Below, piece by piece: positions 1 to 57,627 of a stretch of DNA of 57,627 nt (positions are counted from its first letter, which is position 1; every line of letters starts with the position of its first letter). The notes below the pieces were generated by a model. That model had not been told where the DNA came from. It made no database searches and saw nothing but the letters and a program-made list of their open reading frames with translations. Source of the DNA: a virus. The stretch is from positions 1 through 57,627 of IMG/VR virus record IMGVR_UViG_3300031702_000006. One strand, written 5' to 3'. Both the position numbers and the translations under genes were made by a program.

Positions 1-32
1 TTGAGTTAACACAAGAGTCTATTGACTGGATA

Positions 33-446
33 ATGGCTAATGCAAAAGTGTCTATGTATAATGACAAAAGGTCTTATATATACAACAAGGCTTTTTATGA
101 AGCTATATTAAGTCCTGTAGTTACTTTATTTAAAGCTCCTGAACTTAAAAATCAAAGATTTGATCTTATTAGAGAGTGGGCTACAGAAAGAGGTTTATAT
201 GAAAAAGGTAATGCCAATACGCAGTATATAAAGCTTATGGAAGAAGCAGGTGAGCTTGCTCAAGCTTTGCTTAAGAATGACGAACCAGAAGTAATAGATG
301 CTATCGGTGATATTGTTGTAGTGTTAACTAATTTAGCTCATTTAAAAGGCTATAAAATTGAAGACTGCGTAGACAAAGCTTATGAGGTTATAAGCGATAG
401 AAAAGGTGAGATGATTAATGGAACATTTGTAAAAGAAACATTATAA
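33..446 (+). CDS. MazG-like nucleotide pyrophosphohydrolase (5' end uncertain)
   Basis: This is a probable all-alpha NTP pyrophosphohydrolase of the MazG type, which would hydrolyse (d)NTPs or ppGpp-like nucleotides. The second half carries the family pattern: an acidic EEAGELAQALL helix near residues 70-80, then DAIGDIVVVLTNLA near 89-103, which supply the Mg-binding acidic residues. The first 50 residues are not typical of the family. The frame is open to the window edge with no stop, so the true start may lie upstream and the ATG at 33 is only the first one visible. The stop overlaps the next start as TAATG, so the two are probably translationally coupled. The neighbours are nucleotide metabolism genes (ribonucleotide reductase), which fits. 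The family call is fairly sure; the substrate is unknown. Confidence 0.75.
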   Translation: MANAKVSMYNDKRSYIYNKAFYEAILSPVVTLFKAPELKNQRFDLIREWATERGLYEKGNANTQYIKLMEEAGELAQALLKNDEPEVIDAIGDIVVVLTNLAHLKGYKIEDCVDKAYEVISDRKGEMINGTFVKETL

Positions 447-778
447 TGGGATACGTAGTTAGAACAACTGATGAAGTAGTTATTAGAGCAATCAAAAAGA
501 TTGATGAAAGATCTTTAATAGGTCAAGAGAAATACGGAGATACAATGATGAGTGAAGTTAATTCTGGTAAAAAAGACTTAGCTAGATTTCTTATTGATGT
601 ACAAGAAGAAATGACTGATTCATTACTTTACTTAGAAGCTGCCAGATCTTGTCTTAGAGATGAGATAGAAGAAGCTATGTTAAAAGATCTCGACGTAACC
701 TTTGAAGAGAATGATGAACGTATGAGAATTGTTGGTCAAAACGGTAACACCGGAGAACATTATGAAAAAGAAATATAA
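446..778 (+). CDS. Second MazG-like helical protein (probable)
   Basis: A 110-residue mostly helical, acidic protein. Residues 20-65 (GQEKYGDTM, then LARFLIDVQEEMTDSLLYLEAAR) resemble the helix-pair layout of small phage MazG-like/dNTP pyrophosphohydrolases, with EE and D residues placed to bind a metal. The match is weaker than for the gene before it. The start is the ATG in TAATG shared with the upstream stop. Its last 17 bases overlap the endonuclease gene that follows. It lies in the same nucleotide-metabolism operon. It could instead be a helical phage protein of other function. Confidence 0.55.
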   Translation: MGYVVRTTDEVVIRAIKKIDERSLIGQEKYGDTMMSEVNSGKKDLARFLIDVQEEMTDSLLYLEAARSCLRDEIEEAMLKDLDVTFEENDERMRIVGQNGNTGEHYEKEI

Positions 779-1208
779 AAAGAAAGGTCCTGTAAGATCT
801 AACAAGGTTCTTTATGATGGTATAAACTTTGCATCAGGCTTAGAGCGTTATATGTATATGGCTTTAAAGAAAGCTAAAATACAAGCTGAATATGAAGGTC
901 AAACGTATGAATTATTTCCTGCGTTTGATTTTCCTAATGAAAGCTATGAACGCTGCGGCAACGGCAAAGGTCATTACCAAAATAGAGGTAGTAAAAAAAT
1001 ACTTAATATAAAATATACTCCAGACTTTATAGGTAAAGGTTTTATAATAGAAACTAAAGGTAGAGCAAACGAAAGCTTTCCACTTAGATGGAAAATGTTT
1101 AAGTATCATGTTGTAAACAACCTTAATAATGTTATCTTATTTAAACCACAAAATCAAAAAGAATGCGACGAGACAATAAGATTAATCCTAGAAAGTCAAA
1201 AGAAGTAG
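762..1208 (+). CDS. Endonuclease I-type Holliday junction resolvase
   Basis: A 148-residue nuclease that resembles T7 gp3 endonuclease I, a PD-(D/E)XK enzyme that resolves branched DNA before packaging and degrades host DNA. The order of motifs is the same: SGLER with the first catalytic Glu near residues 24-28, YTPDF with the catalytic Asp near 88-92, then ETKGR with the Glu-x-Lys pair near 100-104, followed by a basic helix. A longer frame reads back to 729, but the ATG at 762 is preferred because it has a GGAG-like site 5-8 bases upstream and matches the family N-terminus. It overlaps the upstream gene by 17 bases. T7 endonuclease I works as a dimer; nothing here argues against that. Confidence 0.85.
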   Translation: MKKKYKKKGPVRSNKVLYDGINFASGLERYMYMALKKAKIQAEYEGQTYELFPAFDFPNESYERCGNGKGHYQNRGSKKILNIKYTPDFIGKGFIIETKGRANESFPLRWKMFKYHVVNNLNNVILFKPQNQKECDETIRLILESQKK

Positions 1209-1216
1209 CTAGGCAA

Positions 1217-1336
1217 ATGTATGCACAGCGTCAAATTGATAGATGGATTAAATGGAGTATAGAGAATAAAGGTTATGTATTTTACAGAGATCTTGTAGAG
1301 AAACAAAATGAATTAAAAATAATGTGTTATGAGTAG
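1217..1336 (+). CDS. Small hypothetical protein (39 aa)
   Basis: Short frame beginning MYAQRQIDRWIKWSIENKG, basic then acidic and probably helical. I do not recognise it. It fills the gap between the resolvase and the next small gene, and its stop lies 8 bases inside that gene, which is the packing seen throughout this operon. That packing is the main reason to call it. Confidence 0.5.
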   Translation: MYAQRQIDRWIKWSIENKGYVFYRDLVEKQNELKIMCYE

Positions 1337-1469
1337 AAATTGGGAAATAACAATGGGGTTTTACCCTGGATTATTAATAGGCATTAGAACCTACGAAGAA
1401 AAAGAGTTTTATGAACATGTATTGTATCTACCTATTTGTGTAGATATATCTTTAAAAATTGATAAGTAA
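1329..1469 (+). CDS. Small hypothetical protein (46 aa)
   Basis: Short frame starting MSRNWEITMGFYPGLLIGIR and ending SLKIDK. The start overlaps the preceding gene by 8 bases and the stop overlaps the nrdB start as TAATG. Such coupling on both sides supports translation. No known domain is recognised; the mixed aromatic and acidic composition suggests a small soluble beta-rich protein. It could help couple translation of nrdB. Confidence 0.55.
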   Translation: MSRNWEITMGFYPGLLIGIRTYEEKEFYEHVLYLPICVDISLKIDK

Positions 1470-2437
1470 TGGGATTATTTGATGAAAGAATAGCTTACAA
1501 ACCTTTTGAGTACCCAGAGTACTACACAGAAGGCTGGCTAAAGCAAGCTCAAGCATTTTGGCTTCACACAGAGATTCCAATGTCTGGCGATTTAAAAGAC
1601 TGGAATGAAAAGCTAACAAAAGAAGAGAAGAACTTAGTAGGGAATATCCTACTAGGTTTTGCTCAAACAGAGTGTGCTGTGTCTGATTACTGGACACAAA
1701 AAGTTGTTGGTTGGTTTCCTAAGCATGAAATACAGCAGATGGCCATGATGTTTGGCTCGCAAGAAACTATACACGCGGTAGCTTATAGCTATTTAAATGA
1801 AACACTAGGATTAGAAGATTATGAAGCATTCTTACACGAGCCCGCCACGTCGCAGCGCTTTGATAACCTTGTTAGTTACACTGGTTCTGACGCTCGTGGG
1901 ATTGGCAAGTCTATCGCTATTTTTTCTGCATTTGCAGAAGGCGTATCTCTCTATTCCGCTTTTGCTGTGTTATATAGTTTTCAGCTCCGTAATTTGCTTA
2001 AAGGCATTGGCCAACAGATGAAATGGTCTGTAAGAGATGAATCACTGCATAGTAAAATGGGTTGCAAGCTATTTAGACACATGTGTGAAGAAGATTCAAG
2101 TCTTTTAGACGAATGCAGAGAAGATGTAGTAACAGCAGCATCTACAATGCTAGTAGCTGAAGAAACCTATATTGACAAAATGTTTGAAATGGGCGATATA
2201 GAAGGTATAAAAGCCTATGATTTAAAACAATTTATTAGAAAAAGATTAAATGAAAAACTATCAGAACTCGGTTACTTCGACCTCGGGCAGTACTTTGCAT
2301 ATGACGAGTCAGGATCCGACAACCTCAACTGGTTCTACCACCTTACAGGTGGGCACACTCATACTGATTTTTTTGCTGTTCGTCCGACTGATTATTCAAA
2401 AGCAGGTGAAGGCGAAGATTTTGAAGATATTTGGTAA
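1469..2437 (+). CDS. nrdB: Class I ribonucleotide reductase, small subunit
   Basis: The beta subunit (322 aa) generates the radical used to reduce ribonucleotides to deoxyribonucleotides for phage DNA synthesis. All metal ligands can be placed: Glu68, Glu99, His102, Glu157, Glu191 and His194. The radical tyrosine is Tyr106, in an E-x2-H-x3-Y arrangement. The first three ligands and the tyrosine are offset from E. coli R2 (84, 115, 118, 122) by a constant 16, so spacing is exact. The protein ends GEDFEDIW, an acidic/aromatic tail of the kind that docks on the large subunit. Its start and stop are both TAATG overlaps with neighbours. The large subunit is in the same operon but four small genes away. 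Two stretches (about 1835-1925 and 2265-2360) use more C/G-ending codons than their surroundings. Confidence 0.96.
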   Translation: MGLFDERIAYKPFEYPEYYTEGWLKQAQAFWLHTEIPMSGDLKDWNEKLTKEEKNLVGNILLGFAQTECAVSDYWTQKVVGWFPKHEIQQMAMMFGSQETIHAVAYSYLNETLGLEDYEAFLHEPATSQRFDNLVSYTGSDARGIGKSIAIFSAFAEGVSLYSAFAVLYSFQLRNLLKGIGQQMKWSVRDESLHSKMGCKLFRHMCEEDSSLLDECREDVVTAASTMLVAEETYIDKMFEMGDIEGIKAYDLKQFIRKRLNEKLSELGYFDLGQYFAYDESGSDNLNWFYHLTGGHTHTDFFAVRPTDYSKAGEGEDFEDIW

Positions 2438-2697
2438 TGAATAGAGATTTCTTAAAAAAGTTAGTAAAAGACAGAAGATTAACCGTCAACGAAAGATTAT
2501 CAGGTCGTTTGGGTTATATGGGTACAGCATTTATAATGATGGGGCCATACATATTATCGTATGGCAATATTGGCGCTGTTAGCTACATAATAGGTGGTTT
2601 ACTATGTACGCCACAGGTTTGGATTGCTAAGCAATGGAATTTAGTGGCTATAAATATAAACGTAGTAATAGGTTATTTAGTGTATCTACTATGGTAA
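2437..2697 (+). CDS. Small membrane protein (86 aa)
   Basis: After a basic N-terminus (MNRDFLKKLVKDRR) there are two or three hydrophobic stretches: about residues 25-43, 46-60 and 70-86. It is therefore probably an integral inner-membrane protein. The ATG at 2437 shares the TAATG with the nrdB stop and is preferred over a TTG six bases upstream. The pattern slightly recalls small two- or three-helix transporters, but no diagnostic motif is visible and I give no function. Its position between nrdB and nrdA makes a holin role unlikely. Confidence 0.65.
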   Translation: MNRDFLKKLVKDRRLTVNERLSGRLGYMGTAFIMMGPYILSYGNIGAVSYIIGGLLCTPQVWIAKQWNLVAININVVIGYLVYLLW

Positions 2698-2840
2698 GAA
2701 AACATACTATTAAATGCAGCGCTTGCGATAAAACATTTTCAAGTGGTTTTGATTACAGGATGCACTGGGAAGAATTACATTTAGATTATGCTATGGAACA
2801 AATTAAAATAAAAAACAATGAAGGAAAACACACTAGTTGA
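2691..2840 (+). CDS. C2H2 zinc-finger-like small protein
   Basis: A 49-residue basic protein whose centre fits the classical finger spacing: Cys-x2-Cys-x12-His-x4-His, with a Phe in the CDKTF segment. The chosen start MVRKHTIKCSAC (2691) overlaps the upstream gene by 7 bases; a longer frame back to 2634 would overlap far more. C2H2 fingers are uncommon in phages. This one could bind DNA or RNA or be a protein-protein module. It lies in the ribonucleotide reductase operon. Confidence 0.65.
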   Translation: MVRKHTIKCSACDKTFSSGFDYRMHWEELHLDYAMEQIKIKNNEGKHTS

Positions 2841-3066
2841 AATGAAAAACAAAGTAGATGCATTAACTAGAGTCATGCAGAATGTTATTAATGAGTTTAC
2901 TACAATAAAAGATATGTCAGTTGGTACATTAGAAGTTGTTAAAAAACTACCTAATTATCAAGATGCTATTGATGAGCTAAAAGAAGAAATGATTAAGGCT
3001 AATAAACTAGCTAAACAAGCTGAAGACAAAGTAAATAAAGAAGATAAAAAATTAGAATTAAATTAA
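2818..3066 (+). CDS. Small coiled-coil protein (82 aa)
   Basis: Almost entirely charged helix with heptad-like spacing, strongest from about residue 45 to 80 (DELKEEMIKANKLAKQAEDKVNKEDKKLE). No other domain is seen. It overlaps the zinc-finger gene by 23 bases, and its TAA is followed at once by the ATG of the next gene. Function unknown; it could be a dimerising accessory factor. Confidence 0.6.
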   Translation: MKENTLVEMKNKVDALTRVMQNVINEFTTIKDMSVGTLEVVKKLPNYQDAIDELKEEMIKANKLAKQAEDKVNKEDKKLELN

Positions 3067-3414
3067 ATGAAAAAAATAATGATAGTTTTAATGTTAACAC
3101 TAGGTGTTAATGTTAGCGCGCAGGTAAGTAATTTTGAAGGTTTTTGGATGTCATTAGATACGTCTTATAATATATTAATAACACATAATAATGATAATGA
3201 TTTATTAACTTTAAACTCTTTTAGCTTTAGTGACAATACTTTAGTTAAAGAGTCAATTAGCTCTATAGCTTACGATGAGATAAATACTGTTTCGCAATCA
3301 GAAAATAATTGGAATTTACTTATTAAATATACAATAGTAAATGATACAGTAATGAAAGCTCATTACACAGGCAGTACTACTCAAACTTTAATTTACGAAA
3401 AAATAACAGACTAA
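3067..3414 (+). CDS. Small exported protein with signal peptide
   Basis: Residues 1-19 (MKKIMIVLMLTLGVNVSAQ) form a standard type I signal peptide with a likely Ala/Gln junction before VSNFEG. The mature part (about 96 aa) is rich in Asn, Ser and Thr, predicted beta strand, and has the EGFWMS opening seen in many Bacteroidetes periplasmic or lipocalin-like proteins. There is no lipobox Cys. An exported protein in the middle of an nrd operon is unexpected. It might act in the host periplasm, for example in superinfection exclusion, but this is only a guess. Confidence 0.65.
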   Translation: MKKIMIVLMLTLGVNVSAQVSNFEGFWMSLDTSYNILITHNNDNDLLTLNSFSFSDNTLVKESISSIAYDEINTVSQSENNWNLLIKYTIVNDTVMKAHYTGSTTQTLIYEKITD

Positions 3415-5136
3415 ATGTGGAAAAATGAATGGATCAAAGGAGAAGATTACCCAGAATGGGGAGAAACAGAAGTTTACAAGAAGACTATATCCGGGGGATA
3501 TCTACTTAACGGAGAAACCCCAAGAGATGCCTACAACAGAGTATGCACAACGGTGGCTAGACGATTGGACAGACCAGAACTTGCAGAAACATTCTTCAAG
3601 TACATCTGGAAGGGATGGCTTTGTCTCGCCAGTCCCGTTCTCAGTAATACTGGGACCGATCGTGGGCTTCCTATTAGTTGTTTTGGGATTGATGTTGCTG
3701 ATAGTATAAAAGATATTGGTGAAAAGAACTTAGAGATGATGCTACTCGCTAAGCATGGCGGTGGAGTTGGTATTGGTATTAATCAAATTCGACCCGCTGG
3801 AGCTAAAATTACTGGTAATGGAACATCTGACGGAGTGGTGCCTTTTTGCAAAATCTACGATTCAACTATACTCGCCACTAATCAAGGATCTGTCAGACGA
3901 GGAGCTGCATCAGTTAACATCAATATTGATCACGCCGACTTTGAAGAGTGGCTGGAGATTAGAGAGCCTAAAGGAGACGTCAATAGACAATCACTCAACT
4001 TGCACCAGTGCGCAGTGGTCGGTGACAAGTTTATGCGAAGACTTGAGCAAGGAGATCAAGAAGCTAGACGTAAGTGGGGAAAATTACTACAAAAACGTAA
4101 AGCAACTGGAGAACCTTATATACTCTTTAAAGGTAATACAAACAAAAATAACCCAAAGGCATATAAACAGAACGGACTTAAGGTTCATATGACAAATATC
4201 TGTAGTGAAATAGTTTTACATACAGACGAAAGTCATAGTTTTGTTTGTTGCTTATCTAGTTTAAATTTAGCTAAATATGACGAATGGAAGAATACTAATA
4301 TTATTTATGATGCTATCTGGTTTCTTGATGGTGTACTTGAAGAGTTTATCCAAAAAGCCAAAGGAAAAATTGGGTTTGAAAACTCGGTTAGATCTGCAGA
4401 AAAGGGTAGAGCTCTTGGACTCGGAGCTCTTGGCTGGCATACTTACCTTCAGGAAAGGGGATTACCATTTGAAGGTTTATTATCTCAGTTTGAGACTAGA
4501 AAGATTTTTAGTCAAATCAAAATTGAAAGTGAAAGAGCTTCAATGGATCTCGCTGAGGTTTTTGGTGAGCCACTTTGGTGTGTTGGTACTGGCACACGTA
4601 ACACTCACCTTCGTGCTATTGCTCCAACAGTTTCAAACTCGAAATTATCTGGGAATGTTTCTCCTGGTATTGAACCTTGGGCTGCTAATGTATTTACAGA
4701 GCAATCAGCTAAAGGGACGTTCATAAGAAAAAACCCTACACTTGAAATTTTATTAGAACAATATAACTTAAACACCGAGGAAACTTGGGCAAAAATACTA
4801 GAAGATGGCGGATCTGTACAAGGAATTAAAAGGTTGGATGATATACTTGTGGGAGACCACGAAATACCAGCTAAAGAAGTTTTTAAAACGTTTAAAGAAA
4901 TTAATCAATTAGAATTAGTAAATCAAGCCGGACTAAGGCAACAGTATGTAGATCAATCAGTTAGTTTAAACTTAGCTTTTCCTTCAGAAGCAACTCCTAA
5001 ATGGATTAATCAAGTTCACTTTGATGCTTGGAAGAAAGGCATTAAAACATTGTATTATGTCAGAACTGAAAGCGTCTTGCGTGGTGATATTGCTGCAAGT
5101 GCTATGGATCCTTCTTGTGTATCTTGTGATGGTTAG
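3415..5136 (+). CDS. nrdA: Class I ribonucleotide reductase, large subunit
   Basis: The alpha subunit (573 aa) is the catalytic half of ribonucleotide reductase. The active site is visible: Cys89 and Cys278/Cys279 as the redox pair candidates, N261-x-C263-x-E265 with the thiyl-radical cysteine and its Asn/Glu partners, the radical-transfer tyrosines Tyr547-Tyr548 (TLYYVRTES), and a C-terminal C568-x2-C571 tail that would accept electrons from a thioredoxin or glutaredoxin. The protein is short for the family because the N-terminal ATP-cone domain is absent, so dATP feedback inhibition is probably lost, as in several other phage enzymes. It follows the exported-protein gene with no gap. The first 260 bases carry a patch of C-ending codons. 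It is the last gene before the terminators. Confidence 0.96.
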   Translation: MWKNEWIKGEDYPEWGETEVYKKTISGGYLLNGETPRDAYNRVCTTVARRLDRPELAETFFKYIWKGWLCLASPVLSNTGTDRGLPISCFGIDVADSIKDIGEKNLEMMLLAKHGGGVGIGINQIRPAGAKITGNGTSDGVVPFCKIYDSTILATNQGSVRRGAASVNINIDHADFEEWLEIREPKGDVNRQSLNLHQCAVVGDKFMRRLEQGDQEARRKWGKLLQKRKATGEPYILFKGNTNKNNPKAYKQNGLKVHMTNICSEIVLHTDESHSFVCCLSSLNLAKYDEWKNTNIIYDAIWFLDGVLEEFIQKAKGKIGFENSVRSAEKGRALGLGALGWHTYLQERGLPFEGLLSQFETRKIFSQIKIESERASMDLAEVFGEPLWCVGTGTRNTHLRAIAPTVSNSKLSGNVSPGIEPWAANVFTEQSAKGTFIRKNPTLEILLEQYNLNTEETWAKILEDGGSVQGIKRLDDILVGDHEIPAKEVFKTFKEINQLELVNQAGLRQQYVDQSVSLNLAFPSEATPKWINQVHFDAWKKGIKTLYYVRTESVLRGDIAASAMDPSCVSCDG

Positions 5137-5151
5137 TAATTAAAATCTAAA

Positions 5152-5179
5152 AAAGGGGACCACGTGAGTGATCCCCTTT
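5152..5179. terminator. Hairpin terminator between convergent operons (minus-strand T tract)
   Basis: AAAGGGGA (5152-5159) pairs perfectly with TCCCCTTT (5172-5179), with a further CAC/GTG pairing inside and a GTGA loop. Read on the minus strand the stem is followed by a run of five or more T, so it is best placed to stop the long late transcript. It can also act on the plus strand for the nrd operon. Confidence 0.8.
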
Positions 5180-5197
5180 CTTGGTTACAGGAACGGT

Positions 5198-5218
5198 TGG
5201 GTATGGTGCCCAGTTTTT
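5198..5218 (+). terminator. Rho-independent terminator of the nrd operon
   Basis: TGGGTA (5198-5203) pairs with TGCCCA (5207-5212) around a TGG loop with one G-T pair. GTTTTTATTT follows directly. An outer AGGAAC/GTTCCT pairing encloses it. This is a standard intrinsic terminator for plus-strand transcription 60 bases after nrdA. Confidence 0.7.
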
Positions 5219-5239
5219 ATTTGTTCCTAGTGATATTAT

Positions 5240-5587
5240 TTATTCTCCGCATTTTTTGCTAGGATCACCAACTTGTCTCCAGTCTTGTTTGACCCAGTCT
5301 TTTAAATTCTTACTGGCAGTTCCACTTACGTTGGATTTACTTGATCTTTTGTAATCACCTTTAGCAGCTGCAGAGCGTTTAGCGTTTATAACTTTCTGTT
5401 TTTCTTCTTTGCTCATGCTAGCTATTTTAGCTTTAGGCAAACAAACTTTCTTAGTACCACCGCCTTTTGTACCTTTTTCTAGTGGCGATGATTCTTTACA
5501 ACTTCCTTTAGCTCCTTGTTTAGTTCCACGAACTCTTTCAAATCCTTTCCAACAATTAAGTGGCGACTCTGGCTGAACATAAGCCAT
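5240..5587 (-). CDS. Conserved phage protein, basic, with C-terminal KKCGE
   Basis: A 115-residue lysine-rich protein. The segment from about residue 45 (KKVCLPKAKIASMSKEEKQK, then NAKRSAAAKGDYKRSSKSNV, then LKDWVKQDW and KKCGE) resembles a small domain of unknown function that I recall from other marine phages (DUF5872-like). The name is from memory and was not checked. The ATG at 5587 overlaps the stop of the 43-residue gene upstream (TAATG) and is preferred over a GTG at 5593. High Lys/Ser and conserved Cys suggest nucleic-acid or metal binding. It is the last gene of the late block. Confidence 0.65.
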   Translation of the reverse strand: MAYVQPESPLNCWKGFERVRGTKQGAKGSCKESSPLEKGTKGGGTKKVCLPKAKIASMSKEEKQKVINAKRSAAAKGDYKRSSKSNVSGTASKNLKDWVKQDWRQVGDPSKKCGE

Positions 5588-5718
5588 TAGCACTTACCTT
5601 TTTTCTGTTGCTTAGATGCCCACATATTTGCATAAGCAGATGGATACACATCAAATTTTCTTTTAGCAGCCGCTTTACAACCTGCAGTTAATTTTCTTAA
5701 TAATGGTGTTACTTTCAT
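5587..5718 (-). CDS. Small basic protein with RKFxVYPSAYAN motif (43 aa)
   Basis: Reads MKVTPLLRKLTAGCKAAAKR and then KFDVYPSAYANMWASKQQKK. The KF-VYPSAYAN core is a motif I recall from small phage and giant-virus proteins, often near the type of gene that follows here. The function is not known. Very basic, so DNA binding is possible. It is coupled to the next gene by a TAATG overlap. It is too short for many gene callers but the motif makes it convincing. Confidence 0.65.
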   Translation of the reverse strand: MKVTPLLRKLTAGCKAAAKRKFDVYPSAYANMWASKQQKKGKC

Positions 5719-5734
5719 CTTTTTTAAATTTATA

Positions 5735-6091
5735 TTAATATGTCCACATTGTCATTTTAGGCGCTCCGGGGTATCCGATACCTAAATGTACAAAATTCTT
5801 TTTTCTACTTACGCCTATTCTTAAGAAGCCTATCTTTAAAGCGGCTTTTACTAATCTTAAGGTAGCTTCACCTCCAATACAAACAATATCTACAGCACAT
5901 CCATGAGCATGTTCTCCAGGTTTATCTTTAGCAGCCTCAATAGGGTGATCAGGAGACCTATAAGATGACGTCAGTTGAATAGGAAAACCATACTCAGCAC
6001 GTAATGCATCTAGCATACCTAGTAGCTTAGAATCCATCTTATCCATGTTACCTTTAAAATCGTGTTTGTCGTTAAAGTATTTTAATTTCAT
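5735..6091 (-). CDS. M15-family peptidase, endolysin
   Basis: A 118-residue Zn-dependent D-Ala-D-Ala-type peptidase that would cleave peptidoglycan cross-links at lysis. The family signature is complete: SSYRSPDHP (residues 42-50) with the Arg, EHAHGCAVDI with the Zn ligands His61 and Asp68 in H-x6-D spacing, and His102 in FVHLGIG. There is no signal peptide, so a holin is needed for export. Its start overlaps the stop of the two-membrane-helix gene upstream by 4 bases (ATGA), which is the classical holin-endolysin arrangement. Confidence 0.88.
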   Translation of the reverse strand: MKLKYFNDKHDFKGNMDKMDSKLLGMLDALRAEYGFPIQLTSSYRSPDHPIEAAKDKPGEHAHGCAVDIVCIGGEATLRLVKAALKIGFLRIGVSRKKNFVHLGIGYPGAPKMTMWTY

Positions 6092-6462
6092 TTATCTCTT
6101 CTTTCAATTAAGTTATCTATAAAACTAGCACCAAGCACACTGATTTTATCAATCATATTTTCTTGTAAAGTTATAACCATATTCTCTAACTCATCTTTTT
6201 GTTTTACTAGGTGATCATTAGACGCTTGTAATGAATCTACTTTCTTAGTCAAAGCATTAACTTCGTCTGGATTACGGCCTATTATAGTATATATTACAAC
6301 AGATAAACTACCTACCACCATTCCTGTGACTGTCACAAATATGTCTTTATTGACTGGAGGGATTTGATTAAAACTTAAAAATAATAACAACAATATGATT
6401 AAAATAAATATACCTGCCGCACCGGCGTAATGTCTTAAATCGTTTTTTGCTTTTAAACTCAT
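6088..6462 (-). CDS. Membrane/coiled-coil protein, holin- or spanin-like
   Basis: A 124-residue protein with two hydrophobic segments (about residues 12-30 and 42-62, with a short polar turn containing IPPVNKD) followed by a coiled coil from about 70 to 110. It overlaps the endolysin start by 4 bases. Two membrane helices beside an endolysin suggest a holin; the long coiled coil would also fit an inner-membrane spanin part. A second holin candidate of a different family lies at 34950-35330, so the two may divide the work. Confidence 0.6.
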   Translation of the reverse strand: MSLKAKNDLRHYAGAAGIFILIILLLLFLSFNQIPPVNKDIFVTVTGMVVGSLSVVIYTIIGRNPDEVNALTKKVDSLQASNDHLVKQKDELENMVITLQENMIDKISVLGASFIDNLIERRDK

Positions 6463-9400
6463 TTAGTTTCTTGTTTTTTTAGATCTTGATTTTGATCTTG
6501 TTCTGTTTCTAGATTTAACCGTAGATTTTACTGACTTTTTAAATTTCTCTTTTTTAATATTCAATTCCCAAGCTGACCATCCTAAGGCCAAAGCTATTCT
6601 TTTATAATATTCAGTTTCTTCATTGCTAGCGTCGACTATATTGGTTATTTTCTTTACAGCTCTATCTAGTGGTACGTTTGTCAAGGCAGATATAACATTT
6701 GCATTAGCTAGATAAGCAGGGTTATCGATGGCCCAACCTTTAGCTCTCATTTCTTGTTTGTTCCAGGAATATGATCTACCAGCAGACTGTAATTTACCTA
6801 TTTTAGATGATATAGGTGGAGATATTTGTAACACTCCTTTAACTACAGCGTCTTGATATTTAGGTGATTTTTTGTCGGCTTCTTTAGCTAATCTTATAGC
6901 TGTATTTTTAACTACAGAAACTATAGCACCTCCAAGTCCAATACCTCGCAATATACTGTCAGACATACCATTTACTATGTTAAAGTATTTTTCGTCTTTC
7001 TTTTTGTCTTCTTCGTCATCATCAAAAGCAAGAGCAAATAATGCTTGCTGTAAAGCAGAGAATAAAAGGTTTTGTGCTACCCCATAGTATATGATCTTAG
7101 ATATGTTTGTTTTAGCATCTCCTCGACCATTCTTAAGGTCGCTAGCAGCTTTTTTAATTAGTCGTGCATATTGTGCTGGCGTATTAGCAAAAGCTAGCAC
7201 TACTCGCCCTAATGGACCAGCTTGTTGTTGGCTAATTTTATCAGGTCTGCTTGACTGTTGAGACTCTTCTGCAATTTCTCTAAAATCTCTAAACGCTTGA
7301 TCTTCAGCTTCAGTCTTTGTTAAACCTTCTTTCTGTAAAGCTTTAATTCTATTTCTATAAAACGAAGCTCCACCCGATGCAATAGCAAAACTATCTGCTA
7401 GTTGTGTTGGCAAGAAACCAGCTTTAAGTATTCCAGCAATTACATTTCTAGCACTATTTCCAGGACCCTTAGCCATATCAGCAATATCAGCTTCATTTAC
7501 ATTTAATTTTAAGCCGCTACGTCTATCTAATAAAAACGGTGAATTAAATAACTTTTTAAAATCACTCCAATATTGAGGTTGATTAGCAAATGCAACTCCA
7601 GCTTTTAATACGTTATTATCACTAAAGTTTATAAAGTTAACAGCTGATATAGTCTGCAATACAGCTGATCTAGTATTAAAAAACATAATAGCACCAACTG
7701 AATTTGTTAACCAGTCTGTAAACCTAGCAGTTAGATTATCAGAACCTGAATTAGTATTTCTACCAGTACTCATTCTTTGAAGCATATTCTCCATAGATTC
7801 TCTATAAGGCTTACCGTAAGCTGCTTCAAGTTTATTGAGATTTGTTTCAGAAAATATTTGATCTACATTTTGCTGCCACACTTCTAGATATTTATCTCTT
7901 TTAACTGTATTTAAAGCTTTTATAAAGTCTGTATCAATAGTTCCAGCAACCCAACCGCCATCAGGAGCAGCATACGCATCTCCTTTACCCATAGCTATTA
8001 ATTGATCTGCAAAAACAGTTAAATCAGCATCATTATTCACATAGTCAACTAATTCTTGTTGATCTTTTTGAGACAATCCAGGCACTGTCATACCTTGTTT
8101 ATTCCAAATAGCAACTCTTACAGCTTGCTCTTTAGTGAAGTCACTATCTTTTATTTTTTTACGTAAGTTTTTAGGTACAATTTTTAAAGCTTTTTTAAGG
8201 CCTTTAAAGTCTTCCATCAATGTAACTCTATCGTTGGCTAAGTTTTCCATTGCTCTTGCAAATGGATTAAGCAAATGAGCTTTATACCAAGCCATTTGAG
8301 CATCTCCAACGTCACCTTTTCCTAAAGTAGAGTATAATAAACCTACAAAGTCTTCAGCAGACGGTGGAATAAAGAAGTTAAATCTACCTTTATTAGCTCC
8401 AGCAACCTCAGCTTTAACTCTAGCATAAGTTTTATCTGATGCAATACCGGTTTTGTTCTCTATAATATCATTAAAATCTTTATCAAGATCTAATGATTTG
8501 CTAAATTTAAGTTCAGATTCTTGGCTATCGTTGTCTATTTCAGACATTTCGCTTAAAACGTTGTTGTTTATGAAATCACCTTTTAATTTAAATTCAGAAG
8601 GTAACATATTATTGTTAGACTTAGAAGCCTTTAATACAGAGTTATTTAAAGCTAAATAATTCTCTCCATACACAACACCTTTATCTTTACCTCCAATCGA
8701 TTCTAAGGTAAACATATTCTTGTATCCTTTAGTTAAAGCATTGAAGTATCTAGTTAAAGGACTCATTCCTAATTTAAACCAAGAAGGCATAGAAGCTTGA
8801 TGAACAATGTTTATTCTTTTGTCCATATCTCTAGGAATCATAGCAACCTGTTGACTTTCTTTCAACACCTCTAAGTCAACACCACCTTCATAGAAGTGCT
8901 TAACCATCTCCTTTAAAGTATAGAGTGATGGTAACATATGCTCAAAAACAGTTGCTGAATCGCTTTTGCCATTATAAAAATACTTAACATAAGCAACGCG
9001 TTTACCTAAAGCACTCATGTTAGATTTTAAAGCCATAAGAGCCATACCAAACTGCAGTTTGTCACCTTTACTTGATATAAAACTAAGATAATCAACCATA
9101 GCATCAAAACCTTCTCCTGCTTCTTTTTTTCTATCACCATACTCAGCTTCTACAGTTTCTCTTTTGAGATTATTTGATTGAGAAAAAGTTTTAATTTTAG
9201 CTTTAAGTTCAGCTTGATTTTTAAATTGTTTTACCCCGTTAATTAAAACGTTAACAGGAACAACTCCAGTTCCGGTTTTTCTATACTTTATTATAATATC
9301 TTTATTTTTTAAAGCTCTGTTTGTAGCTTTAAACCAATCTAAAGATCCAGCATAACCTTGATATCTACCGTCACCTATTTTACCCGCACTAGTGTGATAA

Positions 9401-12400
9401 TCTTTGTGGAATTTTAAAATACTTATAATTCCATCTATATCTCCTAGTTTTTTTATTTGATATAACTGATATTCATGTTGTGTTTTTCTAAATTTATTTA
9501 AAAATTTAGGATCATCAAAAGCACTTCCTGGGTTTATATCAATACCAAGTAAAGCTTTTAATGTTATAGCGCTTAAAGCTTGTTCTATCTGTTCGTTAGT
9601 CACTTCACCAAAATCACTCTCAGTTACAAGTTGTTTTTCTAGATCAACAATAAACTTTTTAGCAGGAGAAGTTAATTCTTTAGCATATTTACCTATAGTT
9701 TCGTCAGACACGCCAGTATCTTCAAGCACATCACTAAGTATTAAGCGCATACTCTTAACGCTGCGGTCGGAAGATACAAATCTCTGTATTATCTCACCTT
9801 GCTCTTGTTTAACTAAGTTAAGTTGTTTTTTAGTTAAATTAGATTTACTAAATTTTAAAGTAGGCTGTTCTTTTGCGGTTTGTTCTGGTTTGTACATTTC
9901 AAAACCAATCTCATCTACAACTCCATCTGATCCGTAATCAAACGTTTCCGCAGTCCAGCCTAATTCTTTAGATAGTTTATCTAATAGAACGTCATAAAGC
10001 TTAACTCTACTAGTTTCACTAGTTAAAGCATTAAAACGAACAGTAGCTATGTTTGGATTTGATTTTATTTCATCAATCACACCATTGTAAATAATACTCA
10101 CAGCTTTAAACTGATCTCCTTTACCTGTTAATTCTTGACTTCCATCTTGATCAAATTCTAATGAATAATCAGTAGGATCAGCATCTTGATCAGCTCCTAA
10201 GTCTCTAGCGTTTAATTGTACATTATATGTCTTATCGCCAATAGTAAAACTGGTATTACGATTCTCAGCTTCATCTATAGACCAATCTAAATCTTGTTTA
10301 GTACTTAGACTAAACTTTAAGGTAGGCGCTCTATCTATTTCTGATAATACTTTAGCTCTTTTAGCTGGTTCTATTTTACCTTCAGTAACTTCAGGAGCAG
10401 CATCTTTAACTAGAGTCTCAACTATTACAGATACTAAACCAGCTTTTCTTTTTTGAGTAAAAAACTTTTTAATTTGTTCTAATGTAGGAGTAGGTAGTTT
10501 TTCGTATACAAAAGCTCCAGACGTTAAGCTTTGATTTTTAGGCAATTTTCCTTGCTCTACAGCCTTTAATATTTCAGCTTTTTTAGTTAATCTTGGAAGT
10601 TGTTTAAAGAATATCTTATCTTCAACTTCTCGTTCTAATTTAACTAAATCTCTTTGAGAAAAATCTTTTAAAATATATTGAGAAGGATCTTTAGGGTTTA
10701 AATACTTATTTATAAATACATCGTCAATAGCTGTTTCTTTTCCTACAATTTTATAAATTTCTTTTTTTAGTCCACTTTCTCTTGCTTTTTTATTTACAAA
10801 AGCAACGAGCTTTTTATCAGGTAGATCTTTTTCTAATATTTCACTTGAAACTTTCTTAGCTAAGTCATATATTTTATCTCCTTGATTTATACCTAATTTT
10901 CCTCTAAGTTTAGACGTAGTTGATTTAATTTTAGTTTCGTCTATAGAAACTTCATCAGCAGCAATACCTTTAGCTTCAGTTACATCATCTGTAAATTCTT
11001 CACCTAGTATTCTTTTAGACGCTTCTATAGCTCTAGCTGGTAAAAACTTATTTATATAAGCAGCCAATGGAACACCAGACTCAGGTTTATATTCTTTAAT
11101 TAAATCTAATATACCACGTTTACCTGTTTCTACTTCGTCAGTAAGTAGCTGTCTGTCAAACCCTGGAGCTTGAGATCTTTTTTCTACTATTTTATTTGTT
11201 ATAGGTTTAAACTGCTCTATAATGTCAAAAGCAGCAGCTTCACCTTGTGTATCATATAGCTCTTGAACTTTAGTCGATGCTTCTTCAGATCTAGAATCTT
11301 TTATAATCTGTTCGTCTGTTTGAATTTTATCAGCAACTAATTTACCTTTAATTCCTTCAGCTGCTTTCACTTGAGCTTTAGTTAATCCTGTAGAGTCTAA
11401 GCTTTTATTATAATCTTTTATAAAATTATAAACATCTTTACCATTGTTAAACTTAACTTTAACTCCTAAAGCTTGAAGCGTTTTACGTATAACGTCACCA
11501 ATTTTAGTAAATACACCTTCATTAAACTTAATGTCTTCTGTTCTAATAGCATCAGAAAACAAAGTTAACACCTCTTCAGCTTGAACAGCTGATGGATCTG
11601 ATTTATACTGTTCTAGTCTTTTAGCAAAATTACTGTCTTTTACCTTGTTAGCATCTATGCTATTTATATATTCTTTTAAAGAATTACCTAAAGCTAATTG
11701 CGTTTCAGGACTATTACTAACGGTCTTAAACAGAAGTGCATGTAAAAACTCGTGAGTAGGCGCAGCTACAGCCATTTCTAAGTTAGCTATTTCTCTATTT
11801 ATGACTATTGTTTGTTTTCCTGTTTTTGAGTTTTGAATTATAAAACCTTGTTGACCAGACGCTTTTTTATCTTGCCCTTGTTCGTTTAAAAATGCTTCAG
11901 TTTCTTCAGTGCTAGCAAACTCCTGAACGTCTAAATCTTTAATGCTTTCAGCAGCTTTTTTAACTTTTTCAATTTCTTGGGTAACTGCTTTAGAACCAAC
12001 GTCTTTTAGACCTTTGTCTATTTCTTTTACTCTATCCGATTGCTCGATAGTTAAATTAGGCTCGCCAATTTGTTTTATTTCGTCTTTCAACTGTTTCTTT
12101 TCTTTCATCAATCGAACAGCTAAAGCTTGATCTTCTGTTGAAAGTCTTAAGGGTTTTATTTGGTTTGAAGCTCCTTGAGTAGTTATAAAATTTTTTTTAA
12201 TTTCATTACCTTGCTCTAATGTTATTTCTCCTTTTTTAACTTTTTTATCAACTTCATAATCAACTATTTCTTGACCATTTTTAAGAGAAGAAATAGCTAT
12301 TTGAGCTTCTTCTGTTGAAGCGTCAGCAGTGAAAGCGTCTGCAGCATTTTCATATTTAGTTTCTCTTATAGCATTTGAAGCAGCAACTTCATCTTGCAAA

Positions 12401-13749
12401 ACTCTAACGTTATTATAAAAGCTTTTTACACTAGTTGCTTTTCCATAAGGACCAATAATTCCTTCTTCAACGATATCTTTAACATCTAGTTCTTGACCAG
12501 AAGCTAACATACCAGATACTTCACCAGTCATACCAACTCCCATTTCAACTCCGCCTGAAGCAACGGCACTTCCTCCTACAGCTGCTATCTTAGTAGCTAG
12601 TCCTCCACCTCCTTTTTTCGCTAGGCTTTTCATTACTTTTTTACCTATTTTACCAGGTAAAAATGCAAGACCAGTTTCTATTGCCGCAACACCTAAACCT
12701 CTTGCGTTTGCTTTAGATATTAATTCATCTATAAAGTCTTCGTTGTCAAATTGCTTTATTATTTTATCTGTAGTAATTTCGCCTTTAATGTTTCCAATAA
12801 GATGTTCTGAAAAGAATAAGTTTTTTTCTAATTGCTTCATAGCACCAAAAGTAGCGCCTTTATATCCAAATCTAAGAAAACCACCAACACCACCTAAGCT
12901 TGAAACTATAGGGGCAGCTGGTCCAGTTAAGGTTCCAGCTAAAGCAGCTGTAGCTGCAGCTGTTCCTCCAGAAGCCAAACCATAACCTAAAGCTTCTTTT
13001 GCTACGCTTGGCACAACTATAGAACTCATTACTGTTGCCATAGATCCCATAGCCATAGGAAAACCAGCCTCTGGATTCATATACAAAGCCTTGGCTAATG
13101 CTACAAAATCATTATCACCTGTTTCTGAAAAAACTTTAAAAGAGTCGTTATAAGCTTTTACTGATTTTAACTCTTTATTATCTTTTATATTTGCATTAGC
13201 AATCATTAAAGCTTTAGCGCTTTCTTCGCTAACTCCTTCATCACTTTCAAATTCTTTCATTAAGTCAGAAGAAGCAATTTGCAAATCTATATTTTCAAGA
13301 CCCTCTAAGAAAGCTCTTGAAGATTGCTCCCATATGCTTTCATCTTTTTCACCATCAACGGTTTTACCTATAATATTCTCTACAGAAACATTTTCTTCAG
13401 ATTTATTCTCTAACTCCTCAAGTCTTTCTTTAGTGAAATTATCTTCTTTAGACATTTGCTTAGAGAACTTATTGTTCTGTAAGGATATTTTTTCATCTCT
13501 AGTTAAAGGAGTTTTGTATTTAGTTTCTTCTAATTCCAAAGAACCATCTTCCGATGGTGATTCCGTAATTTCGGACACTTCGGTTACATCCACAGACATG
13601 TCCTGATCTGTGGGAGTTGTCTTTCCCGCGTATTTATTTTTAAAATCATCTACAACAAATTGTATATCATCTTCAGACTCATTGTTAGAAATCATCTCTT
13701 GAACTATGCCATCTAACTGTTCTCTTTGTTCTTCTGAAAGTTCTGCCAT
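6463..13749 (-). CDS. Giant internal virion / multidomain ejection protein (2428 aa)
   Basis: By size and place, this is the large internal virion protein released with the DNA. Features seen: an acidic N-terminus; Ala/Gly-rich hydrophobic stretches around residues 220-430 that could cross a membrane; THEFLHA near residue 665, a HExxH zincin-like motif; a segment near 860-920 (LDLIKEYKPESGVPLAAYIN) that recalls sigma-factor region 2; three LKFSxS motifs at about 1141, 1295 and 1746 that may mark domain borders; and a very basic C-terminus (SRNRTRSKSRSKK). No DxDGD polymerase signature was found, unlike the giant proteins of gut crAss phages. It overlaps the upstream gene by one base. Exact activities are unproven; it resembles the phage polyvalent proteins. 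Confidence 0.7.
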   Translation of the reverse strand: MAELSEEQREQLDGIVQEMISNNESEDDIQFVVDDFKNKYAGKTTPTDQDMSVDVTEVSEITESPSEDGSLELEETKYKTPLTRDEKISLQNNKFSKQMSKEDNFTKERLEELENKSEENVSVENIIGKTVDGEKDESIWEQSSRAFLEGLENIDLQIASSDLMKEFESDEGVSEESAKALMIANANIKDNKELKSVKAYNDSFKVFSETGDNDFVALAKALYMNPEAGFPMAMGSMATVMSSIVVPSVAKEALGYGLASGGTAAATAALAGTLTGPAAPIVSSLGGVGGFLRFGYKGATFGAMKQLEKNLFFSEHLIGNIKGEITTDKIIKQFDNEDFIDELISKANARGLGVAAIETGLAFLPGKIGKKVMKSLAKKGGGGLATKIAAVGGSAVASGGVEMGVGMTGEVSGMLASGQELDVKDIVEEGIIGPYGKATSVKSFYNNVRVLQDEVAASNAIRETKYENAADAFTADASTEEAQIAISSLKNGQEIVDYEVDKKVKKGEITLEQGNEIKKNFITTQGASNQIKPLRLSTEDQALAVRLMKEKKQLKDEIKQIGEPNLTIEQSDRVKEIDKGLKDVGSKAVTQEIEKVKKAAESIKDLDVQEFASTEETEAFLNEQGQDKKASGQQGFIIQNSKTGKQTIVINREIANLEMAVAAPTHEFLHALLFKTVSNSPETQLALGNSLKEYINSIDANKVKDSNFAKRLEQYKSDPSAVQAEEVLTLFSDAIRTEDIKFNEGVFTKIGDVIRKTLQALGVKVKFNNGKDVYNFIKDYNKSLDSTGLTKAQVKAAEGIKGKLVADKIQTDEQIIKDSRSEEASTKVQELYDTQGEAAAFDIIEQFKPITNKIVEKRSQAPGFDRQLLTDEVETGKRGILDLIKEYKPESGVPLAAYINKFLPARAIEASKRILGEEFTDDVTEAKGIAADEVSIDETKIKSTTSKLRGKLGINQGDKIYDLAKKVSSEILEKDLPDKKLVAFVNKKARESGLKKEIYKIVGKETAIDDVFINKYLNPKDPSQYILKDFSQRDLVKLEREVEDKIFFKQLPRLTKKAEILKAVEQGKLPKNQSLTSGAFVYEKLPTPTLEQIKKFFTQKRKAGLVSVIVETLVKDAAPEVTEGKIEPAKRAKVLSEIDRAPTLKFSLSTKQDLDWSIDEAENRNTSFTIGDKTYNVQLNARDLGADQDADPTDYSLEFDQDGSQELTGKGDQFKAVSIIYNGVIDEIKSNPNIATVRFNALTSETSRVKLYDVLLDKLSKELGWTAETFDYGSDGVVDEIGFEMYKPEQTAKEQPTLKFSKSNLTKKQLNLVKQEQGEIIQRFVSSDRSVKSMRLILSDVLEDTGVSDETIGKYAKELTSPAKKFIVDLEKQLVTESDFGEVTNEQIEQALSAITLKALLGIDINPGSAFDDPKFLNKFRKTQHEYQLYQIKKLGDIDGIISILKFHKDYHTSAGKIGDGRYQGYAGSLDWFKATNRALKNKDIIIKYRKTGTGVVPVNVLINGVKQFKNQAELKAKIKTFSQSNNLKRETVEAEYGDRKKEAGEGFDAMVDYLSFISSKGDKLQFGMALMALKSNMSALGKRVAYVKYFYNGKSDSATVFEHMLPSLYTLKEMVKHFYEGGVDLEVLKESQQVAMIPRDMDKRINIVHQASMPSWFKLGMSPLTRYFNALTKGYKNMFTLESIGGKDKGVVYGENYLALNNSVLKASKSNNNMLPSEFKLKGDFINNNVLSEMSEIDNDSQESELKFSKSLDLDKDFNDIIENKTGIASDKTYARVKAEVAGANKGRFNFFIPPSAEDFVGLLYSTLGKGDVGDAQMAWYKAHLLNPFARAMENLANDRVTLMEDFKGLKKALKIVPKNLRKKIKDSDFTKEQAVRVAIWNKQGMTVPGLSQKDQQELVDYVNNDADLTVFADQLIAMGKGDAYAAPDGGWVAGTIDTDFIKALNTVKRDKYLEVWQQNVDQIFSETNLNKLEAAYGKPYRESMENMLQRMSTGRNTNSGSDNLTARFTDWLTNSVGAIMFFNTRSAVLQTISAVNFINFSDNNVLKAGVAFANQPQYWSDFKKLFNSPFLLDRRSGLKLNVNEADIADMAKGPGNSARNVIAGILKAGFLPTQLADSFAIASGGASFYRNRIKALQKEGLTKTEAEDQAFRDFREIAEESQQSSRPDKISQQQAGPLGRVVLAFANTPAQYARLIKKAASDLKNGRGDAKTNISKIIYYGVAQNLLFSALQQALFALAFDDDEEDKKKDEKYFNIVNGMSDSILRGIGLGGAIVSVVKNTAIRLAKEADKKSPKYQDAVVKGVLQISPPISSKIGKLQSAGRSYSWNKQEMRAKGWAIDNPAYLANANVISALTNVPLDRAVKKITNIVDASNEETEYYKRIALALGWSAWELNIKKEKFKKSVKSTVKSRNRTRSKSRSKKTRN

Positions 13750-15287
13750 TAGTAATTGTATTTTTGTTGAAGTTCTTTTTTAGTATCTGTTCGTGTTTGG
13801 TTTCGAGTACTTGCTTTATTATCTTTAGATATCTTAGTTAATTCTTTTAATATTTTAGATTTTTCAGATGCAGTTCCTAATTTATCATCAAGTTCTTCTC
13901 TAAAAAATCTTTCTATGTCTGAAGGATTTGTTAAATCATATGTATAATTTGACACTTCACCTGACTTATTTACATAGTTAATAGTAAATCCTTTAGCCCC
14001 AGGACTTTCTGACATAGCAAAATCTTCTTCTTCAAAGTATCTACTTAAGAAGCTTTCTGTATCTCCAACTAAATCTTTTACCAATGTATTTACAACTTCT
14101 ATTGTTTTATTCTCTTTTTTATCTACCTTTTTCTCAATTTGCTTTATTCTAGAACCTAGTCTTTTTTTATAGTCTATAACAGTTTTTTGATCTACAATGT
14201 TATAATTAGGTAATTGTTTTCTACCATATTCTAAAACTTGTTTTCTAAAAATTTCAGCATCTTTTGGGGTTATATTGCCATCTAAAGCTCTTTCTAAAGG
14301 CTTTTCATTATTAGGTAATACTTCCATAAAAATCTTGTTAGCTTTATCTGGCCTTTCTAAATAATTATTAACTAAATTGTTTAATTGAGTTGTGGAGGTT
14401 GAGGCTATTAATGCTGAATTTGCAGGTGCTATTTCGGTTCGTCTAAAGCTCCCATCTTCGTCAACACTACCATCTTCAAATATAGTGTTCTCCATGTCTA
14501 AATACTCTTTACTGTATTCTCCGTTTTTTTGTAATATAGCAAAAGTTTTTCCATCTTCTCCTTGTCCAGAATCTGTTGAAAAAATTGAATCTACTTGTCC
14601 TTTTAAATCTGGAACCAAGCCTGGATCGTAAGACAAAGACTTTAAAGCGTCTACAGTTGTTGTTGAATCTCCAAACACACCTCCGGTGTATTGTAAATCC
14701 CAACCACTATTATCTGATCTTCTAACGTAATCTTCACTGCCTCCTCTACCCATACCGCCTCTAACATTCATTCTATTTATGAACTTACTAGTTTGTTCTC
14801 CAGTAATAGACATACCTCCTTGGTCTCCAGGCTTCTTCCATCCTTCTACTCCTTGATTGACCCTATCACCTACATAGGTCCTGTCAGCATCTCCACCTAT
14901 TTTTATTATTTTAACTAAATCAGTGTATAGTTTTTGAAGTTCAGACGCTTCGTTAAGAGCAGCTTGCTGTAATTCTTGTGTTTTTGCAGTTTTAATCTTA
15001 CTAGTAGCTTTAGCCATGTCGTTTATCAAATCTTTTCCAGCCTTAAAAAGACTTGGATTGTTCATTCCATTTGAATTAGCGGCTTTAGCAAACTCTTCTT
15101 GATTGTTTAAAATGTAATCAGCTTCTTGAGCAAATAGCTGTTGCATTCTTTTTTGCTCTGTATTTTTTTCTGCTTCTTTTTTTTCTTGCTTTTTTAGGTA
15201 TTGATTGCTCAATGTGTTTATAGCATTAGTCCATATTTTACCGGACTCTCTATCTATTACCGCTAATGGATTTTCGTATGTGCTCAT
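13749..15287 (-). CDS. Internal virion protein (512 aa, helical)
   Basis: A hydrophilic, largely helical protein with a long charged coiled-coil-like segment at residues 27-60 (NQYLKKQEKKEAEKNTEQKR), a Gly-rich middle (RGGMGRGGSED) and a basic C-terminus (RTDTKKELQQKYNY). I recognise no catalytic motif. It sits between a T7 gp14-like gene and the giant protein, the position held by gp15-like core proteins in podoviruses. I therefore infer a virion core or ejection role. Its stop overlaps the next start by one base. Confidence 0.6.
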   Translation of the reverse strand: MSTYENPLAVIDRESGKIWTNAINTLSNQYLKKQEKKEAEKNTEQKRMQQLFAQEADYILNNQEEFAKAANSNGMNNPSLFKAGKDLINDMAKATSKIKTAKTQELQQAALNEASELQKLYTDLVKIIKIGGDADRTYVGDRVNQGVEGWKKPGDQGGMSITGEQTSKFINRMNVRGGMGRGGSEDYVRRSDNSGWDLQYTGGVFGDSTTTVDALKSLSYDPGLVPDLKGQVDSIFSTDSGQGEDGKTFAILQKNGEYSKEYLDMENTIFEDGSVDEDGSFRRTEIAPANSALIASTSTTQLNNLVNNYLERPDKANKIFMEVLPNNEKPLERALDGNITPKDAEIFRKQVLEYGRKQLPNYNIVDQKTVIDYKKRLGSRIKQIEKKVDKKENKTIEVVNTLVKDLVGDTESFLSRYFEEEDFAMSESPGAKGFTINYVNKSGEVSNYTYDLTNPSDIERFFREELDDKLGTASEKSKILKELTKISKDNKASTRNQTRTDTKKELQQKYNY

Positions 15288-15299
15288 TTATTTTTATTT

Positions 15300-16106
15300 T
15301 TAATTTCCTCCTTCGTCAGAAAATCTACTATAGTAATTTGTTGAATTTGTTGCATCAGTTGAAGTATTTTTAGGTTGAGGAACAGGAGTAGATTTGGTTT
15401 TATTATTCGATCCAAAGTCAATATTACCAAAGGCAGTTAAACCAGCAGCTACAGCAGAAGATTGTCTCTGTCTAGCAACCATTTGAGATTGCTGTTGCCC
15501 TGTTATCTGTGCTTGAAGTCTGTTTAATTCCTGCATATCTCTAGTTTCTTGTTCTCCATAAACAAACTCTTTACCTGAAACATCAGCTTGTTGAAGTCTT
15601 TGTGCTTCACCAAACGCAACACCTTGCTGTCTTTTAGCTTCATTCATTTTGTTGTTTATTAGATTTTCTTGGCCTTGAGCGCGTAATTGATTATTATTAA
15701 CTTCTTGTCTCTGTATGTCATTTGCAATACCTTTTTTACTCTCTAAAGCCATTCTAGCTAAAGCAGTTGCGCCCCCAGCGCTAGCCCCACTTGCTCTTAA
15801 AGTGTCTAATGTATTAGCTAATGCTATATCTGTTTCTTCTGCTTGCATTTCCGCTGCTCCAGTGGCAACGCCTAAAGAATCAAATGGGTTGCTAAGCATA
15901 GAACTTAAATCAGAAACCATGTCAGATAAATTAGTAACATCCGCGTAAGGATTTATTATTGGTTGTCTTTTTAAGTCTTTCATTTCTTTTTTCAAATCAG
16001 CTTCTCTAGCTGCCGCTTTGTTAGCTTGGCGCTCTGCGAATGCTAATTCTAGCCCTGTAACCGCAACCATTGCTCCGGCCTGTGCGTATCCACTTCCGTC
16101 TCCCAT
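15300..16106 (-). CDS. Internal virion protein, gp14-like (268 aa)
   Basis: Ala- and Gln-rich helical protein: a hydrophobic N-terminal helix (YAQAGAMVAVTGLELAFAE), then AERQANKAAAREADLKKEMK, and long Gln-rich helices (about 125-215). This profile is typical of T7 gp14-type ejection proteins, which insert in the outer membrane. It is followed by the other two internal proteins and preceded by a small GNAT-like gene, as T7 gp13-gp16 are ordered. The match is by composition and position, not by a diagnostic motif. Confidence 0.6.
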   Translation of the reverse strand: MGDGSGYAQAGAMVAVTGLELAFAERQANKAAAREADLKKEMKDLKRQPIINPYADVTNLSDMVSDLSSMLSNPFDSLGVATGAAEMQAEETDIALANTLDTLRASGASAGGATALARMALESKKGIANDIQRQEVNNNQLRAQGQENLINNKMNEAKRQQGVAFGEAQRLQQADVSGKEFVYGEQETRDMQELNRLQAQITGQQQSQMVARQRQSSAVAAGLTAFGNIDFGSNNKTKSTPVPQPKNTSTDATNSTNYYSRFSDEGGN

Positions 16107-16112
16107 AATTCT

Positions 16113-16532
16113 TTATTTTAATATTTTTATATAATAATCTTCATCATATTGTTTAATGTCTACCCAGTTGTTTGATTTCAAAAAACTTTTATAATCTTCA
16201 GGATTAGCTGTAGTTATCAAAACCCCTATTTTTAATTTTTTACAATAAAAATCTACAGCCTCGTATAGAAAACTTAAACCACCTTTAGCATGAGTTTTAT
16301 CTTTATTAGCTAAAGGAAAAAGTGTAAATCCAATATGATCCGCTACAAATAAAGAAACACAAAAAACATCTACTCCATTCTCTTTTAGCACAAAAATATC
16401 ATATGGCATGACCACCCTTGGCCACGTTCCAAACTCTTGAGCTTTAGCCCATTTTTGCATTGTTTCAAAAAAATCAGTAGCATTGTCTAATCTTGCTTCC
16501 CATTTTTTTTCTTTATTTGTTTTTAATATCAT
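16113..16532 (-). CDS. GNAT-like small protein, possible gp13 counterpart
   Basis: A 139-residue alpha/beta protein. The order of strands and helices, with GGLSFLYEAVDFYCKKLKIG in the middle and LKSNNWVDIKQYDED at the end, recalls GNAT acetyltransferases (the end resembles the common 'GF..' region of the fold). The acetyl-CoA loop (Q/R-x2-G-x-G/A) is not clear, so the enzyme may be inactive. T7 gp13, of the same length and place, has been likened to this fold. The gene has an (AAATT)n leader just before its ATG. Confidence 0.5.
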   Translation of the reverse strand: MILKTNKEKKWEARLDNATDFFETMQKWAKAQEFGTWPRVVMPYDIFVLKENGVDVFCVSLFVADHIGFTLFPLANKDKTHAKGGLSFLYEAVDFYCKKLKIGVLITTANPEDYKSFLKSNNWVDIKQYDEDYYIKILK

Positions 16533-16547
16533 TTAATTTAATTTAAT

Positions 16548-18017
16548 TTAATATGACGACTCTACGTATTCAGATGATGCAGCGAATAATTCTTTCATGC
16601 CACCTACATCTGTAACAGAATCGGTTGACATTGTAACTGTTGCAAAATAACCTTTTATACCGGTCATATTTGCTCCAAATAATACTTCTCCAGCAGCTGC
16701 AATACTATTATTTGTTAAATTAGTCATATATTTATTCTCTTTTCGGTTAAATCCAGCATGATTTATTGGAGGAATTAATATTACTCCAGGACCAGATTCA
16801 TTGCCATAATCATCATAAGAACCTTGATTATAACTATATACAACAGGTGCTAAAGTGTTTCCGCTAGAATCAATAGATCCAACTATATCTTGATTACCTT
16901 CTGTATAAGCTAAGACATCTATAGGAGTTCCTTGACTAGCTACTCCTGTTGTATCAGAAACAAAATTATCAACTTGCCAACCATTTCCACCTTCGTAATT
17001 TAAAGTTTTAAAAACCTTAGACATACTTACCTTAGGATTAAATATAAATTTTATTTTAGAAGGACTAGAAACTCCATAAAAAACACCTCTAGTATTAGGA
17101 GCGGTACTGTATTGTTTATATAATATACCGTTATTCATAGTGTAAAATGAATTTCTAACGCTAACTCCACCAGAAGGTTTATATGTAAAAAAGCTAGGAA
17201 AACCGTTTACACTATCATCGAAAGCAACTGTAGAGTACAAACCGCTACTAGGCTGTAATGATAACACGTATTGTTTATTGTGAATATCCCACATACCTAA
17301 AGCTTTACCTGTAGAACTAACGGTTGTATCTAAAGCGCTTAGTTGATCTCTAAAGAAATCACTCATACCGTAATTAGAAATTTCAGTTATACCATCATTA
17401 GAAAGCCTTAAAACAACATTTCTATCTTTGTCTGTAAAGTATTTTCTAGTACCGTATATAGCAAAACTTTCTGGATTTCTACTTATACCGTAATTACCAC
17501 TATAAGGAGTTATAGCTCCTATGACTAAACTAGAAGAAGTGATAGAACCTCCACCTTCAGCTGAATATATAGCGTCTTTATCTATTAAAGCTCTACTTAC
17601 TTTGGATTCTTGAAATATAGTTAAATTAGTATTTTCAGCATGTAATTTCTGTATAGAACCTTTTGCTGGATTTAAGCTTTTAGTAATATCATCTCCAATA
17701 GAAAAAACATTAGTATTATTTACGCCTGTCCGCGAATTAAAAATACCAGAATATATAAGTGAACTTGTTCTGCTAATTGCATTAGGTTCGTCTTCTACTA
17801 AATAAGCTTTAGCGCCTAAACTTACAGATGTATTATTATAACCACCTCTAATTCTAGATTCTTCTACAGCCCAATTTAAAGGATTAACTTCGTTTTCTGC
17901 TTGAGGGTGAGTATTATCACCTCTAGAGCCGTTCCAGTAAGGTTCGCCATTGGCGCCTGTTGTGCTTGTCTTTCTTAGTATGAAGCTGTTAAAGTATTTT
18001 ACTTCTATTACACCCAT
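16548..18017 (-). CDS. Tail nozzle/tubular protein (489 aa)
   Basis: A beta-rich protein with repeated strand-turn units (for example YGTRKYFTDKDRNVVLRLSN and GMWDIHNKQYVLSL) like the propeller part of podovirus tail tube B/nozzle proteins. NHAGFNRKENKYMTNL close to the C-terminus is a segment I recall from crAss-like phage tail proteins. It lies directly after the very large muzzle-like gene on the same strand. The function would be to form the lower tail tube through which DNA leaves. The exact place in the tail is inferred. Confidence 0.6.
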   Translation of the reverse strand: MGVIEVKYFNSFILRKTSTTGANGEPYWNGSRGDNTHPQAENEVNPLNWAVEESRIRGGYNNTSVSLGAKAYLVEDEPNAISRTSSLIYSGIFNSRTGVNNTNVFSIGDDITKSLNPAKGSIQKLHAENTNLTIFQESKVSRALIDKDAIYSAEGGGSITSSSLVIGAITPYSGNYGISRNPESFAIYGTRKYFTDKDRNVVLRLSNDGITEISNYGMSDFFRDQLSALDTTVSSTGKALGMWDIHNKQYVLSLQPSSGLYSTVAFDDSVNGFPSFFTYKPSGGVSVRNSFYTMNNGILYKQYSTAPNTRGVFYGVSSPSKIKFIFNPKVSMSKVFKTLNYEGGNGWQVDNFVSDTTGVASQGTPIDVLAYTEGNQDIVGSIDSSGNTLAPVVYSYNQGSYDDYGNESGPGVILIPPINHAGFNRKENKYMTNLTNNSIAAAGEVLFGANMTGIKGYFATVTMSTDSVTDVGGMKELFAASSEYVESSY

Positions 18018-18051
18018 AGTATATTATTACTTGTTAATTTATTTAATTCCA

Positions 18052-21000
18052 CTACCTTACTCTTTGCGTCACTATTGGTGTAGCTGTTTTAGGTACTTTT
18101 TTCATTAATACATCAAATTGAGCTATCCATTTTCTAGATTCATTTGATCCCGGTGTGTTTAAATCAACAATAGTATTGTCAAAAGACACTGAAGAGTTAC
18201 CAGAACCCCAAATAGAGTTAATTCCCTCGCCTTGACTAGAATAAATATAAGAACCAGCTCCCTCTCCTACGTAAAGAGTCTCTAACGAAGCTTCATTGTA
18301 AAATTGAGTGACATATTTAAACGACCATTCTCTAGCATAAACAGGTTTGTTAGGTTCAGGTTCAGGATTTGTAACGCTAACCTTAGCACTAACTCTATAT
18401 GCAAAACTACCTTTTCCATTTGCTTGTGGGAAAGGAGGATAATAAAAATCACCGAAAGACAACCTAACACTCATTGCTTGAGCTCCAGATGTCCCATTAG
18501 GGGGATTACGAAAAGCCCAAACGTCTGTATTTGGATTTTCGTAAGGTTTTTTTATGCTTGACAGCCAAGGACCTTGTGTCCTTGTATTTTGAGCGTAAGA
18601 TCCTCTAGGATATCCAACTACTAGCCTGTAGTCTCCAAAACTAGATGAGTTACCATAAGATTGATCTTCACCAAATACAAATGTTGTAGTGTTTATTGCA
18701 GAATTAATTCCACCACTTACTATTGGGTGATCAGGGTTTTGGCTATTAGTTCTTTGATTAAGTACAGGGGTTTTACATTCAACAATATCTTCATTAGATA
18801 AAACTCCATAACGATCAAAATCATCAGCCGTTACAGCTCCATCTCTAATACCATTACTAGGAAACTTTTCATTCCAAGCCACAGATCCACCAAATTTTAT
18901 TTCAGCATTTTCTACATCTAAAGCAGTTTTCCAATCGTCAACGCTCGCTCCTTCTTCTCTATACTGAAGATAACAAGGCCATCCTAAACTTATTAATCCT
19001 ATTGCTCTTTGCTGATTTGGATTAGTTCGAGTTGTCATACTACCTATGTATTCTGCTCTAGTGTCTACTGCGGTATTTCTTCTGCTTTCGCTTAACTCAC
19101 CAAACACGCCACTAGAAAATCTAGCAGGATGCAGACAAGATAACTGAATAAAAGCAGTTCCAGCTGTTAAGCCAGTTGAAGCAGGATTACTAGGAAGATT
19201 AAATACTGAAGATGATGAATTTAAGTTAGCTGCAGTCCAAGAATAAAAATTACCTGATACCTCACTCGATGGATCCGTTTGTGTTCTTGATATTTGGTTA
19301 AAATAATCATTACTTATAGATTCAGGTTGCAAGGCTGAATTAGGATATCTATTAATGCTATTTTCAGATCCTCCATTGTTTTGTACAGCTTGTGGTAATA
19401 AGTTTGCACCTGAATTTATAGCATTACTACTATTAGACCAGTACATACCAACACTTCCCATGCCTGTTAAAATCAATTTATCTGACGCTTTACCAAACCC
19501 TACGTTTATTGGTATTTCTCCAAAAATAGCGTTGTACACTACCGTATCAAAAAGTGATGTATTTCCTCCTGAAGCGTCTTTTACAGTTACAGTTGCAGTT
19601 ATTCTTCCAATAGCTGATCCGGAGTTTTGCGTTATCACTCCTCCTTGACTTATTTGAAGTACATCACTAGGGTTTATAGAATAAACTAAATTACTAGTAT
19701 CTTGCGATGCATCAACACATCCATTTACAGCTGTTATAGTATCAACAGCGGTATCTCCAATAGTCACTACTTTAGTAATAACTCCGTCTGGGTCTTGCGC
19801 ATTTTGGATTACTGGAGATTCATTTATTAGTAATTGGTTTCTCACTACAACTTGATTTATTAAACCAGTGTCTTGATTCTTAACTTGAAACGTAAAAATA
19901 TATTCATTTTCTGATTGAGTACTGCTAAATAATTGAATTTTTTTAACTATCAAATTAAATGATTTAGGCTGTATTTGACCAGATGGAATGCACTCCCATT
20001 CTGGAGTCGATCCTTCAACTAAATTTACTGTTGAAGAACCTCTAGTAACGCTAACTAACGTTACTTCTGAATTAGGAATAGCTACGCCTCCAACGATACC
20101 TTCAACTGACGGAGAAAATGGTAGTTTAGTGCATAAGCCGTTAATAGTAGTTCCTTCGCTTTGAATGAAATCAAAATCAACTAATCCGCTTACTTGAGCG
20201 GCGCCTTCAATGGTTTTATTTAAATCTGATATAAGTCCAGTTGTAGAAGTTTCCCAAAATATATCTAATAAAGAGGTTACTGGTGCGGTTTCATAAACAC
20301 CTAAAATTATATTTTGAACTGTTTCTTCGCCTGCCGGAACTAAAGAACCTATTGCAGTTCCAGAGACGCTTAGCCTAGCCAATGATGGGTTTGTTATGGT
20401 TTGATAAATAGTTCCATAACTTTTAGCTCCTTGACCGTTAAGAGTGTTATTAAATAAGTCGTTTTGTAAAGAAATAGTAGATACAACACTATCGTAAGGT
20501 ATATCATCTATAGTAGGATAATAAGGTTTATTGAAAACAGGATTTATATTTGCTTCAGGAGTTACTCTACCGTATAGAACAGTACTACTTCTGTATTGCG
20601 TTTGATCAGGTCCAACTTCAGTTAAATCTCTAGGTATTTTATTTATATTATCAGACAATAACGTTATAAAAGAAGTATTAGCGCCACCAGTTGCTGGTAT
20701 TAATGTGTCTGGATAACCTCCAATTATTCCAGGTAAATAAACATTGTAATACTCTTGTTCTGTTTGCTTGACAACTATTTTGTAAGAATACCATCCTAAA
20801 GGATTATATTTATCGCTTGAAACGTCTCCATTGTAAAGCCCAGGCCATCCAAAAACAGCAAGTTCAGGTGGTATTTCTTTGTTTAATTTTACTTTTAAAG
20901 AGTCACCAGGCCAAGAGTTTATATCGTTAACTCCAACAGGAATTAAAGTAGCTGGATCAGGAGAGTAGTTGTGGTAGTAGGTTGATCCGCCAAATTCAAT

Positions 21001-22578
21001 TTGTTCGTTGTTTATAACAGCTGTACTAACTTTATTAGTAACCTCAGAAAGTATAGTGGTAGATTGCCTTCCGAATCTATCTGATAAAACAAAACCAACT
21101 TGATATGTTCTGTTTTGTTTTAACGTATGATTTGGATACTCCGTAATGCTAGTACTCCATGTAGACGGATTTACAGTAGATCCAGTTTCAGGTCCATTAA
21201 AATTACTTTTATTTGAAACAGCTACATCGTAATCCATTGTGGATGGAGGGGTGTGTTTATCTTGAAAATTACTATAAACAACTCTATTACTTATTATTTC
21301 TTGACCTAAAGCTTTGACTGGAACCTTGTCGTAAACTCTTATTATTTCAGATTCAGGCAAAGTCTTGTACGGTTTTCTAGATTGATAATCGTATTTAACA
21401 GTAGTAGCTTGACTAGCTAAACCGTCTATTGGGGCAAATCCATTTACTCCATTAAAAGGTATAGATTCTAAAACTTTAACAGCCAAAGCATCAGATTCTT
21501 TAAATAAAATATCTATTTCTTGCACGTGAAACAAAGTATTTAATTCTTTTGCTGTACAGATAGTGCCATTTTCTTTAAAGGGTAAAGGTATATTTATTCC
21601 TACATTATTCACTTTATTTTCCATAAACTGAACAATAGTACTTTGATATGCATTATTCTCGTCTATAGAATTTGCAGACAATCCAGTACCTGGATCAGAC
21701 TGAATAAAATAACCATCTTGTTTTGGTATAAAAGCTTCTTGAGTAAAAGGCGCTAATATAGAATATTCACCATCTATAAATTTAAATCTATAACTAAAAG
21801 ACACAAATTTATCTTCTAAGTAATCAGGATCTCCAGGCCAACTAGGGTCGTAGTACATGTTTCTAGTTGTTGTGTTTGGAAGAAATTTAGAAGTAACATC
21901 TTGAGAACTACTTACGAATTTGTTTACGTTAGGATTAACTACTGGAACAGCGGGTGTTGAGTATGGAGTTTCTGCTGCTATGTCTTGATAATATAATTCT
22001 ATTGTTCTAAATGGATTTATTTTAGCAATAGATATTTGATCTTCATTACTGTAAAAAGCACCCCCTATACCTAATTTTATATTTATCTTTCTAGGTTGAT
22101 TTCTGTTGTCTGTAAAAAAGAGTAAATTCTCTAAAAGATTTATACCGTATATTCTGTTTCTTGTAGAAAAATTTAAAAAAGCTCCTTGCGCTAATAAATT
22201 AACATCTTCAGATAATGTATTATACTCAAATATAAAGTTTTTAGAATCTTTAGAGTATTCAACTTCTTTGTTACTTGTTAAAAAAACAAATATACTACTA
22301 TTGTTTTGGTCAGCTAGCATGCCTACGGTGTTTAGCGTTCCAGTTGAAAGTCCAGCCAAAACACTAAAATCAACAGGGACTCCTTGACTACCTCCACCTT
22401 GATTTCTAGTTAGAGCAATCTCGTTGCCTAGTACATTTTCTAAAGCACCAACATCTGATCCTTCTGATTTACTAACTTGTATATTAATTCCTTCACGATA
22501 TTCACCTGGAGGGATAAGTCTATCGTCCAGATCTTGATTCATTTTAGATTTAATAAAAGCATTTTTAACTTCAGCCAT
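18052..22578 (-). CDS. Muzzle/stabilisation-type tail protein (1508 aa)
   Basis: The N-terminus (KSKMNQDLDDRLIPPGEYRE, then SEGSDVGALENVLGN) is the hallmark of the P22 gp10-like stabilisation or muzzle protein of crAss-like phages. The rest is beta-rich, with TFQVKNQDTGLINQ and VTVKDASGGNTS segments around residues 880-1010 that look like Ig- or cadherin-type insert domains, and many aromatic strands near the C-terminus. The length is large for the family because of these inserts. It would cap the tail end and may contact the host surface. It follows the ring protein gene by 5 bases. Confidence 0.72.
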   Translation of the reverse strand: MAEVKNAFIKSKMNQDLDDRLIPPGEYREGINIQVSKSEGSDVGALENVLGNEIALTRNQGGGSQGVPVDFSVLAGLSTGTLNTVGMLADQNNSSIFVFLTSNKEVEYSKDSKNFIFEYNTLSEDVNLLAQGAFLNFSTRNRIYGINLLENLLFFTDNRNQPRKINIKLGIGGAFYSNEDQISIAKINPFRTIELYYQDIAAETPYSTPAVPVVNPNVNKFVSSSQDVTSKFLPNTTTRNMYYDPSWPGDPDYLEDKFVSFSYRFKFIDGEYSILAPFTQEAFIPKQDGYFIQSDPGTGLSANSIDENNAYQSTIVQFMENKVNNVGINIPLPFKENGTICTAKELNTLFHVQEIDILFKESDALAVKVLESIPFNGVNGFAPIDGLASQATTVKYDYQSRKPYKTLPESEIIRVYDKVPVKALGQEIISNRVVYSNFQDKHTPPSTMDYDVAVSNKSNFNGPETGSTVNPSTWSTSITEYPNHTLKQNRTYQVGFVLSDRFGRQSTTILSEVTNKVSTAVINNEQIEFGGSTYYHNYSPDPATLIPVGVNDINSWPGDSLKVKLNKEIPPELAVFGWPGLYNGDVSSDKYNPLGWYSYKIVVKQTEQEYYNVYLPGIIGGYPDTLIPATGGANTSFITLLSDNINKIPRDLTEVGPDQTQYRSSTVLYGRVTPEANINPVFNKPYYPTIDDIPYDSVVSTISLQNDLFNNTLNGQGAKSYGTIYQTITNPSLARLSVSGTAIGSLVPAGEETVQNIILGVYETAPVTSLLDIFWETSTTGLISDLNKTIEGAAQVSGLVDFDFIQSEGTTINGLCTKLPFSPSVEGIVGGVAIPNSEVTLVSVTRGSSTVNLVEGSTPEWECIPSGQIQPKSFNLIVKKIQLFSSTQSENEYIFTFQVKNQDTGLINQVVVRNQLLINESPVIQNAQDPDGVITKVVTIGDTAVDTITAVNGCVDASQDTSNLVYSINPSDVLQISQGGVITQNSGSAIGRITATVTVKDASGGNTSLFDTVVYNAIFGEIPINVGFGKASDKLILTGMGSVGMYWSNSSNAINSGANLLPQAVQNNGGSENSINRYPNSALQPESISNDYFNQISRTQTDPSSEVSGNFYSWTAANLNSSSSVFNLPSNPASTGLTAGTAFIQLSCLHPARFSSGVFGELSESRRNTAVDTRAEYIGSMTTRTNPNQQRAIGLISLGWPCYLQYREEGASVDDWKTALDVENAEIKFGGSVAWNEKFPSNGIRDGAVTADDFDRYGVLSNEDIVECKTPVLNQRTNSQNPDHPIVSGGINSAINTTTFVFGEDQSYGNSSSFGDYRLVVGYPRGSYAQNTRTQGPWLSSIKKPYENPNTDVWAFRNPPNGTSGAQAMSVRLSFGDFYYPPFPQANGKGSFAYRVSAKVSVTNPEPEPNKPVYAREWSFKYVTQFYNEASLETLYVGEGAGSYIYSSQGEGINSIWGSGNSSVSFDNTIVDLNTPGSNESRKWIAQFDVLMKKVPKTATPIVTQRVR

Positions 22579-22583
22579 TTAAT

Positions 22584-23807
22584 TTAGTATTTAATCCATT
22601 TAGATTTACCTCTAGCAATTTGAACAAATTCGTTTAATTTAATATTAGATAATCTAATTTTTGCATTTCTTAATTTAGCGCTTTTTTCTCTTCTAAGTCT
22701 TTGAACTATATACTCAGGTTGATTTATTTTGCTAGCTATAATAGCATGACTAATGTATGCATACATGGCTTCTTCTGCCATCTTAGGGACCTTCATGTCT
22801 TGATCGTAACCTAGTCCATCTGAAATATATTCTAACACTATTAATTTGCCAGCTAAGTCACTTGAAAAAGATATTTTACCTTCTCTTTCATTTATAGTAA
22901 ACCATCCGTTTATTTGTGCTGTTTCAGGTTGAAGACCATATCTTTGTCCAAAGTAATTATCTCCATACATGCCTGTAAATCCTAATCCTTCAGATAAAAG
23001 CAAACCTGTTAAGTTATCTCTAGCATTGTCTACAAGAGTTGAATTGTCTTTAGCCCATCTTTCTTCAGTTAAAGAAGTTCCAGTTGCATTATCTCCTTCA
23101 TTGTCTTGAATCGGCACACCATCATTATCTTGAATTGGTATCTCGTAGGGATTAGTAGTCAATGAAGTTGGATATATAATATGTTTAACGCCTTGTTCGT
23201 CTATTCTAGACATTTGAACATAATTTACATAGTCTTGAGGAATAGGCACGCTTAAATTTAAAGGTATGTTTAATTCTTGTGAATGAACACTTTTTAAAGT
23301 GTCGTAACTAAATTCCTGCAAAGAGCGCTTAGCGTGGAATATAACATCAGTTCTACTTACACTTGATATCAGTTTACCAGCACCAACGTAAGCAACTAAA
23401 AAATTATTTATTACATCTTTTATTTTTATATAAGAATATTCTCCGTAATTTTCTTGCACAACTTGTCCAAAAGCGTTTCTTGCACCAAACTCTCCACCTG
23501 TTTCTGTTTTTAATTGTAACGCAACGAAAGTACCAACAGCTAATGCAACAGGAAGAGTTATAACGTTACCAATAACAGTGTAAGATGTTACGTATTCTGA
23601 GAACGTGCTTGGACCGCCTGTGGTGCTAGTGTATAATTTAAAATTATTTGAATTATATAAAGGCGCAGTTGGATCAAAACTTCCAAAAGTTAAATTTGTA
23701 TCAAAAGTAGAAGCGTATGTAGTTCCACCGTCAGCAATGAACATTTGAGCTCCAGAGTAATACTGAGCATTAGTTTCGGTTATTAAACCGTTATTAGGTG
23801 TTGCCAT
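22584..23807 (-). CDS. Head-tail connector ring protein 2 (407 aa)
   Basis: A mixed protein that matches the second ring/connector protein of crAss-like phages. The key region is SRTDVIFHAKRSLQEFSYDT, then LNLSVPIPQDYVNYV, and further on a helical end with AEEAMYAYISHAII and RREKSAKLRNAKIRLSNIK, which is the helical bundle found in P22 gp4-like tail accessory factors. The N-terminal 110 residues are beta-rich and less conserved in style. It lies between ring protein 1 and the muzzle protein, as expected for the portal-to-tail adaptor. Confidence 0.68.
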   Translation of the reverse strand: MATPNNGLITETNAQYYSGAQMFIADGGTTYASTFDTNLTFGSFDPTAPLYNSNNFKLYTSTTGGPSTFSEYVTSYTVIGNVITLPVALAVGTFVALQLKTETGGEFGARNAFGQVVQENYGEYSYIKIKDVINNFLVAYVGAGKLISSVSRTDVIFHAKRSLQEFSYDTLKSVHSQELNIPLNLSVPIPQDYVNYVQMSRIDEQGVKHIIYPTSLTTNPYEIPIQDNDGVPIQDNEGDNATGTSLTEERWAKDNSTLVDNARDNLTGLLLSEGLGFTGMYGDNYFGQRYGLQPETAQINGWFTINEREGKISFSSDLAGKLIVLEYISDGLGYDQDMKVPKMAEEAMYAYISHAIIASKINQPEYIVQRLRREKSAKLRNAKIRLSNIKLNEFVQIARGKSKWIKY

Positions 23808-23813
23808 ATTATA

Positions 23814-24569
23814 TTAGCTTTTTTTATTTGTTTCTTCTGCTTGAACTAAAGCAGCAGCAGTTTGCACTATTTGAGGGTCTCTTATTATGATACCAGAATA
23901 TAATAATATTTTTAAAATAATTTCTGTTTGCTCTGATTCATGTAATTCAAATTGAACAGATCCAGTTTGTTGATTAATAGGATCATAAGGTAAAGAATTA
24001 TATAGATATTGACCTAAAGTACCTACACCAAAACCCCATATAACATTGCTAGGCTTTCTTACATAATCTACTTCTATATCAGATTGTATACTGATTGGTT
24101 TTAAGAAAAGTTTTTCATTTTCATAAAGATAAACCGGAAAAGTTGTTGTTGGTTTTGTTATATTAGAATAATCTGCTTGATAAAAAGATCTTCTATCTAA
24201 TCTTTCTACCGTTTGTTCGTTTTTGTATATTACAGATCCAAGTCTATAGAAACTAACTGCAGAACCATAACCATCGTTAGTTGGCAGAACAAAATAAGAT
24301 AATGTATTTGTTATTTGAGTAAAAATAGCACTTCCAAAGGTTTTAAATATAGCTATTTTTTCGTCTATATTTTTTTGTCTATCTGCGTAGTCTGTATCTG
24401 TTTGTGGGACACGTAATTGCTGATTTAGATCATCAAAATATTTTTCAAATATTTCCAACTGTACTTGTGTTGCTACTTTATTAAATTCAGTAGGAGTCAT
24501 ATAACCCCGCTGTTCTTTATTAAGTATCATTAATACAGTTTGATATACTGTGTTTACGTTTATAGCCAT
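23814..24569 (-). CDS. Head-tail connector ring protein 1 (251 aa)
   Basis: The N-terminus MAINVNTVYQTVLMILNKEQ followed by RGYMTPTEFNKVATQVQLEI is highly characteristic of the first ring protein of crAss-like podoviruses. The body is an adaptor with helices at both ends and a beta-sheet core (VYLYENEKLFLKP). It would form a dodecameric ring under the portal. It is separated from the upstream gene by a hairpin (24591-24611) and followed at 6 bases by ring protein 2. Confidence 0.72.
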   Translation of the reverse strand: MAINVNTVYQTVLMILNKEQRGYMTPTEFNKVATQVQLEIFEKYFDDLNQQLRVPQTDTDYADRQKNIDEKIAIFKTFGSAIFTQITNTLSYFVLPTNDGYGSAVSFYRLGSVIYKNEQTVERLDRRSFYQADYSNITKPTTTFPVYLYENEKLFLKPISIQSDIEVDYVRKPSNVIWGFGVGTLGQYLYNSLPYDPINQQTGSVQFELHESEQTEIILKILLYSGIIIRDPQIVQTAAALVQAEETNKKS

Positions 24570-24590
24570 TGTTTATTTTTATTATAATAA

Positions 24591-24611
24591 AGGAGGCATT
24601 ACACCTCCCTT
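24591..24611 (-). terminator. Hairpin between the 254-aa gene and ring protein 1
   Basis: On the minus strand AAGGGAGG pairs with GCCTCCTTT through a GGAGG/CCTCC core with one bulged base, followed by a T-rich stretch (TTTATTAT). This could be a partial terminator that lowers expression of the tail genes relative to the capsid genes. Confidence 0.5.
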
Positions 24612-24625
24612 ATTAATATTACATG

Positions 24626-25390
24626 TTATGCGAATTTTTTCTCTATAGATTTAAAGATTTCTACTCCTTCATCTGTTTTGAAAAATGATGCCATAGCTGA
24701 ATATGGGTTTTCATCAAAAGGCACTGTCATTAACTTTCTACCATTAGATGCCCATTTAAATGTTCTTTGATCGTCAGCTAAACTCAATATACCAGCTTCA
24801 GTAGCTTTTATAGCAAAGTTTCTTAATTGAACATTATCATCATTAGCAAGTTCTATGAACATAGATGGAGTTCTTTGAGCAAATAGTAAGATGTCTCTTT
24901 TGATCTCCTTAGAGCTCATGCTAGACACTTTAGATCCCATTTCAACTCTTAATATAGCTTCAGCTTGATCAATATCCATGTTTCTAGCGGCATTTAAAGC
25001 ATCTATAGATAATTCTAAATCACCTAATTCGTCTTCAGCAACTTCTACCGGATCATGTTCTTTATATTTCACGTTAACCAAAGGATGATACAGAGATAAA
25101 ATCTTCTGTAATGCTTGATTTTCTTTTTTAACCTCCATGCTTCCATCTCTAAAAATAATATGACCTAACGTAGCTTCGCCAGCTTGTTCGTCTTTAAATG
25201 GAGAGTTTTGGTTTGTTGCGTAACGCAGTTCTCTTTGTTCGTTTTTTTCCTTATCAAACCACAGCAGAGCATGTCTTGAAGTGTGTCTTGAAGGTATTTT
25301 GTAAGTTAAAGGACTATCGTTGTGTCCTGTTAAATAATAATTTCTGTCTTTTATCTCCCATGAGGAAGATTGTGTAGCTTTTTTAGCCAT
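24626..25390 (-). CDS. Capsid-adjacent conserved phage protein (254 aa)
   Basis: A hydrophilic alpha/beta protein directly after the major capsid gene. Visible parts: an N-terminal strand-rich region (ITY-like NYYLTGHNDSPLTYK), then HIIFRDGSMEV, an acidic helix (HDPVEVAEDELGDLELSIDA) around residues 115-140, and a helical C-terminal half. I do not recognise a family. Position suggests a virion or assembly function. An enzyme cannot be excluded because no clear structural-protein signature is present. Confidence 0.55.
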   Translation of the reverse strand: MAKKATQSSSWEIKDRNYYLTGHNDSPLTYKIPSRHTSRHALLWFDKEKNEQRELRYATNQNSPFKDEQAGEATLGHIIFRDGSMEVKKENQALQKILSLYHPLVNVKYKEHDPVEVAEDELGDLELSIDALNAARNMDIDQAEAILRVEMGSKVSSMSSKEIKRDILLFAQRTPSMFIELANDDNVQLRNFAIKATEAGILSLADDQRTFKWASNGRKLMTVPFDENPYSAMASFFKTDEGVEIFKSIEKKFA

Positions 25391-25429
25391 GATATAATAT
25401 AATTAAAAATTAAAGAATAAGAGTAGAAG

Positions 25430-25456
25430 TTACCCCCGTTGATTGAACGAGGGTAA
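25430..25456 (-). terminator. Hairpin after the major capsid gene
   Basis: TTACCC (25430-25435) pairs with GGGTAA (25451-25456) and CGTT with AACG inside, with one mismatch between the two stems and a GATTG loop. It begins 15 bases after the capsid stop on the minus strand. There is no strong T tract, so it may protect the 3' end of the capsid mRNA or partly terminate. Confidence 0.6.
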
Positions 25457-25470
25457 ATCTACAATAGTTA

Positions 25471-26955
25471 TTAAATTCCTTGGAATAAAACAAAGTTATT
25501 AGCAGCTTGCACTACTAAACATCTTTCAGACAAGAAGTTAACTTGCATTGCATCTAGTTGAGATGTGAATGCGCCTCCAGCTGAACCAGTTAACCAAGAC
25601 TTCATACGTCTGTCTTCAGTTTCTGAAGCTCTGTATCGTACGTGTAAAAATGGTCTACGGATATTTGTTCCTAAAATTTGATCGTAAACTGTTGAAGTTC
25701 CAGCAGGAACAAGAACACCTTCGATTGAATTGATACCTACTTGAGCACCACGAGTTGAAGCGTCATTTAAGTATTTCCAGTCAGTTTTATAGAAGTCATA
25801 AGATCCTCTGCGGAAACCACTAAATCCAAGATTTAATGCCATTTCTTCAGAGTTTTCAAATAATCCATAAGCTGTACCACCTTGGAATCCAGAAGAAATA
25901 GCTCCTAACATGTTATCAAAGTCTAAAGACGTTTGACGCTGTAAGAACAACATGTTTTCTTCAATAGCTCCTTGAGTGTCTAAGTTTTTAAGGATTTCAT
26001 CGAAATCATCTAAACCACCAGCCCCTGAAAAAGCAACCTCAACATTACCTCTAGCTTGAATAGCAGCAAATAAACCTTGAGTTCCTTGGAAACCAGCAGT
26101 AGCTGCAGCTGCACCCGCGGTAGCAAGTTCACCTTCAATAACACTCATTTCTAAGTAATCTTCAAAACGCAAGCGAGTTTCAGATTCAGCTTTTAAATAC
26201 CATAAGTATCCAGACGTTCCGTCTTCAGCAGCAACTTCCACCCATCCAATCTGCGCCATGTCCGATCCGTTTACAACGTATTCGTTTCTGATGATAATTG
26301 GGTTATTAGAAAATTGAGTGAATGAAGGAGTAATGCTAATTTGTGGTTGAGCTGCATTTGCTAAAGCATTTGCACCTGCGTTGTTCGCTCCTACGGTATT
26401 AGAACCTTTTACAAATTCAGAACCATATACAAACATTTTAACCGTCGAAACAGCTGCAAAACCTAAAGGAGCAATAGTTAAATTGTTCGCTAAATAAGGA
26501 GCTAACTGTACTACTCCTGTAGCTGTATTACTTGAAGTAACAACACATTTTGCTTCGTTACCTACTTGATCCGTAACAACTACAGTTTGACCTGGAGAAA
26601 CAACATTCTGAATAGCTGTAGCACCGGCTCCACCGATAGGAATTACAACTTGACTAACGGCACCAACCAAAGCATGCGCTAATCCGCTATATGCTATGTG
26701 TAGTCTATTTTGTTCTGACCAAATTACTTGATCTGAAGTCATTGGAAGCTCTGCTCCAACCATACGTAGAAATCCTGAAAGAGTTCTGTTACCGTAACGC
26801 TCTACCTCTTGCTCGTAAACTTCAGGTAGGTACTGTTGAGCAAAACTAGAAAAGTTTGCACCAGCAGCATTGTTAAATTGTAAATAATTAGTTTGTAGCA
26901 ATTGTTGTGATTGCGACGGCACTAATGAGCCAAATTGTGGCTGTAATTGTCCCAT
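25471..26955 (-). CDS. Major capsid protein (494 aa)
   Basis: Likely HK97-fold shell protein. Residues 30-60 (NAAGANFSSFAQQYLPEVYE) followed by RTLSGFLRMVGAELPMTSDQ form the N-arm typical of crAss-like capsid proteins. An insertion of beta strands and Ala-rich turns follows. Conserved-looking motifs further on are NEYVVNGSDMAQIGWVEVA, LRFEDYLEMSVIEGE and the LDFDNMLGAIS region, and the C-terminus is hydrophobic. It is directly downstream of the acidic scaffold-like gene and the portal gene, the usual place. There is no separate prohead protease gene nearby. Confidence 0.8.
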   Translation of the reverse strand: MGQLQPQFGSLVPSQSQQLLQTNYLQFNNAAGANFSSFAQQYLPEVYEQEVERYGNRTLSGFLRMVGAELPMTSDQVIWSEQNRLHIAYSGLAHALVGAVSQVVIPIGGAGATAIQNVVSPGQTVVVTDQVGNEAKCVVTSSNTATGVVQLAPYLANNLTIAPLGFAAVSTVKMFVYGSEFVKGSNTVGANNAGANALANAAQPQISITPSFTQFSNNPIIIRNEYVVNGSDMAQIGWVEVAAEDGTSGYLWYLKAESETRLRFEDYLEMSVIEGELATAGAAAATAGFQGTQGLFAAIQARGNVEVAFSGAGGLDDFDEILKNLDTQGAIEENMLFLQRQTSLDFDNMLGAISSGFQGGTAYGLFENSEEMALNLGFSGFRRGSYDFYKTDWKYLNDASTRGAQVGINSIEGVLVPAGTSTVYDQILGTNIRRPFLHVRYRASETEDRRMKSWLTGSAGGAFTSQLDAMQVNFLSERCLVVQAANNFVLFQGI

Positions 26956-26963
26956 AATTTTTT

Positions 26964-28208
26964 TTAGTTAAATTTTCGTTTTTTTATTTTTAATCTTGAA
27001 GAGTCAACGCCTGAAATAGCTTTTATTTTAAATCCTTCAACAAATACATTACCATCTTGCGTGGCACGAGGTTCTGTAATTATGTTTTTAGATTTAGCAA
27101 TCTGACCTTTAATAGCATCGGTTTTACCTTGCTCATAAAAATGTTGTGCTAAAGTATCTGCATTTCGTGCAGCGTATAAAGCTTTGTGATAACCTTTTGC
27201 ATCTGATACTTCTCCTTTGTCGTTTAAGAACGTCTTAATGAAATTAGAAATATCCTTTTGTTTTTCACCTACTTTCACAGGGTCCTTTATGCCATATCTA
27301 AACTTTTGTTCACCAACTTTAAAATCAAAACCTTTGAAATTTTCATTGAGTAGACTGTCTGTTTGGCTAGAGAAATCTGCTTGGCTTACTTTATTGAGCT
27401 CTTGCTCTTCGTTGTATCGGTTGAAAAAATCAACGGCTTTTTGTTGCTCTTGACTAACTCCAGGTCTCAACTTGATATCTGCATAGTATTTGTCTTTAAG
27501 CGTGGTCAAATAGTCTTTGGCTTTTGCAACTTCTTCTTTATATGCGAGTTTCTTTTTACGGATATCTCGCGCTTCGTCTAAATCCTCATCAAAATCAAAA
27601 GAGTCTTCAATTACAAATGAAATCTCTTCGTCGTCTAAATGTGGTTTAGCTTTTTTATAATATTCTCTTAACAATGCAGTTCCATCTACATTGCTGTAAT
27701 CAGCGTTTAATCTAGCATAGTCATCTATAGTTCCGCCTGTTTCTTTCATAAAAGAAACTAACTTTTCTAGATTTTCTGGAACTTCTTGTGCTTGTGTTTG
27801 CGGTAATACTTCTTTTTGTTCCTGTGTGGTAACGGTATTTTCAGTGCCTCCAACCATTCTTGGTTCGTCACTATTATCTTCTTCATCTTCTATTAATTGT
27901 AAAGGAGATTCATTTTCTTTTACTTCTTCAGCTGGGATTTGAACTTTAATAACCTCGTTGGACTTCCATACTTGTTCTTCCACTTTAGGTATATCTCCGG
28001 TTTGTTTATCTTCAACCAGTTCTTTTGTTTCTCCGACTTGAATGGCATCTTCTTGTGTTTTTTTACTAAAATCAACTTTAGCGATACTTTGCTTTGATAA
28101 ACCAATGTCTTTATAACTTGGCTTAGATTTTTGAATCTTAAAGTTTCCTTCTTGTTTTACTTCTTTGCTCTCGTCGACTTTTGGAGCTTCTGTTACTTTT
28201 CCTTCCAT
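26964..28208 (-). CDS. Scaffold-like / capsid assembly protein (414 aa)
   Basis: A highly charged, acidic, low-complexity N-terminal half (runs of Glu, Lys and Gln to about residue 150) and a helical C-terminal half ending in a basic segment (DSSRLKIKKRKFN). It sits between portal and capsid genes. Acidic helical body plus basic capsid-binding tail is the usual build of phage scaffolding proteins. The assignment rests on composition and place only. Confidence 0.6.
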   Translation of the reverse strand: MEGKVTEAPKVDESKEVKQEGNFKIQKSKPSYKDIGLSKQSIAKVDFSKKTQEDAIQVGETKELVEDKQTGDIPKVEEQVWKSNEVIKVQIPAEEVKENESPLQLIEDEEDNSDEPRMVGGTENTVTTQEQKEVLPQTQAQEVPENLEKLVSFMKETGGTIDDYARLNADYSNVDGTALLREYYKKAKPHLDDEEISFVIEDSFDFDEDLDEARDIRKKKLAYKEEVAKAKDYLTTLKDKYYADIKLRPGVSQEQQKAVDFFNRYNEEQELNKVSQADFSSQTDSLLNENFKGFDFKVGEQKFRYGIKDPVKVGEKQKDISNFIKTFLNDKGEVSDAKGYHKALYAARNADTLAQHFYEQGKTDAIKGQIAKSKNIITEPRATQDGNVFVEGFKIKAISGVDSSRLKIKKRKFN

Positions 28209-28236
28209 AATAAAATAATATAAAATTAATAATTCC

Positions 28237-30648
28237 CTAGCTAGGGCCGAACTGCTCTAAACCAAATCCATCTAAATTGTCATTACCTGTTGATTCGAAA
28301 TTCTTAGGTAGTAAATCATTTTGTCTTTGATCTATCAATTCACTTTGTTGAGTACCTTGCATTTGTATTCTTTTGTCTTTGCGGTTCTCTATTAAAGACT
28401 CTTTATCTTGTTGAGCTTTCATATTGAGCTGTGCTAGCTGTATTTGATATTGAAACTCTTCTGCCATTAATTGCTTTTTAATCAAAGCCTCTTGTTCCAT
28501 TCTTTGTATTTCGAATTGAGACTTAGCTTGTTCAATCTGCATTTCAGTTTGAGCTAAAGCTTGTCTTTTTTGAACCTCAGCTACAGCTGCTTTTTCAGCT
28601 GATTCAGCATTAGCTTGAGCTTGAGCTTGTATGTTTTGCATTTGAACAGCTTGCTCTTGTTCCGCTTTTTTCTTTTGTCTAGATTTTAAAAGTTCATTTG
28701 CAAGCTTAATGTTTTGTATTTGTCTAATGTCTATTGCATCAGCTAGACCTATACTTTTAGTTTGCAAAGCTATTTGTATGCTTTTCTCTAAATTAGCTTT
28801 TTCTTCTTCTTCTGGTTCTAATTCTAAAAATATACCAAAATCATGCATATGTAAATCTTCCATCTCAACTAAAGTAGCTGTATTGAAACTATTTATACTG
28901 CTCATTAAAGCTTGCTTTGTTAAAGGAAATTGCAGCATATCACTAGCTCTTAGGCTAATGTTTTCACATGTTCTTATGCTTAAGTACATTAGAGACTGCA
29001 GTATGTGTCTAGTTGCTGTGTTTGAATTGGCGGCGGCTAATTTCTGCAAACCTACTAAAGCGTTTTTATCTGGAGTACTTCCATCTCTAGCTTCGTTAAG
29101 ACCAGTTACATCACGTATCATCTGTAAATAATACTGATACGTTTGTATCATAGCTTGTATTTTGGAAATACCAGAAGAACTTTGAAGTTCTTGAATAGGC
29201 ACTTTACCTCTATTCATTTCGCCGTCTTGAGTAAGTGATCTACCTACTATAGTACCAGTCTGGAAATACATATTTAGTGCTTCTGCTGGGTTATAATTAG
29301 TTCCATTACCTAAATCTACTTCAGCTAATCCGTCTACATCTAAATAAACTCCATCTGGAACCATTCTCTGTAAAACTTGCTGTAGTTTTAAATGAGTTAA
29401 CTGTATCATGTCAGCAAAACTTATAGTTCTACTAACTAAAGATTCTATACGACCTTGATACATTCTAGGTGCTGAGATACAATAATTCATGTTTACCTTA
29501 GTTGTATCACCTAAAGGCCTTGTCATGTTTTCAGCTAATTTCCACTCTAGCATAGTGTCACCCATACCTAGTATCTTAGCGCCAGTATATAAAACCTCAA
29601 TAGATCTCGACACTCTTTCAAAATTATCACTAGGTGGTGGATTAAACGTATCTTCTTTTTCTAATGTCTTTTCTAAACCTTGTTCGGTTTTTTTAATTTT
29701 AAAAACTTGATCTTGATAGGTTTTATATTCAAAAAACAAAACTTGATGTAATTCTGGATCACTTTGAACCTGCCAATCGCTTCTCGCGTAATTTTGTCTA
29801 CCTGGATATTTTTGTATTACTTCTAATTCACTATTAGTTAGAGCAGGATATAATCTTTTTATTTCTGATAATGATAAACTTTTAATTTCACCAACATAAT
29901 AAATGTCTTCAAAATTAGGATCATCAGTAGCTGAATAAATTATATTAGCTGGATCAACGTAGTCTATTGTTATTCCTTCTGAAAGATTAAAGCTAGTTTT
30001 AACGGCTCCAATACCTAAAACTGTTAAATCGTAAGCTAATCTTTTTTTAGTTTCAGAATATTTGTTATAATCTAATACGTTATTTATTAGCTCTTCTTCA
30101 GCAATCTCTACACTCTGCTTGTAATTAAGCTGCATATATAGATCTAATTCTTCAGGATCATTTGGTAATGCTTCCGGTCTTGCTGAAGCATAATAATTTT
30201 TTCCAGTTAATTGAGCTAATTCTTCTATTTGATCTTTCTGCTGCATGTCTCTCAATGCGTTAAAAGCAAAATCAGTTCTTTGTTGAGTAGCAAAAGGATC
30301 TGATGCAAAAGATTTTATTTCATAACCTTTTTCAGTCATACCGTTAACTACTATGTCAACGAACTTTGATAAAACAGGTATTGGTTTCCAATCTAAATTA
30401 AGATAAGACAAGTCACCATTAGTAGACAACTCATCTTTATATTTTTGTATAGGTTGTTCACCTCTAGCATACAATCTAAGTTTGTTGAAATTTTGAAAAT
30501 TCCAAGAAAACCTGTTAGTTCCACTACTGTTTCTAAACCATTCTTGCTCTATAGCATTACCCACCTTCAAACCATATTCAAATGATTTTTTCTCTTCTTC
30601 AGGTACAACCTGATCTGGAAAGATGCTATTATTACTAGTGTAAACCAT
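28237..30648 (-). CDS. Portal protein (803 aa)
   Basis: The dodecameric portal at the packaging vertex. The region after residue 40 (SWNFQNFNKLRLYARGEQPI, then LSYLNLDWKPIPVLSKFVDI) is the conserved portal start seen in crAss-like phages. A wing region with acidic strands, a stem region with VTGLNEARDGSTPDKNALVG, and a very long Gln/Glu/Ala-rich helical barrel at 640-760 follow. Gene order (TerL, portal, scaffold, capsid) agrees. The stop codon lies within a 12-bp palindrome (28235-28246, CCCTAGCTAGGG). Confidence 0.85.
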   Translation of the reverse strand: MVYTSNNSIFPDQVVPEEEKKSFEYGLKVGNAIEQEWFRNSSGTNRFSWNFQNFNKLRLYARGEQPIQKYKDELSTNGDLSYLNLDWKPIPVLSKFVDIVVNGMTEKGYEIKSFASDPFATQQRTDFAFNALRDMQQKDQIEELAQLTGKNYYASARPEALPNDPEELDLYMQLNYKQSVEIAEEELINNVLDYNKYSETKKRLAYDLTVLGIGAVKTSFNLSEGITIDYVDPANIIYSATDDPNFEDIYYVGEIKSLSLSEIKRLYPALTNSELEVIQKYPGRQNYARSDWQVQSDPELHQVLFFEYKTYQDQVFKIKKTEQGLEKTLEKEDTFNPPPSDNFERVSRSIEVLYTGAKILGMGDTMLEWKLAENMTRPLGDTTKVNMNYCISAPRMYQGRIESLVSRTISFADMIQLTHLKLQQVLQRMVPDGVYLDVDGLAEVDLGNGTNYNPAEALNMYFQTGTIVGRSLTQDGEMNRGKVPIQELQSSSGISKIQAMIQTYQYYLQMIRDVTGLNEARDGSTPDKNALVGLQKLAAANSNTATRHILQSLMYLSIRTCENISLRASDMLQFPLTKQALMSSINSFNTATLVEMEDLHMHDFGIFLELEPEEEEKANLEKSIQIALQTKSIGLADAIDIRQIQNIKLANELLKSRQKKKAEQEQAVQMQNIQAQAQANAESAEKAAVAEVQKRQALAQTEMQIEQAKSQFEIQRMEQEALIKKQLMAEEFQYQIQLAQLNMKAQQDKESLIENRKDKRIQMQGTQQSELIDQRQNDLLPKNFESTGNDNLDGFGLEQFGPS

Positions 30649-30651
30649 TTA

Positions 30652-32871
30652 TTATATTATTTTTGAATTCGCACCCATATTGTCGTATTTTTTAAAGCCT
30701 AATGAAACCTTAGACATAGTTCTTTTAGCTACAGGTGTATATCTGTTTTTATTGCAAGCCATTATAGCTAAACCAGAACTTATAGAAGCATCATGCTTTG
30801 TTCTATTGTTTATGTTGAATTTTTCCCAGTCTTCAAGCGTTCGCTGAAAATACATGTTACCATAACCTTCGTCTTGTAAACCTATATGGTTTTCTATATA
30901 ATCTTCTATAGCGGCTGCGTGAGCTTGCTTTATATCTTCGCTTGAATTGGGTATTCCACCTATTTCTTTTTCAGTAACAGATAATTTATGCATAACCTTG
31001 TCTGGTCTATTCATAGAGTATCCCCTGTAACCTCTTCTTTTTATATAATACAATAGTCTAGGCTTATTGTTCTCTGCTAATATTGGCATACCATAAAAAA
31101 CCAATGCCATTAACACATCCTCAAAAAATATCTCAGCAGTCTGTGGTCTAGCTATGTATTCTAAAAAGAATAAATTAGGAGGAACGTCTTCCATTGAAAA
31201 CTTAGTTAAACCGTGCAAAGCACCATTAGATCCTCTACCGTCTACTGTTCCTGATATGTCGTAACTATCACAGCCAAATGCACCACAATGATCATTACCT
31301 GGATATTTTGTATTGTTTTTTAATATATATTTATTCTGCAGATTACTTGGAGGAACCCAACTAACAAAAAATCTACCATTTTTACTTGGTAAAAACATCA
31401 CCCTAGTATCTTTAATCCCACCTTCCCATTGAAAATTACCCTGCGTAACAACATTAGTGTTACGAAGATCTTCATTATAGTCTATTTGCTCGTATATTTT
31501 AGTTAAATTAAACAAAGCTTGCTTAGCTTCGTCTCTAAAAGCATGCTTAGTTGTTCTTGGGAATTGTCTATAGTACTCATTTAAACCGTCTTGGTCGTTT
31601 TTTAAACCATCAACTTCGTTTTCCCAATGTGATATAACACCTATATCTATGTCTTCTCCGTCAATACCTTTAATGGCTTTTTTTGGAGTGTCGAATACAG
31701 GAAATCCATGAGCATCAATGTATCCTTCGTAGTTCCATTCCATAGGTATGAACAAACTATATAATCCTGAACTAGTCTGTCCATTGCGGTTTCTTTCGGT
31801 GACGTCCGAAGCTTCGTATAATTTCTTAAAATTTGCTCCACCTTTATCTAATGCGTTTGAGGTAGAACCCATCATACATTTTCCTACTATTTTTCTACCT
31901 AATCTTAAAGTTGTTTTCGTGACCCTCCAGTTGTTGAGGATGTTGTCCGGTCTCTCCCATTTACCCGATTCATCGTGGACGAGGAGCTTGAGTTTCTCTC
32001 CGTCGTACGAGTTGTCACCGGTATTCTTCCAGTCGATCGTGGTGTCGAGACCGTCTTGTATCTCCTCGCTGGCCTCTTTAATCGAGTTTCTCGTGAGCCG
32101 CTTAGACGGTACTTTGTAGGATAACTCCGTCTTTGGTCTTTCCATACCGTCTTGTACGGGCTTGAAAAAGAACGGGTAGTTAAGTGATATGGGTACAACC
32201 TTGTCTGTAAACATCTTCTTAGCATCAGCTCCCGATTTAGAGAGTATCCCAAACCTAGCATCTCTTGATATTGTAGCGAGGTTAACAGTGTCTGCGGATG
32301 CCATGAATGAGAATCCAGAACGCCTGTTCTTAAGATAGCACATTCCGTAACTACGGTTGTCTGCCTTGCAAGCCTCCCAGAATATATAGAATAATCTGTT
32401 TGACTCCCTAAAGTCTGCTGACCCCACATCAATTTTAGTCCACTGCAAGTACATGTACTGAGTACCAGTAATATAAGTAGGAATACCTTTGTTATAGTAC
32501 CAATAACCTTCTTCACGTTTAACAAACTCTTGGTTGATGTATTCATACCATTTATCTTTAAAGCTTTGTGGATATTGATTCCAATCAAAGACCGTTTGTA
32601 TTTTACTTAATTCTTCAGGCAATTTAATTACTTGCCAGAACTGCTCTTCTATTTTATCTGATCTTTTATATACTTTATCAGCTAAAGGTAAAGCTATTTT
32701 TAAGTTTTGTATTTCATATATTTCACCTATTTTACCAGTTTTACTGATAACAATAACGTCATGCTCTTTATTGTATCCGTAATCCCATTTGTTATAACGA
32801 TTGTTTTTCTTTATAACTTGAGGTTTTATATGATCTTTAACAATTTTAAATAAACTTTGTATATATATCAT
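30652..32871 (-). CDS. terL: Terminase large subunit
   Basis: The packaging ATPase and nuclease (739 aa). Visible motifs: a non-classical Walker A-like LKNRRSGFSF near residues 180-190 (crAss-like TerL also have a modified P loop), a Walker B LKLLVHDES near 293-300 with the catalytic Glu, and nuclease acidic residues in FGCDSYD near 530 and KHDASISSG near 695. It overlaps the small upstream gene by 4 bases and precedes portal by 3. A patch of about 280 bases (31920-32200) around Walker B is rich in C/G-ending codons, unlike the rest of the gene; this also creates false long frames in other phases there. Confidence 0.9.
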   Translation of the reverse strand: MIYIQSLFKIVKDHIKPQVIKKNNRYNKWDYGYNKEHDVIVISKTGKIGEIYEIQNLKIALPLADKVYKRSDKIEEQFWQVIKLPEELSKIQTVFDWNQYPQSFKDKWYEYINQEFVKREEGYWYYNKGIPTYITGTQYMYLQWTKIDVGSADFRESNRLFYIFWEACKADNRSYGMCYLKNRRSGFSFMASADTVNLATISRDARFGILSKSGADAKKMFTDKVVPISLNYPFFFKPVQDGMERPKTELSYKVPSKRLTRNSIKEASEEIQDGLDTTIDWKNTGDNSYDGEKLKLLVHDESGKWERPDNILNNWRVTKTTLRLGRKIVGKCMMGSTSNALDKGGANFKKLYEASDVTERNRNGQTSSGLYSLFIPMEWNYEGYIDAHGFPVFDTPKKAIKGIDGEDIDIGVISHWENEVDGLKNDQDGLNEYYRQFPRTTKHAFRDEAKQALFNLTKIYEQIDYNEDLRNTNVVTQGNFQWEGGIKDTRVMFLPSKNGRFFVSWVPPSNLQNKYILKNNTKYPGNDHCGAFGCDSYDISGTVDGRGSNGALHGLTKFSMEDVPPNLFFLEYIARPQTAEIFFEDVLMALVFYGMPILAENNKPRLLYYIKRRGYRGYSMNRPDKVMHKLSVTEKEIGGIPNSSEDIKQAHAAAIEDYIENHIGLQDEGYGNMYFQRTLEDWEKFNINNRTKHDASISSGLAIMACNKNRYTPVAKRTMSKVSLGFKKYDNMGANSKII

Positions 32872-33140
32872 TTGGATCTACCTTCAGCAAACCCTTTAAA
32901 AGCCTCTACTTTAGTCTCGGCAGGTTTGTCATTTAAAATATTTTCTTCTGCTTCTATTCTTGATAGAATTTCAAAAGCATCAAAGATTGCTAATTTTTTT
33001 GTAGCGGCAGCGTTTTTAAGTCTGTCAGCCGAGATATCATCTTCTGAGTCTACGATCTTTTCTTTTGCTACCTTAATTAGTTCTTCAACTGCTACTTGCC
33101 CAGCTAGGATTATATTCTTTTTGGTTTCCTTTATGTTCAT
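32868..33140 (-). CDS. Putative terminase small subunit (90 aa)
   Basis: A small helical protein (VAVEELIKVAKEKIVDSEDD, then ADRLKNAAATKKLAIFDAFE) whose stop overlaps the terL start by 4 bases. Length, helical content and position fit a small terminase or TerL partner, and the ADRLKNAAATKKLAIFDAFE string is one I recall from genes before terL in other marine phages. No helix-turn-helix is obvious. Its first 56 bases overlap the end of the GroES-like gene in another frame. Confidence 0.6.
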   Translation of the reverse strand: MNIKETKKNIILAGQVAVEELIKVAKEKIVDSEDDISADRLKNAAATKKLAIFDAFEILSRIEAEENILNDKPAETKVEAFKGFAEGRSK

Positions 33141-33690
33141 ATTTAATTAGAATATCATTTGATTGCATGCAGTATAATAACTCTTTATCTACTAAGAATT
33201 CAAACTCTCTGTTCTTCTTGAAACCTACAAAGTCTTCTGGGTGCATATCAAGAGCTTCTAATGAGCTATTGCTATACTTTATTATCCCAACGTTCTTTTT
33301 TAGTTTCTCTAAGCTAGAGTCATCTTCTTTTAATATAGGTTTTATAAAACAATAGTTACCGTTTGGTTTCCAGGTTTTGTTTCTTTTGTACATGTAGACT
33401 TGATCTGGGCCAGCGAAATATAAGTCTTCTTTAAAGTAAGTACTGCTGTTTACAGATTTACCTTTCATGTTGTAATACCTTCTAAATATGTTATGGTGTA
33501 CTATAACTATATCTCCAGGTTCTAATTCACTCTTGTAGGCTAATGGAGTTGATACGACTACAGCTAATCTGTTTACGAATTTATGATCTGAAATACTAGA
33601 GTTAACTATTAGTTTCTTACCATCTATATCAATCTCATTACTATATCTACCTCCTAAAGGTTTGATAATGTATTGATATATGCTTTTCAT
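33085..33690 (-). CDS. Two-domain GroES-like protein (201 aa)
   Basis: The first half has the order of a chaperonin-10 barrel: IIKPLGG, a flexible region with GKKLIVNSS that resembles a mobile loop with a hydrophobic tripeptide, RLAVVVSTP, LEPGDIVIVHHN and DLYFAGPDQVYMYK. The second half (VGIIKYSN, HPEDFVGFK, EFEFLVDKELLYCMQSNDIL) repeats the same plan in shorter form. I infer two tandem GroES-like barrels. I have seen similar genes called co-chaperonin in marine phages, but this was not checked. It may help fold the capsid or terminase, because it precedes terL. Confidence 0.5.
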   Translation of the reverse strand: MKSIYQYIIKPLGGRYSNEIDIDGKKLIVNSSISDHKFVNRLAVVVSTPLAYKSELEPGDIVIVHHNIFRRYYNMKGKSVNSSTYFKEDLYFAGPDQVYMYKRNKTWKPNGNYCFIKPILKEDDSSLEKLKKNVGIIKYSNSSLEALDMHPEDFVGFKKNREFEFLVDKELLYCMQSNDILIKYEHKGNQKEYNPSWASSS

Positions 33691-33917
33691 TCGTATCCTA
33701 AATCATATTCAACAGAGATAGCCATATTAGAATTAAATTTCTTCCAAGGTAAAACTTCATCTTCTTTTTTTATAAATATATTATAAGAAGATTCTGCCTC
33801 GTCAAATAGTATGTCTGAAATAGTATGACCACCATACACTTGCTGTCCTGTAGCGTAGTGCATGGCATCATTTTTATAATCAGCTCCTATACTAATTTTT
33901 CTTATTATAGAAGCCAT
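33687..33917 (-). CDS. Conserved small phage protein (76 aa)
   Basis: Starts MASIIRKISIGADYKNDAMH and continues YATGQQVYGGHTISDI, SSYNIFIKKEDEVLPWKKFN. This pattern is familiar from other AT-rich marine phages, always as a small gene of unknown function near the terminase. Strand-rich, soluble. It overlaps the next gene by 4 bases. No function can be given. Confidence 0.6.
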   Translation of the reverse strand: MASIIRKISIGADYKNDAMHYATGQQVYGGHTISDILFDEAESSYNIFIKKEDEVLPWKKFNSNMAISVEYDLGYE

Positions 33918-33919
33918 TA

Positions 33920-34201
33920 TTACTTTTCTTCTTCTTTTTCGATATCTTCATAAGACCCGTCTTCAATATTGATATTGATAGCGCCATATTCTTTCTCTAA
34001 TTCAGTCTTGTATTTTTCTACCTCATCAACTATACTAGCGTATTCGTGCAAGAGTTGATGTTTTTGAGTTTCTAAAAATCCAATATTGGTCAATGACTTA
34101 TTTAGGTCTTTTTGGTGTTGTTGGATTTTTAGTAATTGTTCGTCAGTAATTTTGTTAACTTCTTGGCTCATTTCTTTTGTTTTGGTTTGTACTTTTTCCA
34201 T
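33920..34201 (-). CDS. Small coiled-coil phage protein (93 aa)
   Basis: Helical protein with two charged helices (DEQLLKIQQHQKDLNKSLTN and GFLETQKHQLLHEYASIVDE), ending in an acidic tail after GAININIEDGSY. The ETQKHQLLHE..EYG.ININ.EDGSY pattern recurs in many marine phages and is of unknown function. A tandem AACTA/AAATT leader precedes the ATG. Confidence 0.6.
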   Translation of the reverse strand: MEKVQTKTKEMSQEVNKITDEQLLKIQQHQKDLNKSLTNIGFLETQKHQLLHEYASIVDEVEKYKTELEKEYGAININIEDGSYEDIEKEEEK

Positions 34202-34231
34202 TTGATTTGATTTAATTTAGTTTAGTTTAGT

Positions 34232-34942
34232 TTAATATAATGCTATTATTTGTGTAGCAGTTGTAGCGGTATCAGTTGTGTATATTTTTCTAACTGAAAA
34301 TGGTAATACAGTCCCAGGAACTGCTGTAATTGTTATCGTTTGATTTAGTGGAGCACTTACTAATTCCACTTTAATACCTGTTCCAGCTCCAACATATACA
34401 GAGCAAGAACCACCTTCTGCTTCATATATGCCATCTGTTCCTGCAGCAGCTCCACTAAACGGAGCTTGAAGGTCTGCAGCTGTCAATGTAACTGTAGATA
34501 ATCCTGTTATAGCTGGAGCTTGAACTCCAAAAGCAGTTGTCATCGTGGCGGCATCAAATAATATAGTTTGACCTGCTGCAGCCATGTTAGGACCAGATCC
34601 TGGATTAAATGGAGCAGCCGCTACCGCAGCGCCTTGAATTGACCCATTTGGTCGTGATTGTATCACTTGTATTCTATCAACAGCACCAGCGCCATTTGTT
34701 CTTATAGCGTATTGAGCTCCTGTAGCATTGTTTTGTTCGCCTGTACCAGGACCTCTTGTACTAGCAAAAGCAGAACCTAAAAAAGTTCCTCCAGATGCTG
34801 TAACTATTCGCTCTGTACTGGCTGGTAAATTAGCAAAATTATTAGCTTGTGCAGCTAATAAAGCTCCTTGAGAACGTAAAGTTCCTACTAATAACACGTC
34901 TACAGCGTGCGTTGCGTTTGTTGTAATATTTTTTGGAAACAT
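34232..34942 (-). CDS. Small-residue-rich virion protein, decoration-like (236 aa)
   Basis: Almost free of charged residues; rich in Ala, Gly, Thr and Asn, with beta-strand repeats (TITITAVPGTVLPFSV). Two Cys would be absent from the surface except GGSCSVYVG. This composition is typical of capsid decoration or head-fibre proteins. No domain is recognised. It lies between a holin-like gene and small conserved genes in the late operon, so it is expressed with the virion genes. Confidence 0.5.
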   Translation of the reverse strand: MFPKNITTNATHAVDVLLVGTLRSQGALLAAQANNFANLPASTERIVTASGGTFLGSAFASTRGPGTGEQNNATGAQYAIRTNGAGAVDRIQVIQSRPNGSIQGAAVAAAPFNPGSGPNMAAAGQTILFDAATMTTAFGVQAPAITGLSTVTLTAADLQAPFSGAAAGTDGIYEAEGGSCSVYVGAGTGIKVELVSAPLNQTITITAVPGTVLPFSVRKIYTTDTATTATQIIALY

Positions 34943-34949
34943 ATCTTTT

Positions 34950-35330
34950 TTATTTTACTTTATCTTTTATTTTTTCATAAGTTCTAAGTCCACCTAATCC
35001 AAGCATACCGAGTAGTACCGTCATTAAGTGTTCCATTTGTAGTGGCGGTGGAACATCAGTTGCATTAGTTATCCATATAAATAAATCTCTAATAACAAAG
35101 TTGTAAGCTAATGCAAAGCCGCATATCCAACCTATAAACGGTCGCCATCCGGCAACGAATAAAGTTCGATGTGAAGCTTCAGCTAGGTTTATTTTGGTTT
35201 GAAGTTCTATTAATTTTTCAGGATCTAATTCTTTCCCTTTAATTGCTTCTCTTATTTCCCAAGCTAAACCACCAGCTACAGACTTCCTACCTTCACCTCC
35301 TTTTAAAAGACCTAGTAGTACCTTCCACAT
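34950..35330 (-). CDS. Three-helix holin (GTA holin family-like)
   Basis: A 126-residue membrane protein. The segment ASHRTLFVAGWRPFIGWICG followed by FALAYNFVIRDLF and the C-terminal MTVLLGMLGLGGLRTYEK agree with the three-membrane-segment holins related to gene-transfer-agent holins (PF11351 type). The N-terminal part is an amphipathic helix region. It would make the inner-membrane lesion at lysis. It is about 29 kb from the endolysin gene but in the same transcript direction. Confidence 0.75.
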   Translation of the reverse strand: MWKVLLGLLKGGEGRKSVAGGLAWEIREAIKGKELDPEKLIELQTKINLAEASHRTLFVAGWRPFIGWICGFALAYNFVIRDLFIWITNATDVPPPLQMEHLMTVLLGMLGLGGLRTYEKIKDKVK

Positions 35331-35669
35331 CTATTTACCGTATTTACCTATATCTTTTATAGTTTTAACTAAAACAGATTTTTTCTTAAGAACTGGATCT
35401 TTAGTATCACGTAATCTTTTTCTTTCTGCAGCTATTTTAGCACTATCAATTTTATATTTTGCTAATTCTTTAGGTGATCGAAGTGAATCTGGCGCCTTGG
35501 GATCTGTTTTTTTAGTAAAAGCTTTAGAGTCTAACTGATCTCCTGGTCCGGGATGTGTTTTTTTACCAGTCGCAGGATCTACTTTTCCATGTGCGTGTAA
35601 AGCGCTAGCTTTGTTATCTATAGGCATTGTGCTAAGTAAATTCCTAGCATGTTTTTTCATCCAACTCAT
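35331..35669 (-). CDS. Small basic hypothetical protein (112 aa)
   Basis: Lys/Asp-rich protein with a His- and Pro-containing centre (ALHAHGKVDPATGKKTHPGP) and a helical, basic C-terminal half. It abuts the holin gene with no gap. I do not recognise it. The composition resembles the small basic proteins encoded in the 35-38 kb cluster, which may be packaged in the virion. Confidence 0.55.
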   Translation of the reverse strand: MSWMKKHARNLLSTMPIDNKASALHAHGKVDPATGKKTHPGPGDQLDSKAFTKKTDPKAPDSLRSPKELAKYKIDSAKIAAERKRLRDTKDPVLKKKSVLVKTIKDIGKYGK

Positions 35670-35684
35670 AATATTGTTTTTTTG

Positions 35685-35996
35685 TTATGCATTTTTGTAA
35701 GCTTCTTTTTCCCAAGGCAAATTCTTTGCCCCTTCTTTCATTGAAGCTCTAGAGTATTTTTTTCCTTTCCAAGTAACCGTATCGTTATCATAGGATAAGT
35801 CACCTCTGTCCATTTGGTCTAAGTGTACTTTTTCATGATCTATAACTTCTTTAATCTGGTCAGGATCCGTAAGCTCTTTATTTATAACTATAGTACCATT
35901 GTCATTAGCTTTACCTAAAACGCCTTCTTCCATATCTATTTTATATATAGGAGTATTGTCGTTGTCATAAGGTGCGCCTTTCATTATAAATGCCAT
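35685..35996 (-). CDS. Small zincin-like protein (103 aa)
   Basis: The sequence VIDHEKVHLDQMDRGDLSYD contains HExxH (HEKVH) with an acidic residue downstream, a Zn-peptidase-like signature, followed by VTWKGKKYSR and LPWEKEAYKNA. This arrangement is common in small phage proteins that resemble the SprT/IrrE-type or M78-like minimal metallopeptidases. No third ligand is certain. A maturation or anti-host role is possible. Unknown target. Confidence 0.6.
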   Translation of the reverse strand: MAFIMKGAPYDNDNTPIYKIDMEEGVLGKANDNGTIVINKELTDPDQIKEVIDHEKVHLDQMDRGDLSYDNDTVTWKGKKYSRASMKEGAKNLPWEKEAYKNA

Positions 35997-35998
35997 AG

Positions 35999-36157
35999 TT
36001 ATTGTTTATACGGTAATATTTTATTCAATGCTTCTTTTCTTTGTTGACAACCACAGGGAATATTTAATCCCTGTGATACTGTGTCAACTAAAGTTTTAAT
36101 TCCGGTTGCTTCTGTAAATTTCTCTACGGTGTCGCCAAAACCTTTTGATTTGTTCAT
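35999..36157 (-). CDS. Small conserved phage protein with CxC (52 aa)
   Basis: Reads MNKSKGFGDTVEKFTEATGI, then KTLVDTVSQGLNIPCGCQQR and KEALNKILPYKQ. The pattern GFGDTVEKFTEATGI...CGC..RKEALN..LPY is one I recall from many marine phages; function unknown. The start shares TAATG with the stop of the gene upstream. A strong nested hairpin (36043-36088) lies inside the coding sequence. Confidence 0.65.
   Translation of the reverse strand: MNKSKGFGDTVEKFTEATGIKTLVDTVSQGLNIPCGCQQRKEALNKILPYKQ
36043..36088 (-). other. Nested 15-bp hairpin inside a small gene
   Basis: GTTGACA (36043-36049) pairs with TGTCAAC (36082-36088), and inside this CACAGGGA (36052-36059) pairs with TCCCTGTG (36068-36075) around an 8-base loop. 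Every base in both stems pairs. It lies within the CxC small gene, in the region encoding VDTVSQGLNIPCGCQQ. It could be an RNA processing or stability signal. Confidence 0.65.
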
Positions 36158-36543
36158 TAAGCTGTGAACGTTGCATTAGAAGCATACATTTGTAAATTAC
36201 CAACTAACGGCGCTTGCCCTGGAGTTGGTACTCCAGTTGTTTGGTCTTTTCCAAGAGTCACTGTAGCTTTAATACCACCTGGATTAGCGGTCATAGCTCT
36301 ATTAACTGATTGAATAACAGACGTTCCAGCTGTTATAACTGGAATATTTGCAGCTGCTCCCGTTGGTACTGTTTTAATTAAAAACGTAACAGTTGACGTT
36401 GCTGTTGCTGATAAACCTAAAGTAAGTAATCCGGTTCCAGTGTTGTAATTTACGTGTCTAATTAGATCTACGTTTACTAGAACTGGTCCTTCTGTAGTAG
36501 GTGCTGCGCTGTTTACGATGTTAAATGATAAAAATTTTGCCAT
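36157..36543 (-). CDS. Probable virion surface protein (128 aa)
   Basis: Thr/Ala/Val-rich beta protein: MAKFLSFNIVNSAAPTTEGP, then VLVNVDLIRHVNYNTGTGLL and VTFLIKTVPTGA. It has almost no charge and no Cys, like the decoration-type gene at 34232-34942. It starts after a G-free leader of CAAC/AAC repeats. Virion association is inferred from composition and place in the late block. Confidence 0.5.
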   Translation of the reverse strand: MAKFLSFNIVNSAAPTTEGPVLVNVDLIRHVNYNTGTGLLTLGLSATATSTVTFLIKTVPTGAAANIPVITAGTSVIQSVNRAMTANPGGIKATVTLGKDQTTGVPTPGQAPLVGNLQMYASNATFTA

Positions 36544-36613
36544 TGTGTTTGTTGTTTGTTGTTGTTTATGTAGTTATTTTTAGGTTTATCACAGTCCTAT
36601 CTGTTTTAGTCAT

Positions 36614-37060
36614 TTATTTTCTTAGTTTACCTTTAAGAACTTTACCCATGTTTTTAGCTGGTACTTCTTTTTTTCCGTACATTTTAGCAGGTGAAGAATA
36701 ATCTTTTTTAGATTTACTGTCGTCTCCTTTTTTTCCACCATACATTTTAACAGGAGCGTGAGTAATACCTTTAGATCTAGTAAATTCATCATGCATCATA
36801 GCAGCAGATCTACCGCCTGTCATGTCTTTATCTAACGGCATGTCAGTTAATTCATCACTCATGTAAGCCATAGGACCTTTTTCCTTGCCTTCCATATGAT
36901 TAGGTGATTTATGGTCTGCTATATTGTTTTTTAAATAATTCAAACGCGCGCTAGCGCTTAAGTTTTTGTCATAAGCTTGTTTAGCGTCGTATGCTTCATC
37001 GCTTTTTTTACTGAATTTTGGATGATTTCCAGAATATTGTCCGTAGTGTCCTTGTCCCAT
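36614..37060 (-). CDS. Hydrophilic phage protein with KMYG motifs (148 aa)
   Basis: Disordered, lysine-rich protein with an N-terminal MGQGHYGQYSGNHPKFSKKS and two late repeats, APVKMYGGKKGDD and SPAKMYGKKEVPAK. Similar KMYG/KMYS tags occur in the 45-residue gene at 37785-37922. It has no recognised domain. Such proteins are common in marine phages and may be virion or DNA-binding proteins. Confidence 0.55.
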   Translation of the reverse strand: MGQGHYGQYSGNHPKFSKKSDEAYDAKQAYDKNLSASARLNYLKNNIADHKSPNHMEGKEKGPMAYMSDELTDMPLDKDMTGGRSAAMMHDEFTRSKGITHAPVKMYGGKKGDDSKSKKDYSSPAKMYGKKEVPAKNMGKVLKGKLRK

Positions 37061-37093
37061 GTTAGTTGTTTTTAGTTATTGTTATTGTTGTTG

Positions 37094-37378
37094 TTATTTT
37101 TTTTTATTTGAATTACAAAAACTTTTTGCAGCTCCAATGCTTCCAAATCCCCATTTTTTTAAAGCCATTGCTTTTTTAGTTGGTTTTCCTTTAGCATCTT
37201 TCATTGCTCCTTGCATACCTGCAAATCTACAAGCAAAAGAAACTCTTCTAGAGTTTTTACCCTTAGTAAGTCTTTTACCCAACGTTTTACCTGTTTCTTT
37301 AGTGTAAGTAGAACGCATAGACCTGTTCTGTTTTTCGTAAGACTGGTCTGTTATTTTAAAAGGACTTTTAGACACCAT
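37094..37378 (-). CDS. Small basic conserved protein (94 aa)
   Basis: Strongly basic. The C-terminal half (VSFACRFAGMQGAMKDAKGK, then PTKKAMALKKWGFGS) looks like a compact conserved motif, seen from memory in other phages as CRFAGM.G.MKD.KGKPT..ALALKKWGFGS. The function is unknown. Nucleic-acid binding is plausible from the charge. Confidence 0.6.
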   Translation of the reverse strand: MVSKSPFKITDQSYEKQNRSMRSTYTKETGKTLGKRLTKGKNSRRVSFACRFAGMQGAMKDAKGKPTKKAMALKKWGFGSIGAAKSFCNSNKKK

Positions 37379-37395
37379 ATGCTATATCTTAATTA

Positions 37396-37548
37396 TTACT
37401 TCTTTTCTTTAAGTTTTACCCACTTAGTTATTGTATAACCAATACTTATAAGTAATAAAAAAACCTTTAATCCAACTTCTACGTGAGTCATACTTATAGC
37501 TAACGTAGTTGTATTTAATATCAATATTTTCAAATCTGCCATTTTCAT
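37396..37548 (-). CDS. Small single-helix membrane protein (50 aa)
   Basis: Reads MKMADLKILILNTTTLAISM, then THVEVGLKVFLLLISIGYTI, and ends TKWVKLKEKK. One membrane segment at about residues 24-41 and a basic tail give an N-out/C-in topology. It may be a small holin accessory or antiholin. An ATG six bases downstream is an alternative start. No homologue is recognised. Confidence 0.5.
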   Translation of the reverse strand: MKMADLKILILNTTTLAISMTHVEVGLKVFLLLISIGYTITKWVKLKEKK

Positions 37549-37558
37549 TTTAAAAACG

Positions 37559-37780
37559 TTAGTAATTACCTTTAGCTATCTGAGTGATTGGCAGTCTTTT
37601 GTTCATGCTAACTGCTGATTCAGGAAATTTAGATACTTGCATACCCATAATACCTGAACTAGATCCAGAACCATGTAGTCTACCTTCTTGATTAAGAGGT
37701 CCATCCCATATATGAGATTCACCTACTACTCCTACTTTCTTGCCTTTACTTGCTTTTTGAAATGCTTCGTCGTTATGCAT
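37559..37780 (-). CDS. Small hypothetical protein (73 aa)
   Basis: Soluble, Gly/Ser-rich protein (GRLHGSGSSSGIMGMQVSKF, then PESAVSMNKRLPITQIAKGN). The segment KKVGVVGESHIWDGPLNQEG might form a small beta hairpin. I recognise nothing. It sits in the run of small late genes. Confidence 0.5.
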   Translation of the reverse strand: MHNDEAFQKASKGKKVGVVGESHIWDGPLNQEGRLHGSGSSSGIMGMQVSKFPESAVSMNKRLPITQIAKGNY

Positions 37781-37784
37781 AATA

Positions 37785-37922
37785 TTATTTTTTATTTGCT
37801 CTTCTAGAGTCGTGATTATATCCTTTATCTTTTAACGATAAATGTTGTTTCATAGTATTAGCATCTTTTACTATACCAGTCTTGCTATACATTTTATGAG
37901 GTTTAAATTTCTTAGTTGCCAT
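37785..37922 (-). CDS. Small basic protein with KMYS tag (45 aa)
   Basis: Reads MATKKFKPHKMYSKTGIVKD, then ANTMKQHLSLKDKGYNHDSR and RANKK. The PHKMYSKTG start resembles the KMYGKK tags of the 148-residue gene nearby. Basic, no domain known. Supported by tight spacing with both neighbours (4 bases each side). Confidence 0.5.
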   Translation of the reverse strand: MATKKFKPHKMYSKTGIVKDANTMKQHLSLKDKGYNHDSRRANKK

Positions 37923-37926
37923 GATT

Positions 37927-38091
37927 TTATTTGCTAGCGTGTAACGCTTTTATGTTATTCAAAGCAGCTTTTCTACTGGCAAAACCTTTTCTCCAGATTC
38001 CACCCTTCTTATTGTTTAATATATAAAAACTTCCGTTAGAACCTCTTATACATCCTTTGTCTGTGTCTGCACAACCTTTTCCTGATTTCAT
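37927..38091 (-). CDS. Small Cys-containing protein (54 aa)
   Basis: Reads MKSGKGCADTDKGCIRGSNG, then SFYILNNKKGGIWRKGFASR and KAALNNIKALHASK. The layout (two Cys, a short strand pair SFYILNNKKGGIWRKGFASR, then a helix) suggests a compact basic fold. The function is unknown. Confidence 0.5.
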   Translation of the reverse strand: MKSGKGCADTDKGCIRGSNGSFYILNNKKGGIWRKGFASRKAALNNIKALHASK

Positions 38092-38094
38092 AAT

Positions 38095-38304
38095 TTATAC
38101 CATTTGTTGATTACCTACTGGCCCAAACATACCTTTAATCTTTTCTTGATTAGTCAAAGAATTTGAAGGTACAGGCTGAGGGTTAAAAGCTAAATTTCTA
38201 TTACCTTGCGGCTGTGTAGGATCAGTATTAACAATAGGAACAGCACCTAAATCATTTTGTGCTTGATCTTGTGGGACTGCGCCCGGGTTTATAGCTTGCT
38301 GCAT
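38095..38304 (-). CDS. Pro/Asn/Gln-rich small protein (69 aa)
   Basis: Low-complexity sequence (GAVPQDQAQNDLGAVPIVNT, then QPQGNRNLAFNPQPVPSNSL) with a short end KIKGMFGPVGNQQMV. Likely unstructured. It lies between the small Cys gene and the wing-helix-like gene, 1 base from the latter. The function is unknown. Confidence 0.5.
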   Translation of the reverse strand: MQQAINPGAVPQDQAQNDLGAVPIVNTDPTQPQGNRNLAFNPQPVPSNSLTNQEKIKGMFGPVGNQQMV

Positions 38305-38305
38305 A

Positions 38306-38752
38306 TTATCTATTTTTATCGTTATTTACATTATGAATTGAAGTGATTAAAACTTTATCTGTGTAGCATAATCCTTTCATTATCTTATTACGTCTAGTGC
38401 TAGTTGGTATATCTTCTTCACCAAGCATTATACGATACATTCTTGCTATTAGCTGTCTACACTTGAATGAAACTTTATATATGTTATATTTCTGAGTGGT
38501 TCTGTTTCTATTTCTAAAAACTACAACCCATCCTTCTTTAACTAATTTGTTCCAGCGTCTATTATCCCAGCTGTAGGAGTATGTACCGATTTTAAAATCT
38601 TGTTTAGTAAATAAACCCATACAGTCAAAGTATATTAACAACTCTAACTCAGCATCATTAAGCTGATTGGTTTTGCAGGCCCATTTACGTATAATTCTAT
38701 AATGCTTAATTAAGTTTAATTCCTTAATATCACTAGATGTTAATTTTCTCAT
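38306..38752 (-). CDS. Winged-helix-like phage protein (148 aa)
   Basis: A helix-rich basic protein. Helices followed by a strand pair (LELLIYFDCMGLFTKQDFKI, then RRWNKLVKEGWVVVFRNRNR, then QKYNIYKVSFKCRQLIARMY) fit a MarR-type winged helix. The final part is Lys/Arg-rich. This type recurs in flavobacterial phages near chaperonin or structural genes. It could regulate late genes or act as a packaging factor. It overlaps the groES stop by 4 bases. Confidence 0.55.
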   Translation of the reverse strand: MRKLTSSDIKELNLIKHYRIIRKWACKTNQLNDAELELLIYFDCMGLFTKQDFKIGTYSYSWDNRRWNKLVKEGWVVVFRNRNRTTQKYNIYKVSFKCRQLIARMYRIMLGEEDIPTSTRRNKIMKGLCYTDKVLITSIHNVNNDKNR

Positions 38753-39009
38753 AACACCACAACGACATCCTGTAGCTTAATTACTGTGTATTTTTCTTTA
38801 TCAAACTCAACGCCGTGACCAGCGTGTTTGTCATAGTAGATCTTATCACCTTGTTTTAAAACTTTTATTTCATCACTAACTGAATGAATTGTAGCTTTTC
38901 TATACCTGATGTCTTCTCTATCTTTTTCTATTATAAGTAAACCGCCTTTTGACTTTTCAGCGATTACTTTGTCTGGTGTGATTATAATATTATTACCTAT
39001 TGCTTTCAT
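38749..39009 (-). CDS. groES: Co-chaperonin GroES
   Basis: An 86-residue chaperonin-10. The N-terminal strand (IGNNIIITPDKVI), the mobile loop with AEKSKGGLLI (hydrophobic triplet like the IVL of E. coli GroES), and the core VLKQGDKIYYDKHAGHGVEF with the final strands YTVIKLQDVVVVL are all present. It overlaps the end of groEL by 17 bases. It is downstream of groEL, the reverse of the bacterial groES-groEL order. It would cap the phage GroEL, or the host one, to fold virion proteins. Confidence 0.88.
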   Translation of the reverse strand: MKAIGNNIIITPDKVIAEKSKGGLLIIEKDREDIRYRKATIHSVSDEIKVLKQGDKIYYDKHAGHGVEFDKEKYTVIKLQDVVVVL

Positions 39010-40549
39010 CGATACGTAAATTATTGATTACACAATCAGTTGATAATATTGTAGTAGCCACGGAAGCTGCATTACGAAGAGCACTTTTCGTAACTAATAA
39101 AGGATCAATAATTCCTGACTTAATCATATTAACCATATTTCCTGTAACCACATCTAGACCTTCTCCTGTACTTTCTGGTATATCATAGTCTAATATGCCA
39201 GCATTAACAAGTATTGTCTTAAACGGCGCCTTAACTGCTTCTAGTAGAGCTTGCTCACTTAATGAACTAGTATCTATAGAATTTGCTGCATTTAGCAGAG
39301 CAATTCCACCACCGGGAACTATACCTTCCTTTATCGCAGCCTTAGTAGCACATATTGCATCTTCTACTCTATCTGTTTTTTCTTTTAATTCAATATCAGA
39401 GTTTGCACCTACTTTAACAACTGCAATCTTAGCTGATAGTCTAGCTAATCGTTTCTCTAGCATTTGAACCTTGAAAGGAGGTGGATTCTTACTTAATTCA
39501 TCTTTAATAAAATCAATTAATCCTAAAACTTCTTCTGACTGACTTTCAATTTGAATGATAGTGTCTTTTTCAGAAGTAATAGACTTAACACATGAACCTA
39601 AGAACTCAGGTTGAATTAAATCCATATCATCGCCTAAATCCTCATTAATAACCGTAGCTCCTGTTAAGCAAGCTAAGTCATCTAGCATTTCTCTTTTGTT
39701 AATACCAAAAGTAGGGGCATTGATAACGTTTACCTTTATATTTCCTTTAGTTTTGTTCATTGCTAACGTAGCGGCAACCGCTGGTTCCATGTCAGCAACA
39801 ATAAGTAAAGGTTTATTGTTTTTTATAACATACTCTAATATAGATTGAATCTGTCTAACATTTTCTACTGGTGATTCCACTAATAGAACTGCAGGATTAT
39901 CTAATTCACATGTTTTCTTTTCTAAGTCAGTCATGAAATGCTGATTCGTAGTACCTTTATCATACTGAACGCCATCAACTATTTCTACTTCTGTATCTGC
40001 TGTAGCTACAGGTTCCATCATAACCACACCTGTCTCTCCTACCGCTCTAAAAGCATCTCCGATTACTTTACCTAAGTAAGGATCATTATTGGTTGAGATA
40101 GTTGCTATCTGGTCAATCATGTCTCCTTTAACTGGAGTACTGTTTTTTTCTAAAAACTTAATAACTTTATTAACAGCTAAGTTAATACCGTTTTTTAAGT
40201 CTCTAGGACTAATATCTTTTTTAACTTTAGATGCTTCAGCTAGTATAGCGTGTGCTAATACTGTTGCTGTTGTAGTTCCGTCGCCAGCTTCCATAACTGT
40301 TTTTCTCGCAGCTTCTTTTAAAAGAGTTGCGCCCATATTCTCTACGGGGTCTAGTAAAACAATTGAGTTGGCTACTGTAACTCCATCTTTAGTAATAATT
40401 GGTCTTCCGGTTGAATCTTCCAATAAAACACACTTACCGCTAGCTCCAAGCGTGGAGCTAACAGCTTTTGTGAGTTTACTTATACCTTCAAATACTTGAT
40501 CTTGAGCTTCTTGCCCAAAATTAAGGTTCTTGACTATTAAGTCTGACAT
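38993..40549 (-). CDS. groEL: Phage chaperonin GroEL
   Basis: A full-length 60-kDa chaperonin (518 aa). ATPase motifs are intact: TKDGVTV near residue 50, EAGDGTTTATVLA with the catalytic Asp near 88, and VEDAICATKAAIKEGIVPGG with the second Asp. The apical domain contains VNVINAPTFGINKREMLDDL, which fits the substrate/GroES binding region. The Gly-Gly-Met tail of bacterial GroEL is missing; the end is NNLRIDESNR. Upstream of the start is an (AAATT)n leader. The gene is likely active in folding capsid or tail proteins. Confidence 0.94.
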   Translation of the reverse strand: MSDLIVKNLNFGQEAQDQVFEGISKLTKAVSSTLGASGKCVLLEDSTGRPIITKDGVTVANSIVLLDPVENMGATLLKEAARKTVMEAGDGTTTATVLAHAILAEASKVKKDISPRDLKNGINLAVNKVIKFLEKNSTPVKGDMIDQIATISTNNDPYLGKVIGDAFRAVGETGVVMMEPVATADTEVEIVDGVQYDKGTTNQHFMTDLEKKTCELDNPAVLLVESPVENVRQIQSILEYVIKNNKPLLIVADMEPAVAATLAMNKTKGNIKVNVINAPTFGINKREMLDDLACLTGATVINEDLGDDMDLIQPEFLGSCVKSITSEKDTIIQIESQSEEVLGLIDFIKDELSKNPPPFKVQMLEKRLARLSAKIAVVKVGANSDIELKEKTDRVEDAICATKAAIKEGIVPGGGIALLNAANSIDTSSLSEQALLEAVKAPFKTILVNAGILDYDIPESTGEGLDVVTGNMVNMIKSGIIDPLLVTKSALRNAASVATTILSTDCVINNLRIDESNR

Positions 40550-40580
40550 ATTTAATTTAATTTAATTTGATTGAATTTTA

Positions 40581-40865
40581 CTATTTGAAAGTCTTTACAA
40601 CTTTAGGTCCATTGATGAACTCTACTTTTTTAGAGTAATGATCAACTGATTTATTGATAGCTGTTTCAGCTCCTTCTACAGTTTCTCTTCTTGTTACATC
40701 AATCCAGGCGTCGTTAAGATCCTGGTATTCGGTTTGATAAAACCCATTTGGCAATTGAACAATCCTCCAGTTTGATTTCTCTGATAGGGTTTTCCATAGC
40801 TTAATTGTTTCTTCGGTTACTTGTGGTTGACTATTCCACGATTGAGTCTGGTAAAAAAACGTCAT
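40581..40865 (-). CDS. Small hypothetical protein (94 aa)
   Basis: Soluble alpha/beta protein with several Trp (SNWRIVQLPNGFYQTEYQDL, then WIDVTRRETVEGAETAINKS). The NGFYQTEY..DLNDAWIDVTRRETVEGAE part is familiar from marine phages as a short conserved protein of unknown role, resembling a small strand-helix cap. It is the last small gene before groEL in the transcript, 31 bases upstream of the groEL start, and may be expressed with it. Confidence 0.55.
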   Translation of the reverse strand: MTFFYQTQSWNSQPQVTEETIKLWKTLSEKSNWRIVQLPNGFYQTEYQDLNDAWIDVTRRETVEGAETAINKSVDHYSKKVEFINGPKVVKTFK

Positions 40866-40968
40866 TGGTTTTGGTTTTATTGGTTGGTTTACACTTTTGG
40901 TTTAATCATAGCTAGTAAACCGTTAACTATGTTTTATATTATCACTTGTTTTTAACTATATTTCCATA

Positions 40969-41002
40969 AGTTATAGCGCACTGTATTGAGTACGCTATAA
41001 CT
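40969..41002. terminator. Strong hairpin between fibre and small-gene clusters
   Basis: AGTTATAGCG (40969-40978) pairs perfectly with CGCTATAACT (40993-41002), with a further ACT/AGT pairing inside. It lies just after the stop of the 2140-residue fibre gene on the minus strand. There is no clear T tract on either side, so it may stabilise the fibre mRNA or partly terminate. The 40866-40968 gap shows no gene. Confidence 0.65.
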
Positions 41003-41012
41003 ATTTGAATTA

Positions 41013-44000
41013 TTATCTAGCTTTTAGTAGTTCTATTTCCGCTTTCAGCTCTTGTATTGATTTAACTAACAAGGGAACTATTTTAGAATAGTCAACCTGT
41101 TGAGTTTCTTCTGCATCTTTTTCTCCTGTTACTGCATCAGGTAAAACCTCTTGAAGTTCGTGAGCCATTACACCATAACTTCTGCTTTCGTCAGATTTCC
41201 ATTTAAAGTCATAAACAGGAATATCAGAAATCATATCCAAACCATTAAAGTCTTGTAAATCTTCTTTTAATCTATAATCAGAAGTTGTGTTGAAAGAGGT
41301 CGAATTACTATTTGCATGCGATATACTACCAGCAGAGGTACTTCCTACAACGAAAAGTGTTGAAATATTTGAGCTACTTACGCTATTTATACCGACTCGT
41401 AATGCTATTCCATCGTCGCCATTATAGCAATTAACTAAAGTTCCACCACTTGATCCAAGAGGATAAACGCCAAAACCATCAGCATCAGTATTTGCAGTTG
41501 TTTGGTTTACTAGAAATTGTCCAGCGTTTGTAAGACGCATTGCTTCTTTTAAGTCAGGCCCTGGTGATCGATTTTGTTTATAGGTGTAAAAAGACATACC
41601 CGCAAGGGCTCCATTAGTAGTTTCATTAACACTTTTTATGCTGCCTCCAATTCCTCCTGTTACCGAAGTATCATTAGCTCCAAAGTTTAATTCTGAATTT
41701 ATTGTACCTACTGCACCATTAATTGGACCTCCTTTAACTTCAATAGCACCTGTAACACCATCTACAGCTTGTACTTGAAGTAAAGCTCCTGGAGTGTCCG
41801 TTCCTATACCGACGTTGCCTTGGTAATCAATAGTGAAAGTTTTCGCCCCATCGCCAGTTATAGGGTTGTTGCCTATTGCTCCACTCTTATAAATATGAAA
41901 ATTACCAGGATTAGAATCCGCGGGACCAATACCCCAGTTTCTAACATTAGCTTGAGTAGCTGTTGAATCAAATCTAATTACAGGTGCTTGGGGGTAGCTA
42001 TTAGTGTTACCTAGTAAAGTAAGTTTACTAGCAGGAGCGTTTGATCCTATACCAACATTACCGTTAGCTGCAATTCTCATGCGTTCGGTATTGTTGTAAG
42101 TAGCAAATGCCATACCCATATCAGCACCACTTGCAATCTCTGCTTTCATAGACACAGAACCTCTAATCACTGCTCCTGGTCCTGAAGCATCTGCCGAGAA
42201 AAAGTCTAGTGAACCTATAGTGTTTCCTATAGCCCACGATCCATCATTCTTCAAGCATCCCAATCTAATTCTAGCTGTATCAACATTAGGACTTTCTACA
42301 TTTAAAAGTGCATCAGGAGTAAGAGTTCCGATACCAATATTGCCTCCTTGTGTTATGACTAAATTTGAACCTCCCACACTGTTAGTGAAATTATATAAAG
42401 GTCTTGCCGCTTCGCTTGTTGTAGCGTTGTAAAATTCTGTCTCAGTGTAAATAGCTCCTCTTTTCATACCTTGAAAAGACTGTGTTGCATTGTAAGAAAG
42501 GCTTATACTTCCGTCAACAGTTAAAGCTGTATCAGGAGCAGCAGTTCCTACACCAACGTTGCCGGTTGATGCTATACGCACTTTTTCTGTGTTGTCCGTC
42601 TTGAATATTATATTAGAATCTACAGAAGTATGATTAGCATCATAATCAGCACTTAAAGTTAAATTTTGATTAGCTAAAAGTTCCGTACTACCTGCTGACC
42701 TTGATATTTTAAAAACTTCATAATTAGGACTTACTCCTCTGCTAAAAATTTGAAAATCCTGACTACCACTTGTACCTACTGTCTGAATTTCTAATAAAGC
42801 AGAAGGTGTACCAGTTCCGATACCAACGCTTTTTGCAAAATTCATATTACCTAAGCTATTAAAAGAAAATGCTGTATCAGGAGCATTTATACCATAAGTA
42901 AAAAACATTGTATCTGAAGACCTTACTATCCTCATTGCTTCATTATTACTTTCTCCTGCTTGTGGTACAAAATAAATTTGATTAGTGCCATCTAAACTTA
43001 CAACTCCTGTAAAAGTCACAGATGTTCCTGTTAAATTTCCTGTTAAAGTTCCACCAGATAGTGGCAAATAAGGTCCACCTTCACCACCACCTGCCTGAAT
43101 AGAAACTACTCCAGCAGCATTAGTTACTAGAGTACCTGCAGATTGGTAACCTTTTAAAGTAAGAACACCAGCAGAAGATATAAGCATTCTTTCAGCAGAA
43201 TTGGTACCAAATCTCATTAAATCGCTACTATGATTATAATCTATAAAACCTCCGGATGTGCTTGCCGCATCTTGAAAATATACACTAGCAGTACCAGTGT
43301 TGGTAGTTGCTATAGTGATTCCATTGTCGTTGTTTGTTGTGTTACCAATAACTAGATTATCAGCATTGACATTAGGAAGTGGTGCCACGAAGTTGTTTCC
43401 GATACCTACGTTACCAGCAGTATTCATCATAACTTTAGTCGTACCCGATAAGTTAAATTCTAAAGCCCCTGTATTTCCTAAAGATATATTTGATCCTATA
43501 GACCATATCGTAGAAAAGTTAAGAATTTTAAAGTCTATCTGTGCGTTTTGACCGGCACCGGTGCTTTCTAGTCTTGCTATTGCATTATTACCTTCTACGT
43601 GTAATTTCCTATCAGGAGTATCAGTCCCGATACCTACATCGCCGGCACCATCAATAAACAAATCCGTATTTGTAGTTGCAGCACCTCTGAAAAATGCATG
43701 CTTACCAGTAGTTGCTTCAGTTCTATACTCATTACGTCCAGTGCCAGCGTCGTGGCCTATAGAACCTCTATATGTTGCATTATTACTAAATTCTATTTGT
43801 TTTCTAGCGTCTGATGTGTCAATAACCATAAGCATTGTTTTCGTACCTAAGTTAGTTACAGAACCAATACCTAATCTCTTATTAGTATTATCCCAATTAA
43901 ACTTTGCATCACCATTTAAATTAGAAGTTGCATCCCAAAAAGTAACTTGAGTAGCCGCACCAGTACCAGTAATTGTACTTCCAGCTTGCCAGGTTGGAGA

Positions 44001-47000
44001 AGCATTACCAGTAGAAGTTAATACTTGACCTGAAGTTCCGTATCCAGTTCCTGAAGAACCCAAAGAAAGAGCTCCAGTTGAAGTAAGACGCATTTTCTCA
44101 GCATTGTTTACTATAAAAGAAACTTCCCCTTGTGTACCTGTAGCAGTTTCCGTTCCTTGTACTGTTCCAATTCTTGCTATTTTAGATGATGATATTAAAT
44201 CCATCATTGCTCTTTGCGGTCCAGTGACAAAGCTAGTTGACTGGGCAGATGAATTTATTGAGCCAGCAACTACTAGTTTTTCGGTAGAAGCAGTAAACCC
44301 GATACCAACGTTACCGCTTGCTTTTACCGTGACAGAATTATTAATTAACATGTCTATAAAGCCACCACCCACGGCTCTATTATATCCTTGAATAAACGCA
44401 CTAGAACCTCCAGCTGAGTACCCTGCCTCGAAACCATTAGTAGCATCATCCGCCACTCTTAAATCTCCTCCAACAACATCTAATTTAAATCCACTGATAG
44501 GAGCATTAGTCCCCATACCAACGTTAGTTCCATTATCAAATATAACAGAATTACCTATACTTGTACCGCCTGCGTTATTCCATTTAGTAACAAAATTTTG
44601 AGTACCAGTTCCTACTACACCTCCAACAGCAGGCACAACACTCCAATCAGTAAATACGGAAGCGCCAGCAAGTTCAGTACTTAAAGCTATTGCTTCTTCA
44701 CCAACATTAACTGCAAGTGAACCGTAAAAACTACCAGCTGTATCAGCTATATAGAAATCACCTTTTGCTATAGCTATAACGCCCGCTGTCCCTGTATACA
44801 ATTGACTACCGCTATTTGCCCCTGAAGTTATAGCGCCAGTAGCGGCGTTAAATGTACCTCTAAACACTAAAGTTCCACTTAAAGCTGTGGTTATTTCGGT
44901 GTCTACATAGTTTTTAGTCGCCGCATCTTGAGCAATTGTAGGGTTTACTACATTCTTTATTTTATGTGTAGACATATCAAGCTCACCGGCAATTGAGATT
45001 ACTACATCAGTTACCAAGGTGTCTCCAGTAGAAATACTACCGCTTCCGCTTATATATGTAAGCACTTGGCCATTTAGATTGGATTGACCTTCTATGTAAG
45101 TTCCAAAACCTATTTGGTTATTACAAGCCTGCCCTATATCTCCACTTGGAACGCTGAATGTTATGGTGGCATTGTTTTGGAATGTTATAGTTACGTTTAC
45201 ACTACTAGCTATAGTTCCGGGGCGGGTACATGGTGAAATTTGCGTATTGGGTGTTACTCCATACTTAGTTCTAAATGCGACTGCTTCAGAAGAGCTTGAA
45301 AAAACCCAACGAATAAAAGAAACTTTACCGTCGTTAATAACATTGCCAAATGGGTCTGAAGAAAAATCAACAGTTGCAACGTTTAGCATATCACAGGACG
45401 TTGATCCTCCGCCCGTTGGTACACAGGGTCCACGACCAAAGAAGTTTATAGTTCCTCCTCCGTTTCCGGGTCCTTTTACTAGACCTATGGTAGAAACTTC
45501 AGAAGCAATTGAATCAACTAAAGAAGTTGTAGTACCAAATTTAGGTAGCTTGTTAATTGTCCCAGAGCCTGTTACATTGTCTATATTATCTACATAATTT
45601 TTAGTTGCGGCATCCTGAGCACTTGTTGGATTTACTACGTTTTTTATTTGATTGGTACTCATGTCAAGCTCACCTTCTACTGAAATTGTGGAAACTAAAG
45701 CGTTTAAGCTAGTAGTTGGACTTATTGTTATAGTTCCACTTCCAGAGACGTAAGTAAGTATTGGACCACATGTTACGCAACCAGGTACTACTCCGTATGA
45801 TCGGCCTAGGTCAATACCATTGGTGAAGTTATTGTTTATAGGTCCTGCTGGATGCGTAAACGTTACAGTAGCTCCATTTGAAAAGTTAAACGTAAATGTT
45901 TTTGTAGATGCAAAACTAGTAGTTCCATCACCAAATGCACCAGGTGGCACACCATATTGTGTTCTAAAAATATCTGCATCAGCAGTGCTATCAAATCTAA
46001 GCCTAAACACAGATAAGTCTGTTAGATTACCAATACCGGTACTTATTCTAAAATTGTCAGTACTAAGATCTAAACTTGCTAAGTTAACGCCTGTTGTAAA
46101 TTCATACGCCATCACCGCTAGCCCAGAACCAAGTCCTTGAGGTTTCATAGCCATACTAGTTGTTCCGTAATTCGAGTTTGCTTCTGAAACTTTAGAATCT
46201 TCTAAAACAGTTTTACCCGTTCCAGTTCCTGAAAACTTAGAAAGAACTTGTCCAGTTCCAGACCCTGTTACTCCTTGAGCTGTACCCGCTATTGTTATTT
46301 CTGTAGCTGAGGTTTGTGTTAGCGTTATACCAGTTCCTTCTGTTAAATTAACAGCAGAATTATCAGTGCCTGATCCAGAGGTTAAATTCAAAGGAACGCT
46401 AGTACCCACTTTAGTACCTGCACTTAAATCGTATTTTTCGTCGTCTACATCTCGCCATAAAAGTTGCGCGCCTGCACCACCAGACGCAAGAACTTGATTA
46501 GCAGTACCAACGGTTGATGGTAATACTAAGGTGTATGTAGCGTTTTGTGAGTGAGGCGGGCTTTGTATAATTACACCATGTGTACCAACTGAACAGTTTA
46601 ATTGTATTTTACCATCACCACCACCAGATCCACTTATAATAACAGCGGCATTATTTTGAGACACTAAAGAGTTGCCTACAACATCGGTATCTGTCCACAT
46701 GGTTAATGTGTTAGCTGTACCCGTACCGGTTAACGATTGTGTATTGTCTATTTTATCCCAAAAACCACCAGCTCCTGTTACTCCGCTAAACAAAGCCCAG
46801 TCACCAATTTGCCAATCTGTATTACCGTCCAATGAAGTAGTACCGGGCACATCTACAACATAGAAATGTCCATTTACACCTACTCCATCGGTTAAAGTAG
46901 GATCATTAATTAGCGCGTTCCAAGCACCTTGAAAAGTAAGTCCAGCTGCGTAGTCTTGCCATACCAAGGTACTATCATTTTGTGATATTAAAATTCTATT

Positions 47001-47435
47001 AGCTGTGCCTGCTAAGAATCCACCAGCTCTTATTGGACCTAGTAAACTAGTTGTTCCGTTAAGTATTATATTGTCAGTGCTATTTAACCCTATCGTCGAG
47101 TTACCAAGTACGCTTAAGTTACCGTTCACGCTGCTGTCTGCCGTGATTAATTGACTTCCAGCTATCGTCATTAATGTTCCGCCTGGAAAAGCATTTTGAG
47201 ACATTATAGAGCCTGTTATCTTAAGACCGTTTTTATTAAATATAGCAACTTGATGATCAAAAGCAGCTGGATCAATAAAATTACCTCCTTGAGCAAAGTC
47301 AGCAATTTGCTGCATTGAAAAGTTTCTAGTAACATTAGACGTGGCTCCGTTGACTATCTTCGTCGATGTACCGATTACTATATCTGTAGCTAATACTGGA
47401 TTAGAACTATCAGGATAACTGTATATTATTGACAT
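41013..47435 (-). CDS. Giant tail fibre with S74 self-cleaving chaperone domain (2140 aa)
   Basis: A trimeric host-contact fibre. The N-terminus MSIIYSYPDSSNPVLATDIV is shared with the neighbouring 846-residue fibre and is probably the virion anchor. Two tandem copies of a roughly 200-residue unit (about 438-620 and 652-850) each end with GELDMS..IKNVVNPT.AQDAATKNYVD. The region from about 1000 to 1900 has many NVGIGT..P repeats typical of bacteroidetes phage fibre shafts. The C-terminus carries a Peptidase S74 endosialidase-type chaperone, SDYRLKEDLQ near residue 2050 with the Ser-Lys cleavage pair, then YGVMAHELQEVLPDAV and a coiled-coil end. Cleavage would release the last ~90 residues after trimer assembly. 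Confidence 0.85.
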   Translation of the reverse strand: MSIIYSYPDSSNPVLATDIVIGTSTKIVNGATSNVTRNFSMQQIADFAQGGNFIDPAAFDHQVAIFNKNGLKITGSIMSQNAFPGGTLMTIAGSQLITADSSVNGNLSVLGNSTIGLNSTDNIILNGTTSLLGPIRAGGFLAGTANRILISQNDSTLVWQDYAAGLTFQGAWNALINDPTLTDGVGVNGHFYVVDVPGTTSLDGNTDWQIGDWALFSGVTGAGGFWDKIDNTQSLTGTGTANTLTMWTDTDVVGNSLVSQNNAAVIISGSGGGDGKIQLNCSVGTHGVIIQSPPHSQNATYTLVLPSTVGTANQVLASGGAGAQLLWRDVDDEKYDLSAGTKVGTSVPLNLTSGSGTDNSAVNLTEGTGITLTQTSATEITIAGTAQGVTGSGTGQVLSKFSGTGTGKTVLEDSKVSEANSNYGTTSMAMKPQGLGSGLAVMAYEFTTGVNLASLDLSTDNFRISTGIGNLTDLSVFRLRFDSTADADIFRTQYGVPPGAFGDGTTSFASTKTFTFNFSNGATVTFTHPAGPINNNFTNGIDLGRSYGVVPGCVTCGPILTYVSGSGTITISPTTSLNALVSTISVEGELDMSTNQIKNVVNPTSAQDAATKNYVDNIDNVTGSGTINKLPKFGTTTSLVDSIASEVSTIGLVKGPGNGGGTINFFGRGPCVPTGGGSTSCDMLNVATVDFSSDPFGNVINDGKVSFIRWVFSSSSEAVAFRTKYGVTPNTQISPCTRPGTIASSVNVTITFQNNATITFSVPSGDIGQACNNQIGFGTYIEGQSNLNGQVLTYISGSGSISTGDTLVTDVVISIAGELDMSTHKIKNVVNPTIAQDAATKNYVDTEITTALSGTLVFRGTFNAATGAITSGANSGSQLYTGTAGVIAIAKGDFYIADTAGSFYGSLAVNVGEEAIALSTELAGASVFTDWSVVPAVGGVVGTGTQNFVTKWNNAGGTSIGNSVIFDNGTNVGMGTNAPISGFKLDVVGGDLRVADDATNGFEAGYSAGGSSAFIQGYNRAVGGGFIDMLINNSVTVKASGNVGIGFTASTEKLVVAGSINSSAQSTSFVTGPQRAMMDLISSSKIARIGTVQGTETATGTQGEVSFIVNNAEKMRLTSTGALSLGSSGTGYGTSGQVLTSTGNASPTWQAGSTITGTGAATQVTFWDATSNLNGDAKFNWDNTNKRLGIGSVTNLGTKTMLMVIDTSDARKQIEFSNNATYRGSIGHDAGTGRNEYRTEATTGKHAFFRGAATTNTDLFIDGAGDVGIGTDTPDRKLHVEGNNAIARLESTGAGQNAQIDFKILNFSTIWSIGSNISLGNTGALEFNLSGTTKVMMNTAGNVGIGNNFVAPLPNVNADNLVIGNTTNNDNGITIATTNTGTASVYFQDAASTSGGFIDYNHSSDLMRFGTNSAERMLISSAGVLTLKGYQSAGTLVTNAAGVVSIQAGGGEGGPYLPLSGGTLTGNLTGTSVTFTGVVSLDGTNQIYFVPQAGESNNEAMRIVRSSDTMFFTYGINAPDTAFSFNSLGNMNFAKSVGIGTGTPSALLEIQTVGTSGSQDFQIFSRGVSPNYEVFKISRSAGSTELLANQNLTLSADYDANHTSVDSNIIFKTDNTEKVRIASTGNVGVGTAAPDTALTVDGSISLSYNATQSFQGMKRGAIYTETEFYNATTSEAARPLYNFTNSVGGSNLVITQGGNIGIGTLTPDALLNVESPNVDTARIRLGCLKNDGSWAIGNTIGSLDFFSADASGPGAVIRGSVSMKAEIASGADMGMAFATYNNTERMRIAANGNVGIGSNAPASKLTLLGNTNSYPQAPVIRFDSTATQANVRNWGIGPADSNPGNFHIYKSGAIGNNPITGDGAKTFTIDYQGNVGIGTDTPGALLQVQAVDGVTGAIEVKGGPINGAVGTINSELNFGANDTSVTGGIGGSIKSVNETTNGALAGMSFYTYKQNRSPGPDLKEAMRLTNAGQFLVNQTTANTDADGFGVYPLGSSGGTLVNCYNGDDGIALRVGINSVSSSNISTLFVVGSTSAGSISHANSNSTSFNTTSDYRLKEDLQDFNGLDMISDIPVYDFKWKSDESRSYGVMAHELQEVLPDAVTGEKDAEETQQVDYSKIVPLLVKSIQELKAEIELLKAR

Positions 47436-47455
47436 ATATGCTTGTGTTTTTTATT

Positions 47456-49996
47456 TTAACAGGTTGATGTATTTAATAATTGTCCGCTAGCTGCAACGTT
47501 GTATAAAATACTACCATCAGTAAACTGACCGGAGCTTCCGCTAACACCTATCGTTATGTTAGTACCGTTGTTTGCGGTAAATATAAATTCTCCACCCACA
47601 GGCCCATTAGGACTAGATGGAGCTCCTCCGCTTGATGTTCCATAGAAGCGAGTTACTATATTAGATTGATTATCACACGGAACTGGTGGATCGCCAGGAG
47701 GCTGTTGGTATTGATTTATCGTCATGCTCACAGGTTGTAAAGGATAAATCACAGTGACCGCGTTTTCACTTGTTGTCGTTTGTCTTACATTAGATCCTGC
47801 AGCTGCTACGGCGGTAAGTGTTGCTTGAGCCGGATTAAATGTAGCTGGCGTAATAGTTAAAACTGAAGGAGCAATTGCTACCAAAGTAGCAGACCAAGTT
47901 ACTGTAGCACCTACAGGGATGTTGGTTTGCGTTGGATTTTCTTCGTTAGTGAAACTAAATGAAGTACCATTAACATTACACGTGGCAGTTAAAGTTGCAT
48001 TAGTACCTAAAATTAAACCAGTTACATTAGTAGTCTTAATACCATACTGCGAAGTTGTTGTGGCTGCTTGAACTTCAGCCACTACATTAACTGTAAATGC
48101 AGATCCAATTGTTTGTGTTGGCGTAACTACTGTGGCTGTCGGAGTTCCTACAAAAGAATAAGCTATATCATTTAATGTAGGAGTAGCACTATTTAAAGTT
48201 ATTGACGTGCCTGCGGTTGCCGCTATTGTTTGACTAGGAACATTTCCAGAAACAGCATTTGCACCTGCTGTGTTAAGGACAGTTATTTTGCTATTATTAA
48301 ACCCGGCAGGTGTTCCAGTTATAGTGAAATTAGTAGTAATTGTTGAAGTTGAGCTTATAGCTTCATACGTTGCGTCAACAGATCCAGTAACAGTTTGATC
48401 AACTGTTGCAGTTCCTGCTTCGGTTACTGTCGGTGGAGATGCGTTAGTGAAAGGAGAATTCCATTGATATAGATTCTGATCAATTATTTTTGCTATTAAA
48501 GTAAAACTATAATTTAAAGAACCTATATCAGCCTGCGTATCGCCTGGCAAACTTCCACCACCATCTCTAGTCCAATTCCATATAGTACCTTCACCTCCAG
48601 CTGTATTACTTCCTAAACTACCATTAGCCGCTAACGTGACTGTTACGGTGTTAGCAACTCTTTGAGCTATAGTTGCTGTCATTGTATTTGTGACTGATGT
48701 TACACCAGCAATAAAATTTCTTGTTGGTTGATTGACGGATACCGCCGTAGAGAAGTAGTAACTTGCGTTAACAGTCGCCCCACTATTAAAAGTATACGGA
48801 GTTCCTATAAGGCCAGGTCCTTTAGTATCGCCATTTTGGGCACCGGTTACGGTAAATCCTGATGGACCTAATAAGGCAGCTGGGCCAACACCCGTGACGT
48901 CTAAAGCTAGTGTAACTGTTTCTGTTACTGGTGGGGTTGCTGGATTAGCAATGGTTAAATATAAGAAATTAGGATCTTTAGTGCCTAAGTTAGTATACTC
49001 AAGCTCTGTCAATGTTACTATTTGATTAGCGATAGGTACTGTGCCTGAGAAACCACTTGCGCTTTTATCGAAAGTATGCGTTATAGCATCGCCATTAGTT
49101 CCTCCGCCTGAATTAGCGTCTATATATGTCTTAACAGCTGTCAACGCTGTTACCGGTATAGATTCGAATGTTGTGGTTTTAACATCTCCAGCAGTGTTAC
49201 CACCTAGATGGTTAAACGCTATATAGTCTAATGGATCTGCAACCGTAGCCGCTTCACTTACTTCGATGTAATTATTATTACCTACTAAATCAACTGCTAG
49301 TGTTGGGTTCACTGTAGACACTCCAGTGCCTTGAAGTTTTAGACCTACGCCTGCGGATACAGACACTACAGATCCAACGTTTGTGTTGTTAGCTGTTATA
49401 GTTACTGCACCAGTTCCACCGGTGGGTGATATAGATATACCTACTCCTTCTACTATACTGGTTACACCGGTATTTATAAGTTGCACTGTACCTACACCTG
49501 TAGTAGGGGTTACACTAACACCTACGCCTGTTGTTATTTTTTCTACCACGTTCTGTGGACCTTGTATCTGTACATCTACTACTCCACCTTGGCTGCTAGC
49601 AAAAACTCCATCACCTGAAAAATTTATAGAAGTAACTGAATTAGTAAGTTCAGCTCCATCGCTTGATATAGATACCCCGCTATTAGTTGTAGGTATAGCC
49701 CATTGGCCGTCGCCTCTGTAGAATGTAGTAGCTGATGGCGTGCCTCCGTTTTGAGCCAAGCCAATTGTTATCGTACCTGGAGCAGGACCAGTTATTGGAC
49801 CACCTGTTGCCGTAAGAAAAGCATCTGTTGCTAGTTGAACAGAGGTAACTGTACCAGCTGAAGCTATTTGACCAACTAAAGCAGCTACTTGCCCCATGGT
49901 ATAACTAACCGTGGTGTTTTCGTTGCTAACATCAGTACCTATCAGTAGGTCTTCAGCTGTTGGCGTTGAGCCCGGGTATGAATAAATTATTGACAT
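47456..49996 (-). CDS. Second fibre/spike with Ig-like repeats (846 aa)
   Basis: Begins MSIIYSYPGSTPTAEDLLIG, matching the anchor of the 2140-residue fibre. The body is Thr/Val/Gly-rich beta-strand repeat, first parallel-sheet-like (TGVGVSVTPTTGVGTVQLIN) then Ig-like or cadherin-like units after residue 400 (VTVTLAANGSLGSNTAGG). A C-terminal Cys (LLNTSTC) is unusual. No enzymatic motif is seen, so it may be a head or tail fibre used in adhesion. It is transcribed just before the giant fibre with a 20-base gap. Confidence 0.65.
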   Translation of the reverse strand: MSIIYSYPGSTPTAEDLLIGTDVSNENTTVSYTMGQVAALVGQIASAGTVTSVQLATDAFLTATGGPITGPAPGTITIGLAQNGGTPSATTFYRGDGQWAIPTTNSGVSISSDGAELTNSVTSINFSGDGVFASSQGGVVDVQIQGPQNVVEKITTGVGVSVTPTTGVGTVQLINTGVTSIVEGVGISISPTGGTGAVTITANNTNVGSVVSVSAGVGLKLQGTGVSTVNPTLAVDLVGNNNYIEVSEAATVADPLDYIAFNHLGGNTAGDVKTTTFESIPVTALTAVKTYIDANSGGGTNGDAITHTFDKSASGFSGTVPIANQIVTLTELEYTNLGTKDPNFLYLTIANPATPPVTETVTLALDVTGVGPAALLGPSGFTVTGAQNGDTKGPGLIGTPYTFNSGATVNASYYFSTAVSVNQPTRNFIAGVTSVTNTMTATIAQRVANTVTVTLAANGSLGSNTAGGEGTIWNWTRDGGGSLPGDTQADIGSLNYSFTLIAKIIDQNLYQWNSPFTNASPPTVTEAGTATVDQTVTGSVDATYEAISSTSTITTNFTITGTPAGFNNSKITVLNTAGANAVSGNVPSQTIAATAGTSITLNSATPTLNDIAYSFVGTPTATVVTPTQTIGSAFTVNVVAEVQAATTTSQYGIKTTNVTGLILGTNATLTATCNVNGTSFSFTNEENPTQTNIPVGATVTWSATLVAIAPSVLTITPATFNPAQATLTAVAAAGSNVRQTTTSENAVTVIYPLQPVSMTINQYQQPPGDPPVPCDNQSNIVTRFYGTSSGGAPSSPNGPVGGEFIFTANNGTNITIGVSGSSGQFTDGSILYNVAASGQLLNTSTC

Positions 49997-50008
49997 ATAA
50001 TGTTTTTG

Positions 50009-50107
50009 TTAAATTGTAACTGGAATTGTACCTATATACATGTTAGTAACAGGTAGTATTCCGATATATATATTAGTTATTGGTTTTATACCTATTTTTA
50101 CCGCCAT
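50009..50107 (-). CDS. 32-residue repeat protein
   Basis: The translation is MAVKIGIKPITNIYIG, then ILPVTNMYIGTIPVTI: three near-copies of a roughly 10-residue unit IG-x2-P-V/I-T-x-x-Y. Such short strand repeats recur in small phage proteins beside fibres. It is the first gene of the late transcript, just upstream of the 846-residue fibre. The role is unknown; a fibre-tip or assembly peptide is possible. Confidence 0.55.
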   Translation of the reverse strand: MAVKIGIKPITNIYIGILPVTNMYIGTIPVTI

Positions 50108-50203
50108 AGTGTTGCTTGTTAGTTGTTATACTCTATATACTTACAGGTTTTACATGTGTTTTACTATTCTTACATAACCTAATACCGGTAATTTTACAAA
50201 ACA

Positions 50204-50247
50204 GTGACACTTGCCCCTTACTAGTAACCTTAACAGGCTAATGTCAC
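50204..50247. repeat. Hairpin repeat, copy A
   Basis: GTGACACT at 50204-50211 and TAACAGGCTAATGTCAC at 50231-50247 form a stem (GTGACA/TGTCAC, plus GCC/GGC). The same two parts recur at 56285-56330, with the 17-base part identical. This is one of the few long exact repeats in the noncoding part. Confidence 0.7.
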
Positions 50248-50527
50248 TAAAATATGCTATTATAGGGAAGTAAAGTCTTATACCCTATCTGCTTGACTGT
50301 CAGCCACTTACCAAAACGGTTTTCATTTAGCCCACGGCCCCACATTTTTCAGCATTTTGCCGAAACATTCCGGCTTTTACTAGCATATACCCCTAGTATT
50401 TCAGGCTTTACTATGCATAAACTATATTTATAGTTGCATATATACTATAACATATCATTATACTATTACTATAGGCTATATCTATACTATATTACTATTA
50501 TATAACTATTATTTATAGCTAAAGCAT

Positions 50528-50557
50528 ATGACAGTGTGTCATGACATTGTGTCACTG
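50528..50557. promoter_or_regulatory. Dyad cluster, possible operator
   Basis: ATGACA-GTG-TGTCAT (50528-50542), the palindrome TGTCATGACA (50537-50546), and CAGTG (50532-50536) facing CACTG (50553-50557) overlap in 30 bases. The half-site TGTCA also occurs in both hairpin repeats. Looks like a protein binding site; the binder is unknown, but the HTH gene at 56324 is a candidate. Confidence 0.45.
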
Positions 50558-50606
50558 CATTATACATTAACATACTATTATATAAATAAATATATACACA
50601 CCTTTA

Positions 50607-50640
50607 TACAAACTAAATACGATATCATATGGATAATATA
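50607..50640 (+). promoter_or_regulatory. Bipartite element, copy 1
   Basis: TACAAACTAAATACGA (50607-50622), 8 bases, then GGATAATATA (50631-50640). First of seven copies; lies upstream of the 58-residue gene at 50684. An ATG follows at once but is closed by TAA. Confidence 0.75.
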
Positions 50641-50683
50641 TATGTAAGCAAGCAACGAAGCTCTTACGCCTAATATCACTACA

Positions 50684-50860
50684 ATGACTGTACAAAACTT
50701 AGCTAAGCTAGAATTAGCGAAAATGAATGAAAGTTATTATGGTAGCGAAAAGCAGATAGCTAAAGAAATAGTTATAATGAAAGCTAGTAAGATAGAAATG
50801 CTTTACAATGAAACCATAGAAGAATGGCTTTACAAAGTAAGTACGAGTATAGCTGGATAA
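50684..50860 (+). CDS. Small helical protein, first gene of the plus block (58 aa)
   Basis: Reads MTVQNLAKLELAKMNESYYG, then SEKQIAKEIVIMKASKIEML and YNETIEEWLYKVSTSIAG. Mostly helical, slightly basic. Its last ten codons and stop lie inside bipartite element copy 7 (50831-50865). I do not recognise it. Position suggests an early host-takeover peptide. Confidence 0.55.
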   Translation: MTVQNLAKLELAKMNESYYGSEKQIAKEIVIMKASKIEMLYNETIEEWLYKVSTSIAG

Positions 50861-50865
50861 TACTA
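50831..50865 (+). promoter_or_regulatory. Bipartite element, second in order, inside a CDS end
   Basis: TACAAAGTAAGTACGA (50831-50846), 8 bases, then GGATAATACTA (50855-50865). One base differs from consensus in the first half. It encodes the end of the 58-residue protein and precedes the tRNA-like structure at 50916. Confidence 0.75.
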
Positions 50866-50915
50866 GTGAGAGTTTTATAGAATTGATTGCCTCTAAAATA
50901 TTAATCAATGAAAAA

Positions 50916-51023
50916 TGAGTGAATGGATTAGTGTAAACCACGATAGCTAGTAAGTTTGAGAAACTTGCATATAAAAAATAGTTCCGTCGATGTGTCCAGA
51001 AAGTTCGATTCTTTCTCACTCAA
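50916..51023 (+). ncRNA. tRNA-like structure, 108 nt, atypical middle
   Basis: TGAGTGA (50916-50922) pairs with TCACTCA (51016-51022), with A as the discriminator. A full T arm precedes it: GAAAG, loop TTCGATT, CTTTC (50999-51015). A hairpin TAAGT-TTGAGAA-ACTTG inside has a 7-base loop that would place GAG (Leu) as anticodon with T before it. The stretch between D- and T-arm regions is about 58 bases, too long even for a class II tRNA, and position 8 is not T. It may be an unusual tRNA-Leu, a tRNA with an insert, or a tRNA mimic. Confidence 0.5.
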
Positions 51024-51037
51024 CTAAAATTATAAAT

Positions 51038-51172
51038 ATGAATGCAATAGAATTTGTAGGCGAAATGGATCGTCTAGCAGAAGTACACTTCGGCGAATTT
51101 GGTTATGCTACATGTAGCAGTGATGAACAAAAAGTAGTTATTAAACTGTTATTACACAACTTAAAAAAGTAA
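51038..51172 (+). CDS. Small hypothetical protein (44 aa)
   Basis: MNAIEFVGEMDRLAEVHFGE, then FGYATCSSDEQKVVIKLLLH and NLKK. Helical, acidic in the first half. The ATG at 51038 follows a TATAAAT-type leader and is preferred over an earlier in-frame ATG that overlaps the tRNA-like structure. Function unknown. Confidence 0.5.
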   Translation: MNAIEFVGEMDRLAEVHFGEFGYATCSSDEQKVVIKLLLHNLKK

Positions 51173-51174
51173 AT

Positions 51175-51306
51175 ATGAATAAAGTAAACAAGTTAATACA
51201 AACCTATTCAAACCCAAATATGAATAGAGAAAAGCTAAGTTATAAAATAAAAGACTATTATAACTTAAATGAAAGCGAAAGATTACATTTTTTATACTGG
51301 ATATAA
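51175..51306 (+). CDS. Small hypothetical protein (43 aa)
   Basis: MNKVNKLIQTYSNPNMNREK, then LSYKIKDYYNLNESERLHFL and YWI. Basic start, helical centre and an aromatic end. The stop overlaps the next start as TAATG. Unrecognised. Confidence 0.45.
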   Translation: MNKVNKLIQTYSNPNMNREKLSYKIKDYYNLNESERLHFLYWI

Positions 51307-51485
51307 TGATTAAAGAATTTGAATGGAACAAAGATACTTTAGAGTATTTTAGAAAGCATAACAAAATAGATTATGATAAGCAAAGTGAAATGAGAATGTT
51401 TGTAGAAAACAATTGTGTTTTAGAAGACGGTGAAAGCTATGAAGATTTAATAAAAGATTTAGAACTACAAAGTAAATACGAATAA
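51306..51485 (+). CDS. Small acidic protein (59 aa)
   Basis: MIKEFEWNKDTLEYFRKHNK, then IDYDKQSEMRMFVENNCVLE and DGESYEDLIKDLELQSKYE. The last five residues QSKYE and stop are encoded by the 16-base half of a bipartite element, in a different frame from other copies. Highly charged, helical. Function unknown. Confidence 0.5.
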   Translation: MIKEFEWNKDTLEYFRKHNKIDYDKQSEMRMFVENNCVLEDGESYEDLIKDLELQSKYE

Positions 51486-51500
51486 AAAAGGATAATACTA
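51466..51500 (+). promoter_or_regulatory. Bipartite element, third in order
   Basis: TACAAAGTAAATACGA (51466-51481), 8 bases, then GGATAATACTA (51490-51500). It overlaps the end of the 59-residue gene and is 3 bases before the ATG of the next gene at 51503. Confidence 0.75.
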
Positions 51501-51502
51501 AT

Positions 51503-51631
51503 ATGAATAATATATACGACAAGAAGTTTGAAATCTACTTAGTAAAAAAAGGTTTTAACTTAGATACTATTAGCTTACAAGAATGCTTAACACAAATCAA
51601 AATATGGAAAAGGAATATCGCAAGCGTATAG
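51503..51631 (+). CDS. Small basic protein (42 aa)
   Basis: MNNIYDKKFEIYLVKKGFNL, then DTISLQECLTQIKIWKRNIA and SV. Begins 13 bases after the GG of a bipartite element. It overlaps the next gene by 28 bases in a different frame. Unrecognised. Confidence 0.45.
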   Translation: MNNIYDKKFEIYLVKKGFNLDTISLQECLTQIKIWKRNIASV

Positions 51632-51723
51632 GTTATTTATCTACAAGAAGTAGATTTTGCTTAACCAGTAGAAAACAATTATTACAGTTACAAAAAGAAT
51701 TAAAAACATTATTATGCAAATAG
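51604..51723 (+). CDS. Small very basic protein (39 aa)
   Basis: MEKEYRKRIGYLSTRSRFCL, then TSRKQLLQLQKELKTLLCK. Arg/Lys-rich and helical; may bind nucleic acid. Overlaps both neighbours, which is common in this block. Confidence 0.4.
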   Translation: MEKEYRKRIGYLSTRSRFCLTSRKQLLQLQKELKTLLCK

Positions 51724-51944
51724 AAATAGACACTGTAGACTTACAGAACACACTCGAGCAATTATATGATCGCAAAGTAAAATTAGTTGCGTATGCGAGC
51801 GCTGATGGATTAGATACATTAGTACTTGAAGGAAATGAGGAAGATCTTTTTAATTTCTACTTAGAATCTTTCAATCCATTTAATGAATGGACTAATACAG
51901 ATGTTGTAAGATCAGAGTTTTTTGCTCACATACTTACAAAGTAA
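51714..51944 (+). CDS. Small acidic protein (76 aa)
   Basis: Starts MQIEIDTVDLQNTLEQLYDR, followed by strand LVAYASADGLDTLVLEGNEE and an acidic helix. It resembles a small ferredoxin-like or DNA-mimic fold in composition, but no match is claimed. Its stop codon lies within the next bipartite element (…THIL-T-K-stop). Confidence 0.5.
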   Translation: MQIEIDTVDLQNTLEQLYDRKVKLVAYASADGLDTLVLEGNEEDLFNFYLESFNPFNEWTNTDVVRSEFFAHILTK

Positions 51945-51970
51945 ATACGATAATAAACGGATAATATAAT
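51935..51970 (+). promoter_or_regulatory. Bipartite element, fourth in order
   Basis: TACAAAGTAAATACGA (51935-51950), 8 bases, then GGATAATATAAT (51959-51970). Includes the stop codon of the 76-residue gene; the next ATG is at 51982 after an AAACAAACAAT leader. Confidence 0.78.
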
Positions 51971-51981
51971 AAACAAACAAT

Positions 51982-52233
51982 ATGAATCAAATGCAAACAC
52001 CAAACGAGTACTTACATCAAATGCAAGAAGCATTAAGCGATTATGAGGTTAACGAAGATAATCATTACGACTATTTACATGAAGTCATAGACACTATGGT
52101 GATATATACATCGACTTGTAAACAAATTATAAACGATTTAGATTACGATATATTTCAAGAACACGAATTTGGTCAAGCTAAAAGTTACGAACAAGCAGCA
52201 TTTTGCGCACTATACGATTTATACACAGCATAA
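51982..52233 (+). CDS. Small acidic protein (83 aa)
   Basis: MNQMQTPNEYLHQMQEALSD, then YEVNEDNHYDYLHEVIDTMV, ends AAFCALYDLYTA. Strongly acidic and helical; reminiscent of phage anti-host acidic proteins, but no family is recognised. It follows a bipartite element and an A/C leader. Confidence 0.5.
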   Translation: MNQMQTPNEYLHQMQEALSDYEVNEDNHYDYLHEVIDTMVIYTSTCKQIINDLDYDIFQEHEFGQAKSYEQAAFCALYDLYTA

Positions 52234-52234
52234 T

Positions 52235-52396
52235 ATGACAGACAAACAAATAGAAATACTAGACAGAACAGACAAGATCAAGCTACTAAACATAGATGGC
52301 AAAGTAAATTACATTTATAATGGCTTTAGAGAGCATTTTCCTAAAGAAACACTAGATGAAGCAAGAGAATATTTTAAATCAAATCTAACCAAGTAA
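52235..52396 (+). CDS. Small hypothetical protein (53 aa)
   Basis: MTDKQIEILDRTDKIKLLNI, then DGKVNYIYNGFREHFPKETL, ends ARE-like EYFKSNLTK. Start is ATG 52235, one base after the previous stop. The MTDKQ start is shared with the gene at 54787, which may point to a common origin of the leader. Function unknown. Confidence 0.5.
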   Translation: MTDKQIEILDRTDKIKLLNIDGKVNYIYNGFREHFPKETLDEAREYFKSNLTK

Positions 52397-52397
52397 T

Positions 52398-52496
52398 ATG
52401 AAAAACGAAGACATAATAGCGCAATACAATATGCTACTAGATGCAGAGCTAGAAATTTACTTACAACAACAACAATACGAAAACTTATATGAGTAG
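52398..52496 (+). CDS. Very small acidic protein (32 aa)
   Basis: MKNEDIIAQYNMLLDAELEI, then YLQQQQYENLYE. Helical and Gln-rich. It is supported only by packing: one base after the upstream stop and overlap with a possible 21-residue frame at 52489. Confidence 0.35.
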   Translation: MKNEDIIAQYNMLLDAELEIYLQQQQYENLYE

Positions 52497-52554
52497 AAAA
52501 TTTAAACTAAGACACAGTAACTTTTTTAACAAACCAAAAACCAGAACAATATGA
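52489..52554 (+). CDS. Possible 21-residue basic peptide
   Basis: MSRKFKLRHSNFFNKPKTRT-I. Overlaps the stop of the previous frame and ends at the ATG of the next gene (ATGA). Too short to be sure; listed because it fills a gap in an otherwise closely packed operon. Confidence 0.25.
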   Translation: MSRKFKLRHSNFFNKPKTRTI

Positions 52555-52775
52555 ATATGACAGAACTTAAACAATACATGATAGATAACAAGCGAATCAA
52601 AGTAGCTCAATGGAATAAAGATCGTCAAGGCAATCACTGTCAAGGCTTTACACAAAAAGAGTTTGAACAGTCTATGGAAGTTGATAGAATTAAATCTAGA
52701 ACGCGTAGAACCCACTCTAAAGGCAATCACTGGAATTTTAATGATACTAAAAACAGAGAGCTTTTTACAAAGTAA
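52551..52775 (+). CDS. Small basic protein (74 aa)
   Basis: MNMTELKQYMIDNKRIKVAQ, then WNKDRQGNHCQGFTQKEFEQ and KSRTRRTHSKGNHWNFNDTK. Contains two GNH segments (QGNHCQGF, KGNHWNF). Basic; may bind nucleic acid. Ends LFTK with the stop in the next bipartite element. Confidence 0.5.
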   Translation: MNMTELKQYMIDNKRIKVAQWNKDRQGNHCQGFTQKEFEQSMEVDRIKSRTRRTHSKGNHWNFNDTKNRELFTK

Positions 52776-52801
52776 ATACGAGTACAAGTGGATAATATAA
52801 T
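52766..52801 (+). promoter_or_regulatory. Bipartite element, fifth in order
   Basis: TACAAAGTAAATACGA (52766-52781), 8 bases, then GGATAATATAAT (52790-52801). Includes the stop of the 74-residue gene; the next ATG is at 52811. Confidence 0.78.
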
Positions 52802-52810
52802 AAACAATAT

Positions 52811-53155
52811 ATGAGAATCAAAAGAAATTTAATGAATCAAATGATAGCTGAAGACGTAATGTCAGGCGTGTGGCCAGCTTATCACAACAGTAAAAACGGT
52901 AATAAGTGTTGGAGCTTATACAGAGGCTCTAAAGGGCTTTATTCAGAAGCCAATACTAATAGTCCTAAGAACACTTTAGTCTTACACAACGGCTCTCAAA
53001 GCTCTTACGTTTCACTATCGTGTGACAGCTTAGAGATGGCTGAGTATATAACTAATCACGAAATGAACTTCACTAAAACTTTAAAGCGTGACAAAGCAAG
53101 GTCAGAGTATCTAGCTAGCGAAGAAGGTAAATGGGGTAGACAAGACAGCTTTTAA
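52811..53155 (+). CDS. Hypothetical protein (114 aa)
   Basis: Basic start MRIKRNLMNQMIAEDVMSGV, then WPAYHNSKNGNKCWSLYRGS, strands (NTLVLHNGSQSSYVSLSCDS) and a helical, charged end. An alpha/beta soluble protein that I do not recognise. It has its own bipartite element and precedes the tRNA pair. Confidence 0.55.
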   Translation: MRIKRNLMNQMIAEDVMSGVWPAYHNSKNGNKCWSLYRGSKGLYSEANTNSPKNTLVLHNGSQSSYVSLSCDSLEMAEYITNHEMNFTKTLKRDKARSEYLASEEGKWGRQDSF

Positions 53156-53161
53156 CGTCAG

Positions 53162-53278
53162 CGCAAGGTAGTTTATAAAAGGTAAAACGTTATAGCTTAT
53201 GATGCACGATATGTGAATTACGTAATAGCATAGAGAGGCTAGGTTATAATCTAGCGGGTTCAAATCCCGCTCTTGCGC
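53162..53278 (+). ncRNA. tRNA-like gene, 117 nt, with an expanded centre
   Basis: CGCAAGG (53162-53168) pairs with TCTTGCG (53271-53277), TA follows as positions 8-9, the D arm is GTTT-ATAAAAGGTA-AAAC, and the T arm is GCGGG-TTCAAAT-CCCGC. These ends are fully tRNA-like. The middle is about 65 bases instead of about 23. TTATA after the D arm can pair with TATAA before the T arm, leaving a 50-base loop; that would equal a normal anticodon stem with about 43 extra bases. The insert contains the palindrome ATTACGTAAT. It may be a tRNA with an insertion, a pseudogene, or a tRNA mimic. No anticodon can be assigned. Confidence 0.55.
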
Positions 53279-53283
53279 CTAAA

Positions 53284-53354
53284 GCGAGATTGGCAGAATG
53301 GTTATGCATTGCCCTTCCAAGGCAACCAAGCAGGTTCGATTCCTGTATCTCGCT
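53284..53354 (+). tRNA. tRNA-Gly(TCC)
   Basis: Complete cloverleaf: acceptor GCGAGAT/ATCTCGC, TG at 8-9, D arm GCA/TGC, anticodon arm TTGCC-CTTCCAA-GGCAA with anticodon TCC, T arm GCAGG-TTCGATT-CCTGT, discriminator T. CCA is not encoded. It reads GGA codons, frequent in this AT-rich genome. It starts 5 bases after the tRNA-like gene. Confidence 0.92.
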
Positions 53355-53359
53355 CAACT

Positions 53360-53395
53360 TACAAACTAAATACGAACACAATAGGATAATATAAT
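53360..53395 (+). promoter_or_regulatory. Bipartite element, sixth in order
   Basis: TACAAACTAAATACGA (53360-53375), 8 bases, then GGATAATATAAT (53384-53395). This copy follows tRNA-Gly directly, not a CDS end, so the sequence is kept without any coding reason. The next ATG is at 53409. Confidence 0.78.
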
Positions 53396-53408
53396 AAAAC
53401 AAAACAAT

Positions 53409-53750
53409 ATGACAACATTAGAAAAATTTCAAGAAGTAGCAAACATCGAATTTATTCAAACGCCTTCGCTTGCAGATATAGAGATCGGCGAATTAAATAC
53501 AGCTGACGGCTACGAATTATTTTATGTAACGCAAGACATTCAAAATTTAAACTACGAAAACGAATTGTTCTACTACAAGCCAGATTTTGATACTATCATG
53601 AGCGAAATATTAAATGCTAGAATATCATCAAATGTAGTCACAGTTTTTGTATACGATGTTGATGACCACTTTGACGAGTTCTACATGCTTGACTATATTG
53701 AAAGTGAAATAGATGAAGAAGAATTTGAAAAGTTCACAGAAAATGCATAA
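53409..53750 (+). CDS. Acidic protein (113 aa)
   Basis: MTTLEKFQEVANIEFIQTPS, then strands (VVTVFVYDVDDHFDEFYMLD) and a very acidic tail (EIDEEEFEKFTENA). Highly acidic with alternating strand-helix pattern. DNA mimicry is possible in view of charge, but not shown. It is followed by a small HTH gene overlapping its end. Confidence 0.5.
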   Translation: MTTLEKFQEVANIEFIQTPSLADIEIGELNTADGYELFYVTQDIQNLNYENELFYYKPDFDTIMSEILNARISSNVVTVFVYDVDDHFDEFYMLDYIESEIDEEEFEKFTENA

Positions 53751-53853
53751 GGCTTGGCGATTATACTTGCTCGATAACAAGAGCTTGACAGAGATAAGCA
53801 AAATGCTTAACATCACTAAAAACAAACTTATTAACGAATACGGATTAAAATGA
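53743..53853 (+). CDS. Mini helix-turn-helix protein (36 aa)
   Basis: MHKAWRLYLLDNKSLTEISK, then MLNITKNKLINEYGLK. The segment LTEISKMLNITKNKLINEYG reads as a helix-turn-helix (small residue, turn, recognition helix), as in the sigma-4 or resolvase type. It overlaps both neighbours (8 and 4 bases). It could bind DNA as a dimer or be a subunit of another factor. Confidence 0.5.
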   Translation: MHKAWRLYLLDNKSLTEISKMLNITKNKLINEYGLK

Positions 53854-54047
53854 ACAAATTAAAGAAAGTAAACAAAACAAGAATCAAACTTAATGGTAAA
53901 TCTTACAAAGGCTATTTAGTCGGCGATCTACCTCCTACATTTGCTTATATTACAGCAGAAGACATAAACGAGTTTGGCGAAGTAGAAAACACTCCAGGTA
54001 TTAAATCTTGGTTTAATCACAAGGGTTTAACATACATAGGACAATGA
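53850..54047 (+). CDS. Small basic protein (65 aa)
   Basis: MNKLKKVNKTRIKLNGKSYK, then GYLVGDLPPTFAYITAEDIN and GIKSWFNHKGLTYIGQ. Strand-rich with a basic N-terminus, like a small SH3/OB-type fold. Function unknown. Overlaps the upstream HTH gene by 4 bases (ATGA). Confidence 0.5.
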   Translation: MNKLKKVNKTRIKLNGKSYKGYLVGDLPPTFAYITAEDINEFGEVENTPGIKSWFNHKGLTYIGQ

Positions 54048-54130
54048 GAAAGTTAATATTCCAACTGTACAACGATAATATAATAACAATTGAAGTAGCA
54101 AATCTACTCATAGACCAACACGAAAAATGA
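54044..54130 (+). CDS. Very small protein (28 aa)
   Basis: MRKLIFQLYNDNIITIEVAN, then LLIDQHEK. Supported only by 4-base ATGA overlaps at both ends, which is the habit of this operon. No function. Confidence 0.35.
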   Translation: MRKLIFQLYNDNIITIEVANLLIDQHEK

Positions 54131-54291
54131 AACAATTCGCGCAAGAGAGTTATGATAAATTAAAATCTGTGAAAAGACATAGAATTAATTTCTTTTTAGA
54201 AGAAAACATAAAAGAAATCTTTGGCAAATGTACTAAAGAATTAAAACTACTTGTCTTACAAGACATGATAAGCGACACAAAAAAAACATAA
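54127..54291 (+). CDS. Small helical protein (54 aa)
   Basis: MKQFAQESYDKLKSVKRHRI, then NFFLEENIKEIFGKCTKELK and LLVLQDMISDTKKT. Helix-rich, basic and acidic in turn. Not recognised. Starts inside the previous stop (ATGA) and ends one base before the next ATG. Confidence 0.45.
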   Translation: MKQFAQESYDKLKSVKRHRINFFLEENIKEIFGKCTKELKLLVLQDMISDTKKT

Positions 54292-54292
54292 T

Positions 54293-54511
54293 ATGACACA
54301 AAAAGAAAGAAAAGACAGAATATACAACAAAGCGTTTGCAATGATAGCAACGTTAAAGATAGAGATTAAATCTTTAGATGAGACAATCCCTTACTTTGCT
54401 TATACTCAAGATATGATTGATGGGCAAATAAACTTTAAAGAGCGTGAATTAGAACTATGGAATCATATAGCTTTTTTAAACGAACAAGACGAAGTCTGTC
54501 AGATTTACTAA
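54293..54511 (+). CDS. Small helical protein (72 aa)
   Basis: MTQKERKDRIYNKAFAMIAT, then LKIEIKSLDETIPYFAYTQD and FKERELELWNHIAFLNEQDE. Long charged helices; probable coiled-coil hairpin. Function unknown. It is followed by tRNA-Gln 7 bases later. Confidence 0.5.
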   Translation: MTQKERKDRIYNKAFAMIATLKIEIKSLDETIPYFAYTQDMIDGQINFKERELELWNHIAFLNEQDEVCQIY

Positions 54512-54518
54512 TTTAAAT

Positions 54519-54591
54519 TGGTCTATGGTGTAACTGGCAACACGTCTGGTTTTGGTCCAGAAGAGTCTAGGTTCGAGCCCTAGTAGACCAA
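54519..54591 (+). tRNA. tRNA-Gln(TTG)
   Basis: Complete cloverleaf: acceptor TGGTCTA/TAGACCA, TG at 8-9, D arm GTG/CAC, anticodon arm TCTGG-TTTTGGT-CCAGA with anticodon TTG, variable AGAGT, T arm CTAGG-TTCGAGC-CCTAG, discriminator A. It reads CAA, the Gln codon favoured here. CCA is not encoded. The CDS frames that run through it are shadows. Confidence 0.92.
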
Positions 54592-54611
54592 CTAACATTA
54601 AACTATATACT

Positions 54612-54761
54612 ATGGCAGGAAATAAATACAATCCACCTAAAAGGCCTTATAAGCCTTATACATACACGCTAAACTATATTAACGAACAAGGTTCTAATGA
54701 AGCTGTTCAAGGTACAGCTAAGCAGATAATGCTACATATTCTTAATCAACATACAAAGTAA
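54612..54761 (+). CDS. Small basic protein (49 aa)
   Basis: MAGNKYNPPKRPYKPYTYTL, then NYINEQGSNEAVQGTAKQIM and LHILNQHTK. Pro/Tyr-rich basic start, then a strand and helix. The start at 54612 avoids the tRNA. Its stop falls within the last bipartite element (HTK-stop). Confidence 0.5.
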   Translation: MAGNKYNPPKRPYKPYTYTLNYINEQGSNEAVQGTAKQIMLHILNQHTK

Positions 54762-54785
54762 ATACGAACAATAAAGGATAATATA
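54752..54785 (+). promoter_or_regulatory. Bipartite element, seventh in order
   Basis: TACAAAGTAAATACGA (54752-54767), 8 bases, then GGATAATATA (54776-54785). The ATG of the next gene is only 11 bases after the GG, so an mRNA starting here would be nearly leaderless. Confidence 0.78.
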
Positions 54786-54786
54786 T

Positions 54787-55074
54787 ATGACAGACAAACA
54801 AATGGATGATCTAGCAGTGCGTGTAGCTACTAAAGTTATCAAAGCTATATTCAATATATCATCAGAAGTTCATCTAGTCTTCGATGGCAAAGAAAACCCA
54901 GATGACTTAATGATCAATGATACAGAAGATCTAGCAAGACAATCAATAGAGCTAGAACTTATAAGGTTGCAAAGCCTACTAGATAGATACATACAAGAAG
55001 AGGCTTTCGAAAAAGCACACATAATAAAAAGAAAAATACAAAAACTAAATGATGAATATGACGGATTTAATTAA
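54787..55074 (+). CDS. Small protein with UVR-like helix pair (95 aa)
   Basis: MTDKQMDDLAVRVATKVIKA, then an acidic centre and LELIRLQSLLDRYIQEEAFE followed by KAHIIKRKIQKLN. The last 35 residues match the plan of the UvrB/UvrC UVR interaction motif: helix, E-x-A-F/Y-E-K-A turn, I-K-R-K-I-Q. It may bind a repair or other protein. It overlaps the ligase start by 26 bases. Confidence 0.6.
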   Translation: MTDKQMDDLAVRVATKVIKAIFNISSEVHLVFDGKENPDDLMINDTEDLARQSIELELIRLQSLLDRYIQEEAFEKAHIIKRKIQKLNDEYDGFN

Positions 55075-55900
55075 ACAAGGTAAATTTGCAATGCTTGCAT
55101 TCGCACAACAAAAAAAAGCAATTGATTGGCAACAACAGTTGTTCTTACAACCTAAACTCGATGGCGTACGTTGCTTGTTCACAAAGCAAGGTGCATACAG
55201 TCGCAGCGGTAAAAAGTTCAAAAACGTACAGCATCTACGTCGTGAGCTTAAACCTTTCTTCGCGGCTAATCCTAATCTAGTACTAGATGGCGAATTATAC
55301 AACCACGATTACAAAGACAACTTCAACAAGATTATATCTATTGTTCGTCAAGGTAAACCAACGGCTAACCAAACTCTAATACAGTTTCACTGCTATGACA
55401 TTGTGTCACCTTACTACGCATCCGCCCCTTACTCTGTTCGCGCAGAAGGCATTGCTCACTACTTTAAAACATATAATCTAACCTATTGTCACACTGTACC
55501 ATCAGTTCCAGTTACAAACAAAGGCTTAGCTGTTATCAATAACAATATCAACCTTAAAGCAGGCTACGAAGGCTCTATACTACGTACAAACTTACCTTAT
55601 GAAAACAAACGATCAAACAACTTACTCAAATTCAAAGCTTTCCAAGACACAGAAGCAACAATCACTGGCTTTGTCGAAGGCAAAGGTAAGCGAAGCGGTA
55701 CTATTGGCAAATTCATGGCTATTGATAGCAATGGTATTACTTTTGGCATGCCTGTCATGGAAAATTATGACATCATGCGTACTATGTTTGCCAACGCTAA
55801 TGATTATGTCGGCAAAGTAGCAACGTTCACTTTCTTCCAAAAAACTCCAGCAGGTTCTTATCGTCACCCGCTATTCAAAGCTATACGTAACTATGAATAA
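55049..55900 (+). CDS. ATP-dependent DNA ligase
   Basis: A compact ligase (283 aa) that seals nicks during phage replication. Motif I is QPKLDGVR with the adenylated Lys36; SRSGKK at 51-56; LDGELYNH at 79-86 (motif III); YEGSILR at 173-179 with Glu174 (motif IV); LLKFKAF at 192-198 with the Lys-x-Lys of motif V. An OB-fold domain follows (VEGKGKRSGTIGKFMAID, then ATFTFFQKTP). No DNA-binding N-terminal domain is present. Three ATGs close together (55049, 55052, 55058) make the start uncertain by three codons. Confidence 0.9.
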   Translation: MMNMTDLIKQGKFAMLAFAQQKKAIDWQQQLFLQPKLDGVRCLFTKQGAYSRSGKKFKNVQHLRRELKPFFAANPNLVLDGELYNHDYKDNFNKIISIVRQGKPTANQTLIQFHCYDIVSPYYASAPYSVRAEGIAHYFKTYNLTYCHTVPSVPVTNKGLAVINNNINLKAGYEGSILRTNLPYENKRSNNLLKFKAFQDTEATITGFVEGKGKRSGTIGKFMAIDSNGITFGMPVMENYDIMRTMFANANDYVGKVATFTFFQKTPAGSYRHPLFKAIRNYE

Positions 55901-56012
55901 ACCGTTAGTAGATAGCACATGGAACTGTTTGTGCGGAGCTTTAAACGCAGGATATAAAGAAACCTGTGGTAAATGTAATAAAACAAAAACAAATGAGCGT
56001 AAGACTATTTAA
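55893..56012 (+). CDS. Zinc-ribbon-like small protein (39 aa)
   Basis: MNKPLVDSTWNCLCGALNAG, then YKETCGKCNKTKTNERKTI. Four Cys as C-x-C and C-x2-C ten residues apart form a zinc-ribbon knuckle pair like those in RanBP-type or ribosomal proteins. It overlaps the ligase end by 8 bases. It may bind DNA, RNA or RNA polymerase. Confidence 0.55.
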   Translation: MNKPLVDSTWNCLCGALNAGYKETCGKCNKTKTNERKTI

Positions 56013-56121
56013 ACACATTACTGAAACAAACCTATTTAATATTAACCTTAAACGTAAAAGAAAAGATGACAATAAAGTTCGGAAACAACAAAATCCTGTG
56101 CACTCGAAGAAGAGATCATAA
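55993..56121 (+). CDS. Small basic protein (42 aa)
   Basis: MSVRLFKHITETNLFNINLK, then RKRKDDNKVRKQQNPVHSKK and RS. Very basic; the C-terminal part overlaps the next gene by 56 bases. A real gene is possible, but the long overlap lowers confidence. Confidence 0.35.
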   Translation: MSVRLFKHITETNLFNINLKRKRKDDNKVRKQQNPVHSKKRS

Positions 56122-56281
56122 AGCTTATCTTTGGAATGAGATATATACTCTTAGACAAGATATAATAGATGACGTGATGCTTGCCGCGAGAAACGACAAA
56201 TCACTTGATGAACCAGAATTAAAAAGAAAAGCTATGTTAATCAGAAAATATAGCCGTAGACTAAAAACCATTTCAATTTGA
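56066..56281 (+). CDS. Small basic helical protein (71 aa)
   Basis: MTIKFGNNKILCTRRRDHKA, then YLWNEIYTLRQDIIDDVMLA and ELKRKAMLIRKYSRRLKTIS. A basic N-terminus then two long helices. Likely nucleic-acid or RNA polymerase binding from charge, but unproven. It ends 4 bases before hairpin repeat copy B. Confidence 0.5.
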   Translation: MTIKFGNNKILCTRRRDHKAYLWNEIYTLRQDIIDDVMLAARNDKSLDEPELKRKAMLIRKYSRRLKTISI

Positions 56282-56284
56282 AAT

Positions 56285-56330
56285 GTGACACTAGGCTACT
56301 AATCAAAGAAGAGTAACAGGCTAATGTCAC
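56285..56330. repeat. Hairpin repeat, copy B, overlapping a start codon
   Basis: GTGACACT (56285-56292) and TAACAGGCTAATGTCAC (56314-56330) form the same stem as copy A. The ATG of the HTH gene (56324) is inside the 3' arm, so the stem would hide it in the mRNA. Confidence 0.7.
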
Positions 56331-56941
56331 ACCGAAACATAGAACATTTAAACAATAATCGTATTATATACAGAAGACTACCTGTGTTAGATAAACCTAG
56401 TCATTCATTTGACTGGGGTTATTACTTTGAAGATGGTACGCATGAGTTTTATGATTTATTTAGAAGTAAAGCATTGATAAACACATACAAATCTTTAAGA
56501 TGGCACTTAAGAGTTATATGGCATTTAAATCCTGAGTTGACGCTTGATAAGTTTATTAACTTATGTAAGTTCATAGCAGATAAAAACAACGGATTTACTA
56601 CATTCACAATAAAGCCAGACAAATTACTGCATGTAATAAACGATATTAACAAATCAGATTTAGAAGAACCTCCTAATAATAAAGAAAGAAAAATAATATT
56701 TAAAGATTATTGCGGTCTTGATACTGAAGCGAAGCTAAAAGTAGTTGGCTCATTAAGCGGTAGAAGAAGTACAACTAGTGAGACCGATATATACGAGGCT
56801 ATGTTAATCATCAATCACAATAATAAGCGGATAACTATGCCTAGTTTGGCGAGCATGTTGAAATGCTCAGTAAGAACAATACACAGAAAAATGAATGATA
56901 AATTAAAACAAGAAAAAACAATTTTAAATGAAAAAGTATAA
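56324..56941 (+). CDS. Helix-turn-helix DNA-binding protein (205 aa)
   Basis: The C-terminal region (about 168-198: ITMPSLASMLKCSVRTIHRK) is a clear helix-turn-helix (LASMLKCSVRTIHRKM). The N-terminal two thirds are alpha/beta with an aromatic region (SFDWGYYFEDGTHEFYDLFR), and a basic loop after 140 (GSLSGRRSTTSETDIYEAML). It may be a transcription regulator or a replication initiator. The start codon lies in a hairpin repeat that also occurs in the divergent control region, which hints that it binds both. It overlaps the sigma factor by 14 bases. Confidence 0.6.
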   Translation: MSHRNIEHLNNNRIIYRRLPVLDKPSHSFDWGYYFEDGTHEFYDLFRSKALINTYKSLRWHLRVIWHLNPELTLDKFINLCKFIADKNNGFTTFTIKPDKLLHVINDINKSDLEEPPNNKERKIIFKDYCGLDTEAKLKVVGSLSGRRSTTSETDIYEAMLIINHNNKRITMPSLASMLKCSVRTIHRKMNDKLKQEKTILNEKV

Positions 56942-57627
56942 CGTACAAAACTATATAAGGTACAAAGAGGATGTTAAAATATCTCAGCCTAATTTAAAAG
57001 ATCTTACTGGTTATACTAGAGACGAACTTATAGTTAAATTTCTACCTTTAGTAGAAAACATAGCACGTAAGTTTTCAACCACTCAGCAAGCATCTGGCGT
57101 GATGACTATAACAGATCTAATTCAAGAAGGCAGTGCTGGTTTAATAAAATCAGTAGACAAGCTAGACTATGATATGCTAGGCGAGTCAGAAGACAAAGAA
57201 AAAACTCTTAAATCTTTCTTTTCAAAGAGAATTAAAGGATCTATTAGAAGAGCTGTAGATACTAACAGAGGCGATATAAGAATACCAGAGCATAAGATGA
57301 ATGAGATTCGCAAGAATCCTAATGATGAAGCTATGGTAAGCATGTTCTTTAATAGTATATTCTTAAGTATAGACTCTAAGCCTTATGATGACGATGAAGA
57401 TTTAACGTATCAAGTTCCTGATAATTCAGAGCCATACAATATAGCTCTAATGAATTCGTATTTAAAAGGTTTAATGCAAAAGCATTTAAATAAAAACGAA
57501 TATGAAGTACTTAGATTATCTTATGGATTAGACTGTGATAAGCATTCGGCAAAAGAAATTGCGTTCCTTTTAAACATCAAAGGAGCAAGCGATTACGTAA
57601 GAATATCAGAGCTAAAGAAGCAAGCTG
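56928..57627 (+). CDS. Sigma-70 family RNA polymerase sigma factor (3' end cut by the window)
   Basis: At least 233 residues. Region 2 is visible at 37-118: LPLVENIARKFS, then ITDLIQEGSAGLIKSVDKLD, then FFSKRIKGSIRRAV. RGDIRIPEHKMNEIRK (114-129) fits the start of region 3. A long acidic linker (DDDEDLTYQVPDNSEPY) follows, and region 4 begins at about 187 (NKNEYEVLRLSYGLD, then SAKEIAFLLNIKGASDYVRI with the helix-turn-helix). The frame is open to the edge, so the C-terminus lies outside. It would redirect host RNA polymerase to phage promoters, possibly those of the bipartite element. No region 1.1 is present, as in small phage or alternative sigma factors. Confidence 0.85.
   Translation, partial: MKKYNVQNYIRYKEDVKISQPNLKDLTGYTRDELIVKFLPLVENIARKFSTTQQASGVMTITDLIQEGSAGLIKSVDKLDYDMLGESEDKEKTLKSFFSKRIKGSIRRAVDTNRGDIRIPEHKMNEIRKNPNDEAMVSMFFNSIFLSIDSKPYDDDEDLTYQVPDNSEPYNIALMNSYLKGLMQKHLNKNEYEVLRLSYGLDCDKHSAKEIAFLLNIKGASDYVRISELKKQA

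What the first reader, a model, noticed from the sequence alone, without database searches (positions are those of the whole stretch)
50607..54785. Seven copies of a bipartite 34-bp element with an exactly fixed 8-bp spacer
The halves TACAAA(G/C)TAAATACGA and GGATAATA(T/C) occur together at 50607, 50831, 51466, 51935, 52766, 53360 and 54752. All seven have precisely 8 unrelated bases between the halves. Six lie 11-53 bases before an ATG and one 50 bases before a tRNA-like gene. The spacer bases vary freely, so the halves are under selection. It does not match the Bacteroidetes TTTG/TAnnTTTG promoter or a plain sigma-70 promoter. It could be a phage-specific promoter, an RNA processing site or a regulator site. 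No copy was noticed in the late or nrd blocks.
Basis: seen in the sequence. Interest (0 to 1): 0.82.

Follow-up and report, generated by a model that had tools for sequence, protein, structure and literature searches.

The report
Early-gene promoter family of flavobacterial phages
The seven repeated DNA signals are almost certainly start sites for copying the early genes of a large, uncultured group of aquatic phages; each phage carries its own matched version, about a quarter of the genes seem to begin exactly where the RNA begins, and which protein recognises the signal is still open.

Summary
In detail: all seven copies are exact, none is expected by chance, and none lies in the late or nrd blocks. 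The element is not private to this genome. Its 24-base pattern hits at least 119 viral stretches (456 distinct sites aligned). It was recovered in 82 of 85 relatives that carry the phage sigma gene, with identical spacing in 81. GATAATA hardly varies; the left part differs between genomes but is uniform within each.

Position fixes the reading. In 268 sites with a leader, the base 13 after the first G of GGATAATA is a purine in 97%; in 103 of 456 sites the ATG begins exactly there. So GATAAT is a -12..-7 box, the left block is -37..-22, and about a quarter of the genes look leaderless.

It is a sigma-type early promoter unlike the known flavobacterial classes. No phage RNA polymerase was found, so host core polymerase should use it. 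The specificity factor is unsettled: the phage sigma always co-occurs, but its recognition helix tracks a second, late promoter class found here (TGTAAA-N14-TGTAANTAT; 54 of 55 genomes) better than the early element. Promoter: about 0.9. Phage-encoded reader: about 0.5.

The parts
50607..50640 (+). Early element 1; predicted RNA start near 50644
   Evidence: start-site register
50831..50864 (+). Early element 2; predicted RNA start near 50868; followed by a tRNA-like RNA
51466..51499 (+). Early element 3; predicted RNA start 51503 = A of the ATG of ORF 51503-51631 (leaderless)
51935..51968 (+). Early element 4, before ORF 51982; predicted RNA start near 51972
52766..52799 (+). Early element 5, before ORF 52811; predicted RNA start near 52803
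53360..53393 (+). Early element 6, just after tRNA-Gly and before ORF 53409; predicted RNA start near 53397
54752..54785 (+). Early element 7, before ORF 54787 (in-frame ATG also at 54802) and the ligase-HTH-sigma operon; predicted RNA start near 54789
56324..56941 (+). 205-aa HTH protein, conserved next to sigma in element-bearing relatives; possible partner factor
56928..57627 (+). Phage sigma-70-family factor (regions 2 and 4), cut by the end of the record
50137..50165 (-). Late promoter copy, AGTAAA-N14-TGTAAGTAT (1 mismatch), upstream of the first late-strand gene

Best explanation
The 34-mer is the core of a sigma-type promoter for the early genes of a large clade of flavobacterial phages. 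GATAAT is its -10 box (-12..-7), TACAAAC a -35-like box (-37..-31), and TAAATACGA (-30..-22) an extra spacer block kept in this sub-clade. RNA starts about 7 bases after GATAAT, often on the A of the start codon (leaderless mRNA). No phage RNA polymerase is evident, so host core polymerase is used; host sigma-A boxes are not what is conserved, so a dedicated specificity factor is needed. The likeliest one is phage-encoded: the co-conserved sigma (56928-end), perhaps with the adjacent HTH protein. The same sigma serves, more clearly, a separate late promoter. Shown: the element, fixed spacing, register against start codons, confinement to the early strand, co-occurrence with sigma. Inferred: start site, polymerase, reader. 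How the first sigma molecules arise (carried in the virion, or leaky transcription) is not known.
For: Exact copies and no chance matches. 456 distinct sites with near-invariant TACGA and GATAATA. Purine at +1 in 97% of leadered sites and 103 ATGs exactly at +1. Element recovered in 82 of 85 sigma-bearing contigs, each genome with its own uniform left block; 320 on the sigma strand against 2. 29 of 30 near-complete element-bearing records encode the sigma, while MW202828, elemoA and phi38:1 have neither. Sigma family and fold. Recognition-helix residue 230 covaries with base -30 (p=0.0035, 0.016 and 9e-7 on three trees). No T7-like or crAss-type polymerase found. Host sigma-A boxes at chance in element-bearing genomes but raised in MW202828 and elemoA.
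Against: Residue 230 ranks only 5th of 147 sigma columns for the early element, but first for the late promoter (54 of 55 genomes); no neighbouring protein tracks the early element specifically. The sigma lies in the operon that the element would drive, so it cannot start the cycle unaided. GATAATA stays constant while the sigma changes type. Exact copies stand before chromosomal genes of Flavobacteriaceae without this sigma. Sigma and element share ancestry, so co-occurrence is confounded. Six sites have an ATG upstream of the predicted start.
Confidence: 0.5

Rival explanations
1. Early promoter read by host RNA polymerase with a host-encoded factor (an alternative sigma, or an activator on the left block). 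The phage sigma serves only the late promoter, the classic host-early, phage-late order. Differences between phages reflect different hosts.
For: Early genes must be read before phage proteins exist. The sigma matches the late promoter best. Exact copies occur before chromosomal genes in Flavobacteriaceae that lack the sigma.
Against: None of the six flavobacterial promoter classes of PMC9723704 (sigma-A variants, sigma-54, TAnnTTGY, ECF) fits. Chromosomal copies are very rare: six loci in 84,980 species genomes, 2 of 52 genomes in one family. The left block changes faster than a conserved host sigma should allow. Sigma-less relatives do not use it.
Confidence: 0.25
2. Early promoter read through a virion-carried factor, either a polymerase or a specificity protein encoded in the late region, as crAss-like phages and N4 use a virion RNA polymerase for early genes.
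For: Element only before early genes. Distant kinship with crassviruses (muzzle domain), whose phi14:2 member uses a virion polymerase early (PMC10136315). Reader not found among early-region proteins; late-region proteins were not tested for covariation.
Against: No polymerase found: giant virion protein without PDB relative, conserved DxDxD or polymerase-like fold (the model is of low confidence). The -35/-10 layout with a start 7 bases on is that of a sigma holoenzyme.
Confidence: 0.15
3. Not a promoter: an RNA processing or translation-initiation signal inside longer early transcripts.
For: The elements form an array before consecutive genes and often overlap the stop codon of the gene before.
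Against: ATG peak exactly where a -12..-7 box would place RNA start, plus a purine there in leadered sites. Fixed distance of two boxes in the -35/-10 register. A second class with the same logic stands before the late genes.
Confidence: 0.06

Closest known systems
Promoters of phage-encoded sigma factors: Salmonella phage 7-11 (gp47) and phiEco32 (gp36) (PMC8948821, PMC4331800)
   Same: Phage with a sigma-70-family gene, divergent early and late gene blocks, and repeated phage-specific promoter elements. The 7-11 late consensus GTAAtg-16-aCTA is bipartite and recalls the TGTAAA-N14-TGTAANTAT late class found here.
   Different: In 7-11 the early promoters are host sigma-70 promoters; here the early genes have their own phage-specific class and host sigma-A boxes are not enriched. 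The early consensus is different and longer. No binding or transcription data exist here.
Bacteroidetes sigma-A promoter TTTG / TAnnTTTG (PMC6847099, PMC9723704)
   Same: A box at -12..-5 that precedes the RNA start, A-rich leaders and no Shine-Dalgarno sequence.
   Different: Here G at -12 and ATAATA instead of TAnnTTTG, a 16-bp upstream block, and about a quarter leaderless against 5.5% in F. psychrophilum.
T7-class phage promoter (TAATACGACTCACTATAGGG, general knowledge)
   Same: A TACGA block followed 8-9 bases later by GG; exact repeated copies.
   Different: The start-site signature lies 13 bases after the first G, not at it; the spacer is not conserved; no T7-like polymerase was found.
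Early genes of crAss-like phage phi14:2, read by a virion RNA polymerase (PMC10136315)
   Same: Distant virion kinship and a separate early gene block.
   Different: No polymerase gene recognised; promoter laid out like that of a sigma holoenzyme.

Membership tests
Promoter of a phage-encoded sigma (7-11 / phiEco32 type) | Phage encodes a sigma-70-family factor | tested here: met
   29 of 30 near-complete element-bearing records
Promoter of a phage-encoded sigma (7-11 / phiEco32 type) | Conserved -10 (and -35) boxes with RNA start 6-9 bases downstream | tested here: inconclusive
   Boxes and a start-site signature from sequence only; no RNA ends mapped
Promoter of a phage-encoded sigma (7-11 / phiEco32 type) | Element changes together with the sigma's DNA-reading residues | tested here: inconclusive
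   Early element: residue 230 ranks 5th of 147 or 3rd of 135. Late promoter: first, 54 of 55
Promoter of a phage-encoded sigma (7-11 / phiEco32 type) | Transcribed in vitro by host core polymerase plus the phage sigma | not testable with these tools
   needs biochemistry
Bacteroidetes sigma-A promoter | TAnnTTTG at -12..-5 with TTTG near -33 | tested here: not met
   Not in the consensus; no enrichment of such boxes in element-bearing genomes
Sigma-70 consensus promoter | TTGACA-16..18-TATAAT | tested here: not met
   ACAAAC-18-GATAAT; the -10 matches 5 of 6, the -35 does not
T7-class single-subunit polymerase promoter | Phage encodes a T7-like RNA polymerase | tested here: inconclusive
   0 of 30 records with PF00940, but the family rang in no control genome either
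T7-class single-subunit polymerase promoter | RNA starts at the GG after the recognition block | tested here: not met
   Purine and ATG peaks lie 13 bases after the first G
crAss/N4-type virion polymerase promoter | Virion polymerase with catalytic aspartates | tested here: not met
   No conserved DxDxD in the giant virion protein; no PDB or fold match

The most novel reading that the evidence does not exclude
A three-block early promoter (-35 TACAAAC, -30..-22 TAAATACGA, -10 GATAATA) read by host core polymerase through a phage-specific factor other than the phage sigma, giving a two-class, partly leaderless transcription programme in a widespread flavobacterial phage clade. Exact copies in host chromosomes would then be host genes wired to switch on during infection.
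Probability: 0.15. Interest if true: 0.8.

Novelty: new variant of a known kind. Interest (0 to 1): 0.62.

Why it matters
It gives a sharply defined, testable pair of promoters (early and late) for a widespread, mostly uncultured clade of phages of aquatic flavobacteria, for which I found no published account of gene control in the papers held. Each genome carries its own version, so there are dozens of natural promoter-factor pairs with which to study how a sigma factor and its promoters evolve together. The apparent leaderless start of about a quarter of the early genes is unusual for flavobacteria. The element also lets early genes, and so candidate host-takeover genes, be picked out directly in metagenomes.

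Tried and rejected
(1) T7-like polymerase starting at GG: the TACGA-GG resemblance is real, but purine and ATG peaks lie 13 bases on and no polymerase was found. (2) Giant virion protein as crAss-type polymerase: no PDB relative, catalytic motif or fold match. (3) Host sigma-A, sigma-54 or TAnnTTGY boxes as the real promoters: no enrichment. (4) Correlation of overall sigma divergence with element divergence: none; a weak test, because most motif divergence sits in one clade. (5) HTH protein as reader by covariation: no special signal. (6) Small proteins whose divergence follows the element (103 aa, 76 aa, 83 aa): taken as lineage signal. (7) BLAST hits in Polaribacter phage P12002L and Flavobacterium phage 1/32: no element on inspection. 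(8) A k-mer search for a late motif in six genomes was weak; aligning the first late gene of 63 contigs revealed it. (9) Terminators and sigma-70 sites in the early region: at chance level.
Full report
OBSERVATION. No other site with up to 3 mismatches exists in the window, and shuffles give none. By matrix, the seven score 38.8-40.3 bits and the next site 11.8. All lie on the + strand between 50.6 and 54.8 kb, upstream of a DNA ligase (55049), an HTH protein (56324) and a sigma factor (56928). The late structural block is on the - strand; the nrd genes are at the other end. The window is a linear 57.6-kb viral record, probably incomplete.

WHAT PHAGE. TerL and portal match Flavobacterium elemo phages, Cellulophaga phi38:1 and relatives, and best the uncultured MW202828 (62%). 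A virion protein carries a crassvirus muzzle domain. MW202828, elemoA and phi38:1 have no element.

DISTRIBUTION. With up to 4 mismatches these hold 456 distinct sites. Consensus: TACAAAcTAAATACGA-N7-T-GGATAATA. ACA, TACGA and GATAATA are nearly invariant.

REGISTER. Count from the T of TACAAA as 0. Position 37 (13 after the first G of GGATAATA) is a purine in 97% of the 268 sites whose ORF starts at least 22 bases past that G, and position 36 is mostly a pyrimidine. In 103 of 456 sites the ATG begins exactly at 37 (none at 36, one at 38). If 37 is +1, GATAAT falls at -12..-7 and the left block at -37..-22, the layout of a sigma holoenzyme promoter, and about a quarter of the genes would be leaderless, against 5.5% in F. 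psychrophilum (PMC9723704). Six sites have an ATG at position 31, upstream of this +1; two of them have an in-frame ATG further on.

DIVERGED VERSIONS. Loci were fetched by the sigma protein. Many carry the canonical element. Others carry another version at the same distance from GATAATA, for example TATAAGTTTRAYACGA, TACAAAAATAATACGT, TCGAAACATAATACGA or CACGGACTTA. In all, 82 of 85 contigs gave an element; the other three have only about 5 kb upstream and 2-4 candidate sites. In one (L258) the left block is shifted by 1 bp. With each genome's own matrix, all 555 scoring sites are at the same offset (the matrices were built at that offset). Within a genome the left block is uniform; between genomes it drifts. 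Around sigma, 320 elements are on its strand and 2 on the other; 17 lie downstream of sigma, many about 2.1 kb on, near the replication genes.

CO-OCCURRENCE WITH SIGMA. 29 of 30 near-complete element-bearing records encode the sigma. The exception, G016, is a linear record whose end lies close to its elements, so it does not show loss. The three complete relatives without the element lack the sigma. Shared ancestry confounds this. The protein has sigma-70 regions 2 and 4 and its model matches bacterial sigma-A chains.

POLYMERASE. No T7-like polymerase was found (weak, since the family rang in no control). The giant virion protein has no PDB relative, no conserved DxDxD, and its conserved 650-aa end gives an all-helical, low-confidence model (pLDDT 58) without a fold match. 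Host core polymerase is the simplest candidate. Host sigma-A boxes are at chance in element-bearing genomes, but raised in MW202828 and elemoA; they are not enriched before or in the early block.

SECOND PROMOTER CLASS. Upstream of the first late gene, on the opposite strand, 46 of 63 contigs have TGTAAA-N14-TGTAANTAT with at most 1 mismatch of 14 specified bases (mean 0.07 in shuffles). The best gap is 14 in all 46, tied with 19 in one. In ten contigs the ATG is exactly 15 bases after the TGTAA start. The window copy is at 50165-50137 (-). MW202828, elemoA and phi38:1 lack it. Its start site is less clear than that of the early class.

WHICH PROMOTER DOES THE SIGMA READ? Over sigma columns and early-element positions the strongest pair is residue 230 (Q or E; L251 numbering), in the predicted recognition helix of region 4, with base -30 (T or A). 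Tests that allow for phylogeny keep the link (p=0.0035, 0.016 and 9e-7 on three trees), but the column ranks 5th of 147. The same residue predicts the variable base of the late -10 box in 54 of 55 genomes and ranks first of 135 columns (LR 29.3, p=7e-6). Among neighbouring protein families the four best columns for that late base are all in sigma; for the early element nothing stands out. So the sigma is tied well to the late promoter, and to the early element by co-occurrence and weaker covariation. These columns were found by scanning; the p-values are not corrected for that. A region-4 residue tracking a -10 base is more likely a marker of sigma type than a direct contact.

CHROMOSOMAL COPIES. 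A scan of 84,980 species genomes gave six loci: five in Flavobacteriaceae or Flavobacteriales assemblies and one in a Prochlorococcus assembly, possibly chance or attached phage DNA. L158 (four copies) looks like a phage contig and L153 may be one. Three are on large contigs: L155 before a TerB-like gene near parA/parB, and L156/L157 before a short ORF with a signal-like start. Those genomes lack the phage sigma. They may be phage remnants, host promoters, or host genes that answer to infection; they are the main support for a host reader.

VERDICT. Sigma-type early promoter family (about 0.9). Read by host core polymerase with a phage-encoded specificity factor (about 0.5 for the whole statement), a host factor (0.25) or a virion-carried factor (0.15). 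A new variant of a known kind: phage-specific promoters in phages that have their own sigma. I found no published description of the element, but the paper library is partial.

Noticed in passing
window 50137-50165 (-); upstream of the first late gene in 46 of 63 related contigs: A separate late promoter class, TGTAAA-N14-TGTAANTAT, whose variable base follows sigma residue 230 in 54 of 55 genomes.
   Followed up: partly
window 50914-51030 (+); L117, and shorter forms in L051, L063, L086, L089, L119: tRNA-like RNAs (T-arm GTTCGATTC plus acceptor) follow the element in several genomes but are not called by ARAGORN; in the window Rfam at E<=1 does not call it either.
   Followed up: partly
L155 323-354, L156 149-180, L157 4274-4305 (Flavobacteriaceae/Flavobacteriales MAG contigs): Exact early elements before chromosomal genes (a TerB-like gene; a short MKTKITIATLLFGF ORF) in genomes without the phage sigma.
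   Followed up: partly
window about 50000-50600 and the matching intergenic regions of relatives: Other words are strongly enriched between the divergent early and late blocks (GGCTATTGTCAC, AGTGTGACA, CCCCCTCC); perhaps a replication origin.
   Followed up: no
window 6463-13749 (-): 2428-aa virion protein whose relatives range from 2265 to 3344 aa; only a short middle part and the last 650 aa are conserved, and no known fold was found.
   Followed up: partly
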